Origin: Moorella glycerini
GTDB lineage: Bacteria; Bacillota; DSM-521; Neomoorellales; Neomoorellaceae
Assembly (NCBI RefSeq): GCF_009735625.1
Contig: NZ_CP046244.1
Span: 372,001 to 436,000 of the forward strand
Length of the DNA stretch: 64,000 nucleotides
Direction: 5' to 3'
Position 1 is the first letter of the stretch, and every line of letters starts with the position of its first letter. The position numbers and the translations under genes are program-made. Positions 1 to 64,000 of this stretch are shown piece by piece. A model generated the notes under the pieces. It was not told where the DNA came from, searched no databases, and worked only from the letters and a program-made list of their open reading frames with translations.

Positions 1-1154
1 TCTAATCCCTCTCCTTCAACAACCAAAAGGCGCAATCGCCCGTCAGGACCCGGGCTGAGACGCGTAATGGTGACCTCGCCTTCTTTTAAGGGAAAATTAA
101 CTGATAGCGCCATCTTTCGATTAGGATGCACGCCGGCTACCGGCACCACGTTACTCGCTGCTAGTGTGCGTGGGGCCGCCCCGCAGTGCCAGAAGGTTAA
201 AGTGTCTTCCTCTTCATCACCAATAACCAGATCAGCAAAAAAAACCGGCTGGCCTGATAAAAATTGTCCTATGAGTATGGTAGCCGCACCGTTAACATCG
301 GCCTCACAGGCAGCGCTGATACCGTCGTCATTCAACTGGCTTACTGCATAACACGCCGCACCGGCAAACTCTGTCATAAAAGCCGGCCAGCATTCGACAG
401 CAACCGCATCATACCTGTTCTCTTTAATAATTTCCTTCAGGGCCAGGTAGGCTTGTAAAGACTTGTTTATTTCTCCTGCCGACCTCCCTGCCAGTCCGTC
501 CAGGCCCTGTATCTTTTCTTTGGCGTGGTCCGGATTCATGCTGGCAGCAGCAGCAAAAACCTTATTTAAAGGGATATATTCTACTTTTATGCCAAGTTTA
601 GCATAAAGATCGACTTCGTTAAAATTTGAGGCATAGAATCCGGCTGGACGGTTGCCTGCGACGCCAATTTTTTTGCCTTTCAGCCAAGCCATAGATGCAG
701 CGGCACGCAAAAAGGCTACTACTTCTCTTACAGTTGCTGGGGAATCAATATCTCCATATACCGCTTTAAATTGCTTATTACCGGCCACCAGGGCGTTTGC
801 TGCCAGGTTTAAACCGCATAATGAATTTAACCTCAATCTTTCACCGGTGGGTTGTTCTTTAACCGCCCAAATAACCATAGGCAGGTCAGTATTTTCCCTT
901 AAGGTAAGAATTATGGAAGCATCACAAAAAGTACCCTGAAAGACTACTATGGCCTGGAGGTTGTGGCCATGAATTTTGGTGAACGCAATTTCTACTTCCT
1001 CGGGAGTTGTAATGGGCTCTTCTACCGCGAAGATATTTATGCCCTGCTGCTCTAAAATTCTTAAGGCAGCGCGATAATGTTTTTGGGCCAGGGTAATATC
1101 AAATTGGGGCCTCCCCAGCATAATTACTCCCACGTTTATACCTGTGGCTACCAT
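1..1154 (-). CDS. L-fucose/L-arabinose isomerase-like protein, 3' end outside window
   Basis: The minus frame is open from the ATG at 1154 to the window edge (about 384 codons), so the C-terminus is missing. The start is set by GGAGGAAGG ten bases upstream. The N-terminus reads MVATGINVGVIMLGRPQFD, followed by an alpha/beta pattern and segments such as AIVVFQGTFCDA and VAVECWPAF, which resemble the substrate-cleft regions of the L-fucose/L-arabinose isomerase fold. Such proteins interconvert aldoses and ketoses with Mn2+, but many family members are uncharacterised. It follows the sugar ABC permease by 33 bases and is probably co-transcribed, which suggests it acts on the imported sugar. Family assignment is by pattern; the substrate is unknown. 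Confidence 0.7.
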   Translation of the reverse strand, partial: MVATGINVGVIMLGRPQFDITLAQKHYRAALRILEQQGINIFAVEEPITTPEEVEIAFTKIHGHNLQAIVVFQGTFCDASIILTLRENTDLPMVIWAVKEQPTGERLRLNSLCGLNLAANALVAGNKQFKAVYGDIDSPATVREVVAFLRAAASMAWLKGKKIGVAGNRPAGFYASNFNEVDLYAKLGIKVEYIPLNKVFAAAASMNPDHAKEKIQGLDGLAGRSAGEINKSLQAYLALKEIIKENRYDAVAVECWPAFMTEFAGAACYAVSQLNDDGISAACEADVNGAATILIGQFLSGQPVFFADLVIGDEEEDTLTFWHCGAAPRTLAASNVVPVAGVHPNRKMALSVNFPLKEGEVTITRLSPGPDGRLRLLVVEGEGL

Positions 1155-1187
1155 AAATCTATCCTTCCTCCGGTACAATTAAATATC

Positions 1188-2069
1188 TTATCCCTCATAC
1201 GTGACTTTGCTGGCGTCCAAGATCCTGAACTGCAAAATGGTGATTACCGCAATGATTATCATATAAAGCACGGCTGAAGCGGCGGCATAGCCAAATTTAA
1301 AGTTATTAAAGGCCTCATGATAAATGAATAATGATAAAATCTCCGTAGCATAGGAAGGCCCGCCATTTGTCATGGCTAAAATCAAGTCAAAGGCCTTGAA
1401 GGATTGCAGGGTAGTATAAGCGACGACAATCGTAGCCGAAGGAGCCAACAGAGGCCAGGTGACCTTGGTAAAAGTCTGCCATTTACTGGCTCCTTCGATC
1501 CTGGCAACCTCGTATAAGGATTGGGGAATAGAGTTGAGGCCGGCAATAAATATAGTCATTACCTGTCCCGTATGGGCCCATACCTGGACAAAAGCCAGGC
1601 TATATATAGCGATATTTTTATCACCCAGCCATGACTTAATGAAGGAACCAAGGCCAATCCTGGTTAAAAATAAATTCAAGGAACCAAGACTCGGATCATA
1701 AACAAAAATCCAGATAAAGGCTACAGAAACTGAGGCGATAATAGTTGGCAAGAAAAACAATGCGCGATAAAAAATATTGAGCCTTGTGTTTTTAGCTAGG
1801 ATAGTAGCAAAAATCAAGGAGAATAGTGTTTGAAAAACAACCACGAAGAGCATATATTTTATGTTGTTGCTAAAAGCCTGCCTAAAGATTTGATCATCTA
1901 CTATCAGGGTCTTGAAGTTGTTCAGACCAACCCAGGAAAAATTAGGTGCAATCCCGTTCCAGTTGGTGAAGCTTAGACCTAAAACCGATAGCAAAGGGAT
2001 AACAAAAAATATTACATACAGAGCTAGTCCCGGGACAACAAACAGGAATAAACCCCGATATTTCCTCAT
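1188..2069 (-). CDS. Carbohydrate ABC transporter permease (MalF/UgpA type)
   Basis: A 293-residue inner-membrane permease of the CUT1 class. The N-terminus (MRKYRGLFLFVVPGLALYV) is a membrane segment, and about six hydrophobic segments follow. The EAA-type loop that contacts the ATPase reads YEVARIEGASKWQTFTKVTWPLL (residues about 185-208). It lies downstream of the binding-protein gene, separated by a long hairpin. CUT1 importers normally use two different permeases encoded side by side; no MalG-type partner follows here, only 33 bases before the isomerase-like gene, and no ATPase is nearby. The partners must be encoded elsewhere, or this importer is incomplete. Family certain, sugar unknown. 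Confidence 0.9.
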   Translation of the reverse strand: MRKYRGLFLFVVPGLALYVIFFVIPLLSVLGLSFTNWNGIAPNFSWVGLNNFKTLIVDDQIFRQAFSNNIKYMLFVVVFQTLFSLIFATILAKNTRLNIFYRALFFLPTIIASVSVAFIWIFVYDPSLGSLNLFLTRIGLGSFIKSWLGDKNIAIYSLAFVQVWAHTGQVMTIFIAGLNSIPQSLYEVARIEGASKWQTFTKVTWPLLAPSATIVVAYTTLQSFKAFDLILAMTNGGPSYATEILSLFIYHEAFNNFKFGYAAASAVLYMIIIAVITILQFRILDASKVTYEG

Positions 2070-2100
2070 AAAACAATATATCCTCCCATAAAAAAATGGG

Positions 2101-2142
2101 GAAATATAGAGAGAAGAGGGCCATCTCTTCTCTCTATATTTC
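2101..2142 (-). terminator. 42-nt perfect hairpin inside sugar ABC operon
   Basis: An 18-bp perfect inverted repeat (2101-2118 with 2125-2142) has a 6-base centre GGCCAT. Read on the minus strand it is followed four bases later by seven T residues, just before the permease Shine-Dalgarno GGGAGG. It looks like a partial intrinsic terminator or RNA-stabilising stem that keeps binding-protein expression above permease expression. Confidence 0.75.
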
Positions 2143-2169
2143 TATAATATTTCTATATGGCATTGGTTT

Positions 2170-3435
2170 TTATTGTTTCTTGACAACCATATCTACGGCC
2201 TTCTGGGCTTTAGCAGCAGCATCTTCAGGCGACATACCACTTAAAACATCCGCTATTGCATTGGTGACCGCAGTTTCTACTTCTCGCACCGTAATCATAT
2301 AACGTGGTTGGAATAAAGTCTTTTTTGAGAGCCACTTGGATTGCTCGGTTAACTCGGGAGAATCATATTTGACGTTATTAACAGTTAAAAGCTGCCCGGT
2401 AGCGTTGGCATATTGACTGGCAATATCCGGCCGGAAGAGATACTCCAGGAATTTCTTGGCGGCCTCGATATTTTTAGACTTGCTGTTGATGCCTAACATG
2501 AAAGTAGCGGTATGAATACCTTCATATTTCATTTGATCGGCCGGTACAGTTATAGGGGCCAGCAGACCCTGGTGTATATTAGGATTTTGTTGTTTGATGG
2601 TAGCCATCATATAGGATCCCTGGGCTAACATAGCGCCCTTACCCTGGGCAAACAGGGCTGCAGCCCCGGCTTTTTTGGTTCCTAATACATCCTTCTGGAA
2701 ATAACCTTTGTCATTGAGTTCTTTGAATTGTTTCAAGGTAGTAACAAACCAGGGATCAGTTAGCTTGGCTTCGCCCTTCTGGACTTTACTTAATGTATCT
2801 CCAGACGGCATATTATTCATTAGCATGGGATTAATAAATTGGCCAAAACCAATCTCACTGTCCAGGATAATTGGTGTAATGCCGTTATCTTTTAATTTCT
2901 GACATAGAGCCAAAAATCCTTGCCAGTCCTTCGGGGGTTCCAAATTATACTTTTGAAAAATGTCTTTGTTGTAAACAGGAATATTATAAACTAACTGGTA
3001 AGGAATTGCATATTGTTTGCCATTAATCTGCCCGGGTTTCAAAAGCTCGGGATTGAAATTACCCAAAAAGCTCGAGCCGCTTAAATCAACATAGGCATTG
3101 GCGGAGGATAAAGCAGCAAAATCGCTGCCCGGCATAGTAGCGAAAATATCCGGCCCTTCTCCGCCTTGTAACTCTGCCTGTATCTTGGTCCGGTACTGCT
3201 CTGAAGTTTCAACACTCTGGTTCACAACTATATTGGGATTTTCCTTTTGAAATTGCTGGATAATTTTGTTGAAGGCTTCCAGGTCCTCCCCACGCCAGTG
3301 GGCGAAACGAATAGTCACCTTCTCTTGCCCGGCCGCCTTTTGCCCTTCACTCGAATTTTTGGCTCCTCCACACCCGGCCAGGATAAGACTGGCAATAATA
3401 AACATTGACAGCGCGACGGCAATTCTTTTTTTCAT
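2170..3435 (-). CDS. Sugar ABC transporter substrate-binding lipoprotein
   Basis: A 421-residue extracellular solute-binding protein (family 1, MalE-like). The lipoprotein signal is MKKRIAVALSMFIIASLILAGC, with lipobox LAGC and the acylated Cys at residue 22. The mature part has the family pattern: VTIRFAHWRGEDLEAFNKII near the N-terminus, the FATMPGSDFAAL region, and AAKKFLEYLF near residue 330. The start is supported by GGAGG upstream of the ATG. It is the first gene of the unit reading binding protein, permease, isomerase-like protein, driven by the promoter that overlaps the end of glpC. It captures a sugar or oligosaccharide outside the membrane; the ligand cannot be read from sequence. 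Confidence 0.93.
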   Translation of the reverse strand: MKKRIAVALSMFIIASLILAGCGGAKNSSEGQKAAGQEKVTIRFAHWRGEDLEAFNKIIQQFQKENPNIVVNQSVETSEQYRTKIQAELQGGEGPDIFATMPGSDFAALSSANAYVDLSGSSFLGNFNPELLKPGQINGKQYAIPYQLVYNIPVYNKDIFQKYNLEPPKDWQGFLALCQKLKDNGITPIILDSEIGFGQFINPMLMNNMPSGDTLSKVQKGEAKLTDPWFVTTLKQFKELNDKGYFQKDVLGTKKAGAAALFAQGKGAMLAQGSYMMATIKQQNPNIHQGLLAPITVPADQMKYEGIHTATFMLGINSKSKNIEAAKKFLEYLFRPDIASQYANATGQLLTVNNVKYDSPELTEQSKWLSKKTLFQPRYMITVREVETAVTNAIADVLSGMSPEDAAAKAQKAVDMVVKKQ

Positions 3436-3545
3436 TCTTCAGCCCTCCTAAAGATTAATAATCTCTGTCACTATCTCTAACAAGCTACTGAAAATAATTG
3501 TTTCTCAATTATCACCCCCTAAAATTATATATATATATATTTATA

Positions 3546-3574
3546 ATTGTAAACTAAAGTGTTTCAATTGTCAA
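3546..3574 (-). promoter_or_regulatory. Promoter with operator-like palindrome for sugar ABC operon
   Basis: On the minus strand TTGACA (3569-3574), 17 bases, then TACAAT (3546-3551): a near-consensus sigma-A promoter. The -35 box overlaps the glpC stop codon. The spacer carries the imperfect palindrome TTGAAACACTTTAGTTTACAA, a likely repressor site. So the sugar importer can be transcribed separately from the upstream glp genes. Confidence 0.75.
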
Positions 3575-4746
3575 TGAGCCAGGGACTTTTCTATGAGTTG
3601 AACCGGATGTAATACCTGGTAGCCCGTGCCGTGTTCAATTTGTAGTTTGCACATCCCGCAGTCGGTTATTACATATCGATAACGGCTTTCTTTAATCGAC
3701 CTGAACAACTCGCTACCCATATCCAGGGACAGGTTATATTTTTCTTTTTTATAGCCGAAGGTACCGGCCATACCGCAGCACCACTCGTAGTTAATCAAAA
3801 GATTATCTGTCCCCTCCATCATCCTGGCAAATGGCAGGCCTATACTTTGGGCTTTAAGATGGCAGGGTACATGATAATAAACACCTCCTTCTATTGGAGA
3901 CTTGGCTTTGATACCTTCCGCTTCCAATAACTCGCCTACATCCCAAACACCTGCAGCTAATCTCTGGCTGCCTTCGATGGCAAAGATTTCTTTATATTCT
4001 TCTTTCAACGCCAGGGCACAACTGGGGCAACTGGTGACGACTTTGTAACCTTTATCCAGATAAGCCAGTAATCTTGCCACGTTTATTTCTGCCAGGCGCC
4101 GCGCTTGCTTTAAAAAACCATTGCTCAATAAAGGCGTCCCACAGCACTTTAAGGGTGCTATCTCCACCTGATAATCTGCATGTTGGAGAAGCTTAATAGT
4201 CGCCCCGGCTACCCCCGTATCAAAGTAAGACGCATAGCAACCTATAAAATAAACGGCTTTTTTAGCTGATGGTTTATCACCGGCTACAACTTTAATCCGG
4301 CGCCGATCATACATGGGCAGGGGACGCTGCCCGGTAATACCCACATTTTCGAACAATCCTCGCAACAGTCCGGCTTGTAAAAAAGTATTCGTTAACGGCG
4401 CCAGGGTTTTACCTAAACCGCCGAAGATATAAATATTTGCCAGGAACCAATCTCTAGCTCTATCCTTTAGGGGTAAAACCAAACTTGATTTATGTTTTAA
4501 ATTAAAGTAAGCCGGTTTTACCCCATGGGGGCAGGCCAGGTTACACTGCTGGCAGTTTGTACAGTATGATAATTCCTGGATAGCTTTATAATCCCCGGCA
4601 TTTCCCCCGACCAACCACTGGCGTTCCAGTTCCGGGCCCAAATATTTAGGGCCGGGGAAGTTGATTTCTTTTTTTATCACCGGGCACTGCGTATAGCATA
4701 TGTTGCACTTCAAGCAAAAATCTAGCATTTTCTCTAGTTGTTTCAC
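3571..4746 (-). CDS. glpC: Anaerobic glycerol-3-phosphate dehydrogenase subunit C
   Basis: A 391-residue iron-sulfur subunit that passes electrons from GlpAB to the membrane pool or to other carriers. Two ferredoxin-type [4Fe-4S] motifs lie at the N-terminus (CLKCNICYTQCP and CTNCQQCNLACP). They are followed by two cysteine-rich CCG domains of the heterodisulfide-reductase type, visible as PLKCCGTPL and YEWCCGMAGTFG. The start is GTG, three bases after the glpB stop, preceded by GGGGG. No amphipathic or membrane segment is obvious. In E. coli, GlpC anchors GlpAB; here the final acceptor is unknown (a quinone or ferredoxin-linked route are both possible). It is the last gene of the glp group. 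Confidence 0.92.
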   Translation of the reverse strand: MKQLEKMLDFCLKCNICYTQCPVIKKEINFPGPKYLGPELERQWLVGGNAGDYKAIQELSYCTNCQQCNLACPHGVKPAYFNLKHKSSLVLPLKDRARDWFLANIYIFGGLGKTLAPLTNTFLQAGLLRGLFENVGITGQRPLPMYDRRRIKVVAGDKPSAKKAVYFIGCYASYFDTGVAGATIKLLQHADYQVEIAPLKCCGTPLLSNGFLKQARRLAEINVARLLAYLDKGYKVVTSCPSCALALKEEYKEIFAIEGSQRLAAGVWDVGELLEAEGIKAKSPIEGGVYYHVPCHLKAQSIGLPFARMMEGTDNLLINYEWCCGMAGTFGYKKEKYNLSLDMGSELFRSIKESRYRYVITDCGMCKLQIEHGTGYQVLHPVQLIEKSLAH

Positions 4747-4748
4747 CC

Positions 4749-6023
4749 TTACGACCCCCGCGCAGCCAATGCTCCTGCTAAATATCCTGTTACTAAAGCG
4801 ACCCCATTCCCGCTTTTTTCAGCGAAGGGATCGTACCCGTAAAGGTTGCGCCCGGCAATGAATACATTGCGATATAGTACCCGGTCTTGTTGATCCTTCG
4901 GTTGAAGCCTTGGGGTAACCCTTAAACCGGCATAAGCATACGGCTGATTTGCAAAGAAATCTTCGTCGTGAACCCTTATATCGCCGTGGACAGGGAGGTT
5001 AAAAACCCGCTCTTCGGCATCTGTGACCCCCACCTTAATTCCGCCACCGAGGACCCCACCGGTGGCTAAAATATAATTTCGTGCCCGGAAATATATCTCT
5101 CGACCATTAACGGCAACTGCAGTTACCCCCCGGCACTCCCCCGACGCTGTATCCACCTTTTTAATTTCGCAATTCCAATAGAACTCGACGTGCTTTCGCT
5201 GGAGATAGGCCAGGAGACCTTCTGCCAGGCGGAAACCCATAACCGAGGGCGGCAGGGTGGGGATCTCCATCACCGGACAATCCAGGGTTTCCTCAAAGGA
5301 TGACAGCACCTCCGGCCACCGGTAAACACCCAATACCGACGGGATAACTAAAAGGGTACCCGGCTTGATTACCTTCTTCAGTTGTGCGATGGCCCTCTCC
5401 CTGATTTCCTTATTCTCGAGCATCAGGGCTACATCAAAACTGTTAATTTCTTTCGTGGTGATATTTATTCCTAATTCCAGCCATTTTGCTTCTATTTCGG
5501 TTGGCAGGTTGAATTGGCGGCATTGCTCCTGCAAATTTTCCGCAACTAAAAAGGGAAAAAAGTCTCCCTGCTCTTGAAAACCGGCTACCAGCACCTTCGG
5601 GTAATTTTCTAAATGGGGTTTTGCCGTACGGGGTACCATTGCCGTAGGTGCAATGGCCCCCACTGCCGTGGGTAATAACCTGTTTTGCTCCCAGGAACCG
5701 TAATAAGGGTAGCCAATTGCCGCCATCAAGTTGCTAAAATAAGCAAAGGCTTCACGAATAGTCTTTTCGCCGGCGATAGCATAGGGGTGCTCGGGTTCCC
5801 CGGTGATTAATTCTTGCAATGCCCGTGTAGTTTTCTTTAAAGGTTCTCGGGCAAGGCGGGGGTAATAACCAAGGAAGTCAATAAAACCCGCAGCAGCATA
5901 GAGATTCCCCTTGCCTTCCGCGATAACTGCGACTTTCTTATTGCGATCTGCTGCCGTTACGGCGGCCATTAGACCCGAAAAACCGGCACCAATTACCAGG
6001 ACATCACACTGCATTGTTTTCAC
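4749..6023 (-). CDS. glpB: Anaerobic glycerol-3-phosphate dehydrogenase subunit B
   Basis: A 424-residue flavoprotein subunit. The dinucleotide-binding motif is at the N-terminus (CDVLVIGAGFSGLMAAVTAA), and a second FAD-contacting segment reads NYILATGGVLGGGIKVG near residue 345. The C-terminal NVFIAGRNLYGYDPFAEKSG is typical of GlpB. It overlaps glpA by 20 bases, which implies translational coupling and a stable GlpAB dimer. It oxidises sn-glycerol 3-phosphate to dihydroxyacetone phosphate together with GlpA, at the inner face of the membrane. Length matches the family (about 420 residues). Confidence 0.92.
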   Translation of the reverse strand: MKTMQCDVLVIGAGFSGLMAAVTAADRNKKVAVIAEGKGNLYAAAGFIDFLGYYPRLAREPLKKTTRALQELITGEPEHPYAIAGEKTIREAFAYFSNLMAAIGYPYYGSWEQNRLLPTAVGAIAPTAMVPRTAKPHLENYPKVLVAGFQEQGDFFPFLVAENLQEQCRQFNLPTEIEAKWLELGINITTKEINSFDVALMLENKEIRERAIAQLKKVIKPGTLLVIPSVLGVYRWPEVLSSFEETLDCPVMEIPTLPPSVMGFRLAEGLLAYLQRKHVEFYWNCEIKKVDTASGECRGVTAVAVNGREIYFRARNYILATGGVLGGGIKVGVTDAEERVFNLPVHGDIRVHDEDFFANQPYAYAGLRVTPRLQPKDQQDRVLYRNVFIAGRNLYGYDPFAEKSGNGVALVTGYLAGALAARGS

Positions 6024-7524
6024 TTTCCAGCTTGGCTAGATTTAAAGTACCCAGGTATATGCCACGGGTAATTTCCATTTCTTGGGCCTGATCGCCCCAT
6101 AAAACAAAGCGATTACCTTTCCACCTTTCCTGGATATGCTCTTTTAACAGCCTGGCGGCTTTTGCCGCTGTAACGGTCGCATTACCATGATAATAGCCGG
6201 CTGCTTTGAAAGTACAGAAGGTTCCCTGGCAAGGTCCCATGCCCAGGCGCGTCAGGCGGCGCACATCATTAAAGGTGAAGTATGCCTTTTCTTTCACGGC
6301 CTCAGTTAACATTTCTGCAGTCACCATTTCACATTGGCAGAGGAAGCTATACGATTTCTGCCTTGCTTTAATTGCGTCGGCATCATAGGGTATAACGTCA
6401 GTCATACAATTTCGTTCTATGCCGAGCTTTTTACAGGCCATATCTGCGGCCACCTGAGCCATCAAGCGAAAGGTGGTTAGCTTCCCCCCAGCTGCCGAGA
6501 TCAAGCCATGCACGCCGTCTACCTGTTCATGATCGATAACGGAAAAATCTCTGGTCGCCTGGCGCCCGGTCTCACCGGCATCACCCTGGTAAATCGGGCG
6601 CACCCCGGCAAAGGCCCGGATTAAACGCCTCTCCCTTAAACCGGGGAAAATCCTTGCGCCTTCATCCAATAGTTTGCTCACTTCCCGGAGTGTCACCTGA
6701 TGGTCGTCGGGAGAGGGAACTATTACCGATGTTGTCCCGAAAATAGTTACGTTCCCGTGGGGTACGAATATATCGCCGTCGCCTGGAGGCCGCAGCCTGT
6801 TGATCACCCTGCCGCAGAGGCGGTGGCTGAACACCAGCAGGGCGCCTTTATCGTGGATTATATTCAATTTAATCCCAGCCATGGCGGCAATACACCCCGC
6901 CCAGGAACCGGCAGCATTAACCACTACCTGGCAGGCGACAAACTCCTCCTGGCCGGTTACCTGGTTCTTAAGATAAACGCCGCGAACAGAGCCGTTTTTT
7001 AATTCCAGCCCGGTTACCAGGGTGTAAGTTTTAACCTTCGCCTCAAGCCTTGCAGCGGAACGAGCATTGGCTTCTACCAACTTGAACCCGTCGATGGCTG
7101 CATCGGGTACGAGAAAAACCCTCTTTATTTCCGGGTTCAGCAACGGTTCCTTTTTTAGCGCCTCTTTTACAGGTACTTCCTTAATGCTTATACCTGCAGC
7201 CTGGCATCGAGCAGTCCATGTCGCTATATAGTCATCGTCATCTTCAGGAGTTGCAACGAAGTAGCCGCCTGTATCCGCAATAAATTCCCCGGCCACCCTT
7301 TTTAAAATCGCATTTTCCCGGGCGCACTCGGCGGCAGCATGGGGGTCATTCACAGCATACCTGGCGCCACTATGCAGCAGCCCGTGGAATCTACCGCTTG
7401 TACCGCTGGCCAGGCCATCTTTCTCGACCAGCAGGCAGCTCACGCCCCTTAGGGCCAGGTCCCTTAAGATACCCGTTCCGGTAGCGCCGCCGCCGATAAT
7501 TACTACTTGAAAATCATCCTGCAT
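6004..7524 (-). CDS. glpA: Anaerobic glycerol-3-phosphate dehydrogenase subunit A
   Basis: A 506-residue catalytic flavoprotein. The FAD motif VVIIGGGATGTGILRDLALRG starts at residue 7, and the DAO-type body contains LHSGARYAV and AAGGKLTTFRLMAQVAAD. The C-terminal BFD-type [2Fe-2S] domain shows C-x-C (FLCQCEMVT) and GPCQGTFC. It is slightly shorter than the E. coli protein (about 540). It begins 12 bases after glpK with AGAGGT upstream and overlaps glpB. It converts glycerol 3-phosphate made by GlpK to dihydroxyacetone phosphate. No GlpF glycerol facilitator is encoded nearby, so glycerol may enter passively or arise inside the cell. Confidence 0.93.
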   Translation of the reverse strand: MQDDFQVVIIGGGATGTGILRDLALRGVSCLLVEKDGLASGTSGRFHGLLHSGARYAVNDPHAAAECARENAILKRVAGEFIADTGGYFVATPEDDDDYIATWTARCQAAGISIKEVPVKEALKKEPLLNPEIKRVFLVPDAAIDGFKLVEANARSAARLEAKVKTYTLVTGLELKNGSVRGVYLKNQVTGQEEFVACQVVVNAAGSWAGCIAAMAGIKLNIIHDKGALLVFSHRLCGRVINRLRPPGDGDIFVPHGNVTIFGTTSVIVPSPDDHQVTLREVSKLLDEGARIFPGLRERRLIRAFAGVRPIYQGDAGETGRQATRDFSVIDHEQVDGVHGLISAAGGKLTTFRLMAQVAADMACKKLGIERNCMTDVIPYDADAIKARQKSYSFLCQCEMVTAEMLTEAVKEKAYFTFNDVRRLTRLGMGPCQGTFCTFKAAGYYHGNATVTAAKAARLLKEHIQERWKGNRFVLWGDQAQEMEITRGIYLGTLNLAKLESENNAV

Positions 7525-7536
7525 TTTTACCGACCT

Positions 7537-9024
7537 CTAGGCCCAATCTTTCGCCCTTGCTACCGCCTTTTCCCAGTTCCTGTATAAAACTGCCGCTTTA
7601 TCAAGGGACATCCTGGGTGTAAAGGTTCTATCCACTTGCCATTTATTCTTTATCTCCTCCAGGCCCGAATACACACCTGCACCTAGTCCCGCGAGAAAAG
7701 CGGCGCCCAGGGCGGTCGTCTCGTTTACCTTCGGCCTGTCTACAGGTATCTGGATTAAATCCGCCTGGAACTGCATTAAAAAGTTGTTTTGGGCCGCACC
7801 CCCGTCAATGCGCATCCCCTGCAGTACAATACCGGTATCTGAAACCATAGCATCAAGGACAGCCTTTGTTTGATAGGCTATGGCTTCCAGGGCGGCCCTT
7901 ACCAGGTGATATTTATTAGCGCCCCTGGTAAGGCCGCATATTGTGCCCCTGGCATACATATCCCAGTAAGGCGCGCCCAGGCCGACAAAGGCAGGTACGA
8001 AGAAAACGCCGTTGGTGTCCTCCACCCGCAAGGCATATTCTTCCGATTCTGCGGCGCTGGCAATCAGTCCCAGTTCATCCCTCAACCATTGCACGACCGC
8101 CCCGGCTATGAAAACACTGCCTTCCAAAGCGTAATAAACCTCATTTCCTATCCCCCAGGCGATAGTTGATAACAGGCCCCGCTTGGAAACAGGAACCTCC
8201 GTGCCGGCATTCATTAAGATGAAGCACCCGGTTCCATAAGTGTTCTTCACCATTCCCGGGGTAAAACAACACTGCCCGAATAATGCCGCCTGCTGGTCAC
8301 CGGCCATCCCCGTGACAGGCACAGGGACACCAAAAATGGCCCTGTCGGTTGTTCCGAAATAACCGCAGGAAGGTCGTACCTCCGGCAGGATGGTAGCGGG
8401 GATACCCAGCTCCCTGAGCAGGTCCTCTTCCCACTTTAATTCATGGATATTGAAAAGCATGGTCCGGGACGCATTGGAGTAATCGGTAGCATGGACCTGG
8501 CCGCCGGTTAACCGCCACAATAACCAGGAATCAATTGTTCCGCATAAAACCCTGCCCCTATCGGCCCCTTCTCTAATCCCCGGCACATTATCCAATAGCC
8601 ATTTAATTTTCGTGGCCGAGAAATAGGCATCGATGACAAGACCCGTTTTTCCTTTAATTTCACCGGCCAGAGGGCTTCGCCGGAGTTCTTCGCATAAGGG
8701 AGCCGTGCGGCGGCATTGCCAGACGATAGCATTATATAAAGGCCGCCCGGTCTCTTTATCCCAGATTACTACCGTCTCCCTCTGGTTGGTAATACCAACG
8801 ACGGCAATATCCCCGGGTTCAAGCCCCGCTGCCAGTATGGCCTGACGGGCAACTTCTAACTGGCTGCTCCATATTTCTTCCGGGTCATGTTCTACCCAGC
8901 CAGGACGGGGATATATCTGCCGTATTTCTTTACTAACCTTCTCGACGGGCCTTCCATCAGGGTCGAAAACAATCGCCCGCGAGCTGGTCGTGCCTTGATC
9001 CAGGGCCAGTAAAAACTTACGCAT
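7537..9024 (-). CDS. glpK: Glycerol kinase
   Basis: A 495-residue FGGY kinase that phosphorylates glycerol to sn-glycerol 3-phosphate using ATP. Family landmarks: [16 protein letters not shown] at the N-terminus (ATP phosphate loop), [57 protein letters not shown] and the C-terminal [20 protein letters not shown] place the start at 9024 ([10 protein letters not shown]), because GAGGTGG lies six bases before that ATG. A start five codons earlier is possible but less well supported. It heads the glpK-A-B-C series and lies 23 bases after the Gfo/Idh gene. Confidence 0.96.
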
Positions 9025-9047
9025 CCCGGTCCACCTCATCCGGCTGT

Positions 9048-10052
9048 TTAGAGTAGCGTGTTTAATCTCTCATATATAAAATCATCCATCTTGACGATCT
9101 GCCCGGTTTGAGCTGAATGGTTTGCCGCCAGGGTAACGGCCAGGGTTTTTATGGCGTCGCCGATAAGGCATTTAATCATGCCGGGATCATTGGCTTTAAC
9201 TGCATCAACAAAAACATGATCGATATCCCCGGCCGGTGTATCAATGATTTCAACCTTATTGGGCGTAAATACTTGCAACGCCTTGGGAGTAAACCTGGTC
9301 ATGATATCCTTTGCCGCAATATCTAAAACGATATTCTCCATAAAAGTCTGGGTGCCCATTTCTTTATAAAGGGCCAGGGTTCCTGTCACCGAAGCTACGG
9401 CCCCGCCTTTAAAGGTAAGGTTTACGGCATAACCGTCCCAGTTGTTAAAATCTTCGTCTTTACGGCAGTTCAGGGTGTAAGAAGCCTTTACGGTATCAAC
9501 TTCCCCGGCTGCCAGGCGGCATAAATCAATCAGGTGCACAATCTGGTCAACAACCGGTCCCCCGCCAATATCTTTATCGGCGATATGGGGTACGGGAGGG
9601 ATCGTCCAATACCAGTAAGCATTGAGCATAGCGACGGGTTTCCCGGCCAGCAGTTGGAGCATCTGCCGGACGGTTTCCCGGTAACGGTACATATGGCCGA
9701 CGGTACAGATAATACCCGACTCCTCCACTTGCTTTTTCATCTCAAAAGCTACTTTAAGGTCCAGGGCAAGGGGCTTTTCCAGGAAGAGATGCTTCTTCCT
9801 CCGCGTTACCTCTTTGACCATCTCCGGGTGGGTGATTGTCGGGGTATTAATATAGACTGCATCCAGTTCTTCATTGTCCAGCATTTCTATATAATCACAG
9901 TAGGTTTTAGCTCCTACTTCCCGGGCCATTCTTAAAGCCCTGTCTTCGATTACATCACAAACAGCGGTAATGGCTACATCATCCCGGGTCACCAATTTGC
10001 TTTTATGCAGATTGCCCATTCTGCCGGCGCCGATCATGCCTATCTTTAACAT
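9048..10052 (-). CDS. Gfo/Idh/MocA family oxidoreductase
   Basis: A 334-residue NAD(P)-dependent sugar or polyol dehydrogenase. The Rossmann motif is [15 protein letters not shown], and the EKPLALD motif (residues about 92-98) carries the family's catalytic Lys. The substrate-binding half contains [17 protein letters not shown], with the expected Asp/His pair. The start is the ATG at 10052, preceded by GGGAGG; upstream in-frame starts lack a ribosome site. It lies between a TIM-barrel isomerase and glpK, which suggests that a glyceride-linked or inositol-like sugar is oxidised and that the released glycerol feeds glpK. Substrate unknown. Confidence 0.9.
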
Positions 10053-10080
10053 TGACAAATAACCTCCCATCGCGTGCAGA

Positions 10081-10965
10081 CTACACAAATTGTCTCAGGT
10101 GTTCTGCGGCCAGCAAAACGCCACGTATTACTTTGGCATCGGTTCCCGTCCATACCGGGTCTTCATGTTCAATGGTAATGGCCCCTTCATAGCCGATGTC
10201 ATGCAAGGCGGAAATAAATTTCCCCCAATCTACATCTCCCTGACCTGGGATGCGATGCCGCCACCAGTTGTGGGGATAGGTATACATCCCTTGCCTTCTC
10301 TGAACATGGGGCAGCATTTCCGTATCTTTGGCCTGGGCCATAAAGATTTTATCTTTAAACTGCAAAACCGCATCTACATAATCAATACCCTGCCAGATTA
10401 AATGGGAGGGATCGATGTTAAGGCCCAGGTGTGATGACGGCAGCCGCTTGAAGATCTCTTCCCAAATTACAGGGGTTACGGCGATGTTGTATACCGGCGG
10501 CCAGAACTCAATCATGCCGCAGTTTTCAAAGCATAATTTGACACCGTTCTTTTCCGCCTCTTCGATAATGGGGGGGAATATCCTGCTTATTAGATCCAGG
10601 TTATCGCCAATATCCTTTAAAGGGTCCCTGCCGGTAAAGGTAGAAACCACCGGTACCCCCAGCTGTTTGGCCGCTTTTATTAATGTAAAGATATATTTTT
10701 TCGCCCGCTCCCTCTCTTCTTCGAGCGGCGATAAAAACGGCAAGGCACCATACATGATGTCGACGATTTGAATGTTATACTTTTCCGCCAACCCGCGTAT
10801 TTCCTTCGTTTCTCCGGCAGCAACCCTCTCCCAGTCAATGAATTTGTAACGCGGGCCGCCATGGAGTTCCACCGCATTTAGTCCATTCTCACTCGCCCAT
10901 TTAAAAGTCTTTTCTAGATCCCATTCCATAAAACAGCTATGGTATAAACCTACTCGCATCTCCAA
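10081..10965 (-). CDS. Sugar phosphate isomerase/epimerase family protein (TIM barrel)
   Basis: About 294 residues, xylose-isomerase-like TIM barrel (AP endonuclease 2 superfamily). Visible metal-site segments are LCFENCG (Glu), LNIDPSHLIWQG (Asp, His), MAQAKDTE and GAITIEHEDPVW (Glu, His, Glu), typical of IolE/IolI and ketose 3-epimerases. The start is either TTG at 10965 (five bases after GGAGG) or ATG at 10959 (eleven bases after); both keep the fold. It precedes the Gfo/Idh gene by 28 bases. Only 22 bases upstream of the TTG an IS1380 element begins, so this gene has lost its immediate native upstream region. Confidence 0.88.
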   Translation of the reverse strand: MEMRVGLYHSCFMEWDLEKTFKWASENGLNAVELHGGPRYKFIDWERVAAGETKEIRGLAEKYNIQIVDIMYGALPFLSPLEEERERAKKYIFTLIKAAKQLGVPVVSTFTGRDPLKDIGDNLDLISRIFPPIIEEAEKNGVKLCFENCGMIEFWPPVYNIAVTPVIWEEIFKRLPSSHLGLNIDPSHLIWQGIDYVDAVLQFKDKIFMAQAKDTEMLPHVQRRQGMYTYPHNWWRHRIPGQGDVDWGKFISALHDIGYEGAITIEHEDPVWTGTDAKVIRGVLLAAEHLRQFV

Positions 10966-10987
10966 GGGTTCCTCCTTTAAATTTTTA

Positions 10988-11000
10988 CCTGAATCCGTGA
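10988..11000 (+). repeat. IS left terminal inverted repeat
   Basis: CCTGAATCCGTGA, the exact inverse of the right end at 12670-12682. Confidence 0.9.
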
Positions 11001-11218
11001 TAATAACAACTGGGTAGAACTCGCACTAACAGTAAATGGTATTAACAGTTATATTTAACATCTGCTGATACATTGAATTGGGTCTAAAGTTGATTATGTG
11101 GACGAAGGCTATTTACTCTTACCTTGGGTCCCCTGGATAAGGGAATAACAAAGTAGACCTCTCGTCCTAAGAGGCTTGGAGCCTGCTTATACAGCTAACT
11201 GGAGCTAGAAGTTCTGTA

Positions 11219-12565
11219 TTAAGCCAACGCTTTATATAGGTACCGGAAAGCTGGATACCACGGGCTGTGCTGCCCAAATCGTAATTTGACCTGCCGGGCG
11301 TGGTGAACCAGCCGGGACGCTATGGTAATCAGGTTTTGTATAACGGTACGCAGCCGCCGGCGTTGAGCTTTCTTATTGCGCAGCGGTACCTCCTTTAGCG
11401 GGAGGCTAAACTGCCCCAGAAGCCTTAGAATGTTGTAGGCGAAAACACCCAGGTGTAGCACCAGGTCATTGGTGGCAAACTTGCCGCTGGGCAGCCGTTC
11501 CAGGTCTAAATCGTTTTTGATTTCACTGTGGAATTGCTCACTGGTGCCGTGGTCGTGGTAGAGGGTAATGATATCCTCCACCGGGTCGGGTAAAGTGGTC
11601 CAGTAGGTTTCGACCTCAATTTCCGGGACCAGGAGAAGCTGGCCGTTTCGTAATATCGTCCGCTCGGTGACCTTATACACCAGACGGACAGGGGTGTCAG
11701 CACCCTCGATTTTCACCATCTGGTGCCCCCGATAGACGGTTTTTCCCTCCCGTTCTAGGGTGGCGGTACCATTTTCCTTGGCAATGGCCAGCCAGGCCTC
11801 CGGCGTTTCCTTGCGCAGGTTACGCTTAATGATAAAATCGGCTTTGATTTCCGGGTCCAAACAGACCTGGAGATTATCCTGGCTGTCATTACCGCCATCC
11901 ATCCGTACTAAAAGTGGCAGCGAAGTGATAGCGCGAGCAAAGGTTAGAGCTTGTCGCAGGAACTCCGGCGTCCCTTTTTGGCAATGCTGTTTCCCGGCCC
12001 GCAGTTCGGTATGGACGCAGTAGCCTTCCCTACCGAGGTAGGCGAAGATAGGCGCATAACCGTCGTAGCCCTTATAGGTCCTGGAAACACCCTCTTTCTT
12101 GGAATTTGAATTATCAAAGGGAGTAACATCAATATCCAAAGGGACATATTGGCGCTTTAGTTCCCTGGAACCCAGGGTAACAGGAGTTACCGGTGCCTTA
12201 AGTTTCTTAAGGAACCTGGCCGTTTCCTCGAGGATAATCTCCTGGTAGGGTACACTATGAGCTATCATATCCAGGCGCTGGCGCAGGGTAGGGCTTGAAG
12301 GCACATCCTGAATACCCAGCGCCGCAGCGAAGAAGGGGTCATCCCGAAAAAGCTCAATATGGTCAAAATCACTGCGACCCTGGCAAAGCAGGCCCACGTA
12401 AGAGGTGATAACATCCCCGTGAGAAATATCCGGAGAAGAAACACCAGGTATCCGGGTCTTATTTAGCCTGAGTTTCAGAGCAGTATGATCAATGATTTCC
12501 CCCACCAGAGCCAGTCCGGCAACGGGGGTAAGGTGTTCATCAGACTGTTCAATGATGAATTTCAT
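11219..12565 (-). CDS. IS1380 family transposase
   Basis: A 448-residue DDE transposase that cuts and joins the element ends. The first catalytic Asp region reads PLDIDVTPFDNSNSKKEG with the following TYKGYDGYAPIFAYLG block. The second is LVRMDGGNDSQDNL. The Glu region reads EQFHSEIKNDLDLERLPSG, all in the order expected for IS1380. The ATG at 12565 is preceded by GAGGTG. No frameshift or stop is seen, so the protein should be functional. Length matches the family (about 430-480 residues). Confidence 0.95.
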   Translation of the reverse strand: MKFIIEQSDEHLTPVAGLALVGEIIDHTALKLRLNKTRIPGVSSPDISHGDVITSYVGLLCQGRSDFDHIELFRDDPFFAAALGIQDVPSSPTLRQRLDMIAHSVPYQEIILEETARFLKKLKAPVTPVTLGSRELKRQYVPLDIDVTPFDNSNSKKEGVSRTYKGYDGYAPIFAYLGREGYCVHTELRAGKQHCQKGTPEFLRQALTFARAITSLPLLVRMDGGNDSQDNLQVCLDPEIKADFIIKRNLRKETPEAWLAIAKENGTATLEREGKTVYRGHQMVKIEGADTPVRLVYKVTERTILRNGQLLLVPEIEVETYWTTLPDPVEDIITLYHDHGTSEQFHSEIKNDLDLERLPSGKFATNDLVLHLGVFAYNILRLLGQFSLPLKEVPLRNKKAQRRRLRTVIQNLITIASRLVHHARQVKLRFGQHSPWYPAFRYLYKALA

Positions 12566-12669
12566 GGCCGCACCTCGCAGGTGAACATGGATTCGTTTGC
12601 CATCCAGCCTATTATACCTTATTTTTCGCGAGGTTTTGAGCCATATCCAGATATTTTGTTATTGGGTTG

Positions 12670-12682
12670 TCACGGATTCAGG
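12670..12682 (-). repeat. IS right terminal inverted repeat
   Basis: Reads CCTGAATCCGTGA on the minus strand, matching the left end base for base. It lies 104 bases upstream of the transposase start. Confidence 0.9.
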
Positions 12683-12743
12683 TTTTTATTAAAAGCCATA
12701 AGGGAGTGCCCCGTTCCTCTTTGTAATATTATATATTTGCGTC

Positions 12744-12772
12744 TTTACACTTTAATTATATTTTGTTAGTAT
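12744..12772 (+). promoter_or_regulatory. Candidate promoter for class II aldolase gene
   Basis: TTTACA (12744-12749), 17 bases, TAGTAT (12767-12772), a moderate match. It overlaps the minus-strand promoter at 12755-12783, giving a compact divergent promoter pair. Confidence 0.5.
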
Positions 12773-12783
12773 TATTGCGTCAA
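12755..12783 (-). promoter_or_regulatory. Promoter, probably original one of the isomerase-glp operon
   Basis: On the minus strand TTGACG (12778-12783), 17 bases, TATAAT (12755-12760): five of six plus six of six. It points at the isomerase/Gfo-Idh/glp genes but is now separated from them by the 1.7-kb insertion sequence, whose right end starts at 12682. Confidence 0.72.
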
Positions 12784-12810
12784 GTAGTTTTTTAAAGGGA
12801 GGTTAAAAAA

Positions 12811-13656
12811 ATGTTAACACCAGCTACTGAACTGTTAGGCCAGGCGCAAAGGGGGAACTATGCCATTGCCGCCTTTAATTTTCACAACCTGGAAATCTTG
12901 CAGGCCATAATCGAAACCGCAGAAGCTGAAAAAGCCCCGATAATCCTGCAGATCACGCCTGCCTACCTGGAGAAAATCGGGGCTACGGCCGCTGCCGCCA
13001 TGGCCCGGGAAGCAGCAGCCGCCGCTAAAGTACCGGTAGCCCTGCACCTGGATCACAGCGACAATTTTAAATGGGTCGTCTGGGCCCTGGCCCACGGCTT
13101 TACCTCGGTTATGATTGACGCCTCTAAACTACCCCTGGCGGAAAATATCGCCCTCTCGCGGCAGGTGGCTGAGGCCGCCCATGCAGCCGGCGCTGCCGCC
13201 GAGGCCGAGCTGGGACATATCGGCGGGGTGGAAGATTCCGTGGACCGGGGCAGCGCGGTTGCCGGCCTGGCCGACCCGGGGGAAGCGGCGCGGCTGGTGC
13301 AGGAAAGCGGCATCGACGCCCTGGCCCCGGCCCTGGGCACCGCCCACGGCCTGTATACATCCCAACCTAAAATCGACTTCGAACGCCTGGATAAAATCCG
13401 CGCCCTGGTCCCGGTACCTCTGGTCCTCCACGGCGGTTCAGGCATACCTGATAATATGATCCGGGAGGCCATTGCCAGGGGGATCAGCAAGGTCAACATC
13501 GGCACGGAGCTCAAGGTCGCCTGGGCGGGAGCCATGAAGGAGGCCCTGGCGGCCGGCACAACAGAACCATGGCAGGCGGCTGTGAAAGCCAGGGAAGCCG
13601 TGCGCGAAGTGGTGAAGCACAAGATTCGCCTGTGCGGGTGCAGCGGCAGGGCTTAA
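12811..13656 (+). CDS. Class II ketose-bisphosphate aldolase (fructose/tagatose-bisphosphate type)
   Basis: A 281-residue zinc aldolase. Metal and substrate landmarks: HLDHSDNF (first His and the proton-transfer Asp), AEAELGHIGGVED (Glu), LGTAHGLY (His), LVLHGGSGIPD (His, phosphate loop) and KVNIGTELK near the C-terminus. The start ATG follows AAAGGGAGG. It cleaves a ketose 1,6-bisphosphate to dihydroxyacetone phosphate plus an aldehyde. Dihydroxyacetone phosphate is also the product of GlpAB, so the divergent operon converges on the same intermediate. Whether the substrate is fructose-, tagatose- or another bisphosphate cannot be told. Confidence 0.92.
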   Translation: MLTPATELLGQAQRGNYAIAAFNFHNLEILQAIIETAEAEKAPIILQITPAYLEKIGATAAAAMAREAAAAAKVPVALHLDHSDNFKWVVWALAHGFTSVMIDASKLPLAENIALSRQVAEAAHAAGAAAEAELGHIGGVEDSVDRGSAVAGLADPGEAARLVQESGIDALAPALGTAHGLYTSQPKIDFERLDKIRALVPVPLVLHGGSGIPDNMIREAIARGISKVNIGTELKVAWAGAMKEALAAGTTEPWQAAVKAREAVREVVKHKIRLCGCSGRA

Positions 13657-14079
13657 AACCTTGTCACGGATATTTCATAACCTTGTACTCTATATCGCAT
13701 TGTTTTTTAATTCCTTACATCTTGCATTTTATTTTTCTAGGTATTATACTGGTACTAACCAGCATACCTCAAAGGAGGAGGCTAAGCGTTCAGAATACTT
13801 CCTTCGTGGTCCCTATTAAATCATACTTTATCATCCATTTGTTCACAAAACGGAGTGGAAGCGGAGAGAAAGCGGAGAGAAACCGGAGCGCTCATTAAGT
13901 AACATTTAACTATTATCAAGGCATCCATATAGTTGCAGTGATATCACCGGCTTCTGCCGGTAGCGGGCGGCCGGGTCCGGTCGGTTGAACCGCCCTAGAT
14001 GCAGCCGGAAAGCGAGCAGAAACAATGCCGGCAGGAAGTTATTTTGAACGCAGAAAAAGGGAGCTGAGGAGGCTTCCCC
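13657..14079 (+). other. 423-bp intergenic region with tandem repeat and GC-rich stems
   Basis: No convincing gene. At 13850-13891 an 11-base unit of the type AGCGGAGAGAA recurs two perfect and two degenerate times. At 13946-13961 ACCGGC-TTCT-GCCGGT forms a perfect hairpin, and GGGCGG (13965-13970) can pair with CCGCCC (13990-13995). The stems lie within 140 bases upstream of the GntR start, where a structured leader or operator would be. I could not match them to a known riboswitch class. Confidence 0.45.
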
Positions 14080-14835
14080 GTGCTTTACCCCGGCAGTGCC
14101 AAGCCATTATATGAACAACTAAAGGACATCCTCAAACAAAAAATTGCCAGCGGCGAATTTAAGCCCGGGGAAGCCTTGCCCGGCGAAAGGCAGTTAATGG
14201 AAACCTATAGTGTCAGCCGGGTTACCGTCCGGCAGGCCATCGCCGAACTGGTCAACGAGGGTTTATTATACCGCCAGCATGGCAAAGGCACCTTTGTCGC
14301 CCCCAAACGCATTGAACGCCCCCTGGCCCGGCTCCTGGGTGTGGCCGAAGAACTGACATTAGAAGGCCTGGACGTAGAAATTAAGGTTATTAAAACTGGC
14401 ATCCAGGAATCCACACCTGAGATCCGCCAGGAACTCCAGCTAGCTGAAAACGAGCCCGTCTTTTGCGTCAGCCGTTTAATCACCGCCGCCGGGCAGCCGT
14501 TATTGCTGGATCATAGTTATTTCCCGCAGGCCATCGGGCAACTGCTCCAAAACCTCGACCTTTCGAAGGATCTTATTTATATCCAGCTCGAGCTCTACGG
14601 GTACAAAATCAGTAACGGCAAGCAAAGGATTAGCGCCGGGCGAGCCTCGCGCGAAGAAGCCAGGTATCTCCAATATAAGTCAGGTAGCCCCGTATTAATC
14701 GTCAAGCGTACCACCTACGTCGAAGGAGGGCTGCCCATTGATTTTTCCCATGCCATTTACCGGGGGGACCGTTACGAATATCACGTCAGCTTACAGAGGC
14801 ACCCATTAGGTTTAGAAAATAAAAAAGGTAAATAA
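14080..14835 (+). CDS. GntR family transcriptional regulator (HutC/UTRA type)
   Basis: A 251-residue repressor-type protein. The winged-helix DNA-binding domain occupies residues 5-75 (PLYEQLKDILKQKIASGEF, then MMETYSVSRVTVRQAIAEL-like recognition helix and RQHGKGTFVA wing). The UTRA ligand domain follows (residues about 95-240), with PVFCVSRLITAAGQPLLL and SPVLIVKRTTYVEGG. The start is GTG, seven bases after GAGGAGG. It is followed after 35 bases by a TSUP permease gene and probably regulates that unit and itself in response to a small metabolite. Confidence 0.92.
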   Translation: MLYPGSAKPLYEQLKDILKQKIASGEFKPGEALPGERQLMETYSVSRVTVRQAIAELVNEGLLYRQHGKGTFVAPKRIERPLARLLGVAEELTLEGLDVEIKVIKTGIQESTPEIRQELQLAENEPVFCVSRLITAAGQPLLLDHSYFPQAIGQLLQNLDLSKDLIYIQLELYGYKISNGKQRISAGRASREEARYLQYKSGSPVLIVKRTTYVEGGLPIDFSHAIYRGDRYEYHVSLQRHPLGLENKKGK

Positions 14836-14870
14836 ATCCTTAAAACCAGGTTTCCCGGGAGGTCCTTATT

Positions 14871-15710
14871 TTGGTCAGTCTTTCCATGGCACTACTGATT
14901 TTTACCGGTTCAATTCTTGCCGGTATAGTGGGAGCCCTGCTGGGTCTGGGTGGCGGGATTATCATCATCCCTGTACTGACCCTGCTCCTCAATATTGACA
15001 TCCGTTATGCCATTGGCGCCAGCATCGTCTCCGTTATCGCTACTTCCAGCGGTGCGGCAGCGGCCTATATTCGTGACCGTATTACCAATATCCGCATCGG
15101 CATGTTCCTGGAAATGGCCACTACCACCGGGGCCATTACCGGAGCCTATTTAGGCGGTTTAATTAGCCCCCACTATCTTTATATCATTTTTGCCGTTGTC
15201 CTGGGCTATTCTACCCTGGCCATGTTTAAACGGCGCAACCTGGAACTGCCGGAAGGAGTCGTCGCCCATCCCCTGGCGAAAAAATTGAAATTAGAGGGGA
15301 GTTATTACGACCAGGTCCTGAACCGGCAGGTGGCCTATACTTCCACCGGGGTTTATGAGGGTTTCGGCATTATGTACGGGGCTGGCGTTATTTCCGGCCT
15401 GCTGGGCATTGGCAATGGCATCTTTAAGGTGATGGCCATGGATATGTTCATGAAATTGCCCATGAAGGTGTCTACCGCCACCAGCAATTTCATGATCGGC
15501 GTCACCGCCGCCGCCAGTGCCAGTATATACTTCGCCCGGGGCGATATCCACCCCGCCATTGCCGCACCCGTAGCCCTGGGCGTCGTTATCGGGGCCACCC
15601 TGGGCACCCGCCTCATGGTGCGCCTGCGCAACACCACCTTGAGAAAGATCTTTGTGCCGGTATTGCTCTATGTTTCCCTGCAGATGCTTTTGAAAGGGCT
15701 AAGAGGGTAA
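14871..15710 (+). CDS. Sulfite exporter TauE/SafE (TSUP) family permease
   Basis: A 279-residue integral membrane protein with about eight hydrophobic segments arranged as two repeats. The family's glycine-rich first helix is visible (AGIVGALLGLGGGIIIIPVL), as is the second-half counterpart SGLLGIGNGIFKVMAMDMFM. The start is TTG, eight bases after GGGAGG; the ATG five codons later is an alternative. TSUP proteins export or import sulfite, sulfonates or organic acids. The DUF1634 gene that follows is its common partner. Substrate unknown. Confidence 0.9.
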   Translation: MVSLSMALLIFTGSILAGIVGALLGLGGGIIIIPVLTLLLNIDIRYAIGASIVSVIATSSGAAAAYIRDRITNIRIGMFLEMATTTGAITGAYLGGLISPHYLYIIFAVVLGYSTLAMFKRRNLELPEGVVAHPLAKKLKLEGSYYDQVLNRQVAYTSTGVYEGFGIMYGAGVISGLLGIGNGIFKVMAMDMFMKLPMKVSTATSNFMIGVTAAASASIYFARGDIHPAIAAPVALGVVIGATLGTRLMVRLRNTTLRKIFVPVLLYVSLQMLLKGLRG

Positions 15711-15804
15711 GAATAATTTCCTCAGGCCACCCACAAGTAAGCCTGAATAGAATTGAAAAAGGCAGACACATACCTATTTCCTGATGAGAATAAGGTGATG
15801 AGTT

Positions 15805-16191
15805 ATGGAAAATAACGAGAGCAAAAGTGTACCGAAAGAATCCCATGCCCTCGTCGTCGAGGATATCATCAGCCAGTCTTTGCGTTGGGGAGTAGTTATT
15901 AGCGCCATAATAATTGCCGCCGGCCTGGTATTTTACTTGCTTACCGGTGACAGCGGCTACCCGGCTGGTTTCTTCCCTACCAGCATCCCCCAGGTGTTCA
16001 AAGATGTGGTGCATTTTAAATCCTTTGCCATCATTGACCTGGGACTTTTGCTGCTCATCGCCACTCCCATTTTCCGCGTCGCCGCTTCGATTATTGCCTT
16101 TATCTTTGATCGCGACCGCCCTTATGTAGTGATTACCACTTATGTGCTGGCCATGTTAATTTTAAGCCTGCTGCTGAGGAAGGCGGAATAA
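15805..16191 (+). CDS. DUF1634 membrane protein
   Basis: A 128-residue protein with three predicted membrane helices (residues about 28-48, 70-90 and 100-122) and the typical LRWGVVISAIIIAAGL and VVHFKSFAIIDLGLLLLIATPIFRV segments of DUF1634. Genes of this family are regularly found directly after TSUP permeases, as here (94 bases apart), so it is likely an accessory subunit of that transporter. Function otherwise unknown. Confidence 0.9.
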   Translation: MENNESKSVPKESHALVVEDIISQSLRWGVVISAIIIAAGLVFYLLTGDSGYPAGFFPTSIPQVFKDVVHFKSFAIIDLGLLLLIATPIFRVAASIIAFIFDRDRPYVVITTYVLAMLILSLLLRKAE

Positions 16192-16203
16192 CAGCGAAAA
16201 CTA

Positions 16204-16233
16204 TTGACATACGCCGCTACATTAAATTAAGAT
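16204..16233 (+). promoter_or_regulatory. Promoter of PF04392-type ABC importer
   Basis: TTGACA (16204-16209), 18 bases, TAAGAT (16228-16233). The 10-mer ACATACGCCG overlaps the -35 box (16207-16216) and recurs at 16243-16252, 36 bases apart, which could be a pair of operator half-sites. Confidence 0.55.
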
Positions 16234-16299
16234 TAAATCGTAACATACGCCGGTTGGCCCGCCGGAACCAAAAACGGTAGGATGGCAGGAAGGGCAATG

Positions 16300-16325
16300 A
16301 TGCTCCCGCCGGGAGTATTTTTAGT
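16300..16325 (+). terminator. Attenuator-like hairpin in importer leader
   Basis: An 8-bp stem (ATGCTCCC with GGGAGTAT, loop GCC, 16300-16318, one G-T pair) is followed by TTTTAGTTT. It stands about 70 bases after the promoter and 65 bases before the start codon, so it may terminate or attenuate transcription of the importer operon. Confidence 0.55.
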
Positions 16326-16389
16326 TTATGACCCTGGCGCGGAAAAACTGCCTTGTCAGCCGGGAAAACGTAAAGGAGGCAAGGAGGAA

Positions 16390-17430
16390 GTGAAAAAAGG
16401 GTCCTGGTTGTTGTCATTGCTGGTGGTGCTGATGCTAGCTTTATTGCTGGCCGGGTGTGGATCAGGAGGGGGCAAACAGCCGTCCGGTAGCGGGGCTCAA
16501 TCTCAGCCACAGTCCAGCGAGACCAAAAGCGACGCCAAAGCAGTCAAGCTGGGTATCATCCAGATTGTCGAGCACCCAGCCCTGGATGCGGCCCGCAAGG
16601 GTTTCCTGGCGGCCCTGAAGGCCGGCGGCTATGAAGAAGGCAAAAACCTGCAGGTGGACTTCCAGAACGCCCAGGGCGACCAGTCCACTCTCCAAAACAT
16701 CGCCCGCAAATTCGCCCAGGATAAAAAGAACTTGATCCTGGCCATTGCCACCCCTTCGGCCATGGCCATGGCCAATGAAACCCAGGATATTCCTATTCTG
16801 ATTACTGCCGTCACCGATCCTGTCGCGGCCAAACTGGTTAAAAGCATGGAAAAACCCGGTACCAATGTTACCGGGACAACGGACATGAATCCCATTAAAG
16901 AACAACTGGAGCTCTTAAAGCAACTGGTACCCAGTGCCAAAAAGTTCGGGGTCATCTATAACTCCAGTGAAGTCAATTCCCAGGTGCAGGTGAAAATTGT
17001 CAAACAGGAAGCCGCCGGCCTGGGTCTGACCGTGGTGGAAGCGCCGGTAACGGCCAGCAACGAGGTGGTCCAGGCCACCCAGTCCCTGGTGGGACGGGTG
17101 GAGGCCATTTATGTGCCCACCGATAACACGGTAGTATCTTCTATCTCGGGGGTACTCCAGGTGGCCGAGCAACACAAAATACCGGTAATTGCCGGGGAAA
17201 GCAACACCGTCGAGTCCGGGGCCCTGGGAACCATCGGCATTGATTATTACAAACTGGGACAGCAAACCGGCCAGATGGCCCTGCGGGTGCTGAAGGGCGA
17301 AAAGCCCCAGGATATGCCCATTGAGAAGCAAAAGGACCTGGACATCGTTCTTAACGCCAAAGCAGCCAAAGCCTTCGGTGTAACCATCCCGGAAGATTTA
17401 AAAAAGAAAGCCAGCAAGATTATCGAATAA
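16390..17430 (+). CDS. ABC transporter substrate-binding lipoprotein (PF04392 / TrpX-like)
   Basis: 346 residues from the GTG at 16390, which lies 10 bases after AAAGGAGG. This start gives a clean lipoprotein signal (KKGSWLLSLLVVLMLALLLAGC), whereas the longer frame to 16282 does not. The mature protein has the two-lobed pattern of the ABC_sub_bind family: AVKLGIIQIVEHPALDAARKG, NLILAIATPSAMAMANETQ, PILITAVTDPVAAKLV, KKFGVIYNSSEVNSQ and GTIGIDYYKLGQQTGQMALRVL. Characterised relatives bind tryptophan or other small nutrients. It forms an operon with a permease and an ATPase. Ligand not decided by sequence. Confidence 0.92.
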   Translation: MKKGSWLLSLLVVLMLALLLAGCGSGGGKQPSGSGAQSQPQSSETKSDAKAVKLGIIQIVEHPALDAARKGFLAALKAGGYEEGKNLQVDFQNAQGDQSTLQNIARKFAQDKKNLILAIATPSAMAMANETQDIPILITAVTDPVAAKLVKSMEKPGTNVTGTTDMNPIKEQLELLKQLVPSAKKFGVIYNSSEVNSQVQVKIVKQEAAGLGLTVVEAPVTASNEVVQATQSLVGRVEAIYVPTDNTVVSSISGVLQVAEQHKIPVIAGESNTVESGALGTIGIDYYKLGQQTGQMALRVLKGEKPQDMPIEKQKDLDIVLNAKAAKAFGVTIPEDLKKKASKIIE

Positions 17431-17493
17431 GGGCTTACGCCGTCCGTGTATGCAGCTAAAAGTTAACGTCGCAATGAAGCAGGTGAAGTTGTC

Positions 17494-18423
17494 ATGTCGC
17501 TGAGTATATGGTTGGGAGCCCTGGAGCAGGGATTACTGTGGGGGGCCATGGTCCTGGGGGTATATATGACCTTCAGAGTCCTTGATTACCCCGATTTAAC
17601 CATCGACGGCGCCTTCACCCTGGGGGCGGCAGTGGCGGCAAAGTTTATCGTCGCGGGTTATGACCCCTGGCTGGCCCTGCTCCTGGCTATCCTCTGCGGT
17701 GCCCTGGCCGGTCTTATTACCGGCCTGTTGCACACGCAGTTAAGGGTGGCGCCCCTGCTTTCCGGTATCCTGACCATGATCGCCCTCTATTCCATCAACC
17801 TGCGCATTATGGGACAGGCCAACCTGTCCCTTCTCCGTGTGAAGACCATTTTTACCTGGGTCAAAGGGTTGCCGGCCCTGGACCCCTTCGGCCCAGCCCT
17901 GCTGGGATTGCTGGTGGCGGCCCTGGTCCTTATCCTGCTTTACCTTTTCCTGGAAACAGAACTGGGTATGAGCATCAGGGCTACCGGGGATAATGAGCAG
18001 ATGATCCGCAGCCTGGGGGTAAATACCAGTACCATGAAACTGGTGGGCCTGGCTATCGCCAATGCCCTGGTAGCCCTTTCGGGGGGGCTGGTAGCCCAGT
18101 ACCAGGGCTTTGCCGATATCGGCATGGGTATCGGCATGATTATTGCCGGTCTGGCCGCGGTTATTATCGGCGAGGCCCTGGTGGGAAGTCAAACCCTGGT
18201 CCGGGCCTTGCTGGCAGCCATCACCGGTTCGATAATTTACCGGGCCGTTATCAGCCTGGTACTGCAGTTGGGCCTGCCGCCCACGGACCTCAAGTTGCTA
18301 ACCTCGTTAATTGTAGTGGTCGCCATGGCCTTTCCCCTGGTGCGCCGGCGTCTGGGATTGCGAGCCTTACGTTTGAGGAGTGAGCAGGGTGCTGCGGCTG
18401 GTCAACGTAACCAAGACCTTTAA
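17494..18423 (+). CDS. ABC transporter permease (branched-chain/ribose type fold)
   Basis: A 309-residue membrane protein of the BPD_transp_2 class, with about eight to ten hydrophobic segments. Landmarks: FRVLDYPDLTIDGAFTLGAAVAA near the N-terminus, ELGMSIRATGDNEQMIRSLGVN (cytoplasmic loop that contacts the ATPase) and GMGIGMIIAGLAAVIIGEAL. This arrangement is standard for the permease partner of PF04392 binding proteins. It starts 63 bases after the binding-protein gene and overlaps the ATPase gene by 35 bases. Confidence 0.9.
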   Translation: MSLSIWLGALEQGLLWGAMVLGVYMTFRVLDYPDLTIDGAFTLGAAVAAKFIVAGYDPWLALLLAILCGALAGLITGLLHTQLRVAPLLSGILTMIALYSINLRIMGQANLSLLRVKTIFTWVKGLPALDPFGPALLGLLVAALVLILLYLFLETELGMSIRATGDNEQMIRSLGVNTSTMKLVGLAIANALVALSGGLVAQYQGFADIGMGIGMIIAGLAAVIIGEALVGSQTLVRALLAAITGSIIYRAVISLVLQLGLPPTDLKLLTSLIVVVAMAFPLVRRRLGLRALRLRSEQGAAAGQRNQDL

Positions 18424-19189
18424 TCCCGGCAGCGTTAATGAAAAAGCAGCCTTAAGGGAAATTACCCTCCATGTCAAGCAGGGCGAGGTAGTTACCATTA
18501 TCGGCAGCAACGGTGCCGGGAAGTCGACTCTTTTAAACGTAATTGCCGGGGTTTACGAAATCGAGGCCGGGAAAGTGCTTTTAGATGGCCAGGATATTAC
18601 CCGTTGGCCCGAGCATATCCGGGCGGCCTGGATTGGCCGGGTTTTCCAGGACCCCTTAAGGGGTACGGCTGCCTCCATGACCATTGAAGAAAATTTGGCC
18701 CTGGCCCTGCGGCGGGGCCGTCCCCGCCGGTTACACCGCGGCATTACCCCGGCCGAACGGCAATTGTTCAAAGAACACCTGGCCCTCCTGGGGCTGGGCC
18801 TGGAAGAACGCCTGACCACGCGCGTGGGTTTGTTATCCGGCGGCCAGCGCCAGGCCCTGACGGTGCTCATGGCCACCATTGCCACACCCAAGTTGCTCTT
18901 ACTGGACGAACATACGGCGGCCCTGGACCCGCGGACGGCCAGGACGGTGCTGGAGCTAACGGAAAAAATCATCGCCCGCCACCAGCTCACCACCCTGATG
19001 GTGACCCACAACCTGGAGCAGGCCCTGCGCACCGGCAACCGCACCATTATGATGCACGAGGGGCGTATTATCCTGGACCTATCCGGCCCGCAGCGGGCCG
19101 GAACCACGGTAGCCGACCTCTTGAAAATGTTTGAACAGGCCAGCGGCAGCGCCTTTGCCGACGATAGGGTACTGCTAACAGGTAGCTGA
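18389..19189 (+). CDS. ABC transporter ATP-binding protein
   Basis: About 266 residues. Walker A is GSNGAGKSTLLN, the signature is LSGGQRQALTVLMA, Walker B is KLLLLDEHTAALD and the switch His is in MVTHNLEQAL. The start is taken as the GTG at 18389, eight bases after GAGGAG; a GTG three codons earlier is possible. It energises import by the neighbouring permease and binding protein, and overlaps the permease gene. Confidence 0.93.
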   Translation: MLRLVNVTKTFNPGSVNEKAALREITLHVKQGEVVTIIGSNGAGKSTLLNVIAGVYEIEAGKVLLDGQDITRWPEHIRAAWIGRVFQDPLRGTAASMTIEENLALALRRGRPRRLHRGITPAERQLFKEHLALLGLGLEERLTTRVGLLSGGQRQALTVLMATIATPKLLLLDEHTAALDPRTARTVLELTEKIIARHQLTTLMVTHNLEQALRTGNRTIMMHEGRIILDLSGPQRAGTTVADLLKMFEQASGSAFADDRVLLTGS

Positions 19190-19243
19190 TGCTGACAATC
19201 CCGGGTTAAGCGGGGCTAGTTTTTGGGAGTAAAGGAATTTCCA

Positions 19244-19272
19244 TTGCCCGCCTGGAAAAATAATGGTATGAT
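19244..19272 (+). promoter_or_regulatory. Promoter of coiled-coil protein gene
   Basis: TTGCCC (19244-19249), 17 bases, TATGAT (19267-19272), 21 bases before the start codon; a short leader. Confidence 0.6.
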
Positions 19273-19293
19273 TTAGCCAAAGGGGGAGCCACC

Positions 19294-19797
19294 ATGCCAG
19301 AGGAAGCCAGAAAAGAAATAGCGGCCGGAACAGATGAGCAAGGGTTATTTCCTCGTGGTTTCGACCCGTTTGGCTATATCATCCAGCAGCTGACTAACAT
19401 GGACGCTCGTTATGAAGCGCGCTTTGACCGGATTGAAACGAGGATCGATAAACTTGACACCCGGATTGATAAACTTGACAGTAAAATCGATACCCAGATA
19501 AATGCTTTGCGCCAGGAAATGCATGAGAATATCACTGGCCTGCGCCAGGAAATGCACGAGAATATTACTGGCTTGCGCCAGGAAATGCGCGAGAATATCA
19601 CTGGCTTGCGCCAGGAAATGCAGGAAAATGATGCCCGGTTACAGCAGGAAATTGCGATATTACGGCAGGAAATCAAGTCAGGGCAACAGGAAATACGTAG
19701 CATCCATAGATGGTCTATCGCCAGTATAGTAACTACTATTGTTGGTCTGGGGGGTGTTATCGCTTCCCTACTGGCCATCCTGGCCCGGCTACCTTAA
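19294..19797 (+). CDS. Coiled-coil protein with 11-residue repeats and C-terminal membrane helix
   Basis: A 167-residue protein not assigned to a named family. Residues 36-65 carry RFDRIETRIDKLDTRIDKL-type heptads. From about residue 72 there are four tandem 11-residue units of the form LRQEMHENITG, then LRQEIK-type repeats. The last 25 residues (IASIVTTIVGLGGVIASLLAILARL) form one membrane helix. Together it looks like a tail-anchored rod. The 33-bp DNA repeat underneath is nearly perfect, so repeat number may vary between strains. Similar proteins are often called DUF1640-like or hypothetical. The gene has its own promoter; the 49-residue ORF begins 20 bases after its stop. Confidence 0.75.
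   Translation: MPEEARKEIAAGTDEQGLFPRGFDPFGYIIQQLTNMDARYEARFDRIETRIDKLDTRIDKLDSKIDTQINALRQEMHENITGLRQEMHENITGLRQEMRENITGLRQEMQENDARLQQEIAILRQEIKSGQQEIRSIHRWSIASIVTTIVGLGGVIASLLAILARLP
19507..19638 (+). repeat. 33-bp tandem repeat, four units
   Basis: Units start at 19507, 19540, 19573 and 19606, each beginning (T/C)TGCGCCAGGAAATGC. The first three are nearly identical, the fourth diverges in its second half. They encode the 11-residue coiled-coil repeats. Confidence 0.9.
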
Positions 19798-19817
19798 TCA
19801 ATCCAGGAGTGGATACT

Positions 19818-19967
19818 ATGGGTATAAAAAGAGAGCTCCTCGTTAAATACTTTAAACAGCTAACACCAGAGCAAAAAATGAAGATGGTGCCACAACTGGG
19901 GCGGTATGCGGATAGGCTAAAGCTGGGAATAAAGAGGGCCAGGAAAAATGGACGACCCGATAATTAA
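19818..19967 (+). CDS. Small basic protein, 49 residues, partner of nucleotidyltransferase
   Basis: ATG at 19818 with AGGAG eight bases upstream. The product begins MGIKRELLVKYFKQLTPEQK, is Lys/Arg-rich and predicted helical, and ends KNGRPDN. Its last 20 bases overlap the start of the nucleotidyltransferase gene, so the two are translationally coupled. I do not recognise the family. The layout (small basic protein, then MNT/AbiEii-like nucleotidyltransferase) resembles toxin-antitoxin pairs, but function is unproven. Confidence 0.65.
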   Translation: MGIKRELLVKYFKQLTPEQKMKMVPQLGRYADRLKLGIKRARKNGRPDN

Positions 19968-20478
19968 GGTTAGCGCTATACTGGAAAAAATAGATATGCC
20001 CTATTGCCTCATCGGAGGCTATGCTGTTGCTGCCTATGGCGCACCCAGATATACCGCTGATGTTGATTTTTTGGTATCCCGCTTAAAAGATTATAGTGAG
20101 CAGCTACAAGCTAATTTACAAGAAGAAAATCTATTTTTCGAGATCTCCAGGGCCGACCTGTTAGATCCTCTCGGCGATATTGTTACCATAAAGTTAACTG
20201 TTCCCGTCCAGCTTATTGACGCCAAATATACCTACCATTATAAAGCCATCGAGCGAGCACAGATTATTCAATATGAAAACCACAGCCTGAAAATAATCAG
20301 CCCCGAAGATCTTATTATCCTCAAACTTAAAGCGGGTGGCCCGAAGGACCTGTGGGATGTGGAAAACATACTATCTTACCAGGAAAATCTGGATATGACT
20401 TATTTGCTCCGGCAAACAAAAAGCCTGCGCGTGGACAGGCGTTTGCAAGGGATATTGGCCAGGCTTAAGCAGGAATAA
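19948..20478 (+). CDS. Nucleotidyltransferase-fold protein (AbiEii/DUF6036-like)
   Basis: A 176-residue protein. The N-terminus has the minimal nucleotidyltransferase signature LIGGYAVAAYGAPRYTADVDFLV (residues about 20-42): GG, then R-x-T-x-D-V-D with the two metal-binding Asp. A third acidic position may lie in VTIKLTVPVQLIDAKY. The C-terminal half contains ISPEDLIILKLKAGGPKDLWDVENIL, typical of this family. Relatives act as toxins that add nucleotides to tRNA or as uncharacterised housekeeping proteins. It overlaps the 49-residue ORF and converges on the GntR gene. Confidence 0.82.
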   Translation: MDDPIIKVSAILEKIDMPYCLIGGYAVAAYGAPRYTADVDFLVSRLKDYSEQLQANLQEENLFFEISRADLLDPLGDIVTIKLTVPVQLIDAKYTYHYKAIERAQIIQYENHSLKIISPEDLIILKLKAGGPKDLWDVENILSYQENLDMTYLLRQTKSLRVDRRLQGILARLKQE

Positions 20479-20513
20479 TGAACCCGGCAAAGGATACTGC
20501 CAATGTTGCAATC

Positions 20514-21287
20514 TTACTCCATAATCACACCGCTACCAGGGTGCGGCCGGTTACGGTCCAGTTCCACGCGATACTTGTAGCGGTCGGGACGGTAGGCGTT
20601 GACGGAAAGTTCTACGGGCCTGCCCCTATCATCAAAAGCCGTCCGTTCCATTATTAATAAAGGCGTCCCCACCTTCACCTGAAGGTATTCTGCTTCCCTT
20701 TTCCCGGCCCTGCCGGCAGAAATGGTCTGTACCGCCCTTTCTAGGACCAGGCCCAGCTTTTCTTCCACCAGCTCGTACAAACCGCGGCGCTCCAGGTCTT
20801 CCTCAGCCAGGCGGCTGCCGTATTCGTAGGGCCAGTAGCTGCGCAGGTAAGTAATGGGCTGCCCGTTCATTTGCTGGACTTTTTCAATGAGGTAAAGGGG
20901 CTCATCGCCGAAGACCCTTAAGCCTGGTACCCTTTGCATTTCTTTAATGGGGTCCGTTACCGGCCCGGTGAAAATAATGGTGGCACCGGGCTCATAACCC
21001 CGGGCCTTCATTTCCTCAAAAAAGCCGGTGAGTTTGCCCAGGGTTTCTTCTACCGTTTCCCGCTTGACGAAGGTCCCCTTGCCCGGGCGGCGCTCCAGCA
21101 AGCCTTCATCCACCAGGGCCGCCACGGCCCGGCGCACGGTAATGCTGCTAACGCCATACTTCTCCATGAGCTGCTTGTCGGTAGGGAAAAGGTCTCCTAC
21201 CTTATACTCGCCTTCCTTGATAGCCCGGCGCAAATCGCTGGTTATCTGGTAGTGTAAAGGAATCGGTTTGGTGCGATCAATACTCAC
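20514..21287 (-). CDS. GntR family transcriptional regulator (UTRA type)
   Basis: 257 residues from the GTG at 21287, placed five bases after AGGTGG. The DNA-binding domain spans residues 5-75 (PLHYQITSDLRRAIKEGEY, EKYGVSSITVRRAVAALVDEG, RRPGKGTFVKRE). A UTRA domain follows, with GQPITYLRSYWPYEYG and GTPLLIMERTAFDDRGRPVELS. It is distinct from the GntR at 14080. It has its own strong promoter (21328-21356) and stands apart from neighbours, so its target is not obvious; it may be autoregulated. Confidence 0.92.
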   Translation of the reverse strand: MSIDRTKPIPLHYQITSDLRRAIKEGEYKVGDLFPTDKQLMEKYGVSSITVRRAVAALVDEGLLERRPGKGTFVKRETVEETLGKLTGFFEEMKARGYEPGATIIFTGPVTDPIKEMQRVPGLRVFGDEPLYLIEKVQQMNGQPITYLRSYWPYEYGSRLAEEDLERRGLYELVEEKLGLVLERAVQTISAGRAGKREAEYLQVKVGTPLLIMERTAFDDRGRPVELSVNAYRPDRYKYRVELDRNRPHPGSGVIME

Positions 21288-21327
21288 GAAGTCCACCTGC
21301 AATTATTATAAAGTTATACTTATAGAC

Positions 21328-21356
21328 ATTATAACCATATTTTTATGGCCTGGCAA
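21328..21356 (-). promoter_or_regulatory. Promoter of GntR gene
   Basis: On the minus strand TTGCCA (21351-21356), 17 bases, TATAAT (21328-21333). The leader between -10 and the start is AT-rich with several TTATA/TATAA steps that could form an autoregulatory operator. Confidence 0.7.
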
Positions 21357-21407
21357 CAGAAAAAACGGCTTTCCGGCTGCAAATGCTACTGCCGCATTTT
21401 TGGCAGG

Positions 21408-21426
21408 AGGCATTACAGTAATGCCT
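21408..21426. other. Perfect 19-bp palindrome, candidate operator
   Basis: AGGCATTAC-A-GTAATGCCT, 9 bp arms around a single base. It lies 52 bases upstream of the GntR -35 box and just after the hicB terminator. Odd-centre palindromes of this size are typical dimeric repressor sites; no protein can be assigned. Confidence 0.55.
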
Positions 21427-21447
21427 GGCAATGTAGGCATCTTTCAA

Positions 21448-21475
21448 AAGAAGCAGCCCCTTAGGGCTGCTTCTT
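21448..21475 (-). terminator. Terminator overlapping the hicB stop codon
   Basis: A 12-bp perfect stem (AAGAAGCAGCCC with GGGCTGCTTCTT), loop of four bases; the minus strand then reads TTG after TTCTT. The TAA stop of the truncated hicB lies in the loop, so the last codons are encoded by the stem. Confidence 0.8.
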
Positions 21476-21772
21476 AATTCGACGGTGGTGGTAATCGTGG
21501 ATGCCAAGATACTGCTTTAAACTGGTCTGGAGCAGATGGGAAAAATTAACTTTCTCCCTTTCGTCTATATCATTGAGCCATTTGGGGATTGTCAGGGTCT
21601 TTTTTATAGCCTTATTTTCTATCTCGTCCCTGACGATATCTGTCCAGGCTTCTACTAACGCAACAAAGGTACCGGGCGGTATTTCCATTTTGCCCGGATC
21701 TGAAGGTACAGGAATACTCTCGCCGTCTTCTTCCATGCCGTAAAGGAAACCGGCCAGAGCTTCTTTGGCCAT
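21461..21772 (-). pseudogene. 5'-truncated HicB-family antitoxin
   Basis: 103 residues. MAKEALAGFLYGMEEDGESIPVPSD matches the middle of HicB-type antitoxins, and KKTLTIPKWLNDIDEREKVNFSHLLQTSLKQYLGI is the usual C-terminal ribbon-helix-helix DNA-binding part. The N-terminal 40-45 residues of the HicB fold (the YYPAVFE..DGGYxVSFPDLPGC strand region) are absent: an in-frame TAG lies two codons upstream of the ATG and a terminator hairpin stands immediately before it. No hicA toxin gene is next to it. It is probably a remnant, although the DNA-binding half could still be made if the ATG is used. Confidence 0.75.
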
Positions 21773-21777
21773 AGCCT

Positions 21778-21808
21778 AAAAATTAGGGGAAGGTGTCGAA
21801 CCTTCCCC
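21778..21808 (-). terminator. Terminator of AOR operon
   Basis: A 9-bp perfect stem GGGGAAGGT/ACCTTCCCC with a 5-base loop, followed on the minus strand by TAATTTTTAG. It lies 54 bases after the aor stop codon. Confidence 0.85.
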
Positions 21809-21862
21809 ACTATATAATTAAGGGGAGGAATTGGCTTAACTAAATGCCGTCCACGCACTTAA

Positions 21863-23695
21863 TCAACTAACCTCCCGCCAGAGGTGGGCCAGGCCCAGGG
21901 CGGCTAATTTTTCTGCCGTCGGCCGGCCCTGGCGGTCCCAGCCCATGAGGTCATAGTATTCATCCAGCATGGGATCAAGCTCCACCAGATGGCCCTGGCT
22001 GGGCCCGGTGGGCATCTTTTCCTTGAGCATCCGCGGCGGCAGGTAGTCGTCCTTGCGATCGAAACCTTCCCGCTGGTTAAAAAGGCGCTCCAGGTTGGTT
22101 ATCTTTTCGCCGATTAACATGGCGCCGGCTTCATCCAGGGCCAGGCCGCTCACGGCCCGGTATAGCTCTATTTGTTCCTTTAATCCCAGGGCGAAACGCA
22201 TGGAAGAACACAGGGAGAGGGAGTCGACAACGGCCAGCAGGAACTGGGTTTCCCGCACCAGGGCGGCCTTGCCTTTGTATTCAAAGCGCTTGCTGCCGTC
22301 GCCAGCTGTTTCAGCACCCATGGTGGGTGCAATCATGTGGTGGGCACCCTTGGGAGAGATAGCATAACCCAGGCCCATACCCTTGCAGCCCCGGGGATCG
22401 TAGGTGGCGAATTCCTGTCCCTTGACCTGCATGGCCAGCTCGGGGACGCCCAGCTTTTCTGCTGCCCGTTTGGACCCTTCGGCCAGGAGGTCGCCGATGC
22501 CTTCCCGGCGGACGATTTTCTCCATCAAGGCCACCAGGGCCGCGCCATTACCGAAGCGCAGGTCCAGGCCGCCGGTATCCCTGGAGGTGATAATCCCCTT
22601 CTCGTAGCACTCCATAGCCAGGGATGCTACCGCCCCTGCCGACATGGTATCCAGGCCGTAGGTATCGCAGATCTCTACCGCCTTCACCAGGGCGGCCAGG
22701 TCGGCGACGCCGCAGTTGGCTCCCAGAAGTCCGGCCGACTCAAACTCCGGCCCTTCAATCATGGTGCCGGCATAGGGTCCTTCTTTGATATAACTCACCT
22801 TGCCACAGGCAATGGGACAGGCATAGCAGGAGATATGGCCGACAAAAATATTTTCTTTCATGCTGGCGGCATTGATCTTATTCGCCTCTTCAAAGTAGCC
22901 GCTGCTGAAGTTACGGGTGCCCCAGTAACCGAGACCGTTGGTGCCGTCCACCATCTCCGGCGTACCGTAATGGCGCCGGGCCCTGGCCTTGAGATTCCCG
23001 GCCAGGATGCTGTAGGTCTTTTCCGCCAGGGCTTCCAGGGCCGCCGGGTCGGCCACCTCGATGCTGCCGCTGCCCCGGACGGCGATGGCCTTCAAGTTCT
23101 TGGACCCCATCACGGCCCCGGCGCCGCCGCGGCCGAACTCCCGGTGGTAATCGCTCTGGATGCAGGCAAAGCGGCTTAATTTTTCCCCGGCGGGTCCGAT
23201 GCAGGCCACCCTGATGGCCTCGTCCTTTAGTTCAGCCCGGATGGCGTCTTCAGTGGCATGGGTCAGTTTCCCCCACAGGTGGGAAGCATCCTTCAAAGTC
23301 ACCCTATCGTCATCAATCCACAGATAAACAGGGTGGTCGCCCCGGCCTTCAATGATGATGCCGTCATAGCCGGCAAATTTCACCTCCGGCGCCAGGTGGC
23401 CTCCGCACAGGGAGAAGAAATAGGTTCCTGTCAGGGGGGAGCGGAAGGTAACGGTAATCTTATTGGCTCCCGGAGCCAGGGTCCCTTCCACCGGCCCGGT
23501 AAGAAATATTAATTTATTATCCGGCCCCAGAGGATCTGTATGGGGCTTTAGTTCTTTAAGTAACAGGTAAGCACCTACGCCCCGGGCGCCGATATAACCG
23601 GCAAAAACATCCTCAGGCGTTGGCTCTTTAGTAATGCTACCACTGGTCAGGTCAACGCGTAAGATTTGACCAGCCAGCCCCTTTAAAGCAGCCAT
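21863..23695 (-). CDS. Aldehyde ferredoxin oxidoreductase (tungsten/AOR family)
   Basis: 610 residues from the ATG at 23695, which overlaps the stop of the upstream ferredoxin-like gene (TGATG). The enzyme oxidises aldehydes to acids, or reduces acids, with a W- or Mo-bispterin and one [4Fe-4S] cluster. Landmarks: LRVDLTSGSI at the N-terminus, the CGGHLAPEVKFAGYDGIIIEGR block, RGGAGAVMGSKNLKAIAVRG (cofactor binding), the cluster motif C290-x2-C293-x3-C297 in ISCYACPIACGK, and a later Cys in VVDSLSLCSSM. TYDPRGCKGMGLGYAISPKGAHH is the second pterin-binding region. Length matches AOR (about 605). Substrate range is unknown. Confidence 0.94.
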   Translation of the reverse strand: MAALKGLAGQILRVDLTSGSITKEPTPEDVFAGYIGARGVGAYLLLKELKPHTDPLGPDNKLIFLTGPVEGTLAPGANKITVTFRSPLTGTYFFSLCGGHLAPEVKFAGYDGIIIEGRGDHPVYLWIDDDRVTLKDASHLWGKLTHATEDAIRAELKDEAIRVACIGPAGEKLSRFACIQSDYHREFGRGGAGAVMGSKNLKAIAVRGSGSIEVADPAALEALAEKTYSILAGNLKARARRHYGTPEMVDGTNGLGYWGTRNFSSGYFEEANKINAASMKENIFVGHISCYACPIACGKVSYIKEGPYAGTMIEGPEFESAGLLGANCGVADLAALVKAVEICDTYGLDTMSAGAVASLAMECYEKGIITSRDTGGLDLRFGNGAALVALMEKIVRREGIGDLLAEGSKRAAEKLGVPELAMQVKGQEFATYDPRGCKGMGLGYAISPKGAHHMIAPTMGAETAGDGSKRFEYKGKAALVRETQFLLAVVDSLSLCSSMRFALGLKEQIELYRAVSGLALDEAGAMLIGEKITNLERLFNQREGFDRKDDYLPPRMLKEKMPTGPSQGHLVELDPMLDEYYDLMGWDRQGRPTAEKLAALGLAHLWREVS

Positions 23696-24174
23696 CACTT
23701 GCTCCCCCCTTCCATGGCAGCAGCCACTGTTTCCACATAAGCGGCCCGCTGGCCCCGGTCCGCCACGGCCAGGGGGACATACTCAATGGCCCCCTCCCGG
23801 CAGTGGGCCACGCATTGGGGTTCGCCGCCACAGAGGTCGCAAATGAGGACCACCCTTTTATCCTTGTCGATGGCCACGGCACCATAGGGGCAGGCGCGGA
23901 CGCAACGGCGGCAGCCGATGCATTTCTCTTCGTCGACAATTACAGCCCCGGTTGCCGGGTCTTTACTCAGGGCCCCCTCCCGGCAGGCGGCAATGCAAGG
24001 GCTTTTGGCACACTGCATGCAGGTTACCGGGACATTAAGGTATTTACTGTGCACCCGGCTTACTCGCACTCGGGCTTTGGTGGGGTTCACCCGGCCTTCA
24101 TGCTTCCAGGAACACCACTGCTCGCAGATGCGGCAGCCGACACAGCGTTCTGGATAAGTCACCAGGACGTTCAT
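23695..24174 (-). CDS. Four-cluster ferredoxin-like electron transfer subunit of AOR
   Basis: 159 residues with four [4Fe-4S] motifs in the HycB/DmsB style: CVGCRICEQWCSWKH, CMQCAKSPCIAAC, CIGCRRCVRACPYGA and CDLCGGEPQCVAHC. It is cytoplasmic, without signal or membrane helix. It is co-transcribed with and overlaps the AOR gene, so it most likely passes electrons between AOR and a soluble carrier such as ferredoxin. Its own promoter lies at 24240-24268. Two-subunit AORs of this layout are known in acetogens. Confidence 0.9.
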   Translation of the reverse strand: MNVLVTYPERCVGCRICEQWCSWKHEGRVNPTKARVRVSRVHSKYLNVPVTCMQCAKSPCIAACREGALSKDPATGAVIVDEEKCIGCRRCVRACPYGAVAIDKDKRVVLICDLCGGEPQCVAHCREGAIEYVPLAVADRGQRAAYVETVAAAMEGGSK

Positions 24175-24239
24175 AAGCGCTCCCCCTTGCTAGGGTTTGG
24201 TTTCTCCAGGCGAAATTATATAAATTTATATTTTAACCT

Positions 24240-24268
24240 ATTATAATCTTAAACCTCATTTATCGCAA
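24240..24268 (-). promoter_or_regulatory. Promoter of AOR operon
   Basis: On the minus strand TTGCGA (24263-24268), 17 bases, TATAAT (24240-24245), 66 bases before the first start codon. Confidence 0.72.
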
Positions 24269-24307
24269 GGGGGATATGATAACCATGCTCCGTCAATTAA
24301 TATCCCC

Positions 24308-24335
24308 TTAACAAATCTTATCCATCTGCTATAAT
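24308..24335 (+). promoter_or_regulatory. Promoter of thioesterase gene
   Basis: TTAACA (24308-24313), 16 bases, TATAAT (24330-24335). Back to back with the AOR promoter. Confidence 0.6.
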
Positions 24336-24370
24336 TATCCATAAGCGCTATATCTGGAGGCATACCTAAC

Positions 24371-24820
24371 ATGGGTCAAAGTTTCTGTTTCGGCTGTAGC
24401 CCCGATAACCCCATTGGTTTGCACCTGGAGTGTTTCCCCCAGGATGACGGGACCTGGGCGACCTATTTCACCCCTGCCCGCTACCATGAAAGCTATAACG
24501 GCATCATGCACGGCGGCCTGGCTGCCACCGTACTGGATGAGCTGATTGGTAACCATTTACTTAAAGGCTTGGGGCGGTGGGCCGTTACCGCCCGACTGGA
24601 AGTACGGTTTCGTAAACCCATCCCTATTGGGGCAAGGGTAAAATTCGTCAGCCGCATCGTCAGAGAAAAAGGGTCTCTCTTCCAGGTGGCAGCCTGGGCT
24701 GAGCTGCCCGACGGCCGGATCGCCGTGGAAGCCAGGGCCGAGATGATGGCGCGTGAAACCGGTTTGGCATCTACCACCTCATTTTCACAGGAGTTCAAGC
24801 AACTTCCTGGTCTGGAGTAG
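24371..24820 (+). CDS. PaaI-family thioesterase (hotdog fold)
   Basis: 149 residues. The N-terminus FCFGCSPDNPIGLHLECF and the hotdog core YNGIMHGGLAATVLDELIGNHLL carry the family HGG motif and the catalytic acidic residue (D/E of LDEL). VTARLEVRFRKPIPIGARVKF forms the central sheet. It hydrolyses acyl-CoA thioesters; the substrate is not known. The ATG is preceded by GGAGG. It is divergent from the AOR operon and followed closely by a small DUF2442-like gene. Confidence 0.87.
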   Translation: MGQSFCFGCSPDNPIGLHLECFPQDDGTWATYFTPARYHESYNGIMHGGLAATVLDELIGNHLLKGLGRWAVTARLEVRFRKPIPIGARVKFVSRIVREKGSLFQVAAWAELPDGRIAVEARAEMMARETGLASTTSFSQEFKQLPGLE

Positions 24821-24829
24821 GGGGTGAAT

Positions 24830-25003
24830 ATGAAACCCCTGATCGCCAGGCCACCCTTTGATATTTTGCGGGATCCCATTATTTTTAGCATGGTTCGGAT
24901 CGATGCCGGCGGCTACGGTATTAGCTGGAGCGATGAACTGGATTTGAGCGAGTATGAACTGTGGCAGCATGGAGAATTGCTCGGAAATAACGCCGGCGTA
25001 TAA
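24830..25003 (+). CDS. DUF2442-like small protein, 57 residues, N-terminally short
   Basis: ATG with GGGGGTG just upstream, 9 bases after the thioesterase stop. The product has PPFDILRDPIIFSMVRIDAG and GISWSDELDLSEYELWQHG, which match the C-terminal two-thirds of DUF2442 proteins. The usual first 20 or so residues (a beta-hairpin) are missing, so it may be a fragment. DUF2442 genes often accompany DUF4160 genes in mobile TA-like pairs; none is seen here, though the 70 bases that follow look like a decayed coding remnant in another frame. Confidence 0.6.
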   Translation: MKPLIARPPFDILRDPIIFSMVRIDAGGYGISWSDELDLSEYELWQHGELLGNNAGV

Positions 25004-25127
25004 TGCCATTTGGGCGGATAAAAACGGCTGGGAGCCCTACTATCATGGCAAAAAGGCTTGTTGCCAATAGGAGAGGCGGATTAACTCCAAGATTGTTTCG
25101 CAATTTTCTTTCTTTGTATGCGATGTA

Positions 25128-25156
25128 TTGAACAAATTATAACTAGCGCATATAAT
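25128..25156 (+). promoter_or_regulatory. Promoter of response regulator
   Basis: TTGAAC (25128-25133), 17 bases, TATAAT (25151-25156): a strong match, 62 bases before the start codon. Confidence 0.72.
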
Positions 25157-25218
25157 GCTCTTAGAAAGTTAATAATCTACTGTCCTCACGTACAATCTTT
25201 TGAACGGCAGGGACCGCC

Positions 25219-25860
25219 ATGGTCACCAAACAACGCCTGCTCCTGGTCGATGATCATACTTTAATCCGCAAGGGCCTGCGCCTGCTCATGGCCGGCTGGG
25301 AAGGCTTTGAAGTGGTAGGCGAGGCCGGCGACGGCCAGGAAGCCATCGAGCTGGCCCTGGAACTAAAACCGGATATTGTCCTCATGGACATCTATATGCC
25401 CCGCCTGGATGGCCTGGAGGCAACCCGCCGCTTGAAAGCCCTGTTGCCGGAAATAAAGGTAGTCATCCTGACGGTGGCTGACGACGACGAAGCCTTCCGG
25501 GCGGCCCTGGAGGTCGGCGCCGAAGGTTACCTCTTAAAAACCGTCGAACCCCAGCACCTCTATTACCTGCTCCAGGAGGTGGCCCGCGGCGAGGTACCCC
25601 TGGCTTCCGCCCTGACGAAGAAGATCCTGCCCCAGCTTAAAGCCCAGGAAAAAGGCGACCTTTTAAGCCCGCGGGAAAAAGAGGTGCTAACTCTAGTTGC
25701 CCGTGGTCTTAGCAACCGGGAAATCGCCGGCCGGCTCTTCATCAGCGAGAATACCGTTAAAAACCATCTGCGCAGCATTCTGGAAAAACTGCAGACTAAA
25801 AACCGCCAGCAGGCCGTCCATTACGCCCTGCAGCACGGTCTGGTAAAGTTAAGGGAATAA
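25219..25860 (+). CDS. NarL/FixJ-family response regulator
   Basis: 213 residues. The receiver domain (residues 5-120) has the acidic pair D11-D12, the phospho-acceptor D57 in [11 protein letters not shown] near 86 ([11 protein letters not shown]) and K108 in YLLKTVEP. The C-terminal LuxR-type helix-turn-helix is complete: [36 protein letters not shown]. No histidine kinase gene is adjacent, so it is an orphan in this window. It lies upstream of the hydrogenase operon and might control it, but this is only proximity. Confidence 0.93.
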
Positions 25861-26226
25861 GGCCTGGCGGCCAGGGCATCCCGTATAAGGAGCACCTTTG
25901 CCTACCCCTCCACGGCAAATTTAAAGGAATAGTCCGAAAGAACTATTATAATTAGTCCTTCCGGGTCTGTCCGGGGATAAGAAAGAAGGTTTATGTTAAA
26001 AGAAAACTTCCTGGCAAGGCGAGGGCGAGCTCTTTCTTGGCGGTAGAGGGTATTTAAAAGCAGGAGAAAGGAGGTTATCGTGAGGTAAGTTCTAGATGAT
26101 ACTTTCACACTTCTATCCAGGCCATAAAGTGACAAGAGAAAGTAATGATAAGGTTGACGCTATTTTTTTAAAAGTTATCCTTGTGATGGCACCTGCAAGT
26201 ACATAGTCTTCAGGAGGTGGAGATTA
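25861..26226 (+). promoter_or_regulatory. 366-bp hydrogenase upstream region
   Basis: No gene seen. It holds a GC-rich imperfect inverted repeat right after the response regulator (CCTGGCGGCCAGG), a 6-bp stem AATAGT/ACTATT near 25928-25950, and a candidate promoter TTGACG (26154-26159), 16 bases, TATCCT (26176-26181), 45 bases before hydB. The long region suggests regulation of the hydrogenase operon. Confidence 0.5.
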
Positions 26227-27279
26227 ATGTCCGTAGCCTATGCCCGCCAGGCAGAGTGGGGTATACCCCAGCTCTATCTTTTACCTGCGGCAAAATTAAA
26301 CCCCTTCCTCGAGGAGTTAAAGGAGTATTATACCGTCATCGGCCCGGTAGCCAGAGGCAAGGAATTCGTCTTCGCGCCGGTAGCGAAGCCCGAAGAACTG
26401 GCCCTTAGTTATCAAACCACCCTGTTGCCGCCCAAGAAAGTGCTGCACCTCCCCTTTGAAGTCCTCTTTTCCTTCCACGAAGACCAGCAAATCGTCGAAA
26501 CCGCGCCGGAGCAGCGGCCCCAGGTCATCTTCGGTATTCATCCCTGTGATGTCCGCGCCATCTTAATCCTGGATAAAGCCTACACTGCCGAATATCCCGA
26601 TCCTTACTATATTGCCAAACGCCGGCATACCCTCCTGGTGGCTCTCAACTGCGCGGAACCGGGGGAAAACTGCTTCTGCCAGTCCCTGGGCACCGGGCCG
26701 GATCTAAAGGAAGGCTATGACCTCCTGCTGACCGACCTGGGCCACGGCTATCTCATCGAGGTCGGCAGCCCCTGGGGCCGGGAATTAGTCCAGACCATGG
26801 ACCTGGCTCCTGCCCCCCGGGTAGCTATGGTCGAGAAACAAAAGGTACTGGAAAATGCCCGGCGCAAGTTTCATAAGAAACTCAATACCCAGGGCTTGCC
26901 TGAACTCCTGGAAGAAAACTTCCGCCACCCCATCTGGGAAGAACTCATGCACGATTGCCTGGCCTGCGGTTCCTGCACCATGGTCTGCCCCACCTGCTTC
27001 TGTTACAACGTGGTAGATAAGATTGACCTCAATCTCAAGAGCGGTAAGCGCCAGCGGGAATGGGATTCCTGCATGCTGCTGGAATACGCCCAGGTGGCCC
27101 TCGGCCATAACTTTCGCAAAGACCGGGATGCCCGGGTGAAACAGCGGATTTACCATAAACTGGTCTACTATGAGCCCCAGTTTAGTACCCTGGGCTGTGT
27201 CGGTTGTGGCCGCTGCATCAAGACCTGTGTCAAGAAAATCGACATCACCGATGTCATCAGCCGGCTGAGGGGGGAATAG
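26227..27279 (+). CDS. hydB: Sulfhydrogenase-type beta subunit (electron transfer)
   Basis: 350 residues, family of HydB/AsrA proteins. The N-terminal two-thirds forms a domain with IFGIHPCDVRAILILDKAY and ALNCAEPGENCFCQSLG. The C-terminal third holds two [4Fe-4S] motifs, CLACGSCTMVCPTCFC and CVGCGRCIKTC. In group 3b [NiFe] hydrogenases this subunit links the small subunit to the flavin subunit. The start ATG follows AGGAGGTGG. It is the first gene of the hydB-G-D-A set; the next gene starts after two bases. Alternative: subunit A of a dissimilatory sulfite reductase, but the hydrogenase genes that follow decide against it. Confidence 0.93.
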   Translation: MSVAYARQAEWGIPQLYLLPAAKLNPFLEELKEYYTVIGPVARGKEFVFAPVAKPEELALSYQTTLLPPKKVLHLPFEVLFSFHEDQQIVETAPEQRPQVIFGIHPCDVRAILILDKAYTAEYPDPYYIAKRRHTLLVALNCAEPGENCFCQSLGTGPDLKEGYDLLLTDLGHGYLIEVGSPWGRELVQTMDLAPAPRVAMVEKQKVLENARRKFHKKLNTQGLPELLEENFRHPIWEELMHDCLACGSCTMVCPTCFCYNVVDKIDLNLKSGKRQREWDSCMLLEYAQVALGHNFRKDRDARVKQRIYHKLVYYEPQFSTLGCVGCGRCIKTCVKKIDITDVISRLRGE

Positions 27280-27281
27280 GG

Positions 27282-28130
27282 GTGTTCAATCCATTTAAGC
27301 CCGAACGCGCCGTCATCAAGGAGATTATAAAGGAAACGGCAGATACCACCACCTACACCTTCAGCTTCCTGGACAACGGGGTGCGCCAGGAATTCCGCTT
27401 CCGGCCGGGTCAGTTTAACATGCTCACCATTTTCGGCATCGGCGAGGCGCCCATTTCCATCAGTTCCAACCCGGCCGATCTAGAGACCTTCCAGCATACC
27501 GTCCGCCATGTGGGCAACGTCACCAATGCCTTGAGTAAGATGCAACCCGGCGCTATGGTGGGTATCCGCGGGCCCTATGGCACGGGCTGGCCCCTGGATG
27601 TTTTACCCATCAAGAACTTGCTTATTGTTGCCGGCGGTATCGGCCTGGCCCCTTTACGGCCGGTTATCCAGGAAGTCATTAATCGCCGCCAGGAATTCGG
27701 CCAGGTGGAAGTCCTCTACGGTGCCCGCACCCCGGCAGAACTTCTTTATCCCGCCGAGTATGACACCTGGCGCCAGGCAGGGATATCCTTACGCCTGACG
27801 GTAGACGCCGTACCAAGCGGCAACACCTGGGAGGGACAGGTAGGAGTGGTCACCGACCTTTTCCGGTACATGTCTTCCCGGCCGGAAGAAACCACCGTTT
27901 TTACCTGTGGCCCGGAGATCATGATGAGCTACGTTGTGAAAGGGTTGCTGGCCCGCGGTTTCCGGCCGGAGCAGATCTACGTTTCCCTGGAGCGGCGTAT
28001 GAACTGTGGCGTCAAAAAGTGCGGCAAGTGCCAGATTGGCCCCAAGTTTGTCTGCCGCGACGGCCCGGTTTTTGCCTATGCCGAGCTTTTAACCTTACCG
28101 GAAGAAGTTTTAGGAGGTGCGGCCAGGTGA
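27282..28130 (+). CDS. hydG: Sulfhydrogenase-type gamma subunit (FAD, NAD(P) binding)
   Basis: 282 residues starting at the GTG at 27282, set by AGGGGGG upstream. It belongs to the ferredoxin-NADP reductase-like family. The FAD part shows RFRPGQFNMLTIFGIGEAPISISS, and the nucleotide part VAGGIGLAPLRPVIQEV and FTCGPEIMMSYVV. The C-terminal [2Fe-2S] motif is CGVKKCGKCQIGPKFVC. It transfers electrons between NAD(P)H and the Fe-S chain of the hydrogenase in the cytoplasm. It overlaps hydD by four bases. Confidence 0.93.
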   Translation: MFNPFKPERAVIKEIIKETADTTTYTFSFLDNGVRQEFRFRPGQFNMLTIFGIGEAPISISSNPADLETFQHTVRHVGNVTNALSKMQPGAMVGIRGPYGTGWPLDVLPIKNLLIVAGGIGLAPLRPVIQEVINRRQEFGQVEVLYGARTPAELLYPAEYDTWRQAGISLRLTVDAVPSGNTWEGQVGVVTDLFRYMSSRPEETTVFTCGPEIMMSYVVKGLLARGFRPEQIYVSLERRMNCGVKKCGKCQIGPKFVCRDGPVFAYAELLTLPEEVLGGAAR

Positions 28131-28888
28131 GCAAACCCCGTGTTGCTGTCTATAAAATGAGTTCCTGTGCCGGCTGCCAGCTGGAGATCCTCAACCTGGA
28201 ACCCATCCTGCTGGATCTCCTGGGGACAGTGGAATTGAGTTATTTCGTCATGGCCCGCCGGGAAAACGAGCCCGGTCCCTACGACATTGGCCTGGTGGAA
28301 GGCGCCATCACCTGCGGCGAGGAGATTGAGCGGTTGAAAAAAGCCCGCCAGGAGTGTCACCTGCTGGTGGCCCTGGGTTCCTGCGCCTGTTACGGCGGCC
28401 TGCCTTCCATTAAAAACTGGCAGCCCCAGCGGGTGGTGGAAAGCCGCGTCTATGACAACCTGGCGGCCATCCATTCCACCACTGCCTACGGCATCGACTA
28501 CTACGTACCGGTCGATGCCTACCTCAAGGGCTGCCCGGTGAGCCGCGAGGAATTACTGGATTTTATTAAAAGCACCCTGCTGGGTGTGCGGCCCTATTTA
28601 AGGCCCCACAGCGTCTGCGTGGAGTGCAAGCTGCACGAAAACGTCTGCCTTTTCGTCACTGATGGGGCGATCTGCCTGGGGCCGGTCACCACAGCCGGCT
28701 GTGGCGCCCTCTGCCCTTCCCGGGGCAAGCCCTGCGACGGCTGCCGCGGCCCGGCTAACGACGCCAACACCGTCTCCCTGGCCCAGACCATGGTTTCCTA
28801 CGGCCTGCACCACAGCGACATTGCGCGTTACTTTCGCAAGTTCGCCGGCATGACGCCGGAATTCAGCAAGGGGGCGGAGGCTGTATGA
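28127..28888 (+). CDS. hydD: [NiFe] hydrogenase small (delta) subunit
   Basis: 253 residues from the GTG at 28127, seven bases after AGGAGGTG. The proximal-cluster ligands are visible: SSCAGCQLEIL (C14, C17), ALGSCACYGGLPS, and KGCPVSREELLDFI. The C-terminal part VCVECKLHENVC and AGCGALCPSRGKPCDGC carries medial/distal cluster ligands. There is no Tat signal, consistent with a soluble cytoplasmic enzyme of group 3. It overlaps hydG and hydA by four bases each, so the subunits are made in step. Confidence 0.94.
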   Translation: MSKPRVAVYKMSSCAGCQLEILNLEPILLDLLGTVELSYFVMARRENEPGPYDIGLVEGAITCGEEIERLKKARQECHLLVALGSCACYGGLPSIKNWQPQRVVESRVYDNLAAIHSTTAYGIDYYVPVDAYLKGCPVSREELLDFIKSTLLGVRPYLRPHSVCVECKLHENVCLFVTDGAICLGPVTTAGCGALCPSRGKPCDGCRGPANDANTVSLAQTMVSYGLHHSDIARYFRKFAGMTPEFSKGAEAV

Positions 28889-30168
28889 CGGAACAGGCCA
28901 TCCAGGTCGACTACATCGCCCGCGTTGAGGGCGAAGGGGCTTTAAAAATTAAAGTCAAGGACGGCAATATCAGCGAACTGCAGTTACGGATCTTCGAACC
29001 GCCGCGCTTCTTCCAGGGTTTCCTGGTAGGGCGGCGTTACGACGAAGTGCCGGGCATCGTCTCGCGCATCTGCGGCATTTGCCCCGCTTCTCACCAGCTA
29101 ACGGCCATCCAGGCCCTGGAAGACGCCCTGGGCATAGAGGTCAGCCAGCAGACAAAGGATTTGCGCCTGCTGCTGGCCTTGAGCCAGTGGATCCAGAGCC
29201 ATACCCTGCACATCTATTTCCTGGCCCTGCCCGATTTTTTGGGCTATGAAAGCGCCATTGCCCTGGCCAGAGACCACCTCCCGGCGGTGCAAAGGGCTTT
29301 AGAACTCAAGCGCCTGGGTAATGATCTCACCATGCTGGTTGGCGGCCGGGAGGTGCATCCCGTAACGCCTGCCGTCGGCGGCTTTACCTCCGTTCCCAGC
29401 CGGCAGGAACTGCAGGCCATCGGCGAGCGCCTGGCAGTCGCCCGGGCCGACGCCCTGGCCACCATCGACCTGGTCGCTTCCCTGTCCATCCCCGCCCTGG
29501 AACGGGATTGCGAGCACGTCGCTTTAAGCGACGCTGACGGTTATGCCGTCAACGGCGGCCGCCTGGTTTCCACCAAAGGCCTGAACATCCCGGCCTGGCA
29601 GTACCGCAGCCATATTAAGGAGCGCCACCTGGAGCATTCCAACGCCCTCCACTCTTACATTGAAGGCCGCGGTAGTTTCCTGGTGGGACCCCTGGCCCGG
29701 GTCAACCTCAACCTGGAAAAACTAACCCCCGCCGCTCGTAAGATAGCCAGAGAAACCGGGGTTTTCCCCACCGGCAATCCCTTTTACAGCGCCCTGGCCC
29801 GGTCCATTGAACTCCTGCACAGCATCGATGCCTGCCTGGCACTAATCGACCGGCTGGACCCCCGGCCGGATAACGTGCCCTATACCGTCCAGGCCGGGCA
29901 GGGCTTTGCCATCACCGAAGCACCGCGGGGCATCCTTTATCACAGCTACCGCCTCAATAACCAGGGCCTGATTGAAGAGGCGGATATCGTTACCCCGACG
30001 GCCCACAACGTAGCCAGTATGGAGGAGGACCTGCGGGTCTTTGCCCCCGGCGTCCTGGACCTGCCTATTGAAGAAGCCACCCTGAAGTGTGAAATGGTTA
30101 TCCGCAATTACGACCCCTGTATCTCCTGCTCGGTTCATGCCTTGCGCCTGGAGATCGAGAGGGAATAA
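28885..30168 (+). CDS. hydA: [NiFe] hydrogenase large (alpha) subunit
   Basis: 427 residues. The Ni-binding L1 motif is R61-I-C63-G-I-C66-P-A-S-H70 and the L2 motif is D410-P-C412-I-S-C415-S-V-H418. Nine residues (ALRLEIERE) follow His418, a short extension for removal by the maturation protease encoded directly downstream. Motifs and gene order hydB-G-D-A indicate group 3b (NADP-linked, bidirectional, also able to reduce sulfur in archaeal members). In an acetogen it would link H2 to NADPH for CO2 fixation. Confidence 0.95.
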   Translation: MTEQAIQVDYIARVEGEGALKIKVKDGNISELQLRIFEPPRFFQGFLVGRRYDEVPGIVSRICGICPASHQLTAIQALEDALGIEVSQQTKDLRLLLALSQWIQSHTLHIYFLALPDFLGYESAIALARDHLPAVQRALELKRLGNDLTMLVGGREVHPVTPAVGGFTSVPSRQELQAIGERLAVARADALATIDLVASLSIPALERDCEHVALSDADGYAVNGGRLVSTKGLNIPAWQYRSHIKERHLEHSNALHSYIEGRGSFLVGPLARVNLNLEKLTPAARKIARETGVFPTGNPFYSALARSIELLHSIDACLALIDRLDPRPDNVPYTVQAGQGFAITEAPRGILYHSYRLNNQGLIEEADIVTPTAHNVASMEEDLRVFAPGVLDLPIEEATLKCEMVIRNYDPCISCSVHALRLEIERE

Positions 30169-30170
30169 CC

Positions 30171-30641
30171 ATGACCAGAGTGGTTATCGGCTGCGGGAAC
30201 CCCCTGGCCGGCGATGACGGCGTGGGCCTAAAAGTAATTGAAGAACTGGAACGCCGGGGACTGCCGCCGGGCGTCAAAACCATCCCCGCCGGTCTTCCCG
30301 GCCTGGCCCTGCTGGGACTCTTACGCGGGGCCGAGCAGGCCGTCATTGTCGATGCCGTCCATGCCGGCCAGGAACCTGGTACCGTAATCTGCTGCCAGGA
30401 AAAGGACCTGGCCCGGCTTTCCTGGCGGAGCCTCTCCTTACACAATTTAGGTATTGGTGAAGCCCTGGCCCTGGGACGGCTGGTAGACCCGGCCACCTTC
30501 CCGCCGCGGCTAATCCTGGTAGGCATCCAGGCCGGTTCACTGACACCGGGACAAACTAATTTAAGTCCCCCGGTCGCTGCCGCCCTGCCCCTGGCTGTGG
30601 CAACCATCTACCAGCTACTAGGCGGTGGTAATGGTGCATGA
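30171..30641 (+). CDS. Hydrogenase maturation protease (HycI/HoxW type)
   Basis: 156 residues. It carries GCGNPLAGDDGVGLKVIEEL at the N-terminus (the Glu/Asp that senses Ni is replaced or placed in the GDDG loop) and VIVDAVHAGQEPG (second Asp), with SLHNLGIGEAL near residue 86 (conserved His). It removes the C-terminal extension of HydA after Ni insertion. It starts two bases after hydA and overlaps hypA. Confidence 0.92.
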   Translation: MTRVVIGCGNPLAGDDGVGLKVIEELERRGLPPGVKTIPAGLPGLALLGLLRGAEQAVIVDAVHAGQEPGTVICCQEKDLARLSWRSLSLHNLGIGEALALGRLVDPATFPPRLILVGIQAGSLTPGQTNLSPPVAAALPLAVATIYQLLGGGNGA

Positions 30642-30975
30642 ACTCGCCCTGGCCCAGGAAGCAGTGCGCCTGGTAGCCCGGGATGCAACCCGGCGGGGTT
30701 GCCAGCAGGTTACGCGCGTAAAGCTCCGTTGCGGGGAATTGACAGCAGTCCTCCCCGAGGCCGTGCGCCTGGCCTTTACCTGCGCCAGCCGGGGCACGTT
30801 ACTGGAAGGGGCAGTACTGGACATCGCCACTACCCCGGCCAGGGCCCTGTGCTCTAGCTGTGGCGTCGAATTCCGGCCGGAAGAATGGCTTCTCCTCTGC
30901 CCCCGCTGCCATACCCCGGGCGCCCGGCTCTTATCCGGCCGGGAAATGGAAGTGGTATCCTACGAAGGGAAGTGA
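30631..30975 (+). CDS. hypA: Hydrogenase nickel incorporation protein HypA
   Basis: 114 residues from the ATG at 30631, or 113 from the GTG at 30634, which would give the canonical Met-His-Glu N-terminus needed for Ni binding; both lie at good distance from AGGCGG. The zinc site is CSSCGVEF..LLCPRCHTPGARLL. It delivers nickel to the large subunit together with HypB. Length matches the family (113-118). Confidence 0.93.
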   Translation: MVHELALAQEAVRLVARDATRRGCQQVTRVKLRCGELTAVLPEAVRLAFTCASRGTLLEGAVLDIATTPARALCSSCGVEFRPEEWLLLCPRCHTPGARLLSGREMEVVSYEGK

Positions 30976-30979
30976 AAAT

Positions 30980-31672
30980 ATGGCTGACTTCAAGGTTATC
31001 CTGGCCCAGGACCTGCGGCAGGCCAACCGTGACCAGGCCGCGGCCAACCGGGCCCGTTTTCAAGCCAGTGGCGTAACGGTAGTTAACCTCATCAGCAGCC
31101 CGGGGGCCGGCAAGACCAGCATCCTGGAAGCCACCCTGGCCCGCCTGGCCAAGGAGATGAAGATCGGGGTCATCGAAGGTGATATCGCCACCAGCCGCGA
31201 CGCCGCCCGTATCGCCGGCTGGAAAGTACCGGTAGTGCAGATCAACACCGCCGGTGCCTGCCACCTGGACGCCGCCCTTATCGCCGCCGCCCTGCCGGAG
31301 CTACCCCTGGCAGAGCTGGAGTTGCTCTTTATCGAAAACGTCGGCAACCTGGTCTGCCCGGCCGAGTTTGACCTGGGCGAAGACGTCAAGGTTAGCATCT
31401 TGAGCGTTGCTGAAGGCAGCGACAAGCCTTTGAAGTACCCCCTGGTATTCCAGGAAGCCCGGGTCCTGCTCTTAAATAAAATTGACCTCCTGTCCTATAC
31501 CGACTTCGACCTGGCCGCCTTCCGCCAGGACCTCAAAGCTTTAAACCCCAATCTCATGGTAATAACCCTCTCGGCGCGTACGGGAGAAGGTCTTGAGGAA
31601 TGGTTTTTATGGCTCAAACAGCTGGTAGCCTCGAAAAAACAACAAACCTCCCCCTGCGGCGCTACCGCCTGA
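30980..31672 (+). CDS. hypB: Hydrogenase nickel incorporation GTPase HypB
   Basis: 230 residues from the ATG at 30980 (GAAGGGA upstream). The P-loop is SSPGAGKTSILEATLARL; further GTPase motifs are VIEGDIATSRDAARI, the metal-binding NTAGACHLDAALI, FIENVGNLVCPAEFDLGE and LLLNKIDLL. The N-terminal His-rich nickel store of some HypBs is missing, and there is no CxxCGC motif, so this is the short form. It overlaps the hypF gene by about 64 bases. Confidence 0.94.
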   Translation: MADFKVILAQDLRQANRDQAAANRARFQASGVTVVNLISSPGAGKTSILEATLARLAKEMKIGVIEGDIATSRDAARIAGWKVPVVQINTAGACHLDAALIAAALPELPLAELELLFIENVGNLVCPAEFDLGEDVKVSILSVAEGSDKPLKYPLVFQEARVLLLNKIDLLSYTDFDLAAFRQDLKALNPNLMVITLSARTGEGLEEWFLWLKQLVASKKQQTSPCGATA

Positions 31673-33924
31673 CCCTCCAGGGTATCGTCCAGGGCGTCGG
31701 CTTCCGCCCTTTTATTTACCGCCTGGCCCGGACCTGGGGCATCCGGGGGGAGGTCTATAATGCCAGCAGCGGGGTGTGTATCGACGCCGAAGGGGAAGCG
31801 GAGCGGCTGGAAAGCTTTATCCGGGAGATCCTGACCCGGCCGCCCCGCCTGGCCAGGATCTCCGCCTGGCAACAGGAGGAATTGCCGCCTAAAGGCTGGC
31901 TGGATTTTAAGATTAAAACAAGCATAGCCGGGTCAGAACAAAAGGTAGTGGCTTCCCCAGATGTAGCCTTGTGCCCTGATTGCCGGCGGGAAATCCTGGA
32001 CCCGGCCGACCGCCATTATCGTTATCCCTTTACCAACTGTACCAGCTGCGGCCCCCGTTTTACCATCATTTATACCCTGCCCTACGACCGCGTCCGGACG
32101 GCCATGGCCCTTTTCCCGCTCTGCTCCGATTGTGCGGCTGAATATGGCAACCCCGCCGACCGGCGTTTCCACGCCCAGCCCGTAGCCTGCCCGTCCTGCG
32201 GGCCGCGGGCGACCCTGCTGGATAATAAAGGACAGCCGGTAGCCGGCGACTGGGTAGAGCTGGCAGCCTCCTTCCTGCGCCGTGGCTGCATCCTGGCCGT
32301 CAAAGGCCTGGGCGGGTTCCACCTGGCCGTTGATGCCACCAATAATGAAGCCGTAGCCAATTTACGCCGCCGTAAGGGCCGCCCCGCCAAGCCTTTCGCC
32401 GTCATGGCCCGGGACCTGGCCACGGTCCAAAAATACTGTTATGTCAGCCAGGAGGAAGCCGGCCTCCTGCTAGGGCCAGCAGCTCCCATCGTTCTCTTAC
32501 GCCGGCGGCCGCATACCGATCTCGCCCCGGAGGTAGCGCCGGGCCTGAGGAGCCTGGGAGTCATGCTGCCCTATACCCCCCTGCACCTGCTCCTCCTCCA
32601 GGCCGGCCCGCCGCTCATCGTCATGACCAGCGCCAATATCAGCGACCTCCCCCTGATCAAGGAGGAGGCCAAGGCCCTGCAAGAGCTGGCCGGTGTGGCC
32701 GATTATTTCTTAAGCCACAACCGGGAGATAGTCAACCGTTGCGACGATTCCGTAGTGGCCTGGCGGCTGGGGGAAACCCACTTTTACCGGCGTTCCCGGG
32801 GGTTTGTCCCGGCAGCCTTGCAGCTCGACCTGCCGGATGGACCGGATGTCCTGGCGGCAGGTAGCGACCTGAAGAACACCTTTTGCCTGCTTAAAGGTAG
32901 GGAAGCTTTCTTAAGCCAGCATATCGGCGATCTGGCCCCAGTAGAAACCCAGGCAGCCTGGCGGGAAGCCCTGGAGCGCCTGCAGGTTTTATGCGACTGC
33001 CGCCCGGAAATTATTGCCTGCGACCTGCATCCTGGCTATTACTCCACCCGCCTGGCCCACGAACTGGGTTCTAACGTGGTCGGCGTCCAGCACCACCACG
33101 CTCACCTGGCCAGTTGCCTGGCGGAAAACGGCGTTACCAGTCCGGCTTTAGGGTTAATCTGTGACGGCACCGGCTACGGCCTGGATGGCGCCGTCTGGGG
33201 CGGGGAGATTTTGCTGGGGTCCTATAAAAGTTTTCAGCGTCTTTATCATCTGCGCTACGTCCCCCTGCCCGGCGGCGACCAGGGGGCGCGCCATCCCTGG
33301 TATATGGCCGTGAGCTACCTGTACCACTACCTGGGTTCCGGCGCGGGGACAACCGCGGCCCGGGAACTCTTTGACCGCCAGGGGCCGGCCCTGGAAATAG
33401 TCCTGCAAATGCTTAACCGTAATTTCCAGCTCGTTCCCACTTCCAGCCTGGGCCGGCTGTTCGATGCCGTCGCCGCCTTATGCGGCATCTGCCTGGAAAA
33501 TACCTACGACGGCCAAGCCGCCTGCGCCCTGGAGGAAGCCGCCCTGGCTGCCGGTGGAGCCTGGGCCGGCTGGCCACCCTATCCCTTTGACCTGACTGGC
33601 GCAGAAATGGACCCGGGAGCAATGATCAAAGCCATCTGGCAGGACCTGCAAAAAGGCGTAGAAGTACCTGTTATTGCCGCCCGCTTTCACCGCACCCTGG
33701 CAGAAATGCTCCTCCAGGCCGTCCTGCGGGCCGCCAGCTTTACCGGCCTGCGGGGGGTAGCCTTGAGCGGCGGCGTCTGGCATAACAGCCTCTTGCTGGA
33801 AGAGATAAGCCGGGAGCTGGCCAAAAGGGGATTTACCGTCTATCGCCACCGGCTCGTGCCGCCCAATGACGGCGGTTTAAGTCTTGGCCAGGCGGCCGTT
33901 GCCCGGGAAATAGGGAGTGGATGA
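31609..33924 (+). CDS. hypF: Carbamoyltransferase HypF (CN ligand synthesis)
   Basis: About 771 residues. The order is complete: acylphosphatase domain (RRYRLTLQGIVQGVGFRPFIYRLA), two zinc motifs (CPDCRREILDP with YPFTNCTSCGPRFT, and CSDCAAEYGNP with ACPSCGPRATLL), YrdC-like domain (LAVKGLGGFHLAVDATN, KGRPAKPFAVMARD) and Kae1-like domain (QHHHAHLASCLAENG, LICDGTGYGLDGAVWGGEIL, ALSGGVWHNSLL). It makes carbamoyl-adenylate and passes the carbamoyl group to HypE. The start is uncertain within three codons; the ATG at 31609 is better spaced from GAGGA than that at 31600. Confidence 0.95.
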   Translation: MAQTAGSLEKTTNLPLRRYRLTLQGIVQGVGFRPFIYRLARTWGIRGEVYNASSGVCIDAEGEAERLESFIREILTRPPRLARISAWQQEELPPKGWLDFKIKTSIAGSEQKVVASPDVALCPDCRREILDPADRHYRYPFTNCTSCGPRFTIIYTLPYDRVRTAMALFPLCSDCAAEYGNPADRRFHAQPVACPSCGPRATLLDNKGQPVAGDWVELAASFLRRGCILAVKGLGGFHLAVDATNNEAVANLRRRKGRPAKPFAVMARDLATVQKYCYVSQEEAGLLLGPAAPIVLLRRRPHTDLAPEVAPGLRSLGVMLPYTPLHLLLLQAGPPLIVMTSANISDLPLIKEEAKALQELAGVADYFLSHNREIVNRCDDSVVAWRLGETHFYRRSRGFVPAALQLDLPDGPDVLAAGSDLKNTFCLLKGREAFLSQHIGDLAPVETQAAWREALERLQVLCDCRPEIIACDLHPGYYSTRLAHELGSNVVGVQHHHAHLASCLAENGVTSPALGLICDGTGYGLDGAVWGGEILLGSYKSFQRLYHLRYVPLPGGDQGARHPWYMAVSYLYHYLGSGAGTTAARELFDRQGPALEIVLQMLNRNFQLVPTSSLGRLFDAVAALCGICLENTYDGQAACALEEAALAAGGAWAGWPPYPFDLTGAEMDPGAMIKAIWQDLQKGVEVPVIAARFHRTLAEMLLQAVLRAASFTGLRGVALSGGVWHNSLLLEEISRELAKRGFTVYRHRLVPPNDGGLSLGQAAVAREIGSG

Positions 33925-33930
33925 AGACAG

Positions 33931-34197
33931 ATGTGTCTGGGAGTACCGGCCCGCATCATTGCCATTGAGGCCGACGGCGTGCAGGCTACGGTGGAAACCA
34001 GGGGCGTCCAGGCCAGGGTCAGCCTGGCCCTGGTGGAGGGCTGCCGGCCCGGGAGCTACGTCCTGGTCCATGCCGGCCATGCCATCAGCGTAATTAATAC
34101 GGAAGAAGCTGAGGCCCGCTTGAATCTGTGGAAGGAGTTAATCGCCTTCAAGGAGGCATCTTTTATGAGTGCTAATACCTCCACCATTGAATTATAA
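33931..34197 (+). CDS. hypC: HypC/HybG/HupF family hydrogenase assembly chaperone
   Basis: 88 residues starting MCLGVPARIIAIEAD, with the essential Cys2 that binds Fe and HypD. VLVHAGHAISVINTEEAEARLNLW is the conserved C-terminal helix region. It starts six bases after hypF. The family length is 75-95 residues. Confidence 0.95.
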   Translation: MCLGVPARIIAIEADGVQATVETRGVQARVSLALVEGCRPGSYVLVHAGHAISVINTEEAEARLNLWKELIAFKEASFMSANTSTIEL

Positions 34198-34212
34198 ATA
34201 TGTTGGGTGTAG

Positions 34213-35343
34213 ATGGGGAGCAGCCTGAGGATGGAAACATGGAGCACCAATCACCAGAAGGAGCTAACTGCCAGGCTCCTGGTCAGGGTAAAATCACTGG
34301 CGGCTGCCATAGCGGGCAAGCTTGGCCGCCGGCCGGTAATCATGGAGGTATGCGGCACCCATACGGTGGCCCTGGCCCGCACGGGACTGCGCAGCCTCCT
34401 GGCGGGATGCATCGATCTGCGCAGCGGGCCCGGTTGCCCCGTCTGCGTAACCGCCCCCGAAGAGATAGATTACATGCTTTGCCTCGCCCGGCAGCCGGGG
34501 GTTATCATTGCCACCTTTGGCGACATGGTGCGGGTACCGGGTAGCAGCGGTTCGCTGGAAAAGGCCAGGATAGAAGGCTGCCAGATCCAGGTTTGCTACA
34601 GCCCCCGGGAAGCCGTGACCCTCGCGCGTTCCAATCCCGATCGAGAAGTTGTTTTCTTAGGAATAGGCTTTGAAACTACGGCCCCTGCTGTAGGGCTGGC
34701 CGTGAAAGAAGCCGCGGCCCTGAGTCTCAAAAATTTCAGCATTTACAGCGCCCATAAGCTGGTACCACCGGCCCTGGCAACCCTGGCCGCCGACCCGGAC
34801 TTAAAGCTGGATGGGCTGCTCCTGCCGGGGCACGTCAGCGCCATCCTGGGCCGGCGGGCCTTTACTTTCCTGGCCAGAGAATATAACTTGCCGGCTGCTA
34901 TTGCCGGTTTTGATGCCCTTGACATCCTGGGGGCGCTATTGGAACTCCTGCTCCAGATCCAGAAAGGAGAAGCGCAAGTTAATAACGCCTACCCGCGGGT
35001 AGTCAGCGAAACGGGTAACCACAAAGCGCAGGAAATTTTAAGAGAAGTATTCTCCCTGGCTCCCGCCAACTGGCGCGGGCTGGGATTGATACCCCTCAGC
35101 GGGCTGAAATTGAATACTGCCTACGAGGCCTTTGATGCCAGCCACCGCTGGCGCCTGGAGTTAAAACCCGCCCCGCCGCCGGCCGGTTGCCTTTGCGGCA
35201 GCGTTTTAAAAGGCCTCTGCCTGCCGCCGCAGTGCGCCCTTTTCGGCCGGCGCTGCACCCCTCTCCGTCCCGTAGGTCCCTGTATGGTATCCTCGGAGGG
35301 TTCCTGCGCCGCCTACTACCGGTATGCCCGGGAAGCAGGATAA
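34213..35343 (+). CDS. hypD: Hydrogenase formation protein HypD
   Basis: 376 residues. Landmarks are VIMEVCGTHTVALARTGLRSLL, SGPGCPVCVTAPEEID, VVFLGIGFETTAPAVGLAV and LVPPALATLAAD. The C-terminal [4Fe-4S] site has Cys in CLCGSVLKGLCLPPQC and FGRRCTP. Together with HypC it builds the Fe(CN)2CO unit. The start at 34213 has a weak GGGTG ribosome site; the ATG six codons later is an alternative that keeps the whole conserved region. Confidence 0.94.
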   Translation: MGSSLRMETWSTNHQKELTARLLVRVKSLAAAIAGKLGRRPVIMEVCGTHTVALARTGLRSLLAGCIDLRSGPGCPVCVTAPEEIDYMLCLARQPGVIIATFGDMVRVPGSSGSLEKARIEGCQIQVCYSPREAVTLARSNPDREVVFLGIGFETTAPAVGLAVKEAAALSLKNFSIYSAHKLVPPALATLAADPDLKLDGLLLPGHVSAILGRRAFTFLAREYNLPAAIAGFDALDILGALLELLLQIQKGEAQVNNAYPRVVSETGNHKAQEILREVFSLAPANWRGLGLIPLSGLKLNTAYEAFDASHRWRLELKPAPPPAGCLCGSVLKGLCLPPQCALFGRRCTPLRPVGPCMVSSEGSCAAYYRYAREAG

Positions 35344-35566
35344 GTACCTACCTGTTTATTTGACAAAAGGGTAACCCCGGCTAAGAACCCTGGCTCTCGA
35401 TTAAATATCGCTTAAGTAATGGCCTGGGCCCACACCACACCATCGCCGTTTCCACTCCGTTTTATGAACTATAGTATCATAAAGTCGGGGTTAATTTTCC
35501 TGGTATCCTGGTAGCACCAGGCGGAAAAGTTACAAGCAGGCCTGATAAAAAATTACGTTAACAGGG
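35344..35566 (+). promoter_or_regulatory. 223-bp leader of hypE with extended hairpin
   Basis: No gene fits. At 35495-35528 TTTTCC and GGAAAA flank CCTGGT-AGC-ACCAGG, giving a two-segment hairpin with an internal loop. This separates hypE from the otherwise contiguous hyp series, so hypE may be expressed or regulated independently. No convincing sigma-A promoter was found. Confidence 0.45.
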
Positions 35567-36601
35567 ATGAAGTGTATTATGACCGATTGTGGTAGTATTA
35601 CTGGCACAGTTTCCTTAGCCCACGGCGATGGCGGCGAGTTGACCCACCGGTTGATCAGTGACCTGTTTTTAAGATATTTCCGGGACGAAGCCTTGCAACC
35701 TTTGAATGACGCCGCCCTGCTGCCCGCCCAGTGCGGCCTCCTGGCCCTGACCACCGATTCTTTTGTCGTCAAACCCCTCTTTTTCCCCGGCGGCAATATC
35801 GGCACCCTGGCTGTCAACGGTACGGTGAACGATCTGGCCGTCAGCGGCGCCCGTCCCCTTTACCTCACTGTGGGGCTGATTCTCGAGGAGGGGCTGCCCC
35901 TGCCGGTCCTGGAAGAGGTCATCGCCGCCCTGGCCGCAGCCGCCAGTGAAGCCGGGGTAGCCATCGTGGCCGGCGATACCAAGGTGGTGGAACGGGGCCA
36001 CGGCGACCAGATCTATATCAATACCACCGGCCTGGGGCTGGTTGCTGGCAATATTGACCTGGGCTGCCACCGCGTCCGGCCCGGCGATGTAATCATCTGC
36101 AGCGGGGCGGTAGGCGACCACGGCCTGGCCGTCCTGGCAGCCCGGGAGAATTTCGGCCTGGAAGGGTTAAAAAGCGACTGCGCCGCCCTGCATACCTTAA
36201 TCCTGCCCCTGCTGGAGAATTTCCCCGGTGCCGTTAAATGGCTGCGCGACCCCACCCGGGGCGGGCTGGCGACGACGATAAAAGAGCTGGCCCTGAGCGC
36301 CCAAGTTGACATTATCCTCAGTGAAGAAGCCATCCCCGTCCATGACAGCGTCCGCGGGGGAGCGGAAATCCTGGGGTTGGATTACCTCTACCTGGCCAAT
36401 GAAGGTAAATTCTGCGCCGTGGTCGATAGAGTTGCTGCTGAAGATGTCCTGGCCTTCCTCCGCCGGCACCCCCTGAGCTGCGAGGCCGCCCTGGTCGGCG
36501 AAATTAAGGAAGGCAGCGGCCGTGCCTTCCTGCGTACTGCCCTGGGGGCCACCCGGGAACTCTATCTTTTGAGCGGCCAGCAGTTACCGCGGATTTGTTA
36601 G
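35567..36601 (+). CDS. hypE: Hydrogenase expression/formation protein HypE
   Basis: 344 residues of the PurM/SelD-like ATP-binding family. It has GDGGELTHRLISDLF, TTDSFVVKPLFFPGGNIGTLAVNGTVNDLAVSGA, GDTKVVERGHGDQIYINTTG and DPTRGGLATTIKELA. The C-terminus ends PRIC, the tail whose final Cys receives the carbamoyl group and becomes thiocyanate. Start at 35567, or the ATG four codons later, which is better placed after CAGGGA. This completes a full hypABFCDE set in the window. Confidence 0.95.
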   Translation: MKCIMTDCGSITGTVSLAHGDGGELTHRLISDLFLRYFRDEALQPLNDAALLPAQCGLLALTTDSFVVKPLFFPGGNIGTLAVNGTVNDLAVSGARPLYLTVGLILEEGLPLPVLEEVIAALAAAASEAGVAIVAGDTKVVERGHGDQIYINTTGLGLVAGNIDLGCHRVRPGDVIICSGAVGDHGLAVLAARENFGLEGLKSDCAALHTLILPLLENFPGAVKWLRDPTRGGLATTIKELALSAQVDIILSEEAIPVHDSVRGGAEILGLDYLYLANEGKFCAVVDRVAAEDVLAFLRRHPLSCEAALVGEIKEGSGRAFLRTALGATRELYLLSGQQLPRIC

Positions 36602-36631
36602 CTCCTGATTACCAAGGGGAAATAAGCTAAA

Positions 36632-36661
36632 GCCCTTGTACTGCTGCAACAGTACAAGGGC
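36632..36661. terminator. Bidirectional terminator between hypE and porB
   Basis: A 12-bp perfect stem GCCCTTGTACTG/CAGTACAAGGGC with a 6-base loop, between the convergent genes. It is flanked by A-rich sequence on the left (TAAGCTAAA) and by GAGTTT on the right. Confidence 0.85.
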
Positions 36662-36706
36662 GAGTTTAAGAACCCCGGTAAGTGGGGCCCCATGGGATCC
36701 GATTAT

Positions 36707-37522
36707 CTATCCCGGCAAATGGGCAAACCTGGCCTGGGGCGCCAAGTAGTCGCGCAAAGGGCGGCGATGGGCGATTTCTTTTACCGTCAACCGCCCGTTT
36801 TCGTATTCGGCCAGGGGCCATTGCCCGGTCTGGACGGCCAGGCGGGCGAGCTTAACCGTCAGTTCGGAGGGATAGCCCCAGCCCGGCGGGCAGGGGGAGA
36901 GGACCTGGATGTAGGCCGGGCCTTCCACCTGCATGGCCTTCTGCACCTTGGTCAGGTAATCCTGGGGGTAGCCGATGCTGGCCGTAGCTGCATAGGGGAT
37001 ATTATGGGCAGCCACAATACCCAGCATATCCTTTTTGGGCCGTTCTTCCCCCCGGCCCACACTGCCGACAGGGGTCGTCGTGGTCCGCGCCCCTAAAGGT
37101 GTGGCCCCGCTCCGCTGTACCCCGGTATTCATATAGGCTTCGTTGTCATAGCAGATGAAAATAAAATTATCGCCCCGCTCGATGGCACCGGATAAAGCCT
37201 GGAGCCCGATGTCAACGGTACCACCGTCGCCGGCCAGCCCTACGACCCTGACCCCTTTTTTGCCCCGGCATTTCAAGCCGGCCACCACCCCGGAAACGGC
37301 CGCCGCCGTGCTGGGAAAGGTTACATTGACGCAGGGAACTTTGAAGGCCAGCTGGGGATAAAAGGTGGTTACCCCCAGCAGGCAGCTCGGCGTGGTAACT
37401 ATGACTGTCTCCGGCCCCAGGACCTTCAGGGCCATACGAACGGCAAGAATGCCGCCGCAGCCGGCGCAGGCATAAGACCCCTGCACCAGTTCGACATCAG
37501 GTAATTCTTTTATTTTAACCAT
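36707..37522 (-). CDS. porB: 2-oxoacid:ferredoxin oxidoreductase beta subunit
   Basis: 271 residues, thiamine-diphosphate-binding subunit. The N-terminal YACAGCGGILAVRMALKVLG and TTPSCLLGVTTFYP are followed by the TPP/Mg motif GLAGDGGTVDIGLQALSGAIERGDNFIFICYDNEAYMNTG. AYIQVLSPCPPGWGYPSELTVKLARLAV closes the subunit in pyruvate-type enzymes. It is the last gene of the G-D-A-B series. The heterotetramer oxidises a 2-oxoacid, probably pyruvate, to an acyl-CoA and reduces ferredoxin. Pyruvate versus 2-oxoisovalerate cannot be settled by sequence alone. Confidence 0.9.
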   Translation of the reverse strand: MVKIKELPDVELVQGSYACAGCGGILAVRMALKVLGPETVIVTTPSCLLGVTTFYPQLAFKVPCVNVTFPSTAAAVSGVVAGLKCRGKKGVRVVGLAGDGGTVDIGLQALSGAIERGDNFIFICYDNEAYMNTGVQRSGATPLGARTTTTPVGSVGRGEERPKKDMLGIVAAHNIPYAATASIGYPQDYLTKVQKAMQVEGPAYIQVLSPCPPGWGYPSELTVKLARLAVQTGQWPLAEYENGRLTVKEIAHRRPLRDYLAPQARFAHLPG

Positions 37523-37591
37523 AGTACTTTCCTCCAGGCTATTTCTTGTTCAATTCGAAGGTAAAGCGAACCGGTTGTATACTTCCTGCTT

Positions 37592-38767
37592 TTATTTCTG
37601 CCAGTCGCCGTTAATAACCTGTTTTTCGCCCCTGTCCTGGCGCCGTACCGCCTCCAGGCAATGGCGGAAAATACCTGCCAGGTCCTCCTGGCTGATATCG
37701 CGGCCGCCCAGGCCGCCAATAAAGCCGGCCACCTGCGGCTGGACCGGCAGGCCGGCCAGGGCCGCTTTAATTTCCGTGGCCAGCACCCCTTCATAACCAA
37801 AGGAACAATCACGATCCAGGACGGCCACCACCCTGGCCCTGGTGAGGGCCGCCCGGAGGTCTTCCACCGGGAAAGGCCGGAAACTCCTTAGACGTAAAAG
37901 GCCCACCGCTTCGCCCTGCCGGCGTAAATAGTCCACCACTTCCCGGGCCGTGCCGGCGGTGGCGCCCATGACGACCAGCACCACGGCGGCATCATGGCAA
38001 TAATAAGGGTCCACCAGGCCGCCGTAGCTGCGCTGGAAGTGGGCCTGGAACTCCCGGTCTACTTCCTTAATAACTTCTTTCGCCCGCAGCATGGCCTGCT
38101 GCTGGTAATACTTAAAGGCAGGATACAGGTCCGGCCCCGCACCGACCCCGAAGACATAGGGCCGCTGCGTATCCACGCTATACTCCGGCCGGTAGGGCGG
38201 CAGGAAGCGGTCTACGGCCTCCTGGTCCGGCACGTCCACAATTTCTTCCGTGTGGGAGAGGACATAGCCGTCCAGGCAGACCATAACCGGCGTCAGCACC
38301 TCCGGGTGGGCGGCAATTTTGTAGGCCTGCAGGCAGGTGTCCAGGGCTTCCTGGGCCGTTTCCACGTAGAGCTGGATCCAGCCCGTATCGCGGCAGGCAA
38401 TGGCGTCCTGGTGATCGGCCCAGATGGTCCAGGGAGCCGCCAGGCCGCGGTTGGCCACGGCCATAACCATGGGAACGCGGCAGCCACTGACGTAAGGGAG
38501 CATTTCAAACATGTAAGCCAGCCCCTGGGAAGAAGTGGCCGTAAAGACCCGCGTTCCCGTTACGGCTGACCCGTAGCAGGCCGCCAGGGCGGCATGCTCG
38601 GATTCCACCCGTATGTAGTCCGCCTCCATGGAACCATCAGCTATATATTCGGCTATTTTCTCCACAATGGTCGACTGGGGAGTAATGGGGTAGGCGGCCA
38701 CCACTTCCGCCCGGGCGAGCCTCACGGCTGCCGCCACCGCCTCGTTACCGTTCAAGTAGGCGCGCAT
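37592..38767 (-). CDS. porA: 2-oxoacid:ferredoxin oxidoreductase alpha subunit
   Basis: 391 residues from the ATG at 38767 (MRAYLNGNEAVAAAVRLARA), chosen because the longer frame adds a non-conserved stretch and because AAGGTAG precedes this ATG. Landmarks: VVAAYPITPQSTIVEKIAEYI, FTATSSQGLAYMFEMLPYVSG and LVVMGATAGTAREVVDYLR. DRDCSFGYEGVLATEIKAAL is near the end. It forms the substrate channel and CoA-binding parts. It overlaps porD by 23 bases and precedes porB by 69 bases. Confidence 0.91.
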   Translation of the reverse strand: MRAYLNGNEAVAAAVRLARAEVVAAYPITPQSTIVEKIAEYIADGSMEADYIRVESEHAALAACYGSAVTGTRVFTATSSQGLAYMFEMLPYVSGCRVPMVMAVANRGLAAPWTIWADHQDAIACRDTGWIQLYVETAQEALDTCLQAYKIAAHPEVLTPVMVCLDGYVLSHTEEIVDVPDQEAVDRFLPPYRPEYSVDTQRPYVFGVGAGPDLYPAFKYYQQQAMLRAKEVIKEVDREFQAHFQRSYGGLVDPYYCHDAAVVLVVMGATAGTAREVVDYLRRQGEAVGLLRLRSFRPFPVEDLRAALTRARVVAVLDRDCSFGYEGVLATEIKAALAGLPVQPQVAGFIGGLGGRDISQEDLAGIFRHCLEAVRRQDRGEKQVINGDWQK

Positions 38768-39035
38768 CGTTACTACCTTCTTCCACCAGGGCCAGGGCCT
38801 GCCGGGGACACTCCGCCACACAGATGCCGCAGCCCTTGCAAAAATCTAAATTCAGGCTAACTATCCTTTCGCCCCTGGTAAAGCAGCCTTCCGGGCAAAA
38901 GAGCCAGCAGTTCAGGCAGTTATGGCAACGTCCCGGGTCCAGGACCGGCCGTACCAGTCTCCAGGAACCGGTAGTGGTGCTCAGGCAGGGGGTCGCCAGG
39001 TTGGGGCCTTTGCGCAAATCACCTTCGGCCAGCAC
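38745..39035 (-). CDS. porD: 2-oxoacid:ferredoxin oxidoreductase delta (ferredoxin) subunit
   Basis: 96 residues from a GTG with GGGGCGG six bases upstream. Two [4Fe-4S] motifs: CHNCLNCWLFCPEG and CKGCGICVAECPRQAL. It carries electrons from the catalytic TPP to free ferredoxin. The position between gamma and alpha matches archaeal-type POR/VOR operons. Confidence 0.92.
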   Translation of the reverse strand: MLAEGDLRKGPNLATPCLSTTTGSWRLVRPVLDPGRCHNCLNCWLFCPEGCFTRGERIVSLNLDFCKGCGICVAECPRQALALVEEGSNDARLLER

Positions 39036-39085
39036 TGGCTACCGCCCCTTTCAGCCCGGCCAGCAGGTCACCTTTTACCTCTACT

Positions 39086-39661
39086 TTAACCCGCACCGGC
39101 AACAGCCTCCTTCTCAATCAAACCTTTTGCCAGGGCAAAAGCCTGCCTGGCTACGCCAATGTTTTTCGCAGCCAGCCCTTCCGGCAGGACGTCGGCAATG
39201 GCTTTTTCTACCGCCTCCAGGGAAAGGAGGCCGGTTGCCCCGGCCAGAGCCGCCACCATGGCGGTATTGACTATAGGAGCACCTAAGACCTCCCGGGCCA
39301 GGCGGGTGGCGTCGAGGTAATAGACCCGGGCTCCGGCCCGCACCTGTCCGGCCGCCATCTCCCGGCCGGCATTGATGAGGACCATCCCCCCGGCTGCCAG
39401 GCCGGCAAAAACATCGGTGCTCTCCAGCAGGGTGGCGTCCAGTACCACCACATAATCTGGGTTATAGATCTGGCTGCGGTCGCGGATGGGCCGGTTATCC
39501 AGGCGGGTAAAGGCCGTCACCGGCGCGCCCCGCCTTTCCGTGCCAAAGGAAGGAAAGGACTGGGCATAGCGGCCGCCGTAGAGGGCTGCCGCCAGGCCAA
39601 AGATGCGCGCCGCGGTAACGGCGCCCTGGCCGCCGCGACCATGCCAGCGAATCTGCAGCAT
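39086..39661 (-). CDS. porG: 2-oxoacid:ferredoxin oxidoreductase gamma subunit
   Basis: 191 residues starting MLQIRWHGRGGQGAVTAARIFG, the family's glycine-rich signature. GGRYAQSFPSFGTERRGAPVTAFTRL and GAPIVNTAMVAALAGATG follow. First gene of the operon; GGAGGTGG lies just before the ATG. It contributes the domain that binds the CoA nucleotide. Confidence 0.93.
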   Translation of the reverse strand: MLQIRWHGRGGQGAVTAARIFGLAAALYGGRYAQSFPSFGTERRGAPVTAFTRLDNRPIRDRSQIYNPDYVVVLDATLLESTDVFAGLAAGGMVLINAGREMAAGQVRAGARVYYLDATRLAREVLGAPIVNTAMVAALAGATGLLSLEAVEKAIADVLPEGLAAKNIGVARQAFALAKGLIEKEAVAGAG

Positions 39662-39696
39662 TTTTCCACCTCCTACCGGTTATATTTTACCACCAG

Positions 39697-39726
39697 GTAA
39701 TATCAGTAGCAAGTAATATTTGTCAA
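39697..39726 (-). promoter_or_regulatory. Promoter of porGDAB
   Basis: On the minus strand TTGACA (39721-39726), 18 bases, TATTAC (39697-39702); 36 bases before porG. Confidence 0.6.
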
Positions 39727-39733
39727 TAGAAAA

Positions 39734-39752
39734 ACCCGGCGTTCAGCCGGGT
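39734..39752 (-). terminator. Terminator of the nucleotidyltransferase-PMM gene
   Basis: A 7-bp stem ACCCGGC/GCCGGGT with a 5-base loop, followed on the minus strand by TTTTTC. It ends transcription from the 39762-42242 gene just before the porG promoter. Confidence 0.85.
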
Positions 39753-39761
39753 AAAAATATT

Positions 39762-42242
39762 TTACTTCTTCCCGTTATTCCTGTCCATATTTTTACCTCC
39801 ATGAATTAATTCCCTTAAGCGCCGCTCATAAAAACTGGCCAGCTCTTCAGCCATCTCCTGGGAAAAGGCTTCGCTGTATATGCGGTAATGAGGTGTTTCC
39901 CCGTCGGGTAATACCAGGGACCAGCCATCTTGCTGGCGTATCTGGACCCCATCCAGTAGTTCCACCCCTTCGGCCGGTTCCTCGCTGATCAAAGTGCGCA
40001 TGACCCGGCCCTTGGCTTCCCAGGGACAGGGCACGGTCCGGGTGACGGTATGGACGGCCGGCAGGGCGGCCACGGCCCCGGCCAGGCTCTCGTCTCGCCG
40101 GGCCAGCCAGTCCAGGATATAGAGGAGGGCTGCCAGGGCATCCAGCTGCAGGTGCTGCTGCGCCGGGGCGGCTTCGCCATTCACCCGGGCCATGGCTTCC
40201 TGGTGGATACCGGGATGGCTTTTCACTCGCTCTACCGTTCCTCCCAGGTGCCCGGCCACCAGCTCCGCTACCCGGGATGCCGTCACCGGCAGGACCAGGC
40301 GCGCCTCCCGGTTGGCTTCCAGGTAGACCCGGGCCAGCAGGGCCTGTTGCTGGGAGGGTGTTAACCGGCGCCCCTCACCGGTAAAAAGGATTAATTCCTC
40401 GCCATTTTGATCCATGGCTGCTCCCAGGCCGGCACCGTAGCGCCCGATTTCTGCGGCGAAAAAGGGTAAATCACCCTGGATATCCCTCCAGCCCTTAGCG
40501 GGGTCAAAATCCAGCCGGACCACGTCGGCGCCGGCCCGCTGTAACACCTCAGCGGCCAGGGCGGCTATTTCTCCCTGGCACCCCAGGGCTATCCGTACCG
40601 GCCTTCTCTTTAGCCCTGCGTCCCCCAGGGTCGACAATAACCACTCGCGGTAGGTTTCCTGCAGGGCCGGGAAATAGGTAGTGGCCTGTACCTCTTTCAC
40701 CTGGCGGCCGTCTTCCCGCCAGTAGAGGTTTTCGATTTTACGCACCGCTCCAGGAGCTAAATCGTGGCCGCGCTCATTGACCAGGTGCAACCAGAGCTTA
40801 TCCCGGTTAGCAGCATCCTGTTTAATATGGCAGCCACCGGCCAGCCTTAAAGAGCGGACGGCAAAACGATGGACCGGGGTTGGTAACCGGCCCAGGTCGG
40901 CCACCTTGACCCCGGCAGCCATCAGGCCGGCGGCCATGGCCTTAAAGAGCATTTCCCCGGCCCCACCGGCAAAGGTACTCAAGCCCACCATGGTCCCTGG
41001 TGTAAAACTGGCACCATAGGCCACCCCCATGCGGGTAACCTGGAAGGGAGTTAAATCTCCCTTCAGGTAACCCGGCGCCTGGCTGCCAACAAAGAGGGGA
41101 CGAGCCGTTCCCTGGCCCCAGATGAGGCTTTCATGCACCACCGTCTCCCGGCCTAAAATTTTTTCCGGCCAGACCTTTACCTCCGGCCGCACCTCCGCCC
41201 CGATGTCTACCTGGCTGCCGTCGCCGATAACCGCGCCTTCATAAATCCGCACCTGCCGCTGCAGGCCGGCCCGGCTGCAGACCACCGCCCCCCGCAGGCT
41301 GGCTCCTTCCCCGACATATACATTATCCCAGAGGATGGACCGTTTGACGCTGGCCCCTTCTTCCAGCCGGGTGTATGGCCCCAGCACGGTAAAAGGCCCG
41401 ACCACAGCCCCCGGGCCGATACGGCAATAGCTGCCTATCAGAACCGGGCCTGTAATCCTGGCCGCAGGGTCAATCTCCACTCCTGCACCGGCCACCACGC
41501 CCTTACCCCGGTCTTCACCCACCACCCGGACTTTAACCCTGCCCTGCAAAATGTCCTCCTGGGCCTGGCGGTACTGGGCTAGATTACCAATGTCACACCA
41601 GTAACCAGATAGAGTCACCCCGTAGAGGGGACGCTTTTCCTTTAACAACCGGGGGAAGAGGTCCTTGCTGAAGTCAAAGGGCTGCCCTTCCGGCACCAGT
41701 TCCAGGACCTCGGGCTCCAGGATATAGATGCCGGTATTGACCCGGTCGCTGAAAACCTCGCCCCAGCTGGGCTTTTCCAGGAAGGAACGGATGCTGCCGT
41801 CGGGATTGGTAATCACTACCCCGTACTCCAGGGGGTTGTCGACAGTCGTTAGCACCAGGGTGGCCAGGGCGCCGCTTTCCTTGTGCCGGGCAATAGCCGG
41901 CCGCAGGTCAAAATCCGTAAGGGCGTCGCCGCTTACCACCACAAAGGTTTCATCTAAAAAGGAAGCCGCGTTTTTGACGCTGCCGGCGGTACCCAGGGGC
42001 TTATCCTCCACAAAATAATGCAGGTGCAGGCCGAAGTTTCTGCCGTCACCGAAGTATTCCTGGATCAATGCCGGTAGGTACTGCAGGGTCACCCCTACTT
42101 CTTTGATACCCAGGTCACGTAACAGGTCCAGGCAGTATTCCATTACCGGCCGGTTGGCCACCGGCACCAGGGGTTTGGGCCGCTTGCAGGTCAGGGGCCG
42201 CAAGCGCGACCCCTCCCCGCCGGCCATGATAATCGCCTTCAT
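39762..42242 (-). CDS. Mannose-1-phosphate nucleotidyltransferase fused to degenerate phosphomannomutase domain
   Basis: 826 residues from the ATG at 42242, six bases after GGAGG. Domain 1 (1-235) is a sugar nucleotidyltransferase: [33 protein letters not shown] (metal Asp) and FLEKPSW. Domain 2 (250-400) has hexapeptide repeats of the left-handed beta-helix type. Domain 3 (400-826) aligns with phosphomannomutase, but the phosphoserine loop TASHNP is replaced by [10 protein letters not shown] (471-480), the Mg loop DGDGDR by DQNGEE (611-616), and the phosphate-binding RPSGTEP by LPDGETP. So the transferase should work and the mutase should not. It probably makes GDP-mannose or a related NDP-sugar for the cell surface. 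Confidence 0.88.
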
Positions 42243-42319
42243 AGTCAACCTCCTGCCTCCGGATAACAAATTTCCAGATGCAGTATACCCCTGAAGCCGG
42301 TTCCCTACTCCCAACATTG

Positions 42320-43462
42320 TCAGCCTTTTAATACCTTCTGTAAAATCCCTTTACACGCCTCTGGAGTAACTACCCGGGGGTTAGCTTTGGCGAGAAACAT
42401 CGCGGCTGCTTCCCCTGCAAACTGAGCGATATCCTCTTCCTTTTGCAAGTAGGAAGCCAGGTTTGCCGGTAGTTCAAGATCGCTTAAAAGCTCGTGTACA
42501 GCCATTACTGCTTCCCGGGCGGCCACGTCGATACTTTCGCCAACCCCTTTACCCAGTAAGTGTGCAATAAGGGCGTACTTTTCAGGTACTGCAACCAGAT
42601 TAAAGTTCATACCCCAGGGGAGCAAGACGGCATTGGCCAGTCCATGGGGTACATCATAGTAGCTACTTAAGGGTCCTGCCAGGGCGTGGACAATACCCAA
42701 CCCTGCCTGGTCCATGGCAGCACCCGCCAGGCTACTGGCTATAGCTACCTGCTCCCTGGCTACCAGGTCATCGCCTACAGCAAAGGCTTTGCGTAGCCAT
42801 TGTCCCAGCAGTTTTATCGCCTCCGCTGCCCAAGCATCGGTAAACGGGTTGCTCTTCCTGGCCACCAGGGCTTCAATAGCGTGGGTTAAGGCATCCATAC
42901 CTGTTATTGCTGTAATAAACGGTGGTAAAGTAAGCATTAGCTCGGGGTCAATAAAGGCTGCTACCGGCAATAATTTTTCGCTGACGATGCCCTTTTTGGT
43001 GTTACGGTCCACGATAACTGCCGTCCGGGTTACTTCACTCCCGGTACCGGCTGTAGTGGGCAGGGCGTAAAGGGGTATCCCTGGTACCTGTAAGGGTTTC
43101 CCAGCCCACTGGTATTCTTCCAGCCTGCCCCCATTGGTCAGCAGGACGCTGACCATTTTGGCCACATCCAGGGGGCTACCCCCGCCCAAGGCAATGATGG
43201 CGGTCGCTCCGAAGTCCCGGGCAAACTCCAGAGCCTTTTCTACAGTAGCAGCCCGCGGGTTGGGTACAATATCGCTATAGATTTCCCGGCTGTTACCGCT
43301 TTCCTCTAATATTTCTTCTATTTTGAGTAGGGTACTGCTTTCTACTACACCCCGGTCTGTAATCACTAGAACTCTATCCTTAGCTTGTAAAAAATTAGTT
43401 AATTCTCGGCGTGCCCCGGCACCAAAGTAAAGTCTCGTAGACAAATAAAATTGATTCGGCAT
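42320..43462 (-). CDS. Iron-containing alcohol dehydrogenase
   Basis: 380 residues from the ATG at 43462 ([16 protein letters not shown]), with GGGTGGGG upstream. The NAD-binding motif is [18 protein letters not shown], and [15 protein letters not shown] is next. The metal site is complete: Asp in [11 protein letters not shown], then [16 protein letters not shown] (His) and [29 protein letters not shown] (two His). It interconverts an alcohol and an aldehyde or ketone with NAD(P). It is the last gene of the series that starts at 52424, 94 bases after the shorter Mch-like gene. In that context an aldehyde such as glycolaldehyde from a FolB-type cleavage is a possible substrate (inference). Confidence 0.92.
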
Positions 43463-43556
43463 CTTACCCCACCCTTTTACCTTGATTTTTATATTAAGCT
43501 GCACCAGAAATCCTCCAGCTCTTCCTTTTTTATATCCCACCTCGGGTTATAGAATT

Positions 43557-44336
43557 CTAGCCCTGCGAGGAAATACCCTCCAGCAGGCCGGGGATTTGCC
43601 GTCGATCTATTTTACCACTGATAAACGTGCGGCCGGAAGAAAAGTTGTGAAGCCTTATTTCACCGAAGCCGCCTAACCCTTCGGTTAGAGCAGCTAACCT
43701 TTCGTCTTCTCCCTTGAGCCAGAAACTAGTCACTGCCCCGTGACAGGCCAAATGTTTTGCCTGGTGCTTAAAAGGAGCTATGGGGCAACTACCCCAACCC
43801 CATAGAAAATCCTCCGGTGCCACTCCTTTTTGCAGCAACAGGTCAATATTGCTGGAAAGATAAAATGCCGCCTTGAAGATATTATGCACCAAGCTTCCCT
43901 GGCGGGCCACGATAATGCAGTAAAGCCTTTCCCGTTCATCCAGAATATTAAATTTAGCCCACCAGCCCTCGTCCTTGGGCAAATTAGCGGCACTTAAAAA
44001 TGCTATAGGTAACGTTATATCTACCCTCTTGCCTGTATATATTTGGGAGCCTCCCCCCAGGTATGTTTCCCGCAAGGTAGCAGGCAGGTTGTCCCAGAAT
44101 ATGTCTAGCGTTGCCAGGCGCCAGTTTTCTACCCTTAAGTCCCCGAATTCAACTACGCCCCTGCCTTCCAGGAAAAAATCCAGGGCTGCTTTAGCAGCGG
44201 CCCAGCCACCCTGGGCTTGTACACCCATATCGATGAGTAGCGGCCGTCCCGGTATCTCGATGAAGCTAATATCAAGGCTTTCCTGTCTGTCCTTTAATGC
44301 CGGCAAATTCTGCAAGCAATAGTCAACTGTTTTCAC
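43557..44336 (-). CDS. Divergent Mch-like protein, probably catalytically altered
   Basis: 259 residues, homologous along its length to the 318-residue gene just upstream: PLLIDMGVQAQGGWAAAKA matches TVIDMGINYPGSWNAARYF, and the C-terminal RTFISGKIDRRQI matches RSYATGSINNKVL. It therefore belongs to the methenyl-tetrahydromethanopterin cyclohydrolase (Mch, PF02289) superfamily but is about 60 residues shorter. The Arg and Glu taken as catalytic in the longer protein (R184, E187) align here with F158 and S161. It may be a non-catalytic partner in a mixed oligomer, or an enzyme with changed chemistry. The start has the usual spacing, 11 bases after the longer copy. Ordinary automated annotation would probably leave it hypothetical. 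Confidence 0.65.
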   Translation of the reverse strand: MKTVDYCLQNLPALKDRQESLDISFIEIPGRPLLIDMGVQAQGGWAAAKAALDFFLEGRGVVEFGDLRVENWRLATLDIFWDNLPATLRETYLGGGSQIYTGKRVDITLPIAFLSAANLPKDEGWWAKFNILDERERLYCIIVARQGSLVHNIFKAAFYLSSNIDLLLQKGVAPEDFLWGWGSCPIAPFKHQAKHLACHGAVTSFWLKGEDERLAALTEGLGGFGEIRLHNFSSGRTFISGKIDRRQIPGLLEGISSQG

Positions 44337-44347
44337 TTTTCAACTCC

Positions 44348-45304
44348 TTACCCCCAAAAATCATTTAATAAAACCTTGTTATTAATGGAACCGGTAGCAT
44401 AACTGCGCCCGCTCCGGACGTTAAAAAAGGTTACTTTAGCAGGAGCATCCCAGTCCCGGGGTACCTTGGCCCACGAACCACCGCACCTGGCAAAAAGTTC
44501 TTTGAATGGGACCCCGTAAACGTCGCTATTTTTATTGAAAGGCAGGTCAGCCAGGACCTTTTCTATTTCCCCATCTTCACAATCCACCCATAGGATTGTT
44601 TCTTGGCCGTAGATCAGGCAGTCATTTACGCGGCCATAAGCCTCCATCTCATCCGACACTATAGCCACAACTGGAGCAATACCGAACGCCTGGATTATGT
44701 TATTCATTTTAAACCCGCGGTCATAAAGGGAAGGTAAAGTCTGCTCTACATTGCGAGCTGCCACCTGAACGGCTCCTACTATGGTTCCAGTGCCAGCTGC
44801 TAATATATAAAGTTTTGCTGCCGGTACTCCTGCTTCACGAGCAATCAGGTCGGCAAGGTCGGGACCAGGTAATTCCGTCGTCTGGATCATGGCTACCCCG
44901 TATTCGCCATGGGGTTCCCGGTAAGATACCGCCTGGGCAAATACATCCGGAGCCTTGATGGCCCGGATAGGACCGGAAATGACAATACTCTGATCTTTAT
45001 ATTTCAACTTCCAGTAGGCTACATGGGAGCTCATCTCAGTTATCACCGGCCTGGTCACATAAACGCCAATGGTCGGCACCAGGTAACCTGCTATTTCCAT
45101 TTTACCGTACTTGACTTCCCCCCGGCCGCCCAGGCCGATCTGGACGAAATAACGGGCTGCATTCCAACTACCGGGATAATTAATCCCCATATCGATTACG
45201 GTGGCACCATTGTCCAAAACCTGCACGCCAATACGTAGTTCTTCCGACCGTGGTAATACATTTTCCTTTATAATTCTGACTGCTTCCTGGTTATAGCTAA
45301 ACAC
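44348..45304 (-). CDS. Methenyl-tetrahydromethanopterin cyclohydrolase (Mch) homologue
   Basis: 318 residues from a GTG preceded by GGAGGGG. It matches the archaeal/methylotroph Mch pattern in order: LDNGATVIDMGINYPGSWNAA (28-50), ISGPIRAIKAPDVFAQ, LYILAAGTGTIVGAVQVAARNVEQ (166-188), AFGIAPVVAIVSD, NDCLIYGQETILWVD and the C-terminal APAKVTFFNVRSGRSYATGSIN. The length equals Mch (about 316). R184 and E187 sit where I recall the catalytic Arg183/Glu186 of the Archaeoglobus enzyme. Mch hydrolyses the C1 methenyl bridge of a methanopterin C1 carrier; acetogens use folate, so this role is unexpected. It is flanked by a divergent Mch copy and a deaminase gene. True substrate unknown. Confidence 0.78.
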   Translation of the reverse strand: MFSYNQEAVRIIKENVLPRSEELRIGVQVLDNGATVIDMGINYPGSWNAARYFVQIGLGGRGEVKYGKMEIAGYLVPTIGVYVTRPVITEMSSHVAYWKLKYKDQSIVISGPIRAIKAPDVFAQAVSYREPHGEYGVAMIQTTELPGPDLADLIAREAGVPAAKLYILAAGTGTIVGAVQVAARNVEQTLPSLYDRGFKMNNIIQAFGIAPVVAIVSDEMEAYGRVNDCLIYGQETILWVDCEDGEIEKVLADLPFNKNSDVYGVPFKELFARCGGSWAKVPRDWDAPAKVTFFNVRSGRSYATGSINNKVLLNDFWG

Positions 45305-45375
45305 CCTCGTTCCCCTCCGACGGCGACAGCGGTAACATCGGCTCTCTTACGTATAGAGACACCTGCATAATTAAA

Positions 45376-46737
45376 CTATATATTTAATTTATCCCTGAGG
45401 CGGCGGGCAATATCTTGGACTTTATTGACTACTTCTTCTTCATTGATAGTAAGCAGGTGGCGGCAATGCATCACAATCTTCCCGTTAATTATTACCGTCT
45501 CGATATTTTCCTGATCGCAAGAGTAGACCAGAGTCGCCAGGGGATCGTGGACCGGAGTAGTTGTTGGTAACCCTGGGTTAACTATAAATAAATCAGCCCG
45601 GTAACCAGGTGCCAGGGTGCCAATTTGTTTCTCCATTCCAACCGCCCGGGCACCTTCACAGGTGGCCATAGCAATAATGCGGGAGGCATTAATAATACCT
45701 GGATTGCGGTAGACACCTTTATGCACCAAAGCCGTGAGCTTTAATAATTCAATCATATTCTGGCTGTTATTACTGGCAGCGCCGTCAGTAGCCAAAGAGA
45801 CAGCGGTCGCCGGGGAGGCCCGGGTTATGGGGGCAACACCTGACCCTAGATAGAGATTAGCCGCCATACAATGGGACCAAGATACCCGGTATGCATCCAT
45901 TAATTGTAAATCACTCTCTTCAGCTTGAACCCCATGCACTAAAAGAAAATGGTTAGCCAGCATACCCATCTCGGCCAGGATTTCCAGAGGCCGTTTCCCG
46001 TAATCAGCCTGGCAAAGATCAATGTCATAATCTGTTTCCATTAAGTGCATGGTAATGGGAACCTTGTTTTCCGTGGCATAAGCTGCAAGGGAACGTAGAC
46101 CGCTATAACTCATCCCCCACATCACTGAAGGCGCCAGCCAAATATGAATCATTCCATCGCTTTTTAATTCATACTGCCGGCGTAGATAGTCCACTTCCGT
46201 CAGAACGGTATCCACATCTTCAATCAGTTGGGGCGGGACACCCCGGTTAACACCGGTATCATGCACGCCCCGACCAAAGAGCAGGCGGATGCCGGTCGTT
46301 TGGGCGGCCGTAATAACTGCTTCCGAAAATTCCGGGTGGCAGGTCAGATACATAAAATCCAGCAAGGTCGTCGTACCGCTGCGGATGGCTTCCAATATAC
46401 CCAGTTGGGCGGCATAATAGCAATCTTCCTCACTAAGCAAAGGTACAACAGGGGTTATCAGGCGGGCAATCCAGGTTTGTAAAGGGGTATCGGCGGCCAG
46501 ACCCTTGAGTAAGGTTTGAAATAGATGGGTATGGCTATTAATCAAACCAGGAAAAATATAATGACCCTTGGCATTAATTAGCTTTCTCCCCTTATAGGCA
46601 GCTGTTATTTCAGCCGAGGTTCCCATAGCCACAATCTTACTGCCCTCAATAGCCAGGGCACCATTAAAAATTATAGTCCGGGCGGCATCCATAGTTACTA
46701 TGGTGCCACCAACAACAATAAGGTCTACTTCTTTCAA
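45376..46737 (-). CDS. Amidohydrolase-family deaminase (Atz/Trz; purine/pterin deaminase-like)
   Basis: 453 residues from a TTG directly after the ATPase stop, with GGAGG eight bases upstream. A mononuclear-metal amidohydrolase with H69-T-H71 in INSHTHLFQ, H231 and E234 in MHLMETDYD, H268 in LLVHGVQ and D318 in LATDGAASNNSQNM. This set is shared by enzymes that deaminate guanine, 8-oxoguanine, S-adenosylhomocysteine, triazines, pterin and isoxanthopterin. Next to a nucleoside-type importer and pterin-type proteins, a purine or pterin aminoheterocycle is the likely substrate; sequence alone does not choose. Confidence 0.87.
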   Translation of the reverse strand: MKEVDLIVVGGTIVTMDAARTIIFNGALAIEGSKIVAMGTSAEITAAYKGRKLINAKGHYIFPGLINSHTHLFQTLLKGLAADTPLQTWIARLITPVVPLLSEEDCYYAAQLGILEAIRSGTTTLLDFMYLTCHPEFSEAVITAAQTTGIRLLFGRGVHDTGVNRGVPPQLIEDVDTVLTEVDYLRRQYELKSDGMIHIWLAPSVMWGMSYSGLRSLAAYATENKVPITMHLMETDYDIDLCQADYGKRPLEILAEMGMLANHFLLVHGVQAEESDLQLMDAYRVSWSHCMAANLYLGSGVAPITRASPATAVSLATDGAASNNSQNMIELLKLTALVHKGVYRNPGIINASRIIAMATCEGARAVGMEKQIGTLAPGYRADLFIVNPGLPTTTPVHDPLATLVYSCDQENIETVIINGKIVMHCRHLLTINEEEVVNKVQDIARRLRDKLNI

Positions 46738-48258
46738 TTAAACTGCCTCCTCGGCTTTTTGCTTTCTGCCCGCCATCAATAGGCCAATGTTGGTGATATC
46801 AGCATTAGTGGTATCAACAATGTCCATTAATACTCCCTCATAAATAATCCCGATACGGTCGCTTAGATTTAATATCTCATCAAGTTCAGTAGAAACCAAT
46901 AACACCGCACAACCCTTGTCTCTTTCTGCAATGAGGTTGCGATGAATATACTCCGTTGCCCCAACATCCAATCCCCGTGTGGGATGAACGGCAATCAGGA
47001 GTTTAGGCTGGCGGTAAAGTACCCGCGCCAGGATTACCTTTTGTTGATTGCCGCCAGAAAGGTTAACAGCCGGCACCTCGCTATTAGGGGTCCGGATATC
47101 ATAAGCCTTGATTAATCTGTTTGCCAGTTCCTGCATTGGTTTGGCTTGTAAAAAATGATGCCGAGTAAAAGGTGGCTGGTAAAAATATTCGAGAATTAGG
47201 TTTTCTTTAAGGTTCATATCCAGCACTAAACCTTGTCGCTGGCGATCTTCAGGTATATGGGCCAGGCCCAGGTCGAGAAGTTTTCGCGGCGGCAGGTTTG
47301 TTGCTTCCTGGCCGCAAACCTTAATTCGACCCTTGCTAACGGGGAGCAAGCCTGTAATAGCTTTGATTAATTCGGACTGACCATTGCCGTCGACACCGGC
47401 CAAACCGAAAATTTCACCGGCACGTACTGTAAAAGATATCCCCCGCACAGCCGGTAAATTTTGTTCCTTTTGCACATGCAAATCTTCTACTTCTAACACT
47501 GGCATACCGGGGCGAGAGGATTGTTTATCTAAATGAAGATTTACTTCCCGCCCAACCATCAGGCGAGCCAGTTCTTCAGGAGAGGTAACCTCAGTAAAAA
47601 CCGTCTTAACAAGACGACCCCGGCGCAATACGGAAACCCTGCGGCTAATAGCCATTACTTCATTCAGCTTGTGGCTAATAAAAATGACGGTAACGCCTTC
47701 AGCAGTAAGCCGTTTTAAGATTATAAACAGCTCTTGAGTTTCCTGAGGAGTAAGGACAGCCGTCGGTTCATCGAGAATTAAAATCCTGGCACCCCGGTAT
47801 AGGGCTTTCAGAATTTCTACCCGTTGCTGTTGGCCGACAGATAATGTGGCTACTCGAGCCTCAGGATTAACCTTTAAGCCATATTGATCACCCGCAACCC
47901 TGATTTTTCGGGCAGCTTCTCTCAGGTTGAGATGGATACCACCGGCCATGCCCAGAATGATATTTTCAGCAACTGTTAGAGCCGGAATGAGCATAAAGTG
48001 CTGGTGCACCATGCCAATACCCAGTCTGATGGCTTGCCGGGGGGAATCAATTATAACTTCCCGGCCCTCTAAAAAAATATGGCCGGCATCGGCGCCATAG
48101 AGGCCATAAAGAATATTCATTAAGGTACTTTTACCGGCGCCGTTTTCTCCCAATAAAGCATGAACTTCTCCCGGATAAACATCCAGGTCAATATGGTCAT
48201 TAGCCAGGACTCCCGGGAACTCCTTAACTATGCCGCGCAGGCTTAGAATAGGTTTCAT
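46738..48258 (-). CDS. ABC transporter, double ATP-binding protein (nucleoside/simple sugar type)
   Basis: 506 residues with two ATPase domains. The first has Walker A GENGAGKSTLMN, LSVGQQQRVEILKAL and ILILDEPTAVLTP. The second has GVDGNGQSELIKAI (non-canonical Walker A, usual in RbsA/NupO/MglA), NLSGGNQQKVILARVL and LLIAVHPTRGLDVGATEYI. It matches NupO/YufO-type ATPases that work with BMP-family binding proteins. It overlaps the upstream permease gene by four bases. Confidence 0.93.
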   Translation of the reverse strand: MKPILSLRGIVKEFPGVLANDHIDLDVYPGEVHALLGENGAGKSTLMNILYGLYGADAGHIFLEGREVIIDSPRQAIRLGIGMVHQHFMLIPALTVAENIILGMAGGIHLNLREAARKIRVAGDQYGLKVNPEARVATLSVGQQQRVEILKALYRGARILILDEPTAVLTPQETQELFIILKRLTAEGVTVIFISHKLNEVMAISRRVSVLRRGRLVKTVFTEVTSPEELARLMVGREVNLHLDKQSSRPGMPVLEVEDLHVQKEQNLPAVRGISFTVRAGEIFGLAGVDGNGQSELIKAITGLLPVSKGRIKVCGQEATNLPPRKLLDLGLAHIPEDRQRQGLVLDMNLKENLILEYFYQPPFTRHHFLQAKPMQELANRLIKAYDIRTPNSEVPAVNLSGGNQQKVILARVLYRQPKLLIAVHPTRGLDVGATEYIHRNLIAERDKGCAVLLVSTELDEILNLSDRIGIIYEGVLMDIVDTTNADITNIGLLMAGRKQKAEEAV

Positions 48259-49244
48259 AAATTCGCCCCCGATTGCTTTACCTTTACTGTCCGGCGATGA
48301 TGGCCGCGGGCTTTATCCTTGATATAAGGAAGACCGCTGGCGGCCGGACCTTTAGCAGGCCCCATGAAGAATATAAGGACTATCAAAGTAAGGGCATAAG
48401 GTAACATCAAAAAGAATTGATAGGGCAGTTGGAAATTAAAGGCCTGTAAGCGTAATTGCAACGCTTCACCTGCCCCAAATAAGAGGGTTGCCATAGCGGT
48501 GCCAGCGGCTGTCCATTTACCGAACACTATAGCGGCAAAGGCGATAAAACCACGCCCAGCAGTAATATTATCGTAAAAGGTGTTAATGCCGCTCAAGGTA
48601 ATGGCTGCTCCTCCCAGGCCGGACAAGAAGCCGCTGAGGACGACTGCCAGGTAACGTACTTTGACCACATCAATGCCAGCTACATCCAGGGCCTTGGGAT
48701 GTTCACCGGCAGCCCGGATAGACAGGCCCCAGGAAGTATGATAAAGGATATAGTTAACCAAAAGTACCAGGACAACGGCCAGATAAACCAGGGGTACCTG
48801 TTCAAAAAATATATGGCCAATAAAAGGGATTTTACTTAAAGCACCAAAATTTACGGGTACCATCCCCGGGCTTTCCAGTTGTTTGAGGTCCATACCAAAA
48901 ATCAGGCGAAAAAAGGTGCTAGTTATTCCCAGGGCAAGCATATTAAGGCCAACTGCCGTCACAATCTGGTCTACCTTGACGGTAATACTCAAATAAGCAT
49001 GCAACAGGGCCAGTAGCCCACCACATAGAGCTGCGACCACGAGGCCGATAAGGACACTATGGGAATAAAAGGCACCAAGGTAGCCAAAAAAAGCGCCCAT
49101 GAGCATCATACCTTCTAATCCCAGGTTTAAAACTCCGGCCCGTTCGCTAAAAAGCCCGCCCATAGCTGCCAGCAAGAGGGGGGTGGTTAACCGGATGGCA
49201 GCATTGTAGAAGTCTGCATCGGTAAATATATCAAGTAAAACCAT
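48255..49244 (-). CDS. ABC transporter permease 2 (NupQ/YufQ type)
   Basis: 329 residues, eight to ten hydrophobic segments. It has RLTTPLLLAAMGGLFSERAGVLNLGLEGMMLMGAF near the N-terminus, the standard signature of this permease type, and the ATPase-contact loop SWGLSIRAAGEHPKALDVAGIDV. The ATG overlaps the stop of permease 1 (TAATG). It forms the channel with permease 1. Confidence 0.92.
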   Translation of the reverse strand: MVLLDIFTDADFYNAAIRLTTPLLLAAMGGLFSERAGVLNLGLEGMMLMGAFFGYLGAFYSHSVLIGLVVAALCGGLLALLHAYLSITVKVDQIVTAVGLNMLALGITSTFFRLIFGMDLKQLESPGMVPVNFGALSKIPFIGHIFFEQVPLVYLAVVLVLLVNYILYHTSWGLSIRAAGEHPKALDVAGIDVVKVRYLAVVLSGFLSGLGGAAITLSGINTFYDNITAGRGFIAFAAIVFGKWTAAGTAMATLLFGAGEALQLRLQAFNFQLPYQFFLMLPYALTLIVLIFFMGPAKGPAASGLPYIKDKARGHHRRTVKVKQSGANL

Positions 49245-50314
49245 TAAAAGTCCACCTCACGCGGCTGACTGAACCTGATGAAATTAAGCTTTAGTCTAGT
49301 AAAACCCAGGACACAGAGGATAATAATGGCCTGGATAACATAGACGATGGTAACCGGAATACCCGTGAGAATCTGCATAGTATTAGCGCCATTCCGTAAA
49401 GCACCGAAAAAAATGGCTGCCATTACTGTACCTAGAGGATTAAGTTTACCAAGAAGCGCTACAGCGATGGCATCATAGCCGGTATTGGGTGAAAAGTCTT
49501 GCAGTAAAATATACTGGTAGCCCAGAATTTGGACTGCCCCGGCTAAACCGGCCAGGGAGCCGCTGACTATCATAGCGCCAATTAAAGTGCGGTCGGCGTT
49601 CATGCCGGCCGTCCGTGCGGCTTCAGGATTAGAGCCCACCGCCCGTAACTGGTAACCCCAATCAGTTTTGTAGATTATAACAAATAGTATCCCTGCCGCT
49701 AGTAAGCCCAGGAAAAGCCCTGCATTAAGTTCGGTTCCCGGCAAAAGTTTGGGCAACCGGGCAGTAGCAGCTACCGGCGGTGATTGGGGGGCATAGGTAG
49801 CCGGGTCTTTTAAAAAGCTGTTAACGGCATAATTAACAAAGTGGACACCAATGTAGTTTAAAAGGATTGTGGTAATAACTTCATTGAACCCCCGGCGCAC
49901 TTTTAAATATCCCGGGATTAAAGCCCACAGGGCGCCGGCGGCACAACTTGCCGCCAGCGCCAGGGGGAGGTGAATAATGAATGGTAAATCATGGTAACGG
50001 GCACCAAAATAAGTTGCAGCCATAGCTCCAAGATAAAGTTGTCCTTCAGCACCAATGTTGAAGATCCCGGAGCGAAAAGCCAGGGCAATGCCCAGACCAG
50101 CCAGCATTAAAGGTATGGCCAGGACCAAACTGGCCCCGAAGTTACCCAGGCCACTAAAAGCGCCTTCAAACATGGCTGCATATGCTTGTAAAGGGTTACT
50201 TCCCTGCCAGAACAAAATAAAGGAACTTATAAACAGAGCCACGGTTATGGCTAGCAGGGCTATGAAAAGGTAATTGAGGGTATCCAGGATTTTAACCCCA
50301 AAACGGCTACCCGT
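49244..50314 (-). CDS. ABC transporter permease 1 (NupP/YufP type), probable ACG start
   Basis: The ATPase-contact loop DWGYQLRAVGSNPEAARTAGMN and FRSGIFNIGAEGQLYLGAMAA identify the family. The first standard start codon in frame is GTG at 50242, but that cuts the first membrane helix in half and has no ribosome site. Upstream the frame continues through NYLFIALLAITVALFIS to a TGA just before CTT-ACC-ACG; no ATG, GTG or TTG occurs in frame. The ACG at 50314 lies nine bases after AAGGAG and gives MGSRFGVKILDTLNYLF as N-terminus, about 356 residues. So either an ACG start is used or an ATG was mutated. An N-terminally short form from 50242 is the alternative. Confidence 0.75.
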   Translation of the reverse strand, partial: TGSRFGVKILDTLNYLFIALLAITVALFISSFILFWQGSNPLQAYAAMFEGAFSGLGNFGASLVLAIPLMLAGLGIALAFRSGIFNIGAEGQLYLGAMAATYFGARYHDLPFIIHLPLALAASCAAGALWALIPGYLKVRRGFNEVITTILLNYIGVHFVNYAVNSFLKDPATYAPQSPPVAATARLPKLLPGTELNAGLFLGLLAAGILFVIIYKTDWGYQLRAVGSNPEAARTAGMNADRTLIGAMIVSGSLAGLAGAVQILGYQYILLQDFSPNTGYDAIAVALLGKLNPLGTVMAAIFFGALRNGANTMQILTGIPVTIVYVIQAIIILCVLGFTRLKLNFIRFSQPREVDF

Positions 50315-50327
50315 GGTAAGTCACTCC

Positions 50328-51368
50328 TTAATACAAGGTTTTAATGGAAAATTTGCCATCCAGATAATCTTTAACAGCACTTTGAACTTTATCAACTACA
50401 TCTTGCGGTACGTTTTTAAAGGGTGCCAGTGACTGGGCGCCATCCTTCATTCCATAAACATAATGCTGTGGTTCCAGTTTTCCCTTTTTAGCCGTTTCAG
50501 CTATTTTGAGATAAAGGGCCTCCACCGACTGCAGTCCGCTGGTAACGATTGTATCCGGCGCCATGAAATTCTGATCCGTCACCCAGCCAATAGCCTTGGC
50601 ATTAGCATCCTTACAGGCCTGGAAAACACCAATACTAAAGGAATTACCCATAACCAGCAAAACATCATTACCCTGGGATAGTAAGGCCTTGGCTGCTTCC
50701 TTGGCTTTCGGGATATCTTCCCAGCTGCCAACATAGGATACCGCTACACTAGCTTTGGGGTTTACCTTGGCAACACCTTCTTTAAAGGTATCAATATCAG
50801 CGGTAACAGTTGGAGCGGCCATAGGAGCAACGACGCCAACTTTGTTGCTCTTGGTGATTAAACCTGCTGTCATGCCTGTGAAGTAACCTAGTTCGCCAAA
50901 TTTAAAACTGGTTGAAGCTAAATTGGGACCGGTAACGCTGCCATTGATCACCACGAACTGGGTATTAGGGAATTCTGGCGCCACCGATTTCATGGCTTCA
51001 TCAAAATCAAAGCTGTGTCCAAAAATAAGGTTATAACCCTGGCGGGCGTAAGTACGGATTACTTGGGTATAATTGGCTGGAGCGACTTTTTCTGTATAGG
51101 CAATTTTAGCCCCCAGCTTGGCCTGAATCTCATTTAAACCCTGTAAAGCTGAAGCATTCCACCCGCCATCATTAACCGCCCCGGGAGCAATCAGGGCCAC
51201 CTTAAATTCACCTTTAGTGTCACTATTAGTGTTACTGTTGCTGGTTGTAGACGTATTGCCTTGTTTACCAGTTTCATTAGCTGGCTTACTACCACACCCG
51301 GCTACCAGGGCCAGCACCAGCAAAGCGATGACTACAAACACCAAACATTTCCGCAAGCCTTTACTCAT
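50328..51368 (-). CDS. BMP-family substrate-binding lipoprotein (nucleoside/purine-like ligand)
   Basis: 346 residues from the ATG at 51368, placed by GGAGGAAG. The lipoprotein signal is KCLVFVVIALLVLALVAGC; a Ser/Thr/Asn-rich linker follows (residues about 30-50). The BMP/PnrA pattern is clear: VALIAPGAVNDGGWNASALQGL, YNLIFGHSFDFDEAM, NTQFVVINGSVTGPN, ELGYFTGMTAGLITKSNKVGVV and AIGWVTDQNFMAPDTIVTS. Members bind purine nucleosides; related ones bind other heterocycles. It is encoded between folB-like and permease genes. Confidence 0.92.
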   Translation of the reverse strand: MSKGLRKCLVFVVIALLVLALVAGCGSKPANETGKQGNTSTTSNSNTNSDTKGEFKVALIAPGAVNDGGWNASALQGLNEIQAKLGAKIAYTEKVAPANYTQVIRTYARQGYNLIFGHSFDFDEAMKSVAPEFPNTQFVVINGSVTGPNLASTSFKFGELGYFTGMTAGLITKSNKVGVVAPMAAPTVTADIDTFKEGVAKVNPKASVAVSYVGSWEDIPKAKEAAKALLSQGNDVLLVMGNSFSIGVFQACKDANAKAIGWVTDQNFMAPDTIVTSGLQSVEALYLKIAETAKKGKLEPQHYVYGMKDGAQSLAPFKNVPQDVVDKVQSAVKDYLDGKFSIKTLY

Positions 51369-51388
51369 TTTGTCTTCCTCCTTAACAA

Positions 51389-51763
51389 TTAATTTTTTTG
51401 CGGCTCCCGGACTATGGAGCAACCGCTATATTCCACAATACCGCCGATGGCCACAGAGGGTTTTTTTACTGTCACCCGGACTTGCTTTATAGGGTAGGCA
51501 GCTATTATTTCATCGGCGATACGCTGGGCAATCCTTTGCACTGTCCTATATTGTTCTTTAGTTGCCACCCGCTCAGCAATGGCGTAAACATCCATATAGC
51601 TTAAAGAGCCCGTCAGGTCGTCGGTAGTACAGGTATGGCTCATATCAATAGAAACTTCAACATCGACAACAAAACGCTGGCCTAACGTGTTTTCCTCAGG
51701 AAAATAACCGTGTTTGGCCCAAAACTGCATCCCTTTAACCAATAATAGATCTTCCTTTTCCAA
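51389..51763 (-). CDS. FolB-like T-fold aldolase with altered pterin anchor
   Basis: 124 residues from a TTG nine bases after GGGAGG; an ATG farther upstream would overlap the previous gene. It follows dihydroneopterin aldolase (FolB) closely: LLLVKGMQFWAKHGYFPEEN, DVEVSIDMSHTC, SLSYMDVYAIAERV and the VRVTVKKPSVAIGG segment with the KP lysine. The position of the pterin-anchoring Glu (E in VERVAEEVA of E. coli FolB) is Gln76 here (VQRIAQRIA). In the T-fold superfamily Glu binds 2-amino pterins or purines, and Gln binds 2-oxo rings, as in urate oxidase. So it may act on a deaminated pterin or related ring. It lies in an operon with a deaminase and a nucleoside-type importer. Confidence 0.82.
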   Translation of the reverse strand: MEKEDLLLVKGMQFWAKHGYFPEENTLGQRFVVDVEVSIDMSHTCTTDDLTGSLSYMDVYAIAERVATKEQYRTVQRIAQRIADEIIAAYPIKQVRVTVKKPSVAIGGIVEYSGCSIVREPQKN

Positions 51764-51770
51764 AGCAACT

Positions 51771-52424
51771 TTACCTCCCGGTAACATTCGGCGCAAGGGT
51801 TGGCGGCTCTAATCCTTGCTTAATCATCAGCGCGGCTTCAGCTACCCGACGGGCGATAGTTTGGGCATTGGTAAGCCCAAGCAAGTCTTCCTGGGCCCCT
51901 TCTGCCCTCCGGTCCTGACTCCAGATGGCAGCACCATGGTAAATACCGAGGCCACCGCTGGCTACCAGGATGCCGTGGGTATAATAAAAGCCCAGTAAAA
52001 CATTCAAGGTCGTTTCCTGACCGCCGTTACGGGTACCGCCGACGGTAATGGCCCCACCTACCTTTCGGGAAAAATAGAAAGGATCTTTTTTTAACAGGGT
52101 ATAAGTTGGGCGAAAACGGTTTAAGAAAGTAACCATTTGACCGGTCGCCCCCATGTTGTAAACCGGTGAAGCCAGGAGATAGGCGTCAGCATCATAAAAT
52201 ACCTGGTAAAGAGGACGCATATCGTCATTATGTGCGGGACAGTAATTCAAGCCGTTTTTTACACAGCGATCGCAATGCAAACAAAAATTTATTTTTTTGT
52301 TGCGTAAAGTAATGAGTTCGGTAGTAACTCCTTCAATTGAGGCGGCAGCCTTTAAAGCTTCTGTAAGCACATACTCGGTGGCCGCTTTACGCGGACTGCC
52401 GCAAATACCTAAAAGTTTAATCAA
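51771..52424 (-). CDS. Iron-sulfur flavoprotein / NADPH-dependent FMN reductase family
   Basis: 217 residues, flavodoxin-like fold with FMN loop ICGSPRKAATEYVLTEAL and the ISF-type cluster motif CLHCDRCVKNGLNYC (Cys48-x2-x2-Cys type). SPVYNMGATGQMVTFLNR lies over the flavin, and GGTRNGGQETTLNVLLGFYYTHG is conserved in these proteins. It is the first gene of the ten-gene series, so it may supply electrons to it. The paralogue at 60708 closes the sugar-alcohol region. Confidence 0.88.
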   Translation of the reverse strand: MIKLLGICGSPRKAATEYVLTEALKAAASIEGVTTELITLRNKKINFCLHCDRCVKNGLNYCPAHNDDMRPLYQVFYDADAYLLASPVYNMGATGQMVTFLNRFRPTYTLLKKDPFYFSRKVGGAITVGGTRNGGQETTLNVLLGFYYTHGILVASGGLGIYHGAAIWSQDRRAEGAQEDLLGLTNAQTIARRVAEAALMIKQGLEPPTLAPNVTGR

Positions 52425-52624
52425 AACAGTGCCTCCTTAATATTTATAACTTAAGATAATAAGTATCAATTAGACATCATAACCACTCCCCTAAAACATT
52501 CTACTATTAAAATTTGATTGTTTCTCCATACTAAGTCCACTAAGTCCGATTGACCAACAGCCAACAGCCTGTATATCTGACACTAGTTCTACCTCTCGCT
52601 CTAAAAAGTTTGAGTTAGTGTTTC

Positions 52625-52642
52625 AATGTAAACCTTTACATT
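52625..52642. promoter_or_regulatory. LacI-type operator 1 (intergenic region 52425-52799)
   Basis: AATGTAAACCTTTACATT, 7-bp perfect arms (AATGTAA/TTTACATT with an extra pair). It lies between the divergent iron-sulfur flavoprotein series and lacI. The rest of this 375-bp gap has short tandem repeats (ACTAAGTCC twice near 52535; CCAACAG twice near 52555) and no gene. Confidence 0.8.
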
Positions 52643-52719
52643 TTGGATGATATGCTAATTCGCCATTATTTTTTAAATTCCTTCTGCCAAGCTTTTTAAA
52701 TTAAAAATAAAATTTTATG

Positions 52720-52749
52720 TTGACGAGGCCAGGACAGAGATATTACTAT
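52720..52749 (+). promoter_or_regulatory. Promoter of first lacI-type gene
   Basis: TTGACG (52720-52725), 18 bases, TACTAT (52744-52749), 51 bases before the start codon at 52800. Confidence 0.55.
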
Positions 52750-52799
52750 AGAATGAAGGTTAAATGAAATTGATATACAGGCAAAGGAATGACCCTTGG

Positions 52800-53810
52800 A
52801 TGGATATAAAAACTATCGCAGCCAAGGCCGGGGTTTCTATAGCTACAGTTTCACGGGCTTTAAATAAGCCCGAAATGGTGCGGCCGCAAACCCGGGCCCG
52901 GATTATGCAAATTGTCGACGAAATGCAATATAGCCCTAACCCTCTAGCCAAAAGCCTTTTAACAGGTCGTACCTATACTGTAGCCCTTGTGTTTCCCACC
53001 TTACGCAATCCCTATTTTAGCCAATTGGCCGAAGGATGTGAGGCAGAATTATCGAATGCCGGTTATACTACCAGTATCTTTTCCTTTGAGGAAGAAATCT
53101 CTAAGCAACGAACAATATTTAATAATATCATCCGGCGTCACGTAGATGGCATTATCTTAGCCGGTTCCGGTTCCCTGCAAGCAGGATACCAGCAGATTTT
53201 GGAGGGTTTAAATATCCCCATTGTTGTCGTCGAAGATATGCCTGACCTGGATACCATTCCTGTCCGGGCGGGTATTAGTTGCATCAACATAGATGACCGT
53301 CAGGGAACCCAGATGGCCATAAAATATTTCCTGCAAAAAGGCCACCGGGAAATAGGTATTATTGCCGGCGAAGGGCAAATGCTTTTAACAAGGCGGCGCT
53401 TAGAGGCAGCCCGATCAGTTTTAAAAGAAGCCGGGTTAACGTTAAACCATATTGTCAATGGCAGTTATATATCGGTAGAAAGTGGCTACCGGGGAATGCT
53501 TCGCTTACTGGATAGCGATGCCCGGATGACAGCTGTTTTTGCTTTTAATGACCTGCTGGCTATTGGAGCGCTTAATGCCGTCCTTGATAGGGGTTTGCAG
53601 GTTCCCGGAGATGTAGCTATTATCGGCTTTGACGATATCCCCCTGGCAGCTTACACGCGCCCACGTTTAAGTACCGTTCACTCTCCCAGCAATGAGATTG
53701 GTGCCTATGCAGCCAGAATGCTCCTGGAACATATCGCCGAAGAAAAAGCAGCTAGTACCAGGCGGCGGGTATTTATACCAGCCAAGCTGGTTATCCGGGA
53801 GACTTGCTAG
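52800..53810 (+). CDS. LacI family transcriptional regulator (paralogue 1)
   Basis: 336 residues from the ATG at 52800 (MDIKTIAAKAGVSIATVSRALNKPEMV), the standard LacI N-terminus; an ATG 12 codons earlier is less likely. Helix-turn-helix and hinge occupy residues 1-60 (AKSLLTGRTYTVALVFP), then a periplasmic-binding-like ligand domain with SYISVESGYRGMLRLLD, FAFNDLLAIGALNAV and IIGFDDIPLAAYTRPRLSTVHSP. It is about as similar to the regulator at 56235 as close paralogues are. Likely binds the AATGTAAA..TTTACATT sites. Ligand probably a sugar or sugar alcohol. Confidence 0.92.
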   Translation: MDIKTIAAKAGVSIATVSRALNKPEMVRPQTRARIMQIVDEMQYSPNPLAKSLLTGRTYTVALVFPTLRNPYFSQLAEGCEAELSNAGYTTSIFSFEEEISKQRTIFNNIIRRHVDGIILAGSGSLQAGYQQILEGLNIPIVVVEDMPDLDTIPVRAGISCINIDDRQGTQMAIKYFLQKGHREIGIIAGEGQMLLTRRRLEAARSVLKEAGLTLNHIVNGSYISVESGYRGMLRLLDSDARMTAVFAFNDLLAIGALNAVLDRGLQVPGDVAIIGFDDIPLAAYTRPRLSTVHSPSNEIGAYAARMLLEHIAEEKAASTRRRVFIPAKLVIRETC

Positions 53811-53947
53811 AGTACCGGTATGGCCTTCTTTCCCCTTTACAACACCCGGAAATATTTAATACATCTTCACTAAAAGATTTTAACGTGCAAATGCCCTTGC
53901 AGGGGGTTTAAAGTTCCTCTATATTTTTTAGGGTCGAAAATGTGGTT

Positions 53948-54988
53948 TTAATTGGAATCAGGCCAGTAAAGCAAGATGCGATGGATGTTTTTATCCTTAG
54001 CCCTCTCTATGGCAGTTTCAATTTGGGTAAAAGGCATACGTAAGATGTTAAAACTGGATAATCTAACCACCCCTCGAGATATTAATTCTGTGGCCGTGAC
54101 AAAGCTTTGATGATCATGCATTAGACTCCCGGTTAGGGTAATTTCCCTATAATGAAAATCGTTGATATCCAGGGTTAACGCTGCTTCAGGATGTATCGGA
54201 GCATATACTACCAAATGGCCATCTTTGGCCAGGGCTTTTAGACCATCAACAATTGCCTGCTGGCCACCGGCAGTATAAAAAACTACGTTGGCACCATAAC
54301 CACCGGTATGTCCCCGGACAAAATCTACGAAATTTTCCTGGCGAGGGTCAAAGGCATAATCGGCCCCCAGGTCGATAGCTTTTTGCCGGCGGGTTGCACT
54401 GGGTTGACTGATGATTACCCTGGCTCCATAATACTTCGCTACCAGGGTAAAAAGCAGGCCCATTAACCCTGCGCCAATTACCACAGCGGTGTCACCCGCC
54501 CTTAAATCGGCTCGCCTGATGGCCCTGATAACGCAGGCTAAAGGTTCAGCCAGGATACCTGTATCCAGATTAGTAATATTAGCCAGGGGGTGAACCATAT
54601 AACGTTTAACATACATATATTCAGCAAATCCTCCCGGTCCCCAAGGCTGATCGTTTACAGGTTTGCTCTTAACTTGAAGACACTGGTTATTTAAGCCGCG
54701 TTGGCAATAATAACATTCCCCGCAGCGGGTCAAACTGGCTACAGCTACTGGTTGTCCTACCGCTATGGCTGGCATTACCTTGGAACCTACAGCTGCTACC
54801 TTCCCAGCTATTTCGTGGCCGCCAATAAAAGGAAACTCAGCCGGCTCTAGACCTTCATAAACACTTCGTTCCCACGTACAAAGACCGCAAGCCTCAACCT
54901 TTACCAGCACCTCATCATCTGCTATGGGCCGCATAGGTATTTCGCGCATGGCTAATTTCCCGGGTGCATTAAAGATGATACTTCGCAC
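53948..54988 (-). CDS. Zinc alcohol/polyol dehydrogenase (CTWE subfamily)
   Basis: 346 residues from the GTG at 54988, five bases after GGAGGTGG; it shares one base with the stop of the gene before. Medium-chain dehydrogenase: catalytic zinc Cys in VEACGLCTWERSVYEG and HE in GGHEIAG, structural zinc Cys in RCGECYYCQRGLNNQC, NAD loop AVVIGAGLMGLLFTLVA. CTWE replaces the usual CGSD after the catalytic Cys and is shared with the gene at 58161. It probably oxidises a sugar alcohol. It lies 3' to the second dehydrogenase gene in the same direction. Confidence 0.9.
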   Translation of the reverse strand: MRSIIFNAPGKLAMREIPMRPIADDEVLVKVEACGLCTWERSVYEGLEPAEFPFIGGHEIAGKVAAVGSKVMPAIAVGQPVAVASLTRCGECYYCQRGLNNQCLQVKSKPVNDQPWGPGGFAEYMYVKRYMVHPLANITNLDTGILAEPLACVIRAIRRADLRAGDTAVVIGAGLMGLLFTLVAKYYGARVIISQPSATRRQKAIDLGADYAFDPRQENFVDFVRGHTGGYGANVVFYTAGGQQAIVDGLKALAKDGHLVVYAPIHPEAALTLDINDFHYREITLTGSLMHDHQSFVTATELISRGVVRLSSFNILRMPFTQIETAIERAKDKNIHRILLYWPDSN

Positions 54989-56031
54989 TATGTCCACCTC
55001 CTCTCTCCCGGCATTAACAATACCTTTAAACCCTGACGTTTGGCCATTAATCTGAAGCCCTCTTCCCACTTCACCAGGGGCAGACAGGTGGTAATTAATT
55101 CCTGGTATCTTACCTTCCCCGCCACCATCAAGGCCAAGGCTTTTTCCCAGTCGGGCCAGTTATGGCAGAAAGTCCCTTTTATCGTCAACTCTTTATAAGT
55201 AATTTTTTCATAATCCAGTTCTACTGGCTTTCCAAAGAGGCCGACTTGAATATATGTCCCCTGACGGCGAATAACCTCAAGTCCCAGGACCGCTCCACCC
55301 CCGGCACCCGAGCATTCCAGCACAACATCCGCTCCGTAGCCCCCCGTTAAATCAAGGAGGACCTCTTTTATATACTCTTCCCCCGTATGAAAAGTGTGGT
55401 CGGCTCCAAGGGTAGAAGCCACCTGGAGACGTTCTCCATCTCCCGGTGCGCCAACGACTATAATCCTTGCCCCTTCGGCCTTGGCTACCTGGGCTACTAA
55501 CTGCCCCATGGGTCCGGGCCCAATAATCAGAACAACATCGCCCCATTTGATATTTGCCTTAGCCACAGCATGAACAGCAGCTGCTAAGGGTTCACTTAAG
55601 GCGGCCGCTTCCAGGGGAAGTTTATCTGGAATACGATGAAGCATATCAGCAGCTACAATAACATATTCAGCAAAACCACCATTAGTATCAAAGCCCAGGG
55701 AGCGCCTGACGGCACACTCCTGGTACTCACCCTGGCGGCAATAGCGACAATGGCCGCAGGTGGAAAAAGTATGTTCGGTTGTTACTCGCTCACCCACCTT
55801 CCATTCATTGACTCCCGGTCCGATAGCATCAATAATACCGCTTATTTCATGGCCAGGTACTAGTGGATAATTATTTAATTCAATAGCGCCCGAATAAATA
55901 TGTATGTCAGAGCCGCAAATCCCAGTATATGCTACCTTAAGCCTTACTTGTCCCGGCCCAGGCTCTGGTTCCGGCAGTTGCCTGAGCTCCATGTTCCCAG
56001 GACCAGGGGCATACTTCACCAGCGCTAGCAT
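54988..56031 (-). CDS. Zinc-dependent alcohol dehydrogenase (sorbitol/threonine dehydrogenase type)
   Basis: 347 residues. Catalytic zinc: YTGICGSDIHIYSG and GHEISG; structural zinc Cys in STCGHCRYCRQGEYQEC; proton relay EPLAAAVHAV; NAD loop VLIIGPGPMGQLVAQVA. It belongs to a different subgroup from its neighbours (CGSD). Its ATG at 56031 is 41 bases downstream of operator 2. The pair may oxidise two successive polyol or sugar intermediates. Confidence 0.92.
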   Translation of the reverse strand: MLALVKYAPGPGNMELRQLPEPEPGPGQVRLKVAYTGICGSDIHIYSGAIELNNYPLVPGHEISGIIDAIGPGVNEWKVGERVTTEHTFSTCGHCRYCRQGEYQECAVRRSLGFDTNGGFAEYVIVAADMLHRIPDKLPLEAAALSEPLAAAVHAVAKANIKWGDVVLIIGPGPMGQLVAQVAKAEGARIIVVGAPGDGERLQVASTLGADHTFHTGEEYIKEVLLDLTGGYGADVVLECSGAGGGAVLGLEVIRRQGTYIQVGLFGKPVELDYEKITYKELTIKGTFCHNWPDWEKALALMVAGKVRYQELITTCLPLVKWEEGFRLMAKRQGLKVLLMPGERRWT

Positions 56032-56071
56032 TAATGAATCACCTGCCCTTCGTAATAAAAGAGCGACTCGA

Positions 56072-56089
56072 AATGTAAAGGGTTACATT
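56072..56089. promoter_or_regulatory. LacI-type operator 2
   Basis: AATGTAAAGGGTTACATT, same arms as operator 1, 41 bases upstream of the dehydrogenase start on the minus strand. Confidence 0.8.
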
Positions 56090-56156
56090 CTTTATTTGGT
56101 TATTCGCTATTTTTATTAAATATCCTCCTGGACTCGAAAAAATTTTTAAAGGAAAC

Positions 56157-56186
56157 TTGCTAGTATAACTCCATATAGATTATGAT
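56157..56186 (+). promoter_or_regulatory. Promoter of second lacI-type gene
   Basis: TTGCTA (56157-56162), 18 bases, TATGAT (56181-56186). Confidence 0.6.
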
Positions 56187-56199
56187 ATATGAGAGAATA

Positions 56200-56217
56200 A
56201 ATGCAAGCGTTTGTATT
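56200..56217. promoter_or_regulatory. LacI-type operator 3 (variant) or cre site
   Basis: AATGCAAGCGTTTGTATT: same length and arms as operators 1, 2 and 4 with changes, and a central CG. It overlaps the +1 region of the second lacI gene, so autoregulation is likely; it also resembles a catabolite-response element. Confidence 0.65.
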
Positions 56218-56234
56218 ATACCGGGGTGAAGAGC

Positions 56235-57236
56235 TTGAACATAGATATTAAATCTATTGCAGCTAAAGCCGGGGTGTCAGTAGCTACCGTTTCCCGGGCC
56301 CTCAACCGGCCCGAAATGGTCCGGCCCGCTACCAGGGAAAAAATCCTGGCTTTAGTTGAAGACCTGGGTTATAAACCCAATCCCCTTGCCAGGGGATTGG
56401 CGACAGGTAAAACTAACCAAATTGCCCTGGTAGTACCAACCTTAAATAATTCTTTTTTTGGTCAGCTGGCTGAAGGGAGTCAAAATTTTTTAATCAGCCA
56501 GGGATACAGTCTGGTTATCTTTAGCTCACAAGGCTATGCCGAAAAGGAATTAACAATTATCAAGAACTTAGACCAACGTCAGGTTGACGGGTTAATCCTG
56601 TCGGGGTCAGGTTTTTTCCCCAGCGACTACCAGCCGATCCTTGAACAAATTAAAGTTCCGGCCGTCTTGGTGGAGCATCTCCCTGATGATCCCCATTTAA
56701 GTTCTGTTTACATCGATGATAGAGCAGGTACTACGATGGCTATTCAATTTTTAATCAGCCGCGGGCACCGGCAAATAGGTGTTATTGCCGGGAATCCCCG
56801 GATGGTGACTACTTGCCGGCGCCTGCAAACCGTAAAATACGTTTTAAAAGAAGCTGGTATTCCTCTTACCAAGAAACAGGTTGCCTACGGAGATTATGCC
56901 TTGCTGGAATCAGGAGCCAATGCCCTGCTCACGTTAATTACTAAGAACTCCAACCCTCCCACTGCCATCTTTGCTTTTAATGATATCCTGGCCATCGGCG
57001 CCCTTAAGGCAGCTCAACAGCTGGGAATAAAAATACCTGCCGACCTGGCCATTATTGGTTTTGATGATATACCCTCAGCCGCCTTTTGTACCCCTTCATT
57101 AAGCACCATTCATTCCCCCAGCCTGGAACTGGGCCGGCAGGCCGCCAGGCTTCTCCTGGAACAATTAAACCAGGAAAACGCCCCGGTGAAAAAAGTCCTT
57201 TTACCGGTTGAACTGGTATTAAGGGAATCCTGCTAG
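56235..57236 (+). CDS. LacI family transcriptional regulator (paralogue 2)
   Basis: 333 residues from the TTG at 56235, six bases after GGGGTG (MNIDIKSIAAKAGVSVATVSRAL). Same domain plan as the regulator at 52800; the recognition helix region VSxATVSRALNxPEMVRP is nearly identical, which predicts the same or overlapping operators. FAFNDILAIGALKAA and AIIGFDDIPSAAFCTPSLSTIHSPS follow. It stands divergent from the two dehydrogenases and upstream of the aldolase. Confidence 0.92.
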   Translation: MNIDIKSIAAKAGVSVATVSRALNRPEMVRPATREKILALVEDLGYKPNPLARGLATGKTNQIALVVPTLNNSFFGQLAEGSQNFLISQGYSLVIFSSQGYAEKELTIIKNLDQRQVDGLILSGSGFFPSDYQPILEQIKVPAVLVEHLPDDPHLSSVYIDDRAGTTMAIQFLISRGHRQIGVIAGNPRMVTTCRRLQTVKYVLKEAGIPLTKKQVAYGDYALLESGANALLTLITKNSNPPTAIFAFNDILAIGALKAAQQLGIKIPADLAIIGFDDIPSAAFCTPSLSTIHSPSLELGRQAARLLLEQLNQENAPVKKVLLPVELVLRESC

Positions 57237-57313
57237 TGTTCCTTCACTAGAACCCATATACGATATTTATAATATCCACCGGCAGGATTTCATCCAGTTG
57301 CGTAGAAATATAT

Positions 57314-57331
57314 AATGTAAACGCTTACATT
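57314..57331. promoter_or_regulatory. LacI-type operator 4, overlapping aldolase promoter
   Basis: AATGTAAACGCTTACATT; its first bases overlap the TATAAT at 57311-57316, so bound repressor would block transcription of the aldolase unit. The -35 is weak. Confidence 0.85.
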
Positions 57332-57350
57332 ATTTTTAGGGGGTTGGATT

Positions 57351-58133
57351 ATGGGTAAGTATAAGCGCTTACAACACATCTTGCGTCCTGATGGGCGTAC
57401 TGTTATTGTCGCTATGGATCATGGGGGGACTTCTGGTCCCATACCAGGTATTATCGATCCTGGGGCTACCCTGGCTAAGGTCATTGCTGGCGGTGCTGAC
57501 GCCATTTTGACCACCGTGGGGGTGGCAAAAAACTTCGAAACCGCCCTTGGTCCTACTGGTCTTATAATACGGTTAGATTTTCCGGCCACCGATCTGGTAA
57601 CTGGAGTTTACGATTGCGAACTTTTTGTTGAAGTGGAGGAAGCTGTCCGCCTTGGTGCTGATGCAGTCATCCTGTCAGCAGGTCCCGGTAAAGATGTTGA
57701 ACGTAAAACCTTGCATAATCTGGCCCGGGTGGCCCGGGAATGCGAACGCTACGGTATGCCGCTAATTGCTGAAATGTACCCCGGAGGTTTCAATGGGCCA
57801 CCCGAGTTGATGACCATTGATAATTTAAAGCTAGCAGCGCGAATTGCTGCTGAGTGGGGTGCCGATATGGTCAAAATACCCTATCGCCCCGGTTTTGAAG
57901 CTGTAACCGCAGGCTGCTATATCCCCATCGTAGTTTTAGGCGGAGTTAAGACAAATAATCTGGAGGTTTTCTTCACTAACATTGCCGAAGCTCTCCAGGC
58001 TGGCGCTAAAGGCGTGGCCATTGGCCGCAATATCTGGGGCCATCCTGAACCCAGCAGGATTGTCAAGGTTTTAAATGCCCTGGTACATGAGAATACCGAT
58101 GTAGTTACAGCAATGACTTTTTTGCATAAATAA
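57351..58133 (+). CDS. DhnA-type class I aldolase
   Basis: 260 residues of the DeoC/FbaB aldolase superfamily. It has TVIVAMDHGGTSGP (phosphate/substrate loop), GADAILTTVG, ADAVILSAGPG, ERYGMPLIAEMYPGG, ADMVKIPYRPGFEAV (Schiff-base Lys in VKI) and VVLGGVKTNNLEVFF. AKGVAIGRNIWGHPEPSRIVKVL is the C-terminal phosphate site. AGGGGG precedes the ATG. Family members cleave fructose 1-/1,6-phosphates, deoxysugar phosphates or autoinducer-2 phosphate. With the dehydrogenase and kinase that follow, it probably cleaves a phosphorylated ketose. Confidence 0.88.
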   Translation: MGKYKRLQHILRPDGRTVIVAMDHGGTSGPIPGIIDPGATLAKVIAGGADAILTTVGVAKNFETALGPTGLIIRLDFPATDLVTGVYDCELFVEVEEAVRLGADAVILSAGPGKDVERKTLHNLARVARECERYGMPLIAEMYPGGFNGPPELMTIDNLKLAARIAAEWGADMVKIPYRPGFEAVTAGCYIPIVVLGGVKTNNLEVFFTNIAEALQAGAKGVAIGRNIWGHPEPSRIVKVLNALVHENTDVVTAMTFLHK

Positions 58134-58160
58134 TCTAACTCCCGGGAGGAAAGTATTAGC

Positions 58161-59204
58161 ATGGCATTAACTTATAAAGCTGCCGTGATGACGGCTGCAA
58201 AAACTATTGAATTTTGGGATGTACCCTTACCGGAACCAGGTCAAGATGAAGTTTTAATTCGCGTCCAGGCCGTCGGTATCTGTACCTGGGAGCAACGAAT
58301 TTACCAAAATGGCAAACCTGACTCCTATCCCTTCTGGGGAGGGCACGAAATTGCTGGCCTCGTCGACAAACTAGGTCCAAGCTTACGTAACAATCTTCAA
58401 GTAGGCGATCATGTCGCCATTGCCAGGCTTACCCGTTGCGGTGAATGTTATTTTTGCCGGCGGGGTTTGGATAATTTGTGCCTTTACGCCGAGACTCCCC
58501 TGCCCGGCCAACCTAAAGGTCCGCGCGGTTTTAGCGAATATTTGCTGGTGCGGAGCTATGAATGCTATAAAATACCAACGGACCTCGACTTTACCCAAGC
58601 CTCCCTTGCTGAGCCGGTTGCCTGCTGTGTCCGCAGTTTACGACAGTTGGATGTTGCCTTTGGCGATACAGTTGTAATCCAGGGTGCCGGTATTATGGGA
58701 ATAATCCACACAAAATTATGCAAACTGCGGGGGGCCACTGTCATTATATCTGAACCAGATGTTTCCAGGCGCGAAGCCGCTTTAAAGGCTGGTGCTGATT
58801 ATGCCCTTAACCCCCTGGAAGAAAACCCGGCACAATTTATCCGCCAGCATATCAATTCCCACGGAGCCGAAATAGTCATTTTTACAGCCGGAGGACAGGC
58901 TGCCTTCCAACAAGCAGTGCAAACGGTAGCTCCCGGTGGACGGATTATGCTTTACGGTTCCATGCACCCTTCCGGTGTTGTAACCATTGATGCCAATGAC
59001 CTTCATTACCGCGAATACCGTCTCCTTGGCAGTTCACGCCATGATAAGGAAAGTTTCCGGGAAGCAGTGGCCCTATTGGCCTCTGGAACTATCAAGGTTG
59101 ATGAGCTGGTGAGCAAAGTTTTACCTTTTTCTGAGGTCCAGGCCGGTTTTCAATTAGCTCTTGCCGGAGGGCTGTACCGGGTTGTACTCCGTATGGACAA
59201 CTAG
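58161..59204 (+). CDS. Zinc alcohol/polyol dehydrogenase (CTWE subfamily)
   Basis: 347 residues, paralogous to the gene at 53948: VGICTWEQRIYQNG and GGHEIAG (catalytic zinc), RCGECYFCRRGLDNLC (structural zinc), VVIQGAGIMGIIHTKLC (NAD), and IDANDLHYREYRLLGSSRHDKESF aligned with IDINDFHYREITLTGSLMHDHQSF. It starts 27 bases after the aldolase with GGGAGG upstream. In the aldolase-dehydrogenase-kinase unit it would oxidise a polyol to the ketose that the kinase phosphorylates (inference). Confidence 0.91.
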   Translation: MALTYKAAVMTAAKTIEFWDVPLPEPGQDEVLIRVQAVGICTWEQRIYQNGKPDSYPFWGGHEIAGLVDKLGPSLRNNLQVGDHVAIARLTRCGECYFCRRGLDNLCLYAETPLPGQPKGPRGFSEYLLVRSYECYKIPTDLDFTQASLAEPVACCVRSLRQLDVAFGDTVVIQGAGIMGIIHTKLCKLRGATVIISEPDVSRREAALKAGADYALNPLEENPAQFIRQHINSHGAEIVIFTAGGQAAFQQAVQTVAPGGRIMLYGSMHPSGVVTIDANDLHYREYRLLGSSRHDKESFREAVALLASGTIKVDELVSKVLPFSEVQAGFQLALAGGLYRVVLRMDN

Positions 59205-59218
59205 GGAGGTATGTACCC

Positions 59219-60691
59219 ATGGGCGCCAGTTATTTCCTGGGTATTGACACCGGTACTAGCGGTTCCAAGGGCGTGCTGGTTGATTTAAAGGGCCGCATCA
59301 TATCCAGCTACACCACCAGGCATACTTTGCTCCAACCTCAACCTGGCTGGGCGGAACACGACCCGGAGACCCACTGGTGGGGAGATTTCCTTACTATCGT
59401 GCATCACTGCCTGCAAGAAGTTCAAGTTAATCCCCAAGATATTGCTGGTATCTCTTTTAGCGGGCTAGTACCTAACCTTTGTCCCCTCGGGGCTGATGGC
59501 CGGCCGGTTCGTCCGGCCATTCTATACCGTGATAATCGGGCGGTAAAAGAAAGCCAGGAAATAAACCGTCTCTTTAATTTATCCCTGGGAACAGCTGAGG
59601 TGACCCCGAAATTACTCTGGTTTAAGCGCCATGAACCTGAACATTACCGGCAGACCAGGGTTGTTTTAAATGCCCATTCCTATCTCGTGTACAAATTAAC
59701 AGGTAAATTTAGTACTGATTGTGATACAGCCAATATTTTTGGTGGTATTTTCGACCACCGCCGCTGCCAATGGCGTACTGATCTGGTGGCTGCTATGGGT
59801 CTAGATCCTGCCATGCTACCTCCTGTTTATCGCCCTACTGATATCGTTGGCCGGGTAACTCCAGAGGCTGCCAGGATCACAGGCCTAAGCCCGGGAATAC
59901 CTGTGGTAGCTGGTAATGGTGATTCGTTTATGTCTCTACTTGGAGCCGGCGTTATTCATCCTGGCGAGGCCATGATATACTTTGGTACTGCGGGTACCAT
60001 GCTGATTTGCCTGACTAACCTTGATCAAATAGCCTCCGGCCCGGCTATCAGCAGTGGTCAAGTAAAGTTTCTCGCCAACATCCTCACTGGTGGTGAGCTT
60101 ACAAGGTGGTTCCGGGAGCAGGTGATGCTTACGTCAACACCACCGGATTATGCTGACTTGGAAAAAATGGCACAAAAAATATCTCCTGGCTCGGAAGGAC
60201 TAATTATTTTGCCCCATTTTATGGGTGAGCGAACGCCAGTTGTTAATCCCCAGGCGCGGGGTATAATCTTGGGTTTGACTACCGCCCATACTGGCGCCCA
60301 CCTTTACCGGGCCTTAATGGAGGCTTTTGGTTATGCCCTGCGGGATAGTTATGAACAAACAAAAATCCCTTTAAAGCGGGTGGTAGCCACCGGTGGTGGT
60401 GCCCGCAGCCAACTTTGGCGCCAGATAGTTACTGATATTCTTGGACTACCTTTGGAGTATACTGCCAAGGGTGACGCTGCCTTGGGTAATGCTTACTTTG
60501 CTGGTTATGCCCTGGGTTATTTCCCGAACTTTGAGGGCATTAAAAATGAATGGCTACAGGTTGAAGAAGTTACAACTGTTAATCCAACTGCTCACCAGTT
60601 TTACGAATACTACTTTGGCCTTTATCAGATCCTCAATAAAAAGCTTGCACCCGTTTACCCGCAATTAGCTCAATTGCCAGGGATTATTTAA
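59219..60691 (+). CDS. FGGY-family carbohydrate kinase (xylulokinase-like)
   Basis: 490 residues: LGIDTGTSGSKGVLVDLKG (ATP loop), HDPETHWWGDFLTIV, FSGLVPNLCPLGADGRPVRPAILYRDNRA, GNGDSFMSLLGAG, YFGTAGTMLI and VVATGGGARSQLWRQIVTDIL with GDAALGNAYFAGYALG. The pattern is xylulokinase-like rather than glycerol kinase. GGGAGG precedes the ATG, 14 bases after the dehydrogenase. It phosphorylates a ketose from the dehydrogenase; which sugar is not known. Confidence 0.92.
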   Translation: MGASYFLGIDTGTSGSKGVLVDLKGRIISSYTTRHTLLQPQPGWAEHDPETHWWGDFLTIVHHCLQEVQVNPQDIAGISFSGLVPNLCPLGADGRPVRPAILYRDNRAVKESQEINRLFNLSLGTAEVTPKLLWFKRHEPEHYRQTRVVLNAHSYLVYKLTGKFSTDCDTANIFGGIFDHRRCQWRTDLVAAMGLDPAMLPPVYRPTDIVGRVTPEAARITGLSPGIPVVAGNGDSFMSLLGAGVIHPGEAMIYFGTAGTMLICLTNLDQIASGPAISSGQVKFLANILTGGELTRWFREQVMLTSTPPDYADLEKMAQKISPGSEGLIILPHFMGERTPVVNPQARGIILGLTTAHTGAHLYRALMEAFGYALRDSYEQTKIPLKRVVATGGGARSQLWRQIVTDILGLPLEYTAKGDAALGNAYFAGYALGYFPNFEGIKNEWLQVEEVTTVNPTAHQFYEYYFGLYQILNKKLAPVYPQLAQLPGII

Positions 60692-60707
60692 ACACGGGGG
60701 AATCAAA

Positions 60708-61310
60708 ATGAAAATTGCTGCTTTTGTCGGTAGCCCACATAAAAATGGCAATACAGCGAGAGTAGTAAAACAAATTCTCACCGGCGCCCAAAGCAAGGGG
60801 GCTACAACGGAAATTTTTTATCTCTATGATTACAATATTAAACCTTGCCTGGGCTGCCGGTATTGTGAAGAAAAGAATGTTTGCAAAATAGTAGACGATG
60901 ATGTGCCTTTACTACACCGGGCCATACGAGAAAGTAATGCCATTGTGTTAGGAACCCCTACCTATTATGGCGATATTACTGGACAGTTTAAACAATTTGT
61001 TGACCGCTGTTACCCTTTCTGCAAAATAGTAACCGACGGGAAAAACAAAATGGAATTTTATAGTATAATTCCTGAACGAAAGTTAGGAATCCTTGTAGCT
61101 GTAAGTGGTAGCATGGGACCAGAAGTTTTCGATAGCCATATTAAAGTAGCCGGCCATTGTTTTAATGATATAAATGCTGTCTTTTGGCGTAAAATTTTGG
61201 TCCCTTTTACCACGTGGACTCCTGTCACTACAAGCCATGCCGTGATGGCTGAAGCTTTTTCTTCTGGTGTGGAACTTGTAGACGCATTTAACAAGCACGT
61301 TTCTCTTTAA
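60708..61310 (+). CDS. Iron-sulfur flavoprotein / NAD(P)H-dependent FMN reductase
   Basis: 200 residues: FVGSPHKNGNTARVVKQIL (FMN loop), CLGCRYCEEKNVC (cluster ligands), GTPTYYGDITGQFKQFVDRCYPF and VSGSMGPEVFDSH. Same family as 51771 but a different subgroup. It starts 17 bases after the kinase and is the last gene of this unit. It may reoxidise or supply reducing equivalents; role not defined. Confidence 0.87.
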   Translation: MKIAAFVGSPHKNGNTARVVKQILTGAQSKGATTEIFYLYDYNIKPCLGCRYCEEKNVCKIVDDDVPLLHRAIRESNAIVLGTPTYYGDITGQFKQFVDRCYPFCKIVTDGKNKMEFYSIIPERKLGILVAVSGSMGPEVFDSHIKVAGHCFNDINAVFWRKILVPFTTWTPVTTSHAVMAEAFSSGVELVDAFNKHVSL

Positions 61311-61336
61311 GCATTTTGCCCCTTCCCCCCACAAAA

Positions 61337-61378
61337 AATTCCCGGCGGGCCTTTAATCCTGAAGACCCGCTGGGAATT
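61337..61378 (-). terminator. Terminator between flavoprotein and DUF2225 genes
   Basis: A 15-base stem with two G-T pairs (AATTCCCGGCGGGCC with GACCCGCTGGGAATT). On the minus strand it is followed by TTTTTTG, a strong terminator for the DUF2225 gene; it may also stop the plus-strand unit. Confidence 0.85.
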
Positions 61379-61392
61379 CCCTCATGCCATGG

Positions 61393-62100
61393 CTACTGCC
61401 CTTCCGCCAGGCTGGCGGGCGGTGGCCCTTCTTTCAGATGTTCGCGGTAAACTTCCCAACGATCGCGCAGCAAGTCGCGCAGGTAAGGTTCTAAATGGCG
61501 TACCTGCAGCAGGCGTGCCAGCCACTGGGTGGCGGTTTGATAATTGCCTAAACGTCCCTCTAATTCCCCGATTAAGTAAATAATCAGGTTGGGGCTCCCT
61601 CCTCCGGCAGTCCCACTTTCCTTCTGGTAGGCTTCCTGGTAGAGGTCGCAGGCATAACGGAGGTACTTTTTCTCCGGTTCTTCTTCCTGGCTGTAGCGGT
61701 AAAACCAGGCAATATGTAAGCATAAGCCGGCCAGCACCGAACTTTTCTCTTGATTCAAGTTGCCGCATAATAAACCCAACTTATGTACATTTAAGGCATC
61801 ATTTAAATTACGGGGACCGGTATAATCCTTACGGGTAATTTTTTGGATATACTCTTTTATTATCAGTTCCCGGCGTTCTTTTTTGACAGGGCCAAAGCTG
61901 GAGGTAAAAGCATAACCGCAGTGGGGGCAAACAGCCACTTCGTAAAAATAGGGGTTTTCGCCTTCAAAATAGGCACACAAATCGCTATCGCGTTTCACCT
62001 GGCGCACCTGACTCAGGCGCAGCTTTTTATTGGTAAATTCCTGGCCGCAGAAAAGGCACTGGTAGCGTTTGTTATACAAGGGTTCAATGGAAGCTGCCAC
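61393..62100 (-). CDS. DUF2225 protein
   Basis: 235 residues from a GTG preceded by GGAAGGG. The N-terminal zinc motifs are CLFCGQEF and VAVCPHCGYAF; the C-terminal two-thirds is alpha-helical and TPR-like (LCLHIAWFYRYSQEEEPEKKYLRYACDLYQEAY, IYLIGELEGRLGNYQTATQWLARLLQ). DUF2225 is widespread in Firmicutes and of unknown function. It has its own terminator. Confidence 0.9.
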   Translation of the reverse strand: MAASIEPLYNKRYQCLFCGQEFTNKKLRLSQVRQVKRDSDLCAYFEGENPYFYEVAVCPHCGYAFTSSFGPVKKERRELIIKEYIQKITRKDYTGPRNLNDALNVHKLGLLCGNLNQEKSSVLAGLCLHIAWFYRYSQEEEPEKKYLRYACDLYQEAYQKESGTAGGGSPNLIIYLIGELEGRLGNYQTATQWLARLLQVRHLEPYLRDLLRDRWEVYREHLKEGPPPASLAEGQ

Positions 62101-62220
62101 TTCAATCCCTTCCCGCAGTTTTCTCGGCTACAGTTTACCTTATTCTACGTCCTGCTCCAACTTCCTACCACGAAAATAAGATTTTTTCCTGCTTCTCAGC
62201 GTTACCCTTCACTGCCGAAT

Positions 62221-62340
62221 GAAACAAATTTACCAATAGTGAACGCCATCAGCCACATTATGGGCCTCCTGCTGGCGATCATAGCCGTCCAGATGGGCGC
62301 CTCCGGCCTGCTGGAACTCTTCCCAGGGATGGGACGGTAA
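62221..62340 (+). pseudogene. marC 3' remnant
   Basis: The plus frame encodes VNAISHIMGLLLAIIAVQMG followed by ASGLLELFPGMGR and a stop. This matches the last membrane helix and tail of MarC-family membrane proteins. Upstream the frame has no further MarC sequence, so only the last 35-40 codons remain. It is probably left from a deletion or rearrangement. Confidence 0.7.
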
Positions 62341-62347
62341 AAAAGGC

Positions 62348-62401
62348 GGGGCAGGGCAGGTTTCCCTCCGGCGCTGGCTGCGCCGCATCCTGCCCTGCCC
62401 C
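62348..62401 (-). terminator. Terminator of SLH-domain gene
   Basis: A 13-bp perfect stem GGGGCAGGGCAGG/CCTGCCCTGCCCC (62348-62360, 62389-62401) with a nested GGCGC/GCGCC hairpin in the loop. On the minus strand it is followed by GCCTTTTTTA. Confidence 0.9.
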
Positions 62402-62441
62402 GATTGTCAGCCGGATTACCCGTTCGGAAAAGAATAGCCAT

Positions 62442-64000
62442 TTACGGTTTTACTTCCAGAGCCCGGATCAGGGCGGCAGCGGCTTCGGCGCGGGTCACAA
62501 TATGGTTCGGTTCGAAGGTAAAGCCATTGCCCTTCAGGATACCTAAACCCCACGTCAAGGCCACATAGCCGAGGGAACCGGGGGATAGGGAGCCGGCATC
62601 ACTGTAGGGCACTTTGTAGATCCCCTCCGCCAGGGCGGCGCGCTCCAGGTTGAGGAAGCGAATCATGAACTTCGCCAGGGTTTCCCGGCTGACGGTAGCC
62701 CCGGCCTGCAGGTCTTCCTGCAGCCACTTCTCCTCCCTGGCCCGCTTCAGGATCTCCTCATCCTTCAGGTCTTTATAACCCCAGACGCCGTTCCTGGCCA
62801 TGAGCATGGCCCGCAGCAGGGAAACTACGGTAACATTCTCGTCGGGGTGAAAGGCTTCGCCGTATTCACCGAAGATCCCGGCCTGGCCCAGGAGGTTGAT
62901 TTCTTTTTCGGCAAAATTGCCGGCAATATCGTTAAAGCGATAGGGCCGCGGCTGTTGCGCCACGGGTTTACCCTCCCAGTCCAGGAACTGGCCGGTCCTG
63001 GCATCCAGCATGTCCGAGGTGGTATAGCCGGGGTCACCCAGGGGCTGGTACACAAGGCGTAATTCACCCTGACCCGGACCGCCCGGGCTGTAGATTTGGG
63101 TATAGCTCATGGTCAGGGGGCGTTTTTTCAGGAAGGCTTCGACGGCTTGCTGCCCATCGAGGATATTTGTGGCTACCGGAAAAGCAAAATTGCCCCAGTT
63201 AAGGTTGTAGCTGGTGATGCGCCCTGCCACCGCGTCCACTGTTACGTTGATGCCGTTGCCGGGGAAAGGGATGCCGTTGACCAGGCGGCGGTAGTAGAAG
63301 TACTGGACAGCCGGGTTCTGGCCATCCTCCATGATTACCGGCTCCCAGCCGGGCCGGTAGTTTTCATCCAGCTGTACTTCCTTGAAACGCTGCGGTTGCA
63401 CCTTCTGCAGGAAGTCCTCGGCCAGGCGCTGCGCTGCTTTGCGGTCCAGTTTACCGCCCCTGTCACTCCCGGAGGGGGCAGAGGACAGGTCAAAGCCCAG
63501 CAGTTCACCATTGCTGGCATTGACCCTGGCGCTCATATAACCGGGTTTTCCCGGCTCGGGTTTATCGCTGCTCCAGTTCAGATTCCAGCTGCGGATTTCC
63601 GGGTCCTGCCAGTCGGCGTAGAGGTTGGCCCCGCGCAGGGTCAAGCCGGCCGGGATATCCACCCACTTCTTTATAGCGGCGATGGCTTCTTCCCGGCTGA
63701 TAAGTTTGGCCGTTTTTTCGATTTCCTTCATTTCTTCAGGGCTTAAGGGTTTGGGCTGGACGTCACCCTGGGAAAATGCGGCTTTACGGGCCATCTCCCC
63801 GGCGTATCCCATCCCGCCGGCACCGCCTTTATCAAACCACCCGCCGTTGCCCAGATCAAGGGGTGCACCGCTCAGGGCATCGATCAACCCCCGGGAGGGA
63901 TGGCTGAGCCGGTAAACCAGCAACACCGGGCGTTTCTCCCCGGCGGCCAGGGGCCTGTAAGGGGGCTGCAGGTAATACTGCAGTTCCAGCATGCCGGTGC
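62442..64000 (-). CDS. YcdB/YcdC-domain protein with C-terminal SLH domains, 5' end outside window
   Basis: At least 516 residues; the frame stays open to the right edge, so the N-terminus (signal peptide expected) is missing. The middle has the PepSY-like YcdB/YcdC repeats: EEAIAAIKKWVDIPAGL and SPEEMKEIEKTAKLI, then RKAAQRLAEDFLQKVQPQRFKEVQL and VNGIPFPGNGINVTVDAVAGRITSYNLNW. The C-terminus carries S-layer homology units: FNDIAGNFAEKEINLLGQAGIFGEYGEAFHPDENV, a diverged middle repeat, and GYVALTWGLGILKGNGFTFEPNHIVTRAEAAAAL. It is exported and attached to the cell wall; exact role unknown. Confidence 0.88.
   Translation of the reverse strand, partial: TGMLELQYYLQPPYRPLAAGEKRPVLLVYRLSHPSRGLIDALSGAPLDLGNGGWFDKGGAGGMGYAGEMARKAAFSQGDVQPKPLSPEEMKEIEKTAKLISREEAIAAIKKWVDIPAGLTLRGANLYADWQDPEIRSWNLNWSSDKPEPGKPGYMSARVNASNGELLGFDLSSAPSGSDRGGKLDRKAAQRLAEDFLQKVQPQRFKEVQLDENYRPGWEPVIMEDGQNPAVQYFYYRRLVNGIPFPGNGINVTVDAVAGRITSYNLNWGNFAFPVATNILDGQQAVEAFLKKRPLTMSYTQIYSPGGPGQGELRLVYQPLGDPGYTTSDMLDARTGQFLDWEGKPVAQQPRPYRFNDIAGNFAEKEINLLGQAGIFGEYGEAFHPDENVTVVSLLRAMLMARNGVWGYKDLKDEEILKRAREEKWLQEDLQAGATVSRETLAKFMIRFLNLERAALAEGIYKVPYSDAGSLSPGSLGYVALTWGLGILKGNGFTFEPNHIVTRAEAAAALIRALEVKP

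Follow-up and report, generated by a model that had tools for sequence, protein, structure and literature searches.

A conserved pair of Mch homologues, with and without the catalytic residues, in a predicted pteridine catabolic operon of Moorella glycerini

Introduction

Members of the Mch family (Pfam PF02289) are automatically annotated as methenyl-H4MPT cyclohydrolase, and their presence is taken as a sign of methanopterin-linked C1 metabolism. In Mch from A. fulgidus, Arg183 and Glu186 are presumably the catalytic residues. H4MPT and methanofuran genes in Firmicutes have already been listed by Chistoserdova 2016 (PMC5020050), and two genomes from the genus of M. glycerini (G004 and G009) contain a canonical Mch. 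In G004, it is found in a cluster (L067, G004:C22) with genes for FhcA, FhcB, FhcC and Ftr and with MptN-like, MfnB-like and MfnD-like genes. This cluster and its counterpart in G009 (L062, G009:C1) have RFAP synthase nearby and a folate-type FTHFS alongside; their distribution is patchy within the genus. An earlier note on the DNA described here, made from the letters alone, had called Mch unexpected in an acetogen-like genome, which is too strong in view of these genomes and of the genes listed for Firmicutes.

A second enzyme relevant here is dihydroneopterin aldolase (DHNA, FolB). In DHNA from S. aureus, as in the other DHNAs of known structure, a glutamate anchors the pterin (Glu74 in S. 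aureus). A glutamine takes the equivalent place in urate oxidase, an enzyme that binds a 2-oxo purine. FolB and urate oxidase both belong to the T-fold superfamily (PMC2229834), and pterin and lumazine differ in having a 2-amino or a 2-hydroxy (oxo) group, respectively (PMC11121863).

Here, we describe two adjacent Mch homologues of M. glycerini, MchL and MchS. They represent a form of the Mch family that is new, in which a catalytic and a non-catalytic-looking copy are constantly paired in a predicted pteridine catabolic operon. This context points to a bacterial use of the Mch family not described before; a search of the open-licence literature for the pair, for an operon-linked Mch and for bacterial lumazine catabolism with FolB gave no description, which is weak evidence.

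Results

MchL and MchS are homologues of Mch

The window, that is the whole stretch of 64,000 nucleotides analysed, contains the genes for MchL (318 aa; 44348..45304) and MchS (259 aa; 43557..44336) on the minus strand, separated by 11 bp. Both proteins reach the gathering cut-off of the Pfam model MCH (PF02289; cut-off 25), MchL with 263 bits and MchS with 30.6 bits. With the NCBIfam model TIGR03120 (cut-off 228.8), MchL is just above (232.2 bits) and MchS below the cut-off (14.9 bits). Since operon-type MCHs from two other loci (L064 and L068) exceed it as well, this cut-off cannot separate canonical from operon-type MCH. MchL matches the structure 1qlm in sequence over residues 1-316 (E 3.5e-51), and its structure model has a pLDDT of 94. 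The AlphaFold2 model of the short homologue MchS (pLDDT 88.9) matched 1qlm with a Z score of 24.5 over 251 aligned residues, whereas the best unrelated fold reached a Z score of only 5.7. In addition, a profile built from five MchS proteins matched all solved Mch structures with E values from 1e-28 to 1e-14, among them 1qlm at 9.8e-29. Taken together, the Pfam and NCBIfam scores, the profile and fold matches of MchS and the model of MchL establish that both proteins are Mch homologues, and the family assignment made in the earlier note was correct.

The same holds for what it said about the active site. Arg183 and Glu186 of the A. fulgidus enzyme align with Arg184 and Glu187 in MchL, but with Phe158 and Ser161 in MchS. 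None of the eight MchS proteins aligned has a glutamate at position 186, and Arg183 is kept in two or three of them. The C-terminal segment around A. fulgidus residues 258-282 is deleted in MchS, and motifs of its own are conserved, for example W-G/A-W near residue 180. Compared to the A. fulgidus enzyme, MchL has two changes: Gln93 in the catalytic segment is replaced by His, which is the case in nearly all MchL, and Glu140 is replaced by Gln.

The two genes occur together

MchL loci were found with the MchL alignment as profile, whereas a contig scan with a single protein gave no match. In profile searches over the fetched loci, MchS was encoded directly downstream and on the same strand at 12 of 12 distinct MchL loci (L087, which is on the same contig as L064, was counted once). 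These loci are from M. glycerini itself, from G009, G130, G095 and G067, from Marasmitruncus massiliensis and Pseudoflavonifractor and from other Bacillota records. Pairing of an active-looking with a degenerate copy, as seen before by the earlier reader in this genome, is thus a constant feature. Because of this constant pairing and the conserved motifs of its own, MchS is to be regarded as a maintained, non-catalytic-looking paralogue and not as a decaying gene. Since different Bacillota lineages have kept this pairing, the idea that the tandem reflects neofunctionalisation or a predicted MchL-MchS heteromer is a fair one.

The pair is present in 5 of 398 genomes of the sampled phylum, and class-level sampling around G130 and G150 (3 and 10 genomes, respectively) revealed no extra pairs. 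A Chloroflexota MCH from an Anaerolineales MAG (L095) has Gln140 and groups with MchL; the operon-type MCH branch is, therefore, not confined to Bacillota. One related cluster (L085, G079:C1:1192001-1212000) consists of many short, broken open reading frames (MCH, amidohydrolase, BMP, SDR) and is apparently decaying.

The operon around the pair

Upstream of the operon and divergent from it is a gene for a LacI-family regulator (52764..53810, plus strand; PF00356/PF13377), and a LacI-type operator palindrome, AATGTAAACCTTTACATT (52625..52642), lies between the two. This motif recurs with one mismatch at 56073 and 57315 beside a second LacI gene and is, therefore, not specific for the operon. 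Starting from LacI, the minus strand encodes a flavoprotein of the NADPH-dependent FMN reductase family (51771..52424; PF03358, 88.6 bits), a FolB (51389..51796; TIGR00525, 98.8 bits, above the cut-off of 72.15), a BMP/PnrA-type substrate-binding lipoprotein (50328..51422; PF02608, 205 bits), two ABC permeases (49244..50242 and 48255..49244; both PF02653), the ABC transporter ATPase (46738..48258; PF00005) and an amidohydrolase (45376..46737; PF01979, 217 bits), followed by MchL, MchS and an iron-containing alcohol dehydrogenase (42320..43540; PF00465). The latter is closest to lactaldehyde reductase, but with 308.7 bits it is below the cut-off of TIGR02638 (523).

The amidohydrolase is of the s-triazine / 8-oxoguanine / isoxanthopterin deaminase class and matches the structures 4v1x (219 bits), 7ww2 (176.6 bits) and 3hpa (171 bits), which makes it a candidate pterin deaminase. 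It reached no cut-off among the NCBIfam equivalog models, and no curated model there names it a pterin deaminase.

Genes further downstream were considered as members of the system and rejected: neither the 2-oxoacid:ferredoxin oxidoreductase genes (36707-39661) nor the nucleotidyltransferase/phosphomannomutase-like fusion (39762-42317) have a counterpart beside other pairs. On the other side, a second LacI-regulated set (53948-61310) with alcohol dehydrogenases, a DeoC-type aldolase, an FGGY kinase and an FMN reductase is adjacent. Homologues of its genes adjoin pathway clusters at four other loci (L149, L150, L151 and L153), so that this set and the operon are possibly parts of one larger pathway.

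Related clusters in other genomes

Most genes of the operon, in varying order, also surround the pair in G009 (L061), G130 (L063), G067 (L065) and Marasmitruncus (L088), and FolB and the FMN reductase recur in all four. A divergent LacI gene and similar operator sites are found upstream of the clusters at L061, L063 and L065, and the iron-containing alcohol dehydrogenase adjoins the pair at L065 and L088, too. An aldehyde:ferredoxin oxidoreductase (AFOR) is added at L065, and UbiD, Mo-hydroxylases and, as judged from its sequence, an aldehyde dehydrogenase at L088. In G095, the pair has a second pair of MCH genes as its neighbour, and these flank genes for an acetoin-dehydrogenase-type E1/E2 and for a BudC-like SDR; FolB, FMN reductase, BMP, AFOR and LacI are encoded together on a separate contig (L149).

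At five loci (L064, L066, L071, L074 and L086), there are two additional MCH copies linked to an operon. Each has the Arg and Glu intact, and the two flank genes for an acetoin-dehydrogenase-type E1/E2 and a butanediol-dehydrogenase-like SDR. A biopterin-like diol side chain would suit this set. The operon-linked MCH at L070 is accompanied by an ECF transporter with a riboflavin-type S component, a pterin-binding methyltransferase, a DAO-type oxidase and amidohydrolases. FolB relatives are found next to a Mo-hydroxylase, a RibD_C reductase and an amidohydrolase (L146) or, as Gln-type, beside a formamidase (L147 and L148). These companion genes point to pteridines, and the operon context as a whole, which the earlier note had not seen, to their catabolism.

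In G067, G095 and G150, three genomes without RFAP synthase, paralogues of Ftr are encoded within clusters that hold importers and amidohydrolases. The loci are L150 (G067), L151 (G150) and L152, L153 and L154 (G095), with amidohydrolases and ECF or BMP importers as neighbours. Identity to canonical Ftr is 62-67% for the paralogues at L152 and L154, and at L152 there are FhcA/FhcB-like genes as well.

Glu-to-Gln changes in FolB and MchL

The FolB of the operon is an extra copy, since a second FolB with the usual Glu at the anchor position is encoded elsewhere in the genome. All operon-linked FolBs have a glutamine instead (Gln87 in the operon FolB, which kept the catalytic Glu and Lys of the aldolase). 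Glu was found in the DHNAs of the PDB, in the folate-type FolBs of the pathway genomes and in every single-domain FolB checked outside the extra copies of these genomes. Among the genomes examined, Gln-type FolB was present in 10 of 11 with an operon-type MCH and in none of 8 without (exact p ~1e-4, ignoring relatedness), as determined with a search model that was seeded partly with operon members and with double-domain FolBs scored by their first domain; in G034, the Gln is present only in such a first domain. The exception is G016, where an operon-type MCH is accompanied by no other FolB than one of the Glu type. G386, with a match to the FolB model but no MCH detected, was considered as another exception and rejected, as its anchor is the usual Glu. 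The double-domain FolBs (L118, L119, L120 and L121, from G150, G034 and G095) have about 240-260 aa; the first domain carries Gln at the anchor and the second has diverged there.

A similar exchange is seen in the Mch family. Position 140 (A. fulgidus numbering) is Glu in 18 of 18 canonical Mch, a set of archaeal, haloarchaeal, proteobacterial and Bacillota proteins, and Gln in 26 of 26 operon-type MCHs. It is the sole alignment column that differs with more than 80% conservation on both sides. If Glu140 contacts the pterin, both enzymes would have come to recognise a 2-oxo in place of a 2-amino group, which is what one expects downstream of a deaminase. A comparable switch was sought in the Ftr paralogues, but none was seen in the three divergent sequences aligned.

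Relation to the H4MPT pathway

RFAP synthase (TIGR00144) and Ftr (PF01913) are both absent from the genome of M. glycerini, which is 99.97% complete; the same searches found both in the two genomes of the genus with canonical Mch and in methanogens used as controls. The outcome for RFAP synthase is in line with the check that the earlier note had proposed for methanopterin biosynthesis. FTHFS was found and, thus, the folate route is present. A maximum-likelihood tree of 46 sequences, in which the long-branched MchS rows are uncertain in position, unites H4MPT-linked Bacillota Mch and archaeal Mch in one clade (100/99); MchL (100/100) and MchS fall outside of it, as do three more groups that are operon-linked. 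The tree does not support the earlier description of the pair as archaeal-type. G009 serves as an internal control: the canonical Mch of its H4MPT cluster is at 2.04 Mb, and the pair of MchL and MchS is encoded at another locus, at 1.44 Mb. MchL and MchS do not look like part of H4MPT C1 metabolism.

Discussion

That the system serves catabolism or salvage of pteridines and not C1 metabolism is, in our view, probable. With somewhat less confidence, but still on the favourable side, we assign MchL and MchS to a LacI-type operon by which pterin-like compounds would be taken up and broken down, distinct from methanopterin-linked C1 metabolism. From homology, fold, gene order, conservation, residue states and the missing RFAP synthase and Ftr we infer a substrate, an order of steps, a reaction for MchL and a heteromer as follows. 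A pteridine would be taken up by the BMP-type ABC importer, and the amidohydrolase would replace the 2-amino group by oxygen, converting the pterin to a lumazine. The FMN-reductase flavoprotein may adjust the redox state, and the FolB with its Gln anchor would then act on the 2-oxo compound by cutting off its polyol side chain, with release of a short aldehyde, which the iron-containing alcohol dehydrogenase (AFOR or aldehyde dehydrogenase in the relatives) could remove. In the least certain step, MchL with its water-activating Glu/Arg pair might hydrolyse the 2-oxo pteridine in a cyclohydrolase-type reaction. MchS, having lost the pair, would be the non-catalytic partner subunit. UbiD, Mo-hydroxylase and formamidase in the relatives would fit oxidation and opening of the ring, with the position of the bond left unfixed. 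A specific role of MchL as a lumazine hydrolase is only a tentative proposal. Still more speculative is the complete picture: an anaerobic pathway for lumazines, the 2-oxo pteridines, that has so far gone undescribed and might have recruited archaeal-style Mch and, in sister clusters, Ftr, with Mch adapted by the Glu-to-Gln exchange at a presumed pteridine-recognition residue, matched by that in FolB, and with MchL and MchS forming a two-subunit ring-opening hydrolase. A bolder form of the idea would be a lumazine-type C1 carrier.

The strongest rival is a C1-loaded reduced pterin as substrate. Exogenous folates, or methanopterins from methanogens, would be salvaged or degraded, MchL would open the methenyl form, the formyl form would be handled by the Ftr paralogues and the methyl form by the pterin-binding methyltransferases of the sister clusters, and the remaining enzymes would degrade the pterin. 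MchL indeed kept the catalytic pair of Mch, and a C1-bearing substrate retains some probability because Ftr paralogues beside importers and amidohydrolases, in genomes without RFAP synthase, and a pterin-binding methyltransferase of the methyl-H4F:corrinoid type are found in some related clusters. However, the operon in the window has neither Ftr nor such a methyltransferase, the genome lacks Ftr altogether, and MchL deviates at Gln93 and Glu140. Moreover, FolB cleaves polyol side chains, and folate and methanopterin carry none directly at C6. We consider a C1-loaded substrate rather unlikely.

Less probable again is a purine-type substrate such as xanthine or a guanine nucleoside. The deaminase would yield a 2-oxo purine, and MchL would open its imidazole ring, which is formally analogous to the ring that contains N5=CH-N10 in methenyl-H4MPT. 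BMP/PnrA importers and this class of amidohydrolases also serve purines, and the Gln of urate oxidase, a T-fold relative of FolB, anchors just such a 2-oxo purine. But FolB kept the Glu and Lys of the aldolase, which have no evident role on purines, and the riboflavin-type ECF S component, RibD_C and the pterin-binding proteins of the sister clusters indicate pteridines; the retained aldolase residues in particular make a purine doubtful.

A standard role in H4MPT-linked C1 metabolism, for which the cofactor would be imported, could be argued from the TIGR03120 score of MchL and from its intact Arg/Glu pair, but the canonical function is largely excluded since the pathway genes are missing; the separate clade, the replaced diagnostic Glu140 and the two distinct loci in G009 also make it very improbable. 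That MchS is a decaying pseudogene or an inert duplicate, as its lost catalytic residues, its C-terminal deletion and its very long branches in the tree might suggest, is hardly credible for an open reading frame kept right after MchL at every locus and in several genera, with conserved motifs and a confident Mch fold.

If breakdown of pteridines is the true function, anaerobic Bacillota, including gut species, would take up and degrade pterins by a route absent from the literature searched. With the two Glu-to-Gln exchanges, the predicted substrate is open to a direct test on pterins and lumazines. Annotation of operon-type PF02289 members as methenyl-H4MPT cyclohydrolase is misleading, since this branch passes the curated cut-off in genomes without genes for H4MPT biosynthesis.

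The nearest described relatives of the single components help to define what is different here. With known Mch (PF02289/TIGR03120; PDB 1qlm, 4gvq and 4fio), the pair shares the fold and homology over the whole length, and MchL also the Arg/Glu pair, but the operon-type members form a separate clade, all with Glu140 exchanged for Gln, and MchL and MchS differ from known Mch in the constant second, non-catalytic copy, in the catabolic operon context and in a genome without H4MPT genes. The canonical H4MPT/methanofuran clusters of Bacillota (L067 and L062) likewise hold an Mch homologue, and in the same genus, but together with FhcA, FhcB, FhcC, Ftr and MptN-like and MfnB-like genes and without importer, deaminase and second Mch. 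The operon FolB is above the cut-off for dihydroneopterin aldolase (TIGR00525; PDB 1dhn and 5f3m) and kept the catalytic Glu, Tyr and Lys positions, but differs from the standard enzyme in the Glu-to-Gln exchange at the anchor and in its place in a transporter/deaminase operon. The amidohydrolase, finally, matches the isoxanthopterin, 8-oxoguanine and s-triazine deaminases (3hpa, 7ww2 and 4v1x) with about 170-220 bits over nearly the full length, a similarity at the level of the class only.

Follow-up and report, generated by a model that had tools for sequence, protein, structure and literature searches.

FolB-Q, a small T-fold protein encoded in the window (the whole stretch of 64,000 nucleotides of Moorella glycerini DNA that was analysed), carries a glutamine where dihydroneopterin aldolase (DHNA, FolB) has the glutamate that anchors the pterin ring. 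Comparison of genomes indicates that FolB-Q is very probably not a folate-synthesis enzyme. Its gene lies in an operon with a member of the methenyl-H4MPT cyclohydrolase (MCH) family in which a second glutamate has given way to glutamine, and the cluster suggests that a pterin with a modified, probably deaminated, ring is handled by a pathway of which little is known. The gene is as follows.

51389 to 51763, minus strand, FolB-Q, a T-fold protein of the FolB/DHNA family, 124 aa, with a TTG start

The TTG at 51763 is preceded by a Shine-Dalgarno-like GGGAGG; a plus-strand reading of 51389-51763 was rejected, being closed by stops. A scan for promoters and terminators gave sites no more numerous than in shuffled sequence. 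FolB-Q scores 108.7 bits with the Pfam FolB profile (cut-off 31.8) and 98.8 with the equivalog model TIGR00525, folB (cut-off 72.15), so that automatic annotation would name it dihydroneopterin aldolase.

The alignment to FolB is unambiguous. The preliminary description, made from the letters of the window, had read a Glu-to-Gln change at the pterin anchor, with an acidic residue near position 24, Tyr56, and the Lys of a KP pair retained. Residue-level alignment to solved DHNAs bears out both readings: V-Q76-R-I-A-Q of FolB-Q is aligned with V-E-S-I-A-E of B. anthracis DHNA, and the catalytic triad is kept as E24, Y56, and K101, equivalent to Glu22, Tyr54, and Lys100 of S. aureus. Gln76 occupies the position of the anchor Glu74, which in MtFolB makes a hydrogen bond to the ligand ring (PMC11328599). 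The anchor alignments that used E. coli and S. aureus reference sequences agree with the alignment to PDB sequences. A structural comparison with FolB had been put forward as a check. An AlphaFold2 model of FolB-Q, built on a 57-sequence alignment (pLDDT 93.1), superposes on the DHNA structures of B. anthracis, S. aureus, M. tuberculosis, and E. coli with Z of 17.7-20 and rmsd of 1.1-1.4 Å. Remoter matches are urate oxidase (Z 12-14) and GTP cyclohydrolase I (Z 11).

Codon 76 is CAA (51538-51536), one base from GAA; thus, one protein alone would mean little, and the meaning of Gln76 rests on conservation. Among 125 aligned FolB-type rows from the genomes sampled here, 107 have Glu at the anchor and 18 have Gln, with no third residue. 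A database search over 398 genomes of the phylum gave 52 matches at E<=1e-24, and the anchor was read in every one of them. A supported clade in the tree (96/95) holds 12 Gln rows and 1 Glu row. That is, 12 of the 13 rows of the FolB-Q clade keep Gln, with pairwise identity falling as low as about 40%. Comparison of these sequences indicates that the anchor change is not chance and is clade-wide. Trp15, Tyr/His20, Met41, Cys45, and Ser55 are further near-fixed traits of the Gln clade. Two of them, at positions 20 and 55, correspond to the ligand-contact residues Val18 and Asp53 of MtFolB, so the clade has Tyr/His20 where the usual DHNA has Val and Ser55 where it has Asn/Asp.

The remaining Gln rows lie outside the clade on a long branch. 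They come from a family of two-domain FolB-like proteins, about 240 aa long, whose first anchor is Gln (L108:8951-9670, L149:5722-6450, L150:8599-9318, and L151:8349-9071). This family has no Tyr at the Tyr56 position. A different two-domain arrangement is found at L109:6997-7725 in genome G076, where two FolB-Q domains are fused in tandem and Phe replaces Tyr56 in the second.

Ten genomes were searched for FolE, FolK, and every FolB. FolE and FolK are both present in five of them, namely the window genome (G000), G237, G112, G047, and G213; each of these five has a Glu-anchored FolB near one or both and a separate Gln-anchored FolB elsewhere. The neighbourhood of the Glu form is FolE-FolB in G000 and G237 and FolE-FolP-FolB in G112; FolK adjoins FolB in G047, and both FolE and FolK adjoin it in G213. 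The window genome therefore encodes, next to folE, a canonical FolB in addition to FolB-Q. Neither FolE nor FolK was found in G133, G076, G188, and G286, and the FolB proteins of these four are all Gln-anchored. The tenth genome, G379, has FolE and FolK, and the only FolB detected in it belongs to the Gln clade and has a Glu anchor. This protein is 62% identical to FolB-Q of the window and has Trp15, Tyr20, Met41, Cys45, and Ser55; G379 is a draft, 84% complete, and a second FolB may lie in the missing part. Since the Glu form of G379 is nested inside the Gln clade, reversion is the shorter history, the fork beside it in the tree having weak support. The anchor residue and the folate role agree in 10 of the 10 genomes, and nothing else links Gln to a substrate outside folate synthesis as strongly as this agreement, which comes from gene content and sequence. 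A non-folate role of FolB-Q is well supported.

A Gln-anchored FolB of the clade is found in 9 of the 398 genomes of the phylum, and all 9 are among the 25 that have an MCH-family gene (Fisher p=3e-12 by genome and 2.6e-8 by genus, uncorrected for kinship). Within the window's genus, the operon is present in only 2 of 11 listed genomes and is therefore accessory. A search of the class gave no further members, because the class comprises only 22 genomes.

The genes around FolB-Q are as follows.

52764 to 53810, plus strand, LacI-type regulator, divergent from the operon
51771 to 52424, minus strand, flavoprotein of the FMN_red family with a CX2CX2CX7C cluster (a motif of the iron-sulfur-flavoprotein type), 7 bp upstream of FolB-Q
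50328 to 51368, minus strand, BMP/PnrA-like substrate-binding lipoprotein, conserved, start taken at the ATG at 51368
49244 to 50242, minus strand, ABC permease 1 (BPD_transp_2), conserved
48255 to 49244, minus strand, ABC permease 2 (BPD_transp_2), conserved
46738 to 48258, minus strand, ABC ATPase of the sugar/nucleoside type with two ABC domains, conserved
45376 to 46737, minus strand, amidohydrolase, a cog0402-type deaminase, below every NCBIfam cut-off
44348 to 45304, minus strand, MCH1, of the methenyl-H4MPT cyclohydrolase family, with the active-site Arg/Glu kept and Gln141 for the canonical Glu140
43557 to 44336, minus strand, MCH2, a divergent, shortened MCH-like protein of 259 aa (30.6 bits)
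42320 to 43540, minus strand, iron-containing alcohol dehydrogenase (Fe-ADH), nearest to lactaldehyde reductase
53948 to 61310, no strand assigned, polyol/sugar-type gene set neighbouring the operon

On the minus strand, the order is flavoprotein, FolB-Q, BMP lipoprotein, two permeases, ATPase, amidohydrolase, MCH1, MCH2, and Fe-ADH, with intergenic gaps of -4 to 85 bp; FolB-Q follows the flavoprotein by 7 bp and lies 20 bp ahead of the lipoprotein. Directly downstream of the Fe-ADH, also on the minus strand (39762-42317), is a fused sugar nucleotidyltransferase/phosphomannomutase-like protein.

The operon core with MCH1, MCH2, and the flavoprotein recurs in G237, of the same genus, and in G112 and G047, of other families. 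FolB-Q adjoins the importer and the flavoprotein, with MCH not close by, in G076, G188, and an Oscillibacter genome (L004). The flavoprotein is next to FolB-Q at L069, L070, and L071 and nearby at L108, L109, L111, and L004. A homologue of MCH2 follows MCH1 at L069, L070, L071, and L076, and MCH2 is possibly a second subunit. The Fe-ADH, also present at L071, is a candidate for handling a released aldehyde; an aldehyde ferredoxin oxidoreductase (AOR)-like gene, recognised from its N-terminal sequence, is in the L071 (G047) and L109 (G076) clusters. The LacI-type regulator has the same place at L070, with a related one at L069 and L071. The 53948-61310 set comprises three Zn-ADHs, a LacI regulator, a DeoC-type aldolase, a XylB-like kinase, and a flavoprotein. 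It recurs beside the tandem FolB-Q of G076 (L109), where the ADH, kinase, and aldolase genes of the window have homologues, and around the two-domain Gln-anchored FolB of G286 (L149), which sits among homologous ADH and kinase genes. The set is probably linked to the pathway.

The amidohydrolase is nearest to the NCBIfam models for 5'-deoxyadenosine deaminase, TRZ/ATZ, and 8-oxoguanine deaminase. The preliminary description had taken it as a pointer to the substrate, as a deaminase able to turn a 2-amino ring into a 2-oxo ring. Taken alone, it does not identify the substrate: the window genome has 12 paralogous cog0402-type deaminases, and none lies beside the Gln-anchored FolB in the G112 and G076 clusters, so that the deaminase was rejected as the decisive key. 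As many as 21 matches are found in related genomes, and so many deaminases of this type suggest specialists in N-heterocycles.

The second switch is in MCH. MCH1 scores 232.2 with TIGR03120 (cut-off 228.8). Twelve canonical-type MCH sequences (M. kandleri and 11 bacterial, several of them encoded in an Ftr/Fmd-like setting, as at L072 and L073) were aligned with 23 from the clusters described here. A single column is fixed against fixed, namely Glu140 in 12 of 12 canonical proteins and Gln in 23 of 23 cluster proteins, the residue being Gln141 in MCH1 of the window. The Gln-type proteins (MCH-Q) form one clade, split from the canonical ones at a 100/100 branch. Arg183 and Glu186, the catalytic pair of the A. 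fulgidus enzyme, are invariant in 35 of 35, and Gln93 is His in the five core-operon proteins. If Glu140 of MCH holds the 2-amino/N3 edge of the pterin, two unrelated folds would appear, from their sequences, to have been changed alike in one operon. A role for MCH1 in H4MPT one-carbon metabolism was rejected, as no FTR match is found in the window genome. An anchor switch was also considered, and rejected, for a third pterin-binding family, the methyltransferase-like PF00809 proteins of related clusters. These keep the Asp anchor, as read against a reference sequence, so the switch is not universal.

MCH genes are found in other settings as well. At L072 (G237:C1:2031000-2050900), there is an apparent formylmethanofuran/Ftr/Mch one-carbon set with a canonical Glu140 MCH. 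Five loci (L075, L076, L107, L115, and L142) share a conserved order of GntR, SDR, MCH-Q, pyruvate/acetoin-dehydrogenase-like E1 alpha/beta, and E2, in some cases followed by a further MCH-Q; L075 also has a BMP importer, a deaminase, a lipoate-ligase-like gene, and a flavoprotein. One may speculate that, in MCH-Q clusters without FolB-Q, the SDR and E1/E2 set is an alternative means of removing a three-carbon side chain. At L146 (G133:C1:2058500-2078400), MCH-Q adjoins a methyltransferase-like pterin-binding protein, among a glycine-oxidase-like FAD enzyme, amidohydrolases, a deaminase, an ECF transporter, and an M20 amidohydrolase, which looks like folate or pterin breakdown.

The chemistry of the anchor suggests what the switch may do. 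A glutamate can accept two hydrogen bonds, from the pterin N3-H and 2-NH2; a glutamine can accept one and donate one, which suits N3-H together with a 2-oxo group. In urate oxidase, the invariant pair Arg176 and Gln228 holds urate, xanthine, and diaminouracil (PMC2490695). Gln76 of FolB-Q probably reads a 2-oxo ring. That FolB-Q is a lumazine-type (2-oxo dihydropteridine) aldolase in pterin catabolism has a little under an even chance in our estimate.

We propose that FolB-Q is a FolB-derived, cofactor-free T-fold enzyme, drawn out of folate synthesis, in which Gln76, taking the place of the Glu partner of the 2-amino group and N3-H in pterins, would make a pocket suited to a 2-oxo ring. The likeliest substrate would be a deaminated dihydropterin of the lumazine type with a hydroxylated side chain. 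First, the BMP-type ABC system would import a pterin, whose 2-amino ring would then be deaminated. The iron-sulfur-flavoprotein-like protein would next reduce the ring compound, and Glu24, Tyr56, and Lys101 would carry out a retro-aldol cleavage in which the outer side chain leaves as an aldehyde. The aldehyde would pass to the Fe-ADH, or to AOR in relatives, and MCH-Q may act hydrolytically on the remaining reduced pteridine. The substrate, the order of steps, and all the activities of this route are what we infer; retro-aldol cleavage of the side chain is the simplest reaction because the aldolase triad is kept and aldehyde-handling enzymes lie alongside.

The preliminary description had the anchor and the neighbouring deaminase pointing to one modified substrate. 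The half of the claim that concerns the anchor has been strengthened by the clade-wide Gln, the non-folate role, and the MCH switch, and these three make a modified ring the best reading; the half that concerns the deaminase is weak. Against the lumazine reading, the deaminase is not unique to the operon, XDH-type neighbours at L004 and L108 fit purines too, and the PF00809 pterin-binding proteins of related clusters keep Asp. DHNAs also bind guanines (1sql, 5far, and 3v9o), and a preference for pteridines thus cannot come from the pocket by itself. The whole scheme is offered tentatively, at rather less than even odds: an anaerobic pathway of pterin uptake, deamination, and dismantling of the 2-oxo product, with the FolB and MCH folds re-specified by Glu-to-Gln changes at their ring anchors, a change reversed where FolB-Q was recruited to folate synthesis.

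The main rival, which we consider unlikely, has FolB-Q and MCH-Q acting in anaerobic purine breakdown on 2-oxopurines of the xanthine/urate type or on their ring-opened products; opening of the five-membered ring would fall to MCH-Q, and the pyrimidinedione would be held by FolB-Q in the way known from urate oxidase. Beside FolB-Q at L004 there are indeed genes for XDH subunits and for PreA-like, dihydropyrimidinase/allantoinase-like, YgeY, and SsnA-like proteins, and XDH subunits are also encoded near it at L108. The importer is of the BMP/PnrA type, for which nucleosides are often the cargo, T-folds bind guanine and xanthine, and the deaminase paralogues are numerous. In contrast, purine chemistry would have no need of the full retro-aldol triad that FolB-Q retains, aldehyde-handling enzymes adjoin the gene, and MCH and FolB are both pterin families. 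Furthermore, the open reading frames inspected beside the core operon of the window, G237, G112, and G047 include none recognised as XDH-type.

It is quite unlikely that FolB-Q still acts on a normal 2-amino pterin, being, for instance, an epimerase or a pterin-salvage aldolase, with Gln tuning only affinity or pH dependence. The DHNA-like fold, the triad, and the equivalog score would all fit such an enzyme, and Glu to Gln is a conservative, single-base change. Yet the Gln has stayed fixed across a clade that has diverged to about 40% identity, while 107 of 107 other FolB rows examined have Glu; the lone clade member that seemingly serves folate, in G379, has Glu as well, and a second pterin enzyme, MCH, shows the parallel switch.

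There is a slim chance that a 2-oxo-tetrahydropterin is a one-carbon carrier, with FolB-Q making its hydroxymethyl precursor and MCH-Q a true methenyl cyclohydrolase. This would agree with the conservation of Arg183 and Glu186 in all 35 MCH proteins, MCH-Q included, with the true-looking formylmethanofuran/Ftr/Mch set in the congener G237 (L072), and with the company of MCH-Q and methyltransferase-like pterin-binding proteins at L146. Against it, the window genome is without Ftr, and the importer, the deaminase, and the ADHs, with no biosynthetic neighbours, point to uptake and catabolism. Neutral drift of a functionally meaningless Gln76 in a redundant paralogue, for which the canonical second FolB beside folE would leave room, is very improbable and disfavoured by conservation, given the strict Glu/Gln dichotomy without other residues and the conserved operon and triad.

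If the 2-oxo reading of Gln76 is true, the choice of a T-fold enzyme between 2-amino and 2-oxo rings can be predicted from a single residue. This rule is directly testable with the Glu and Gln forms that occur in nature, namely the proteins of the window, G237, and G379. There would also be a route for anaerobic pterin breakdown, which is little covered in the open-access literature searched. Automatic names such as dihydroneopterin aldolase and methenyl-H4MPT cyclohydrolase hide a conserved uptake-and-conversion pathway of anaerobes, with genes also in an Oscillibacter genome. A search of open-access literature, with most subscription journals outside its reach, found no report on a Gln-anchored FolB, the MCH Glu140Gln clade, or this operon. 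Pterin deaminases, aerobic folate breakdown (PMC9513972), and the T-fold Gln of urate oxidase for 2-oxo rings are already known.

Among known systems, DHNA FolB (EC 4.1.2.25; 5F3M, 1DHN, 2O90, and 1NBU) shares with FolB-Q the fold, the E24/Y56/K101 triad, and the length; FolB-Q differs in the Gln anchor, in Tyr/His20 and Ser55, in having no link to folate genes, and in its catabolic-type operon. FolX, the dihydroneopterin triphosphate epimerase (1B9L and 4AEY), is likewise a FolB-type paralogue off the main folate route and has the same fold (Z about 15), but its identity to FolB-Q is only 13-16%. Urate oxidase (EC 1.7.3.3) has the T-fold and a glutamine, Gln228, that holds a 2-oxo ring. In a comparison of whole folds, the FolB-Q model superposes on uricase T-folds; Gln76 is at the FolB anchor. 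Urate oxidase is a fused two-domain, oxygen-dependent protein of about 300 aa with an Arg partner, whereas FolB-Q, encoded in gene clusters of anaerobe type, is one FolB domain of 124 aa that has an aldolase triad; membership in the urate oxidase family was rejected on size and domain count. In the soil bacterium Variovorax F1, aerobic folate and pterin breakdown uses carboxypeptidase G and a pterin deaminase (PMC9513972). The early deaminase step, from a 2-amino to a 2-oxo pteridine, would be common to that route and the one proposed here; FolB-like, MCH-like, and flavoprotein steps are not described for it, nor is an anaerobic operon (PMC9513972). Finally, MCH1 shares with Mch (1QLM, 4FIO, and 4GVQ) the family and Arg183/Glu186 and differs in the Glu140-to-Gln change, found in 23 of 23 cluster proteins, and in residing in a genome without Ftr.
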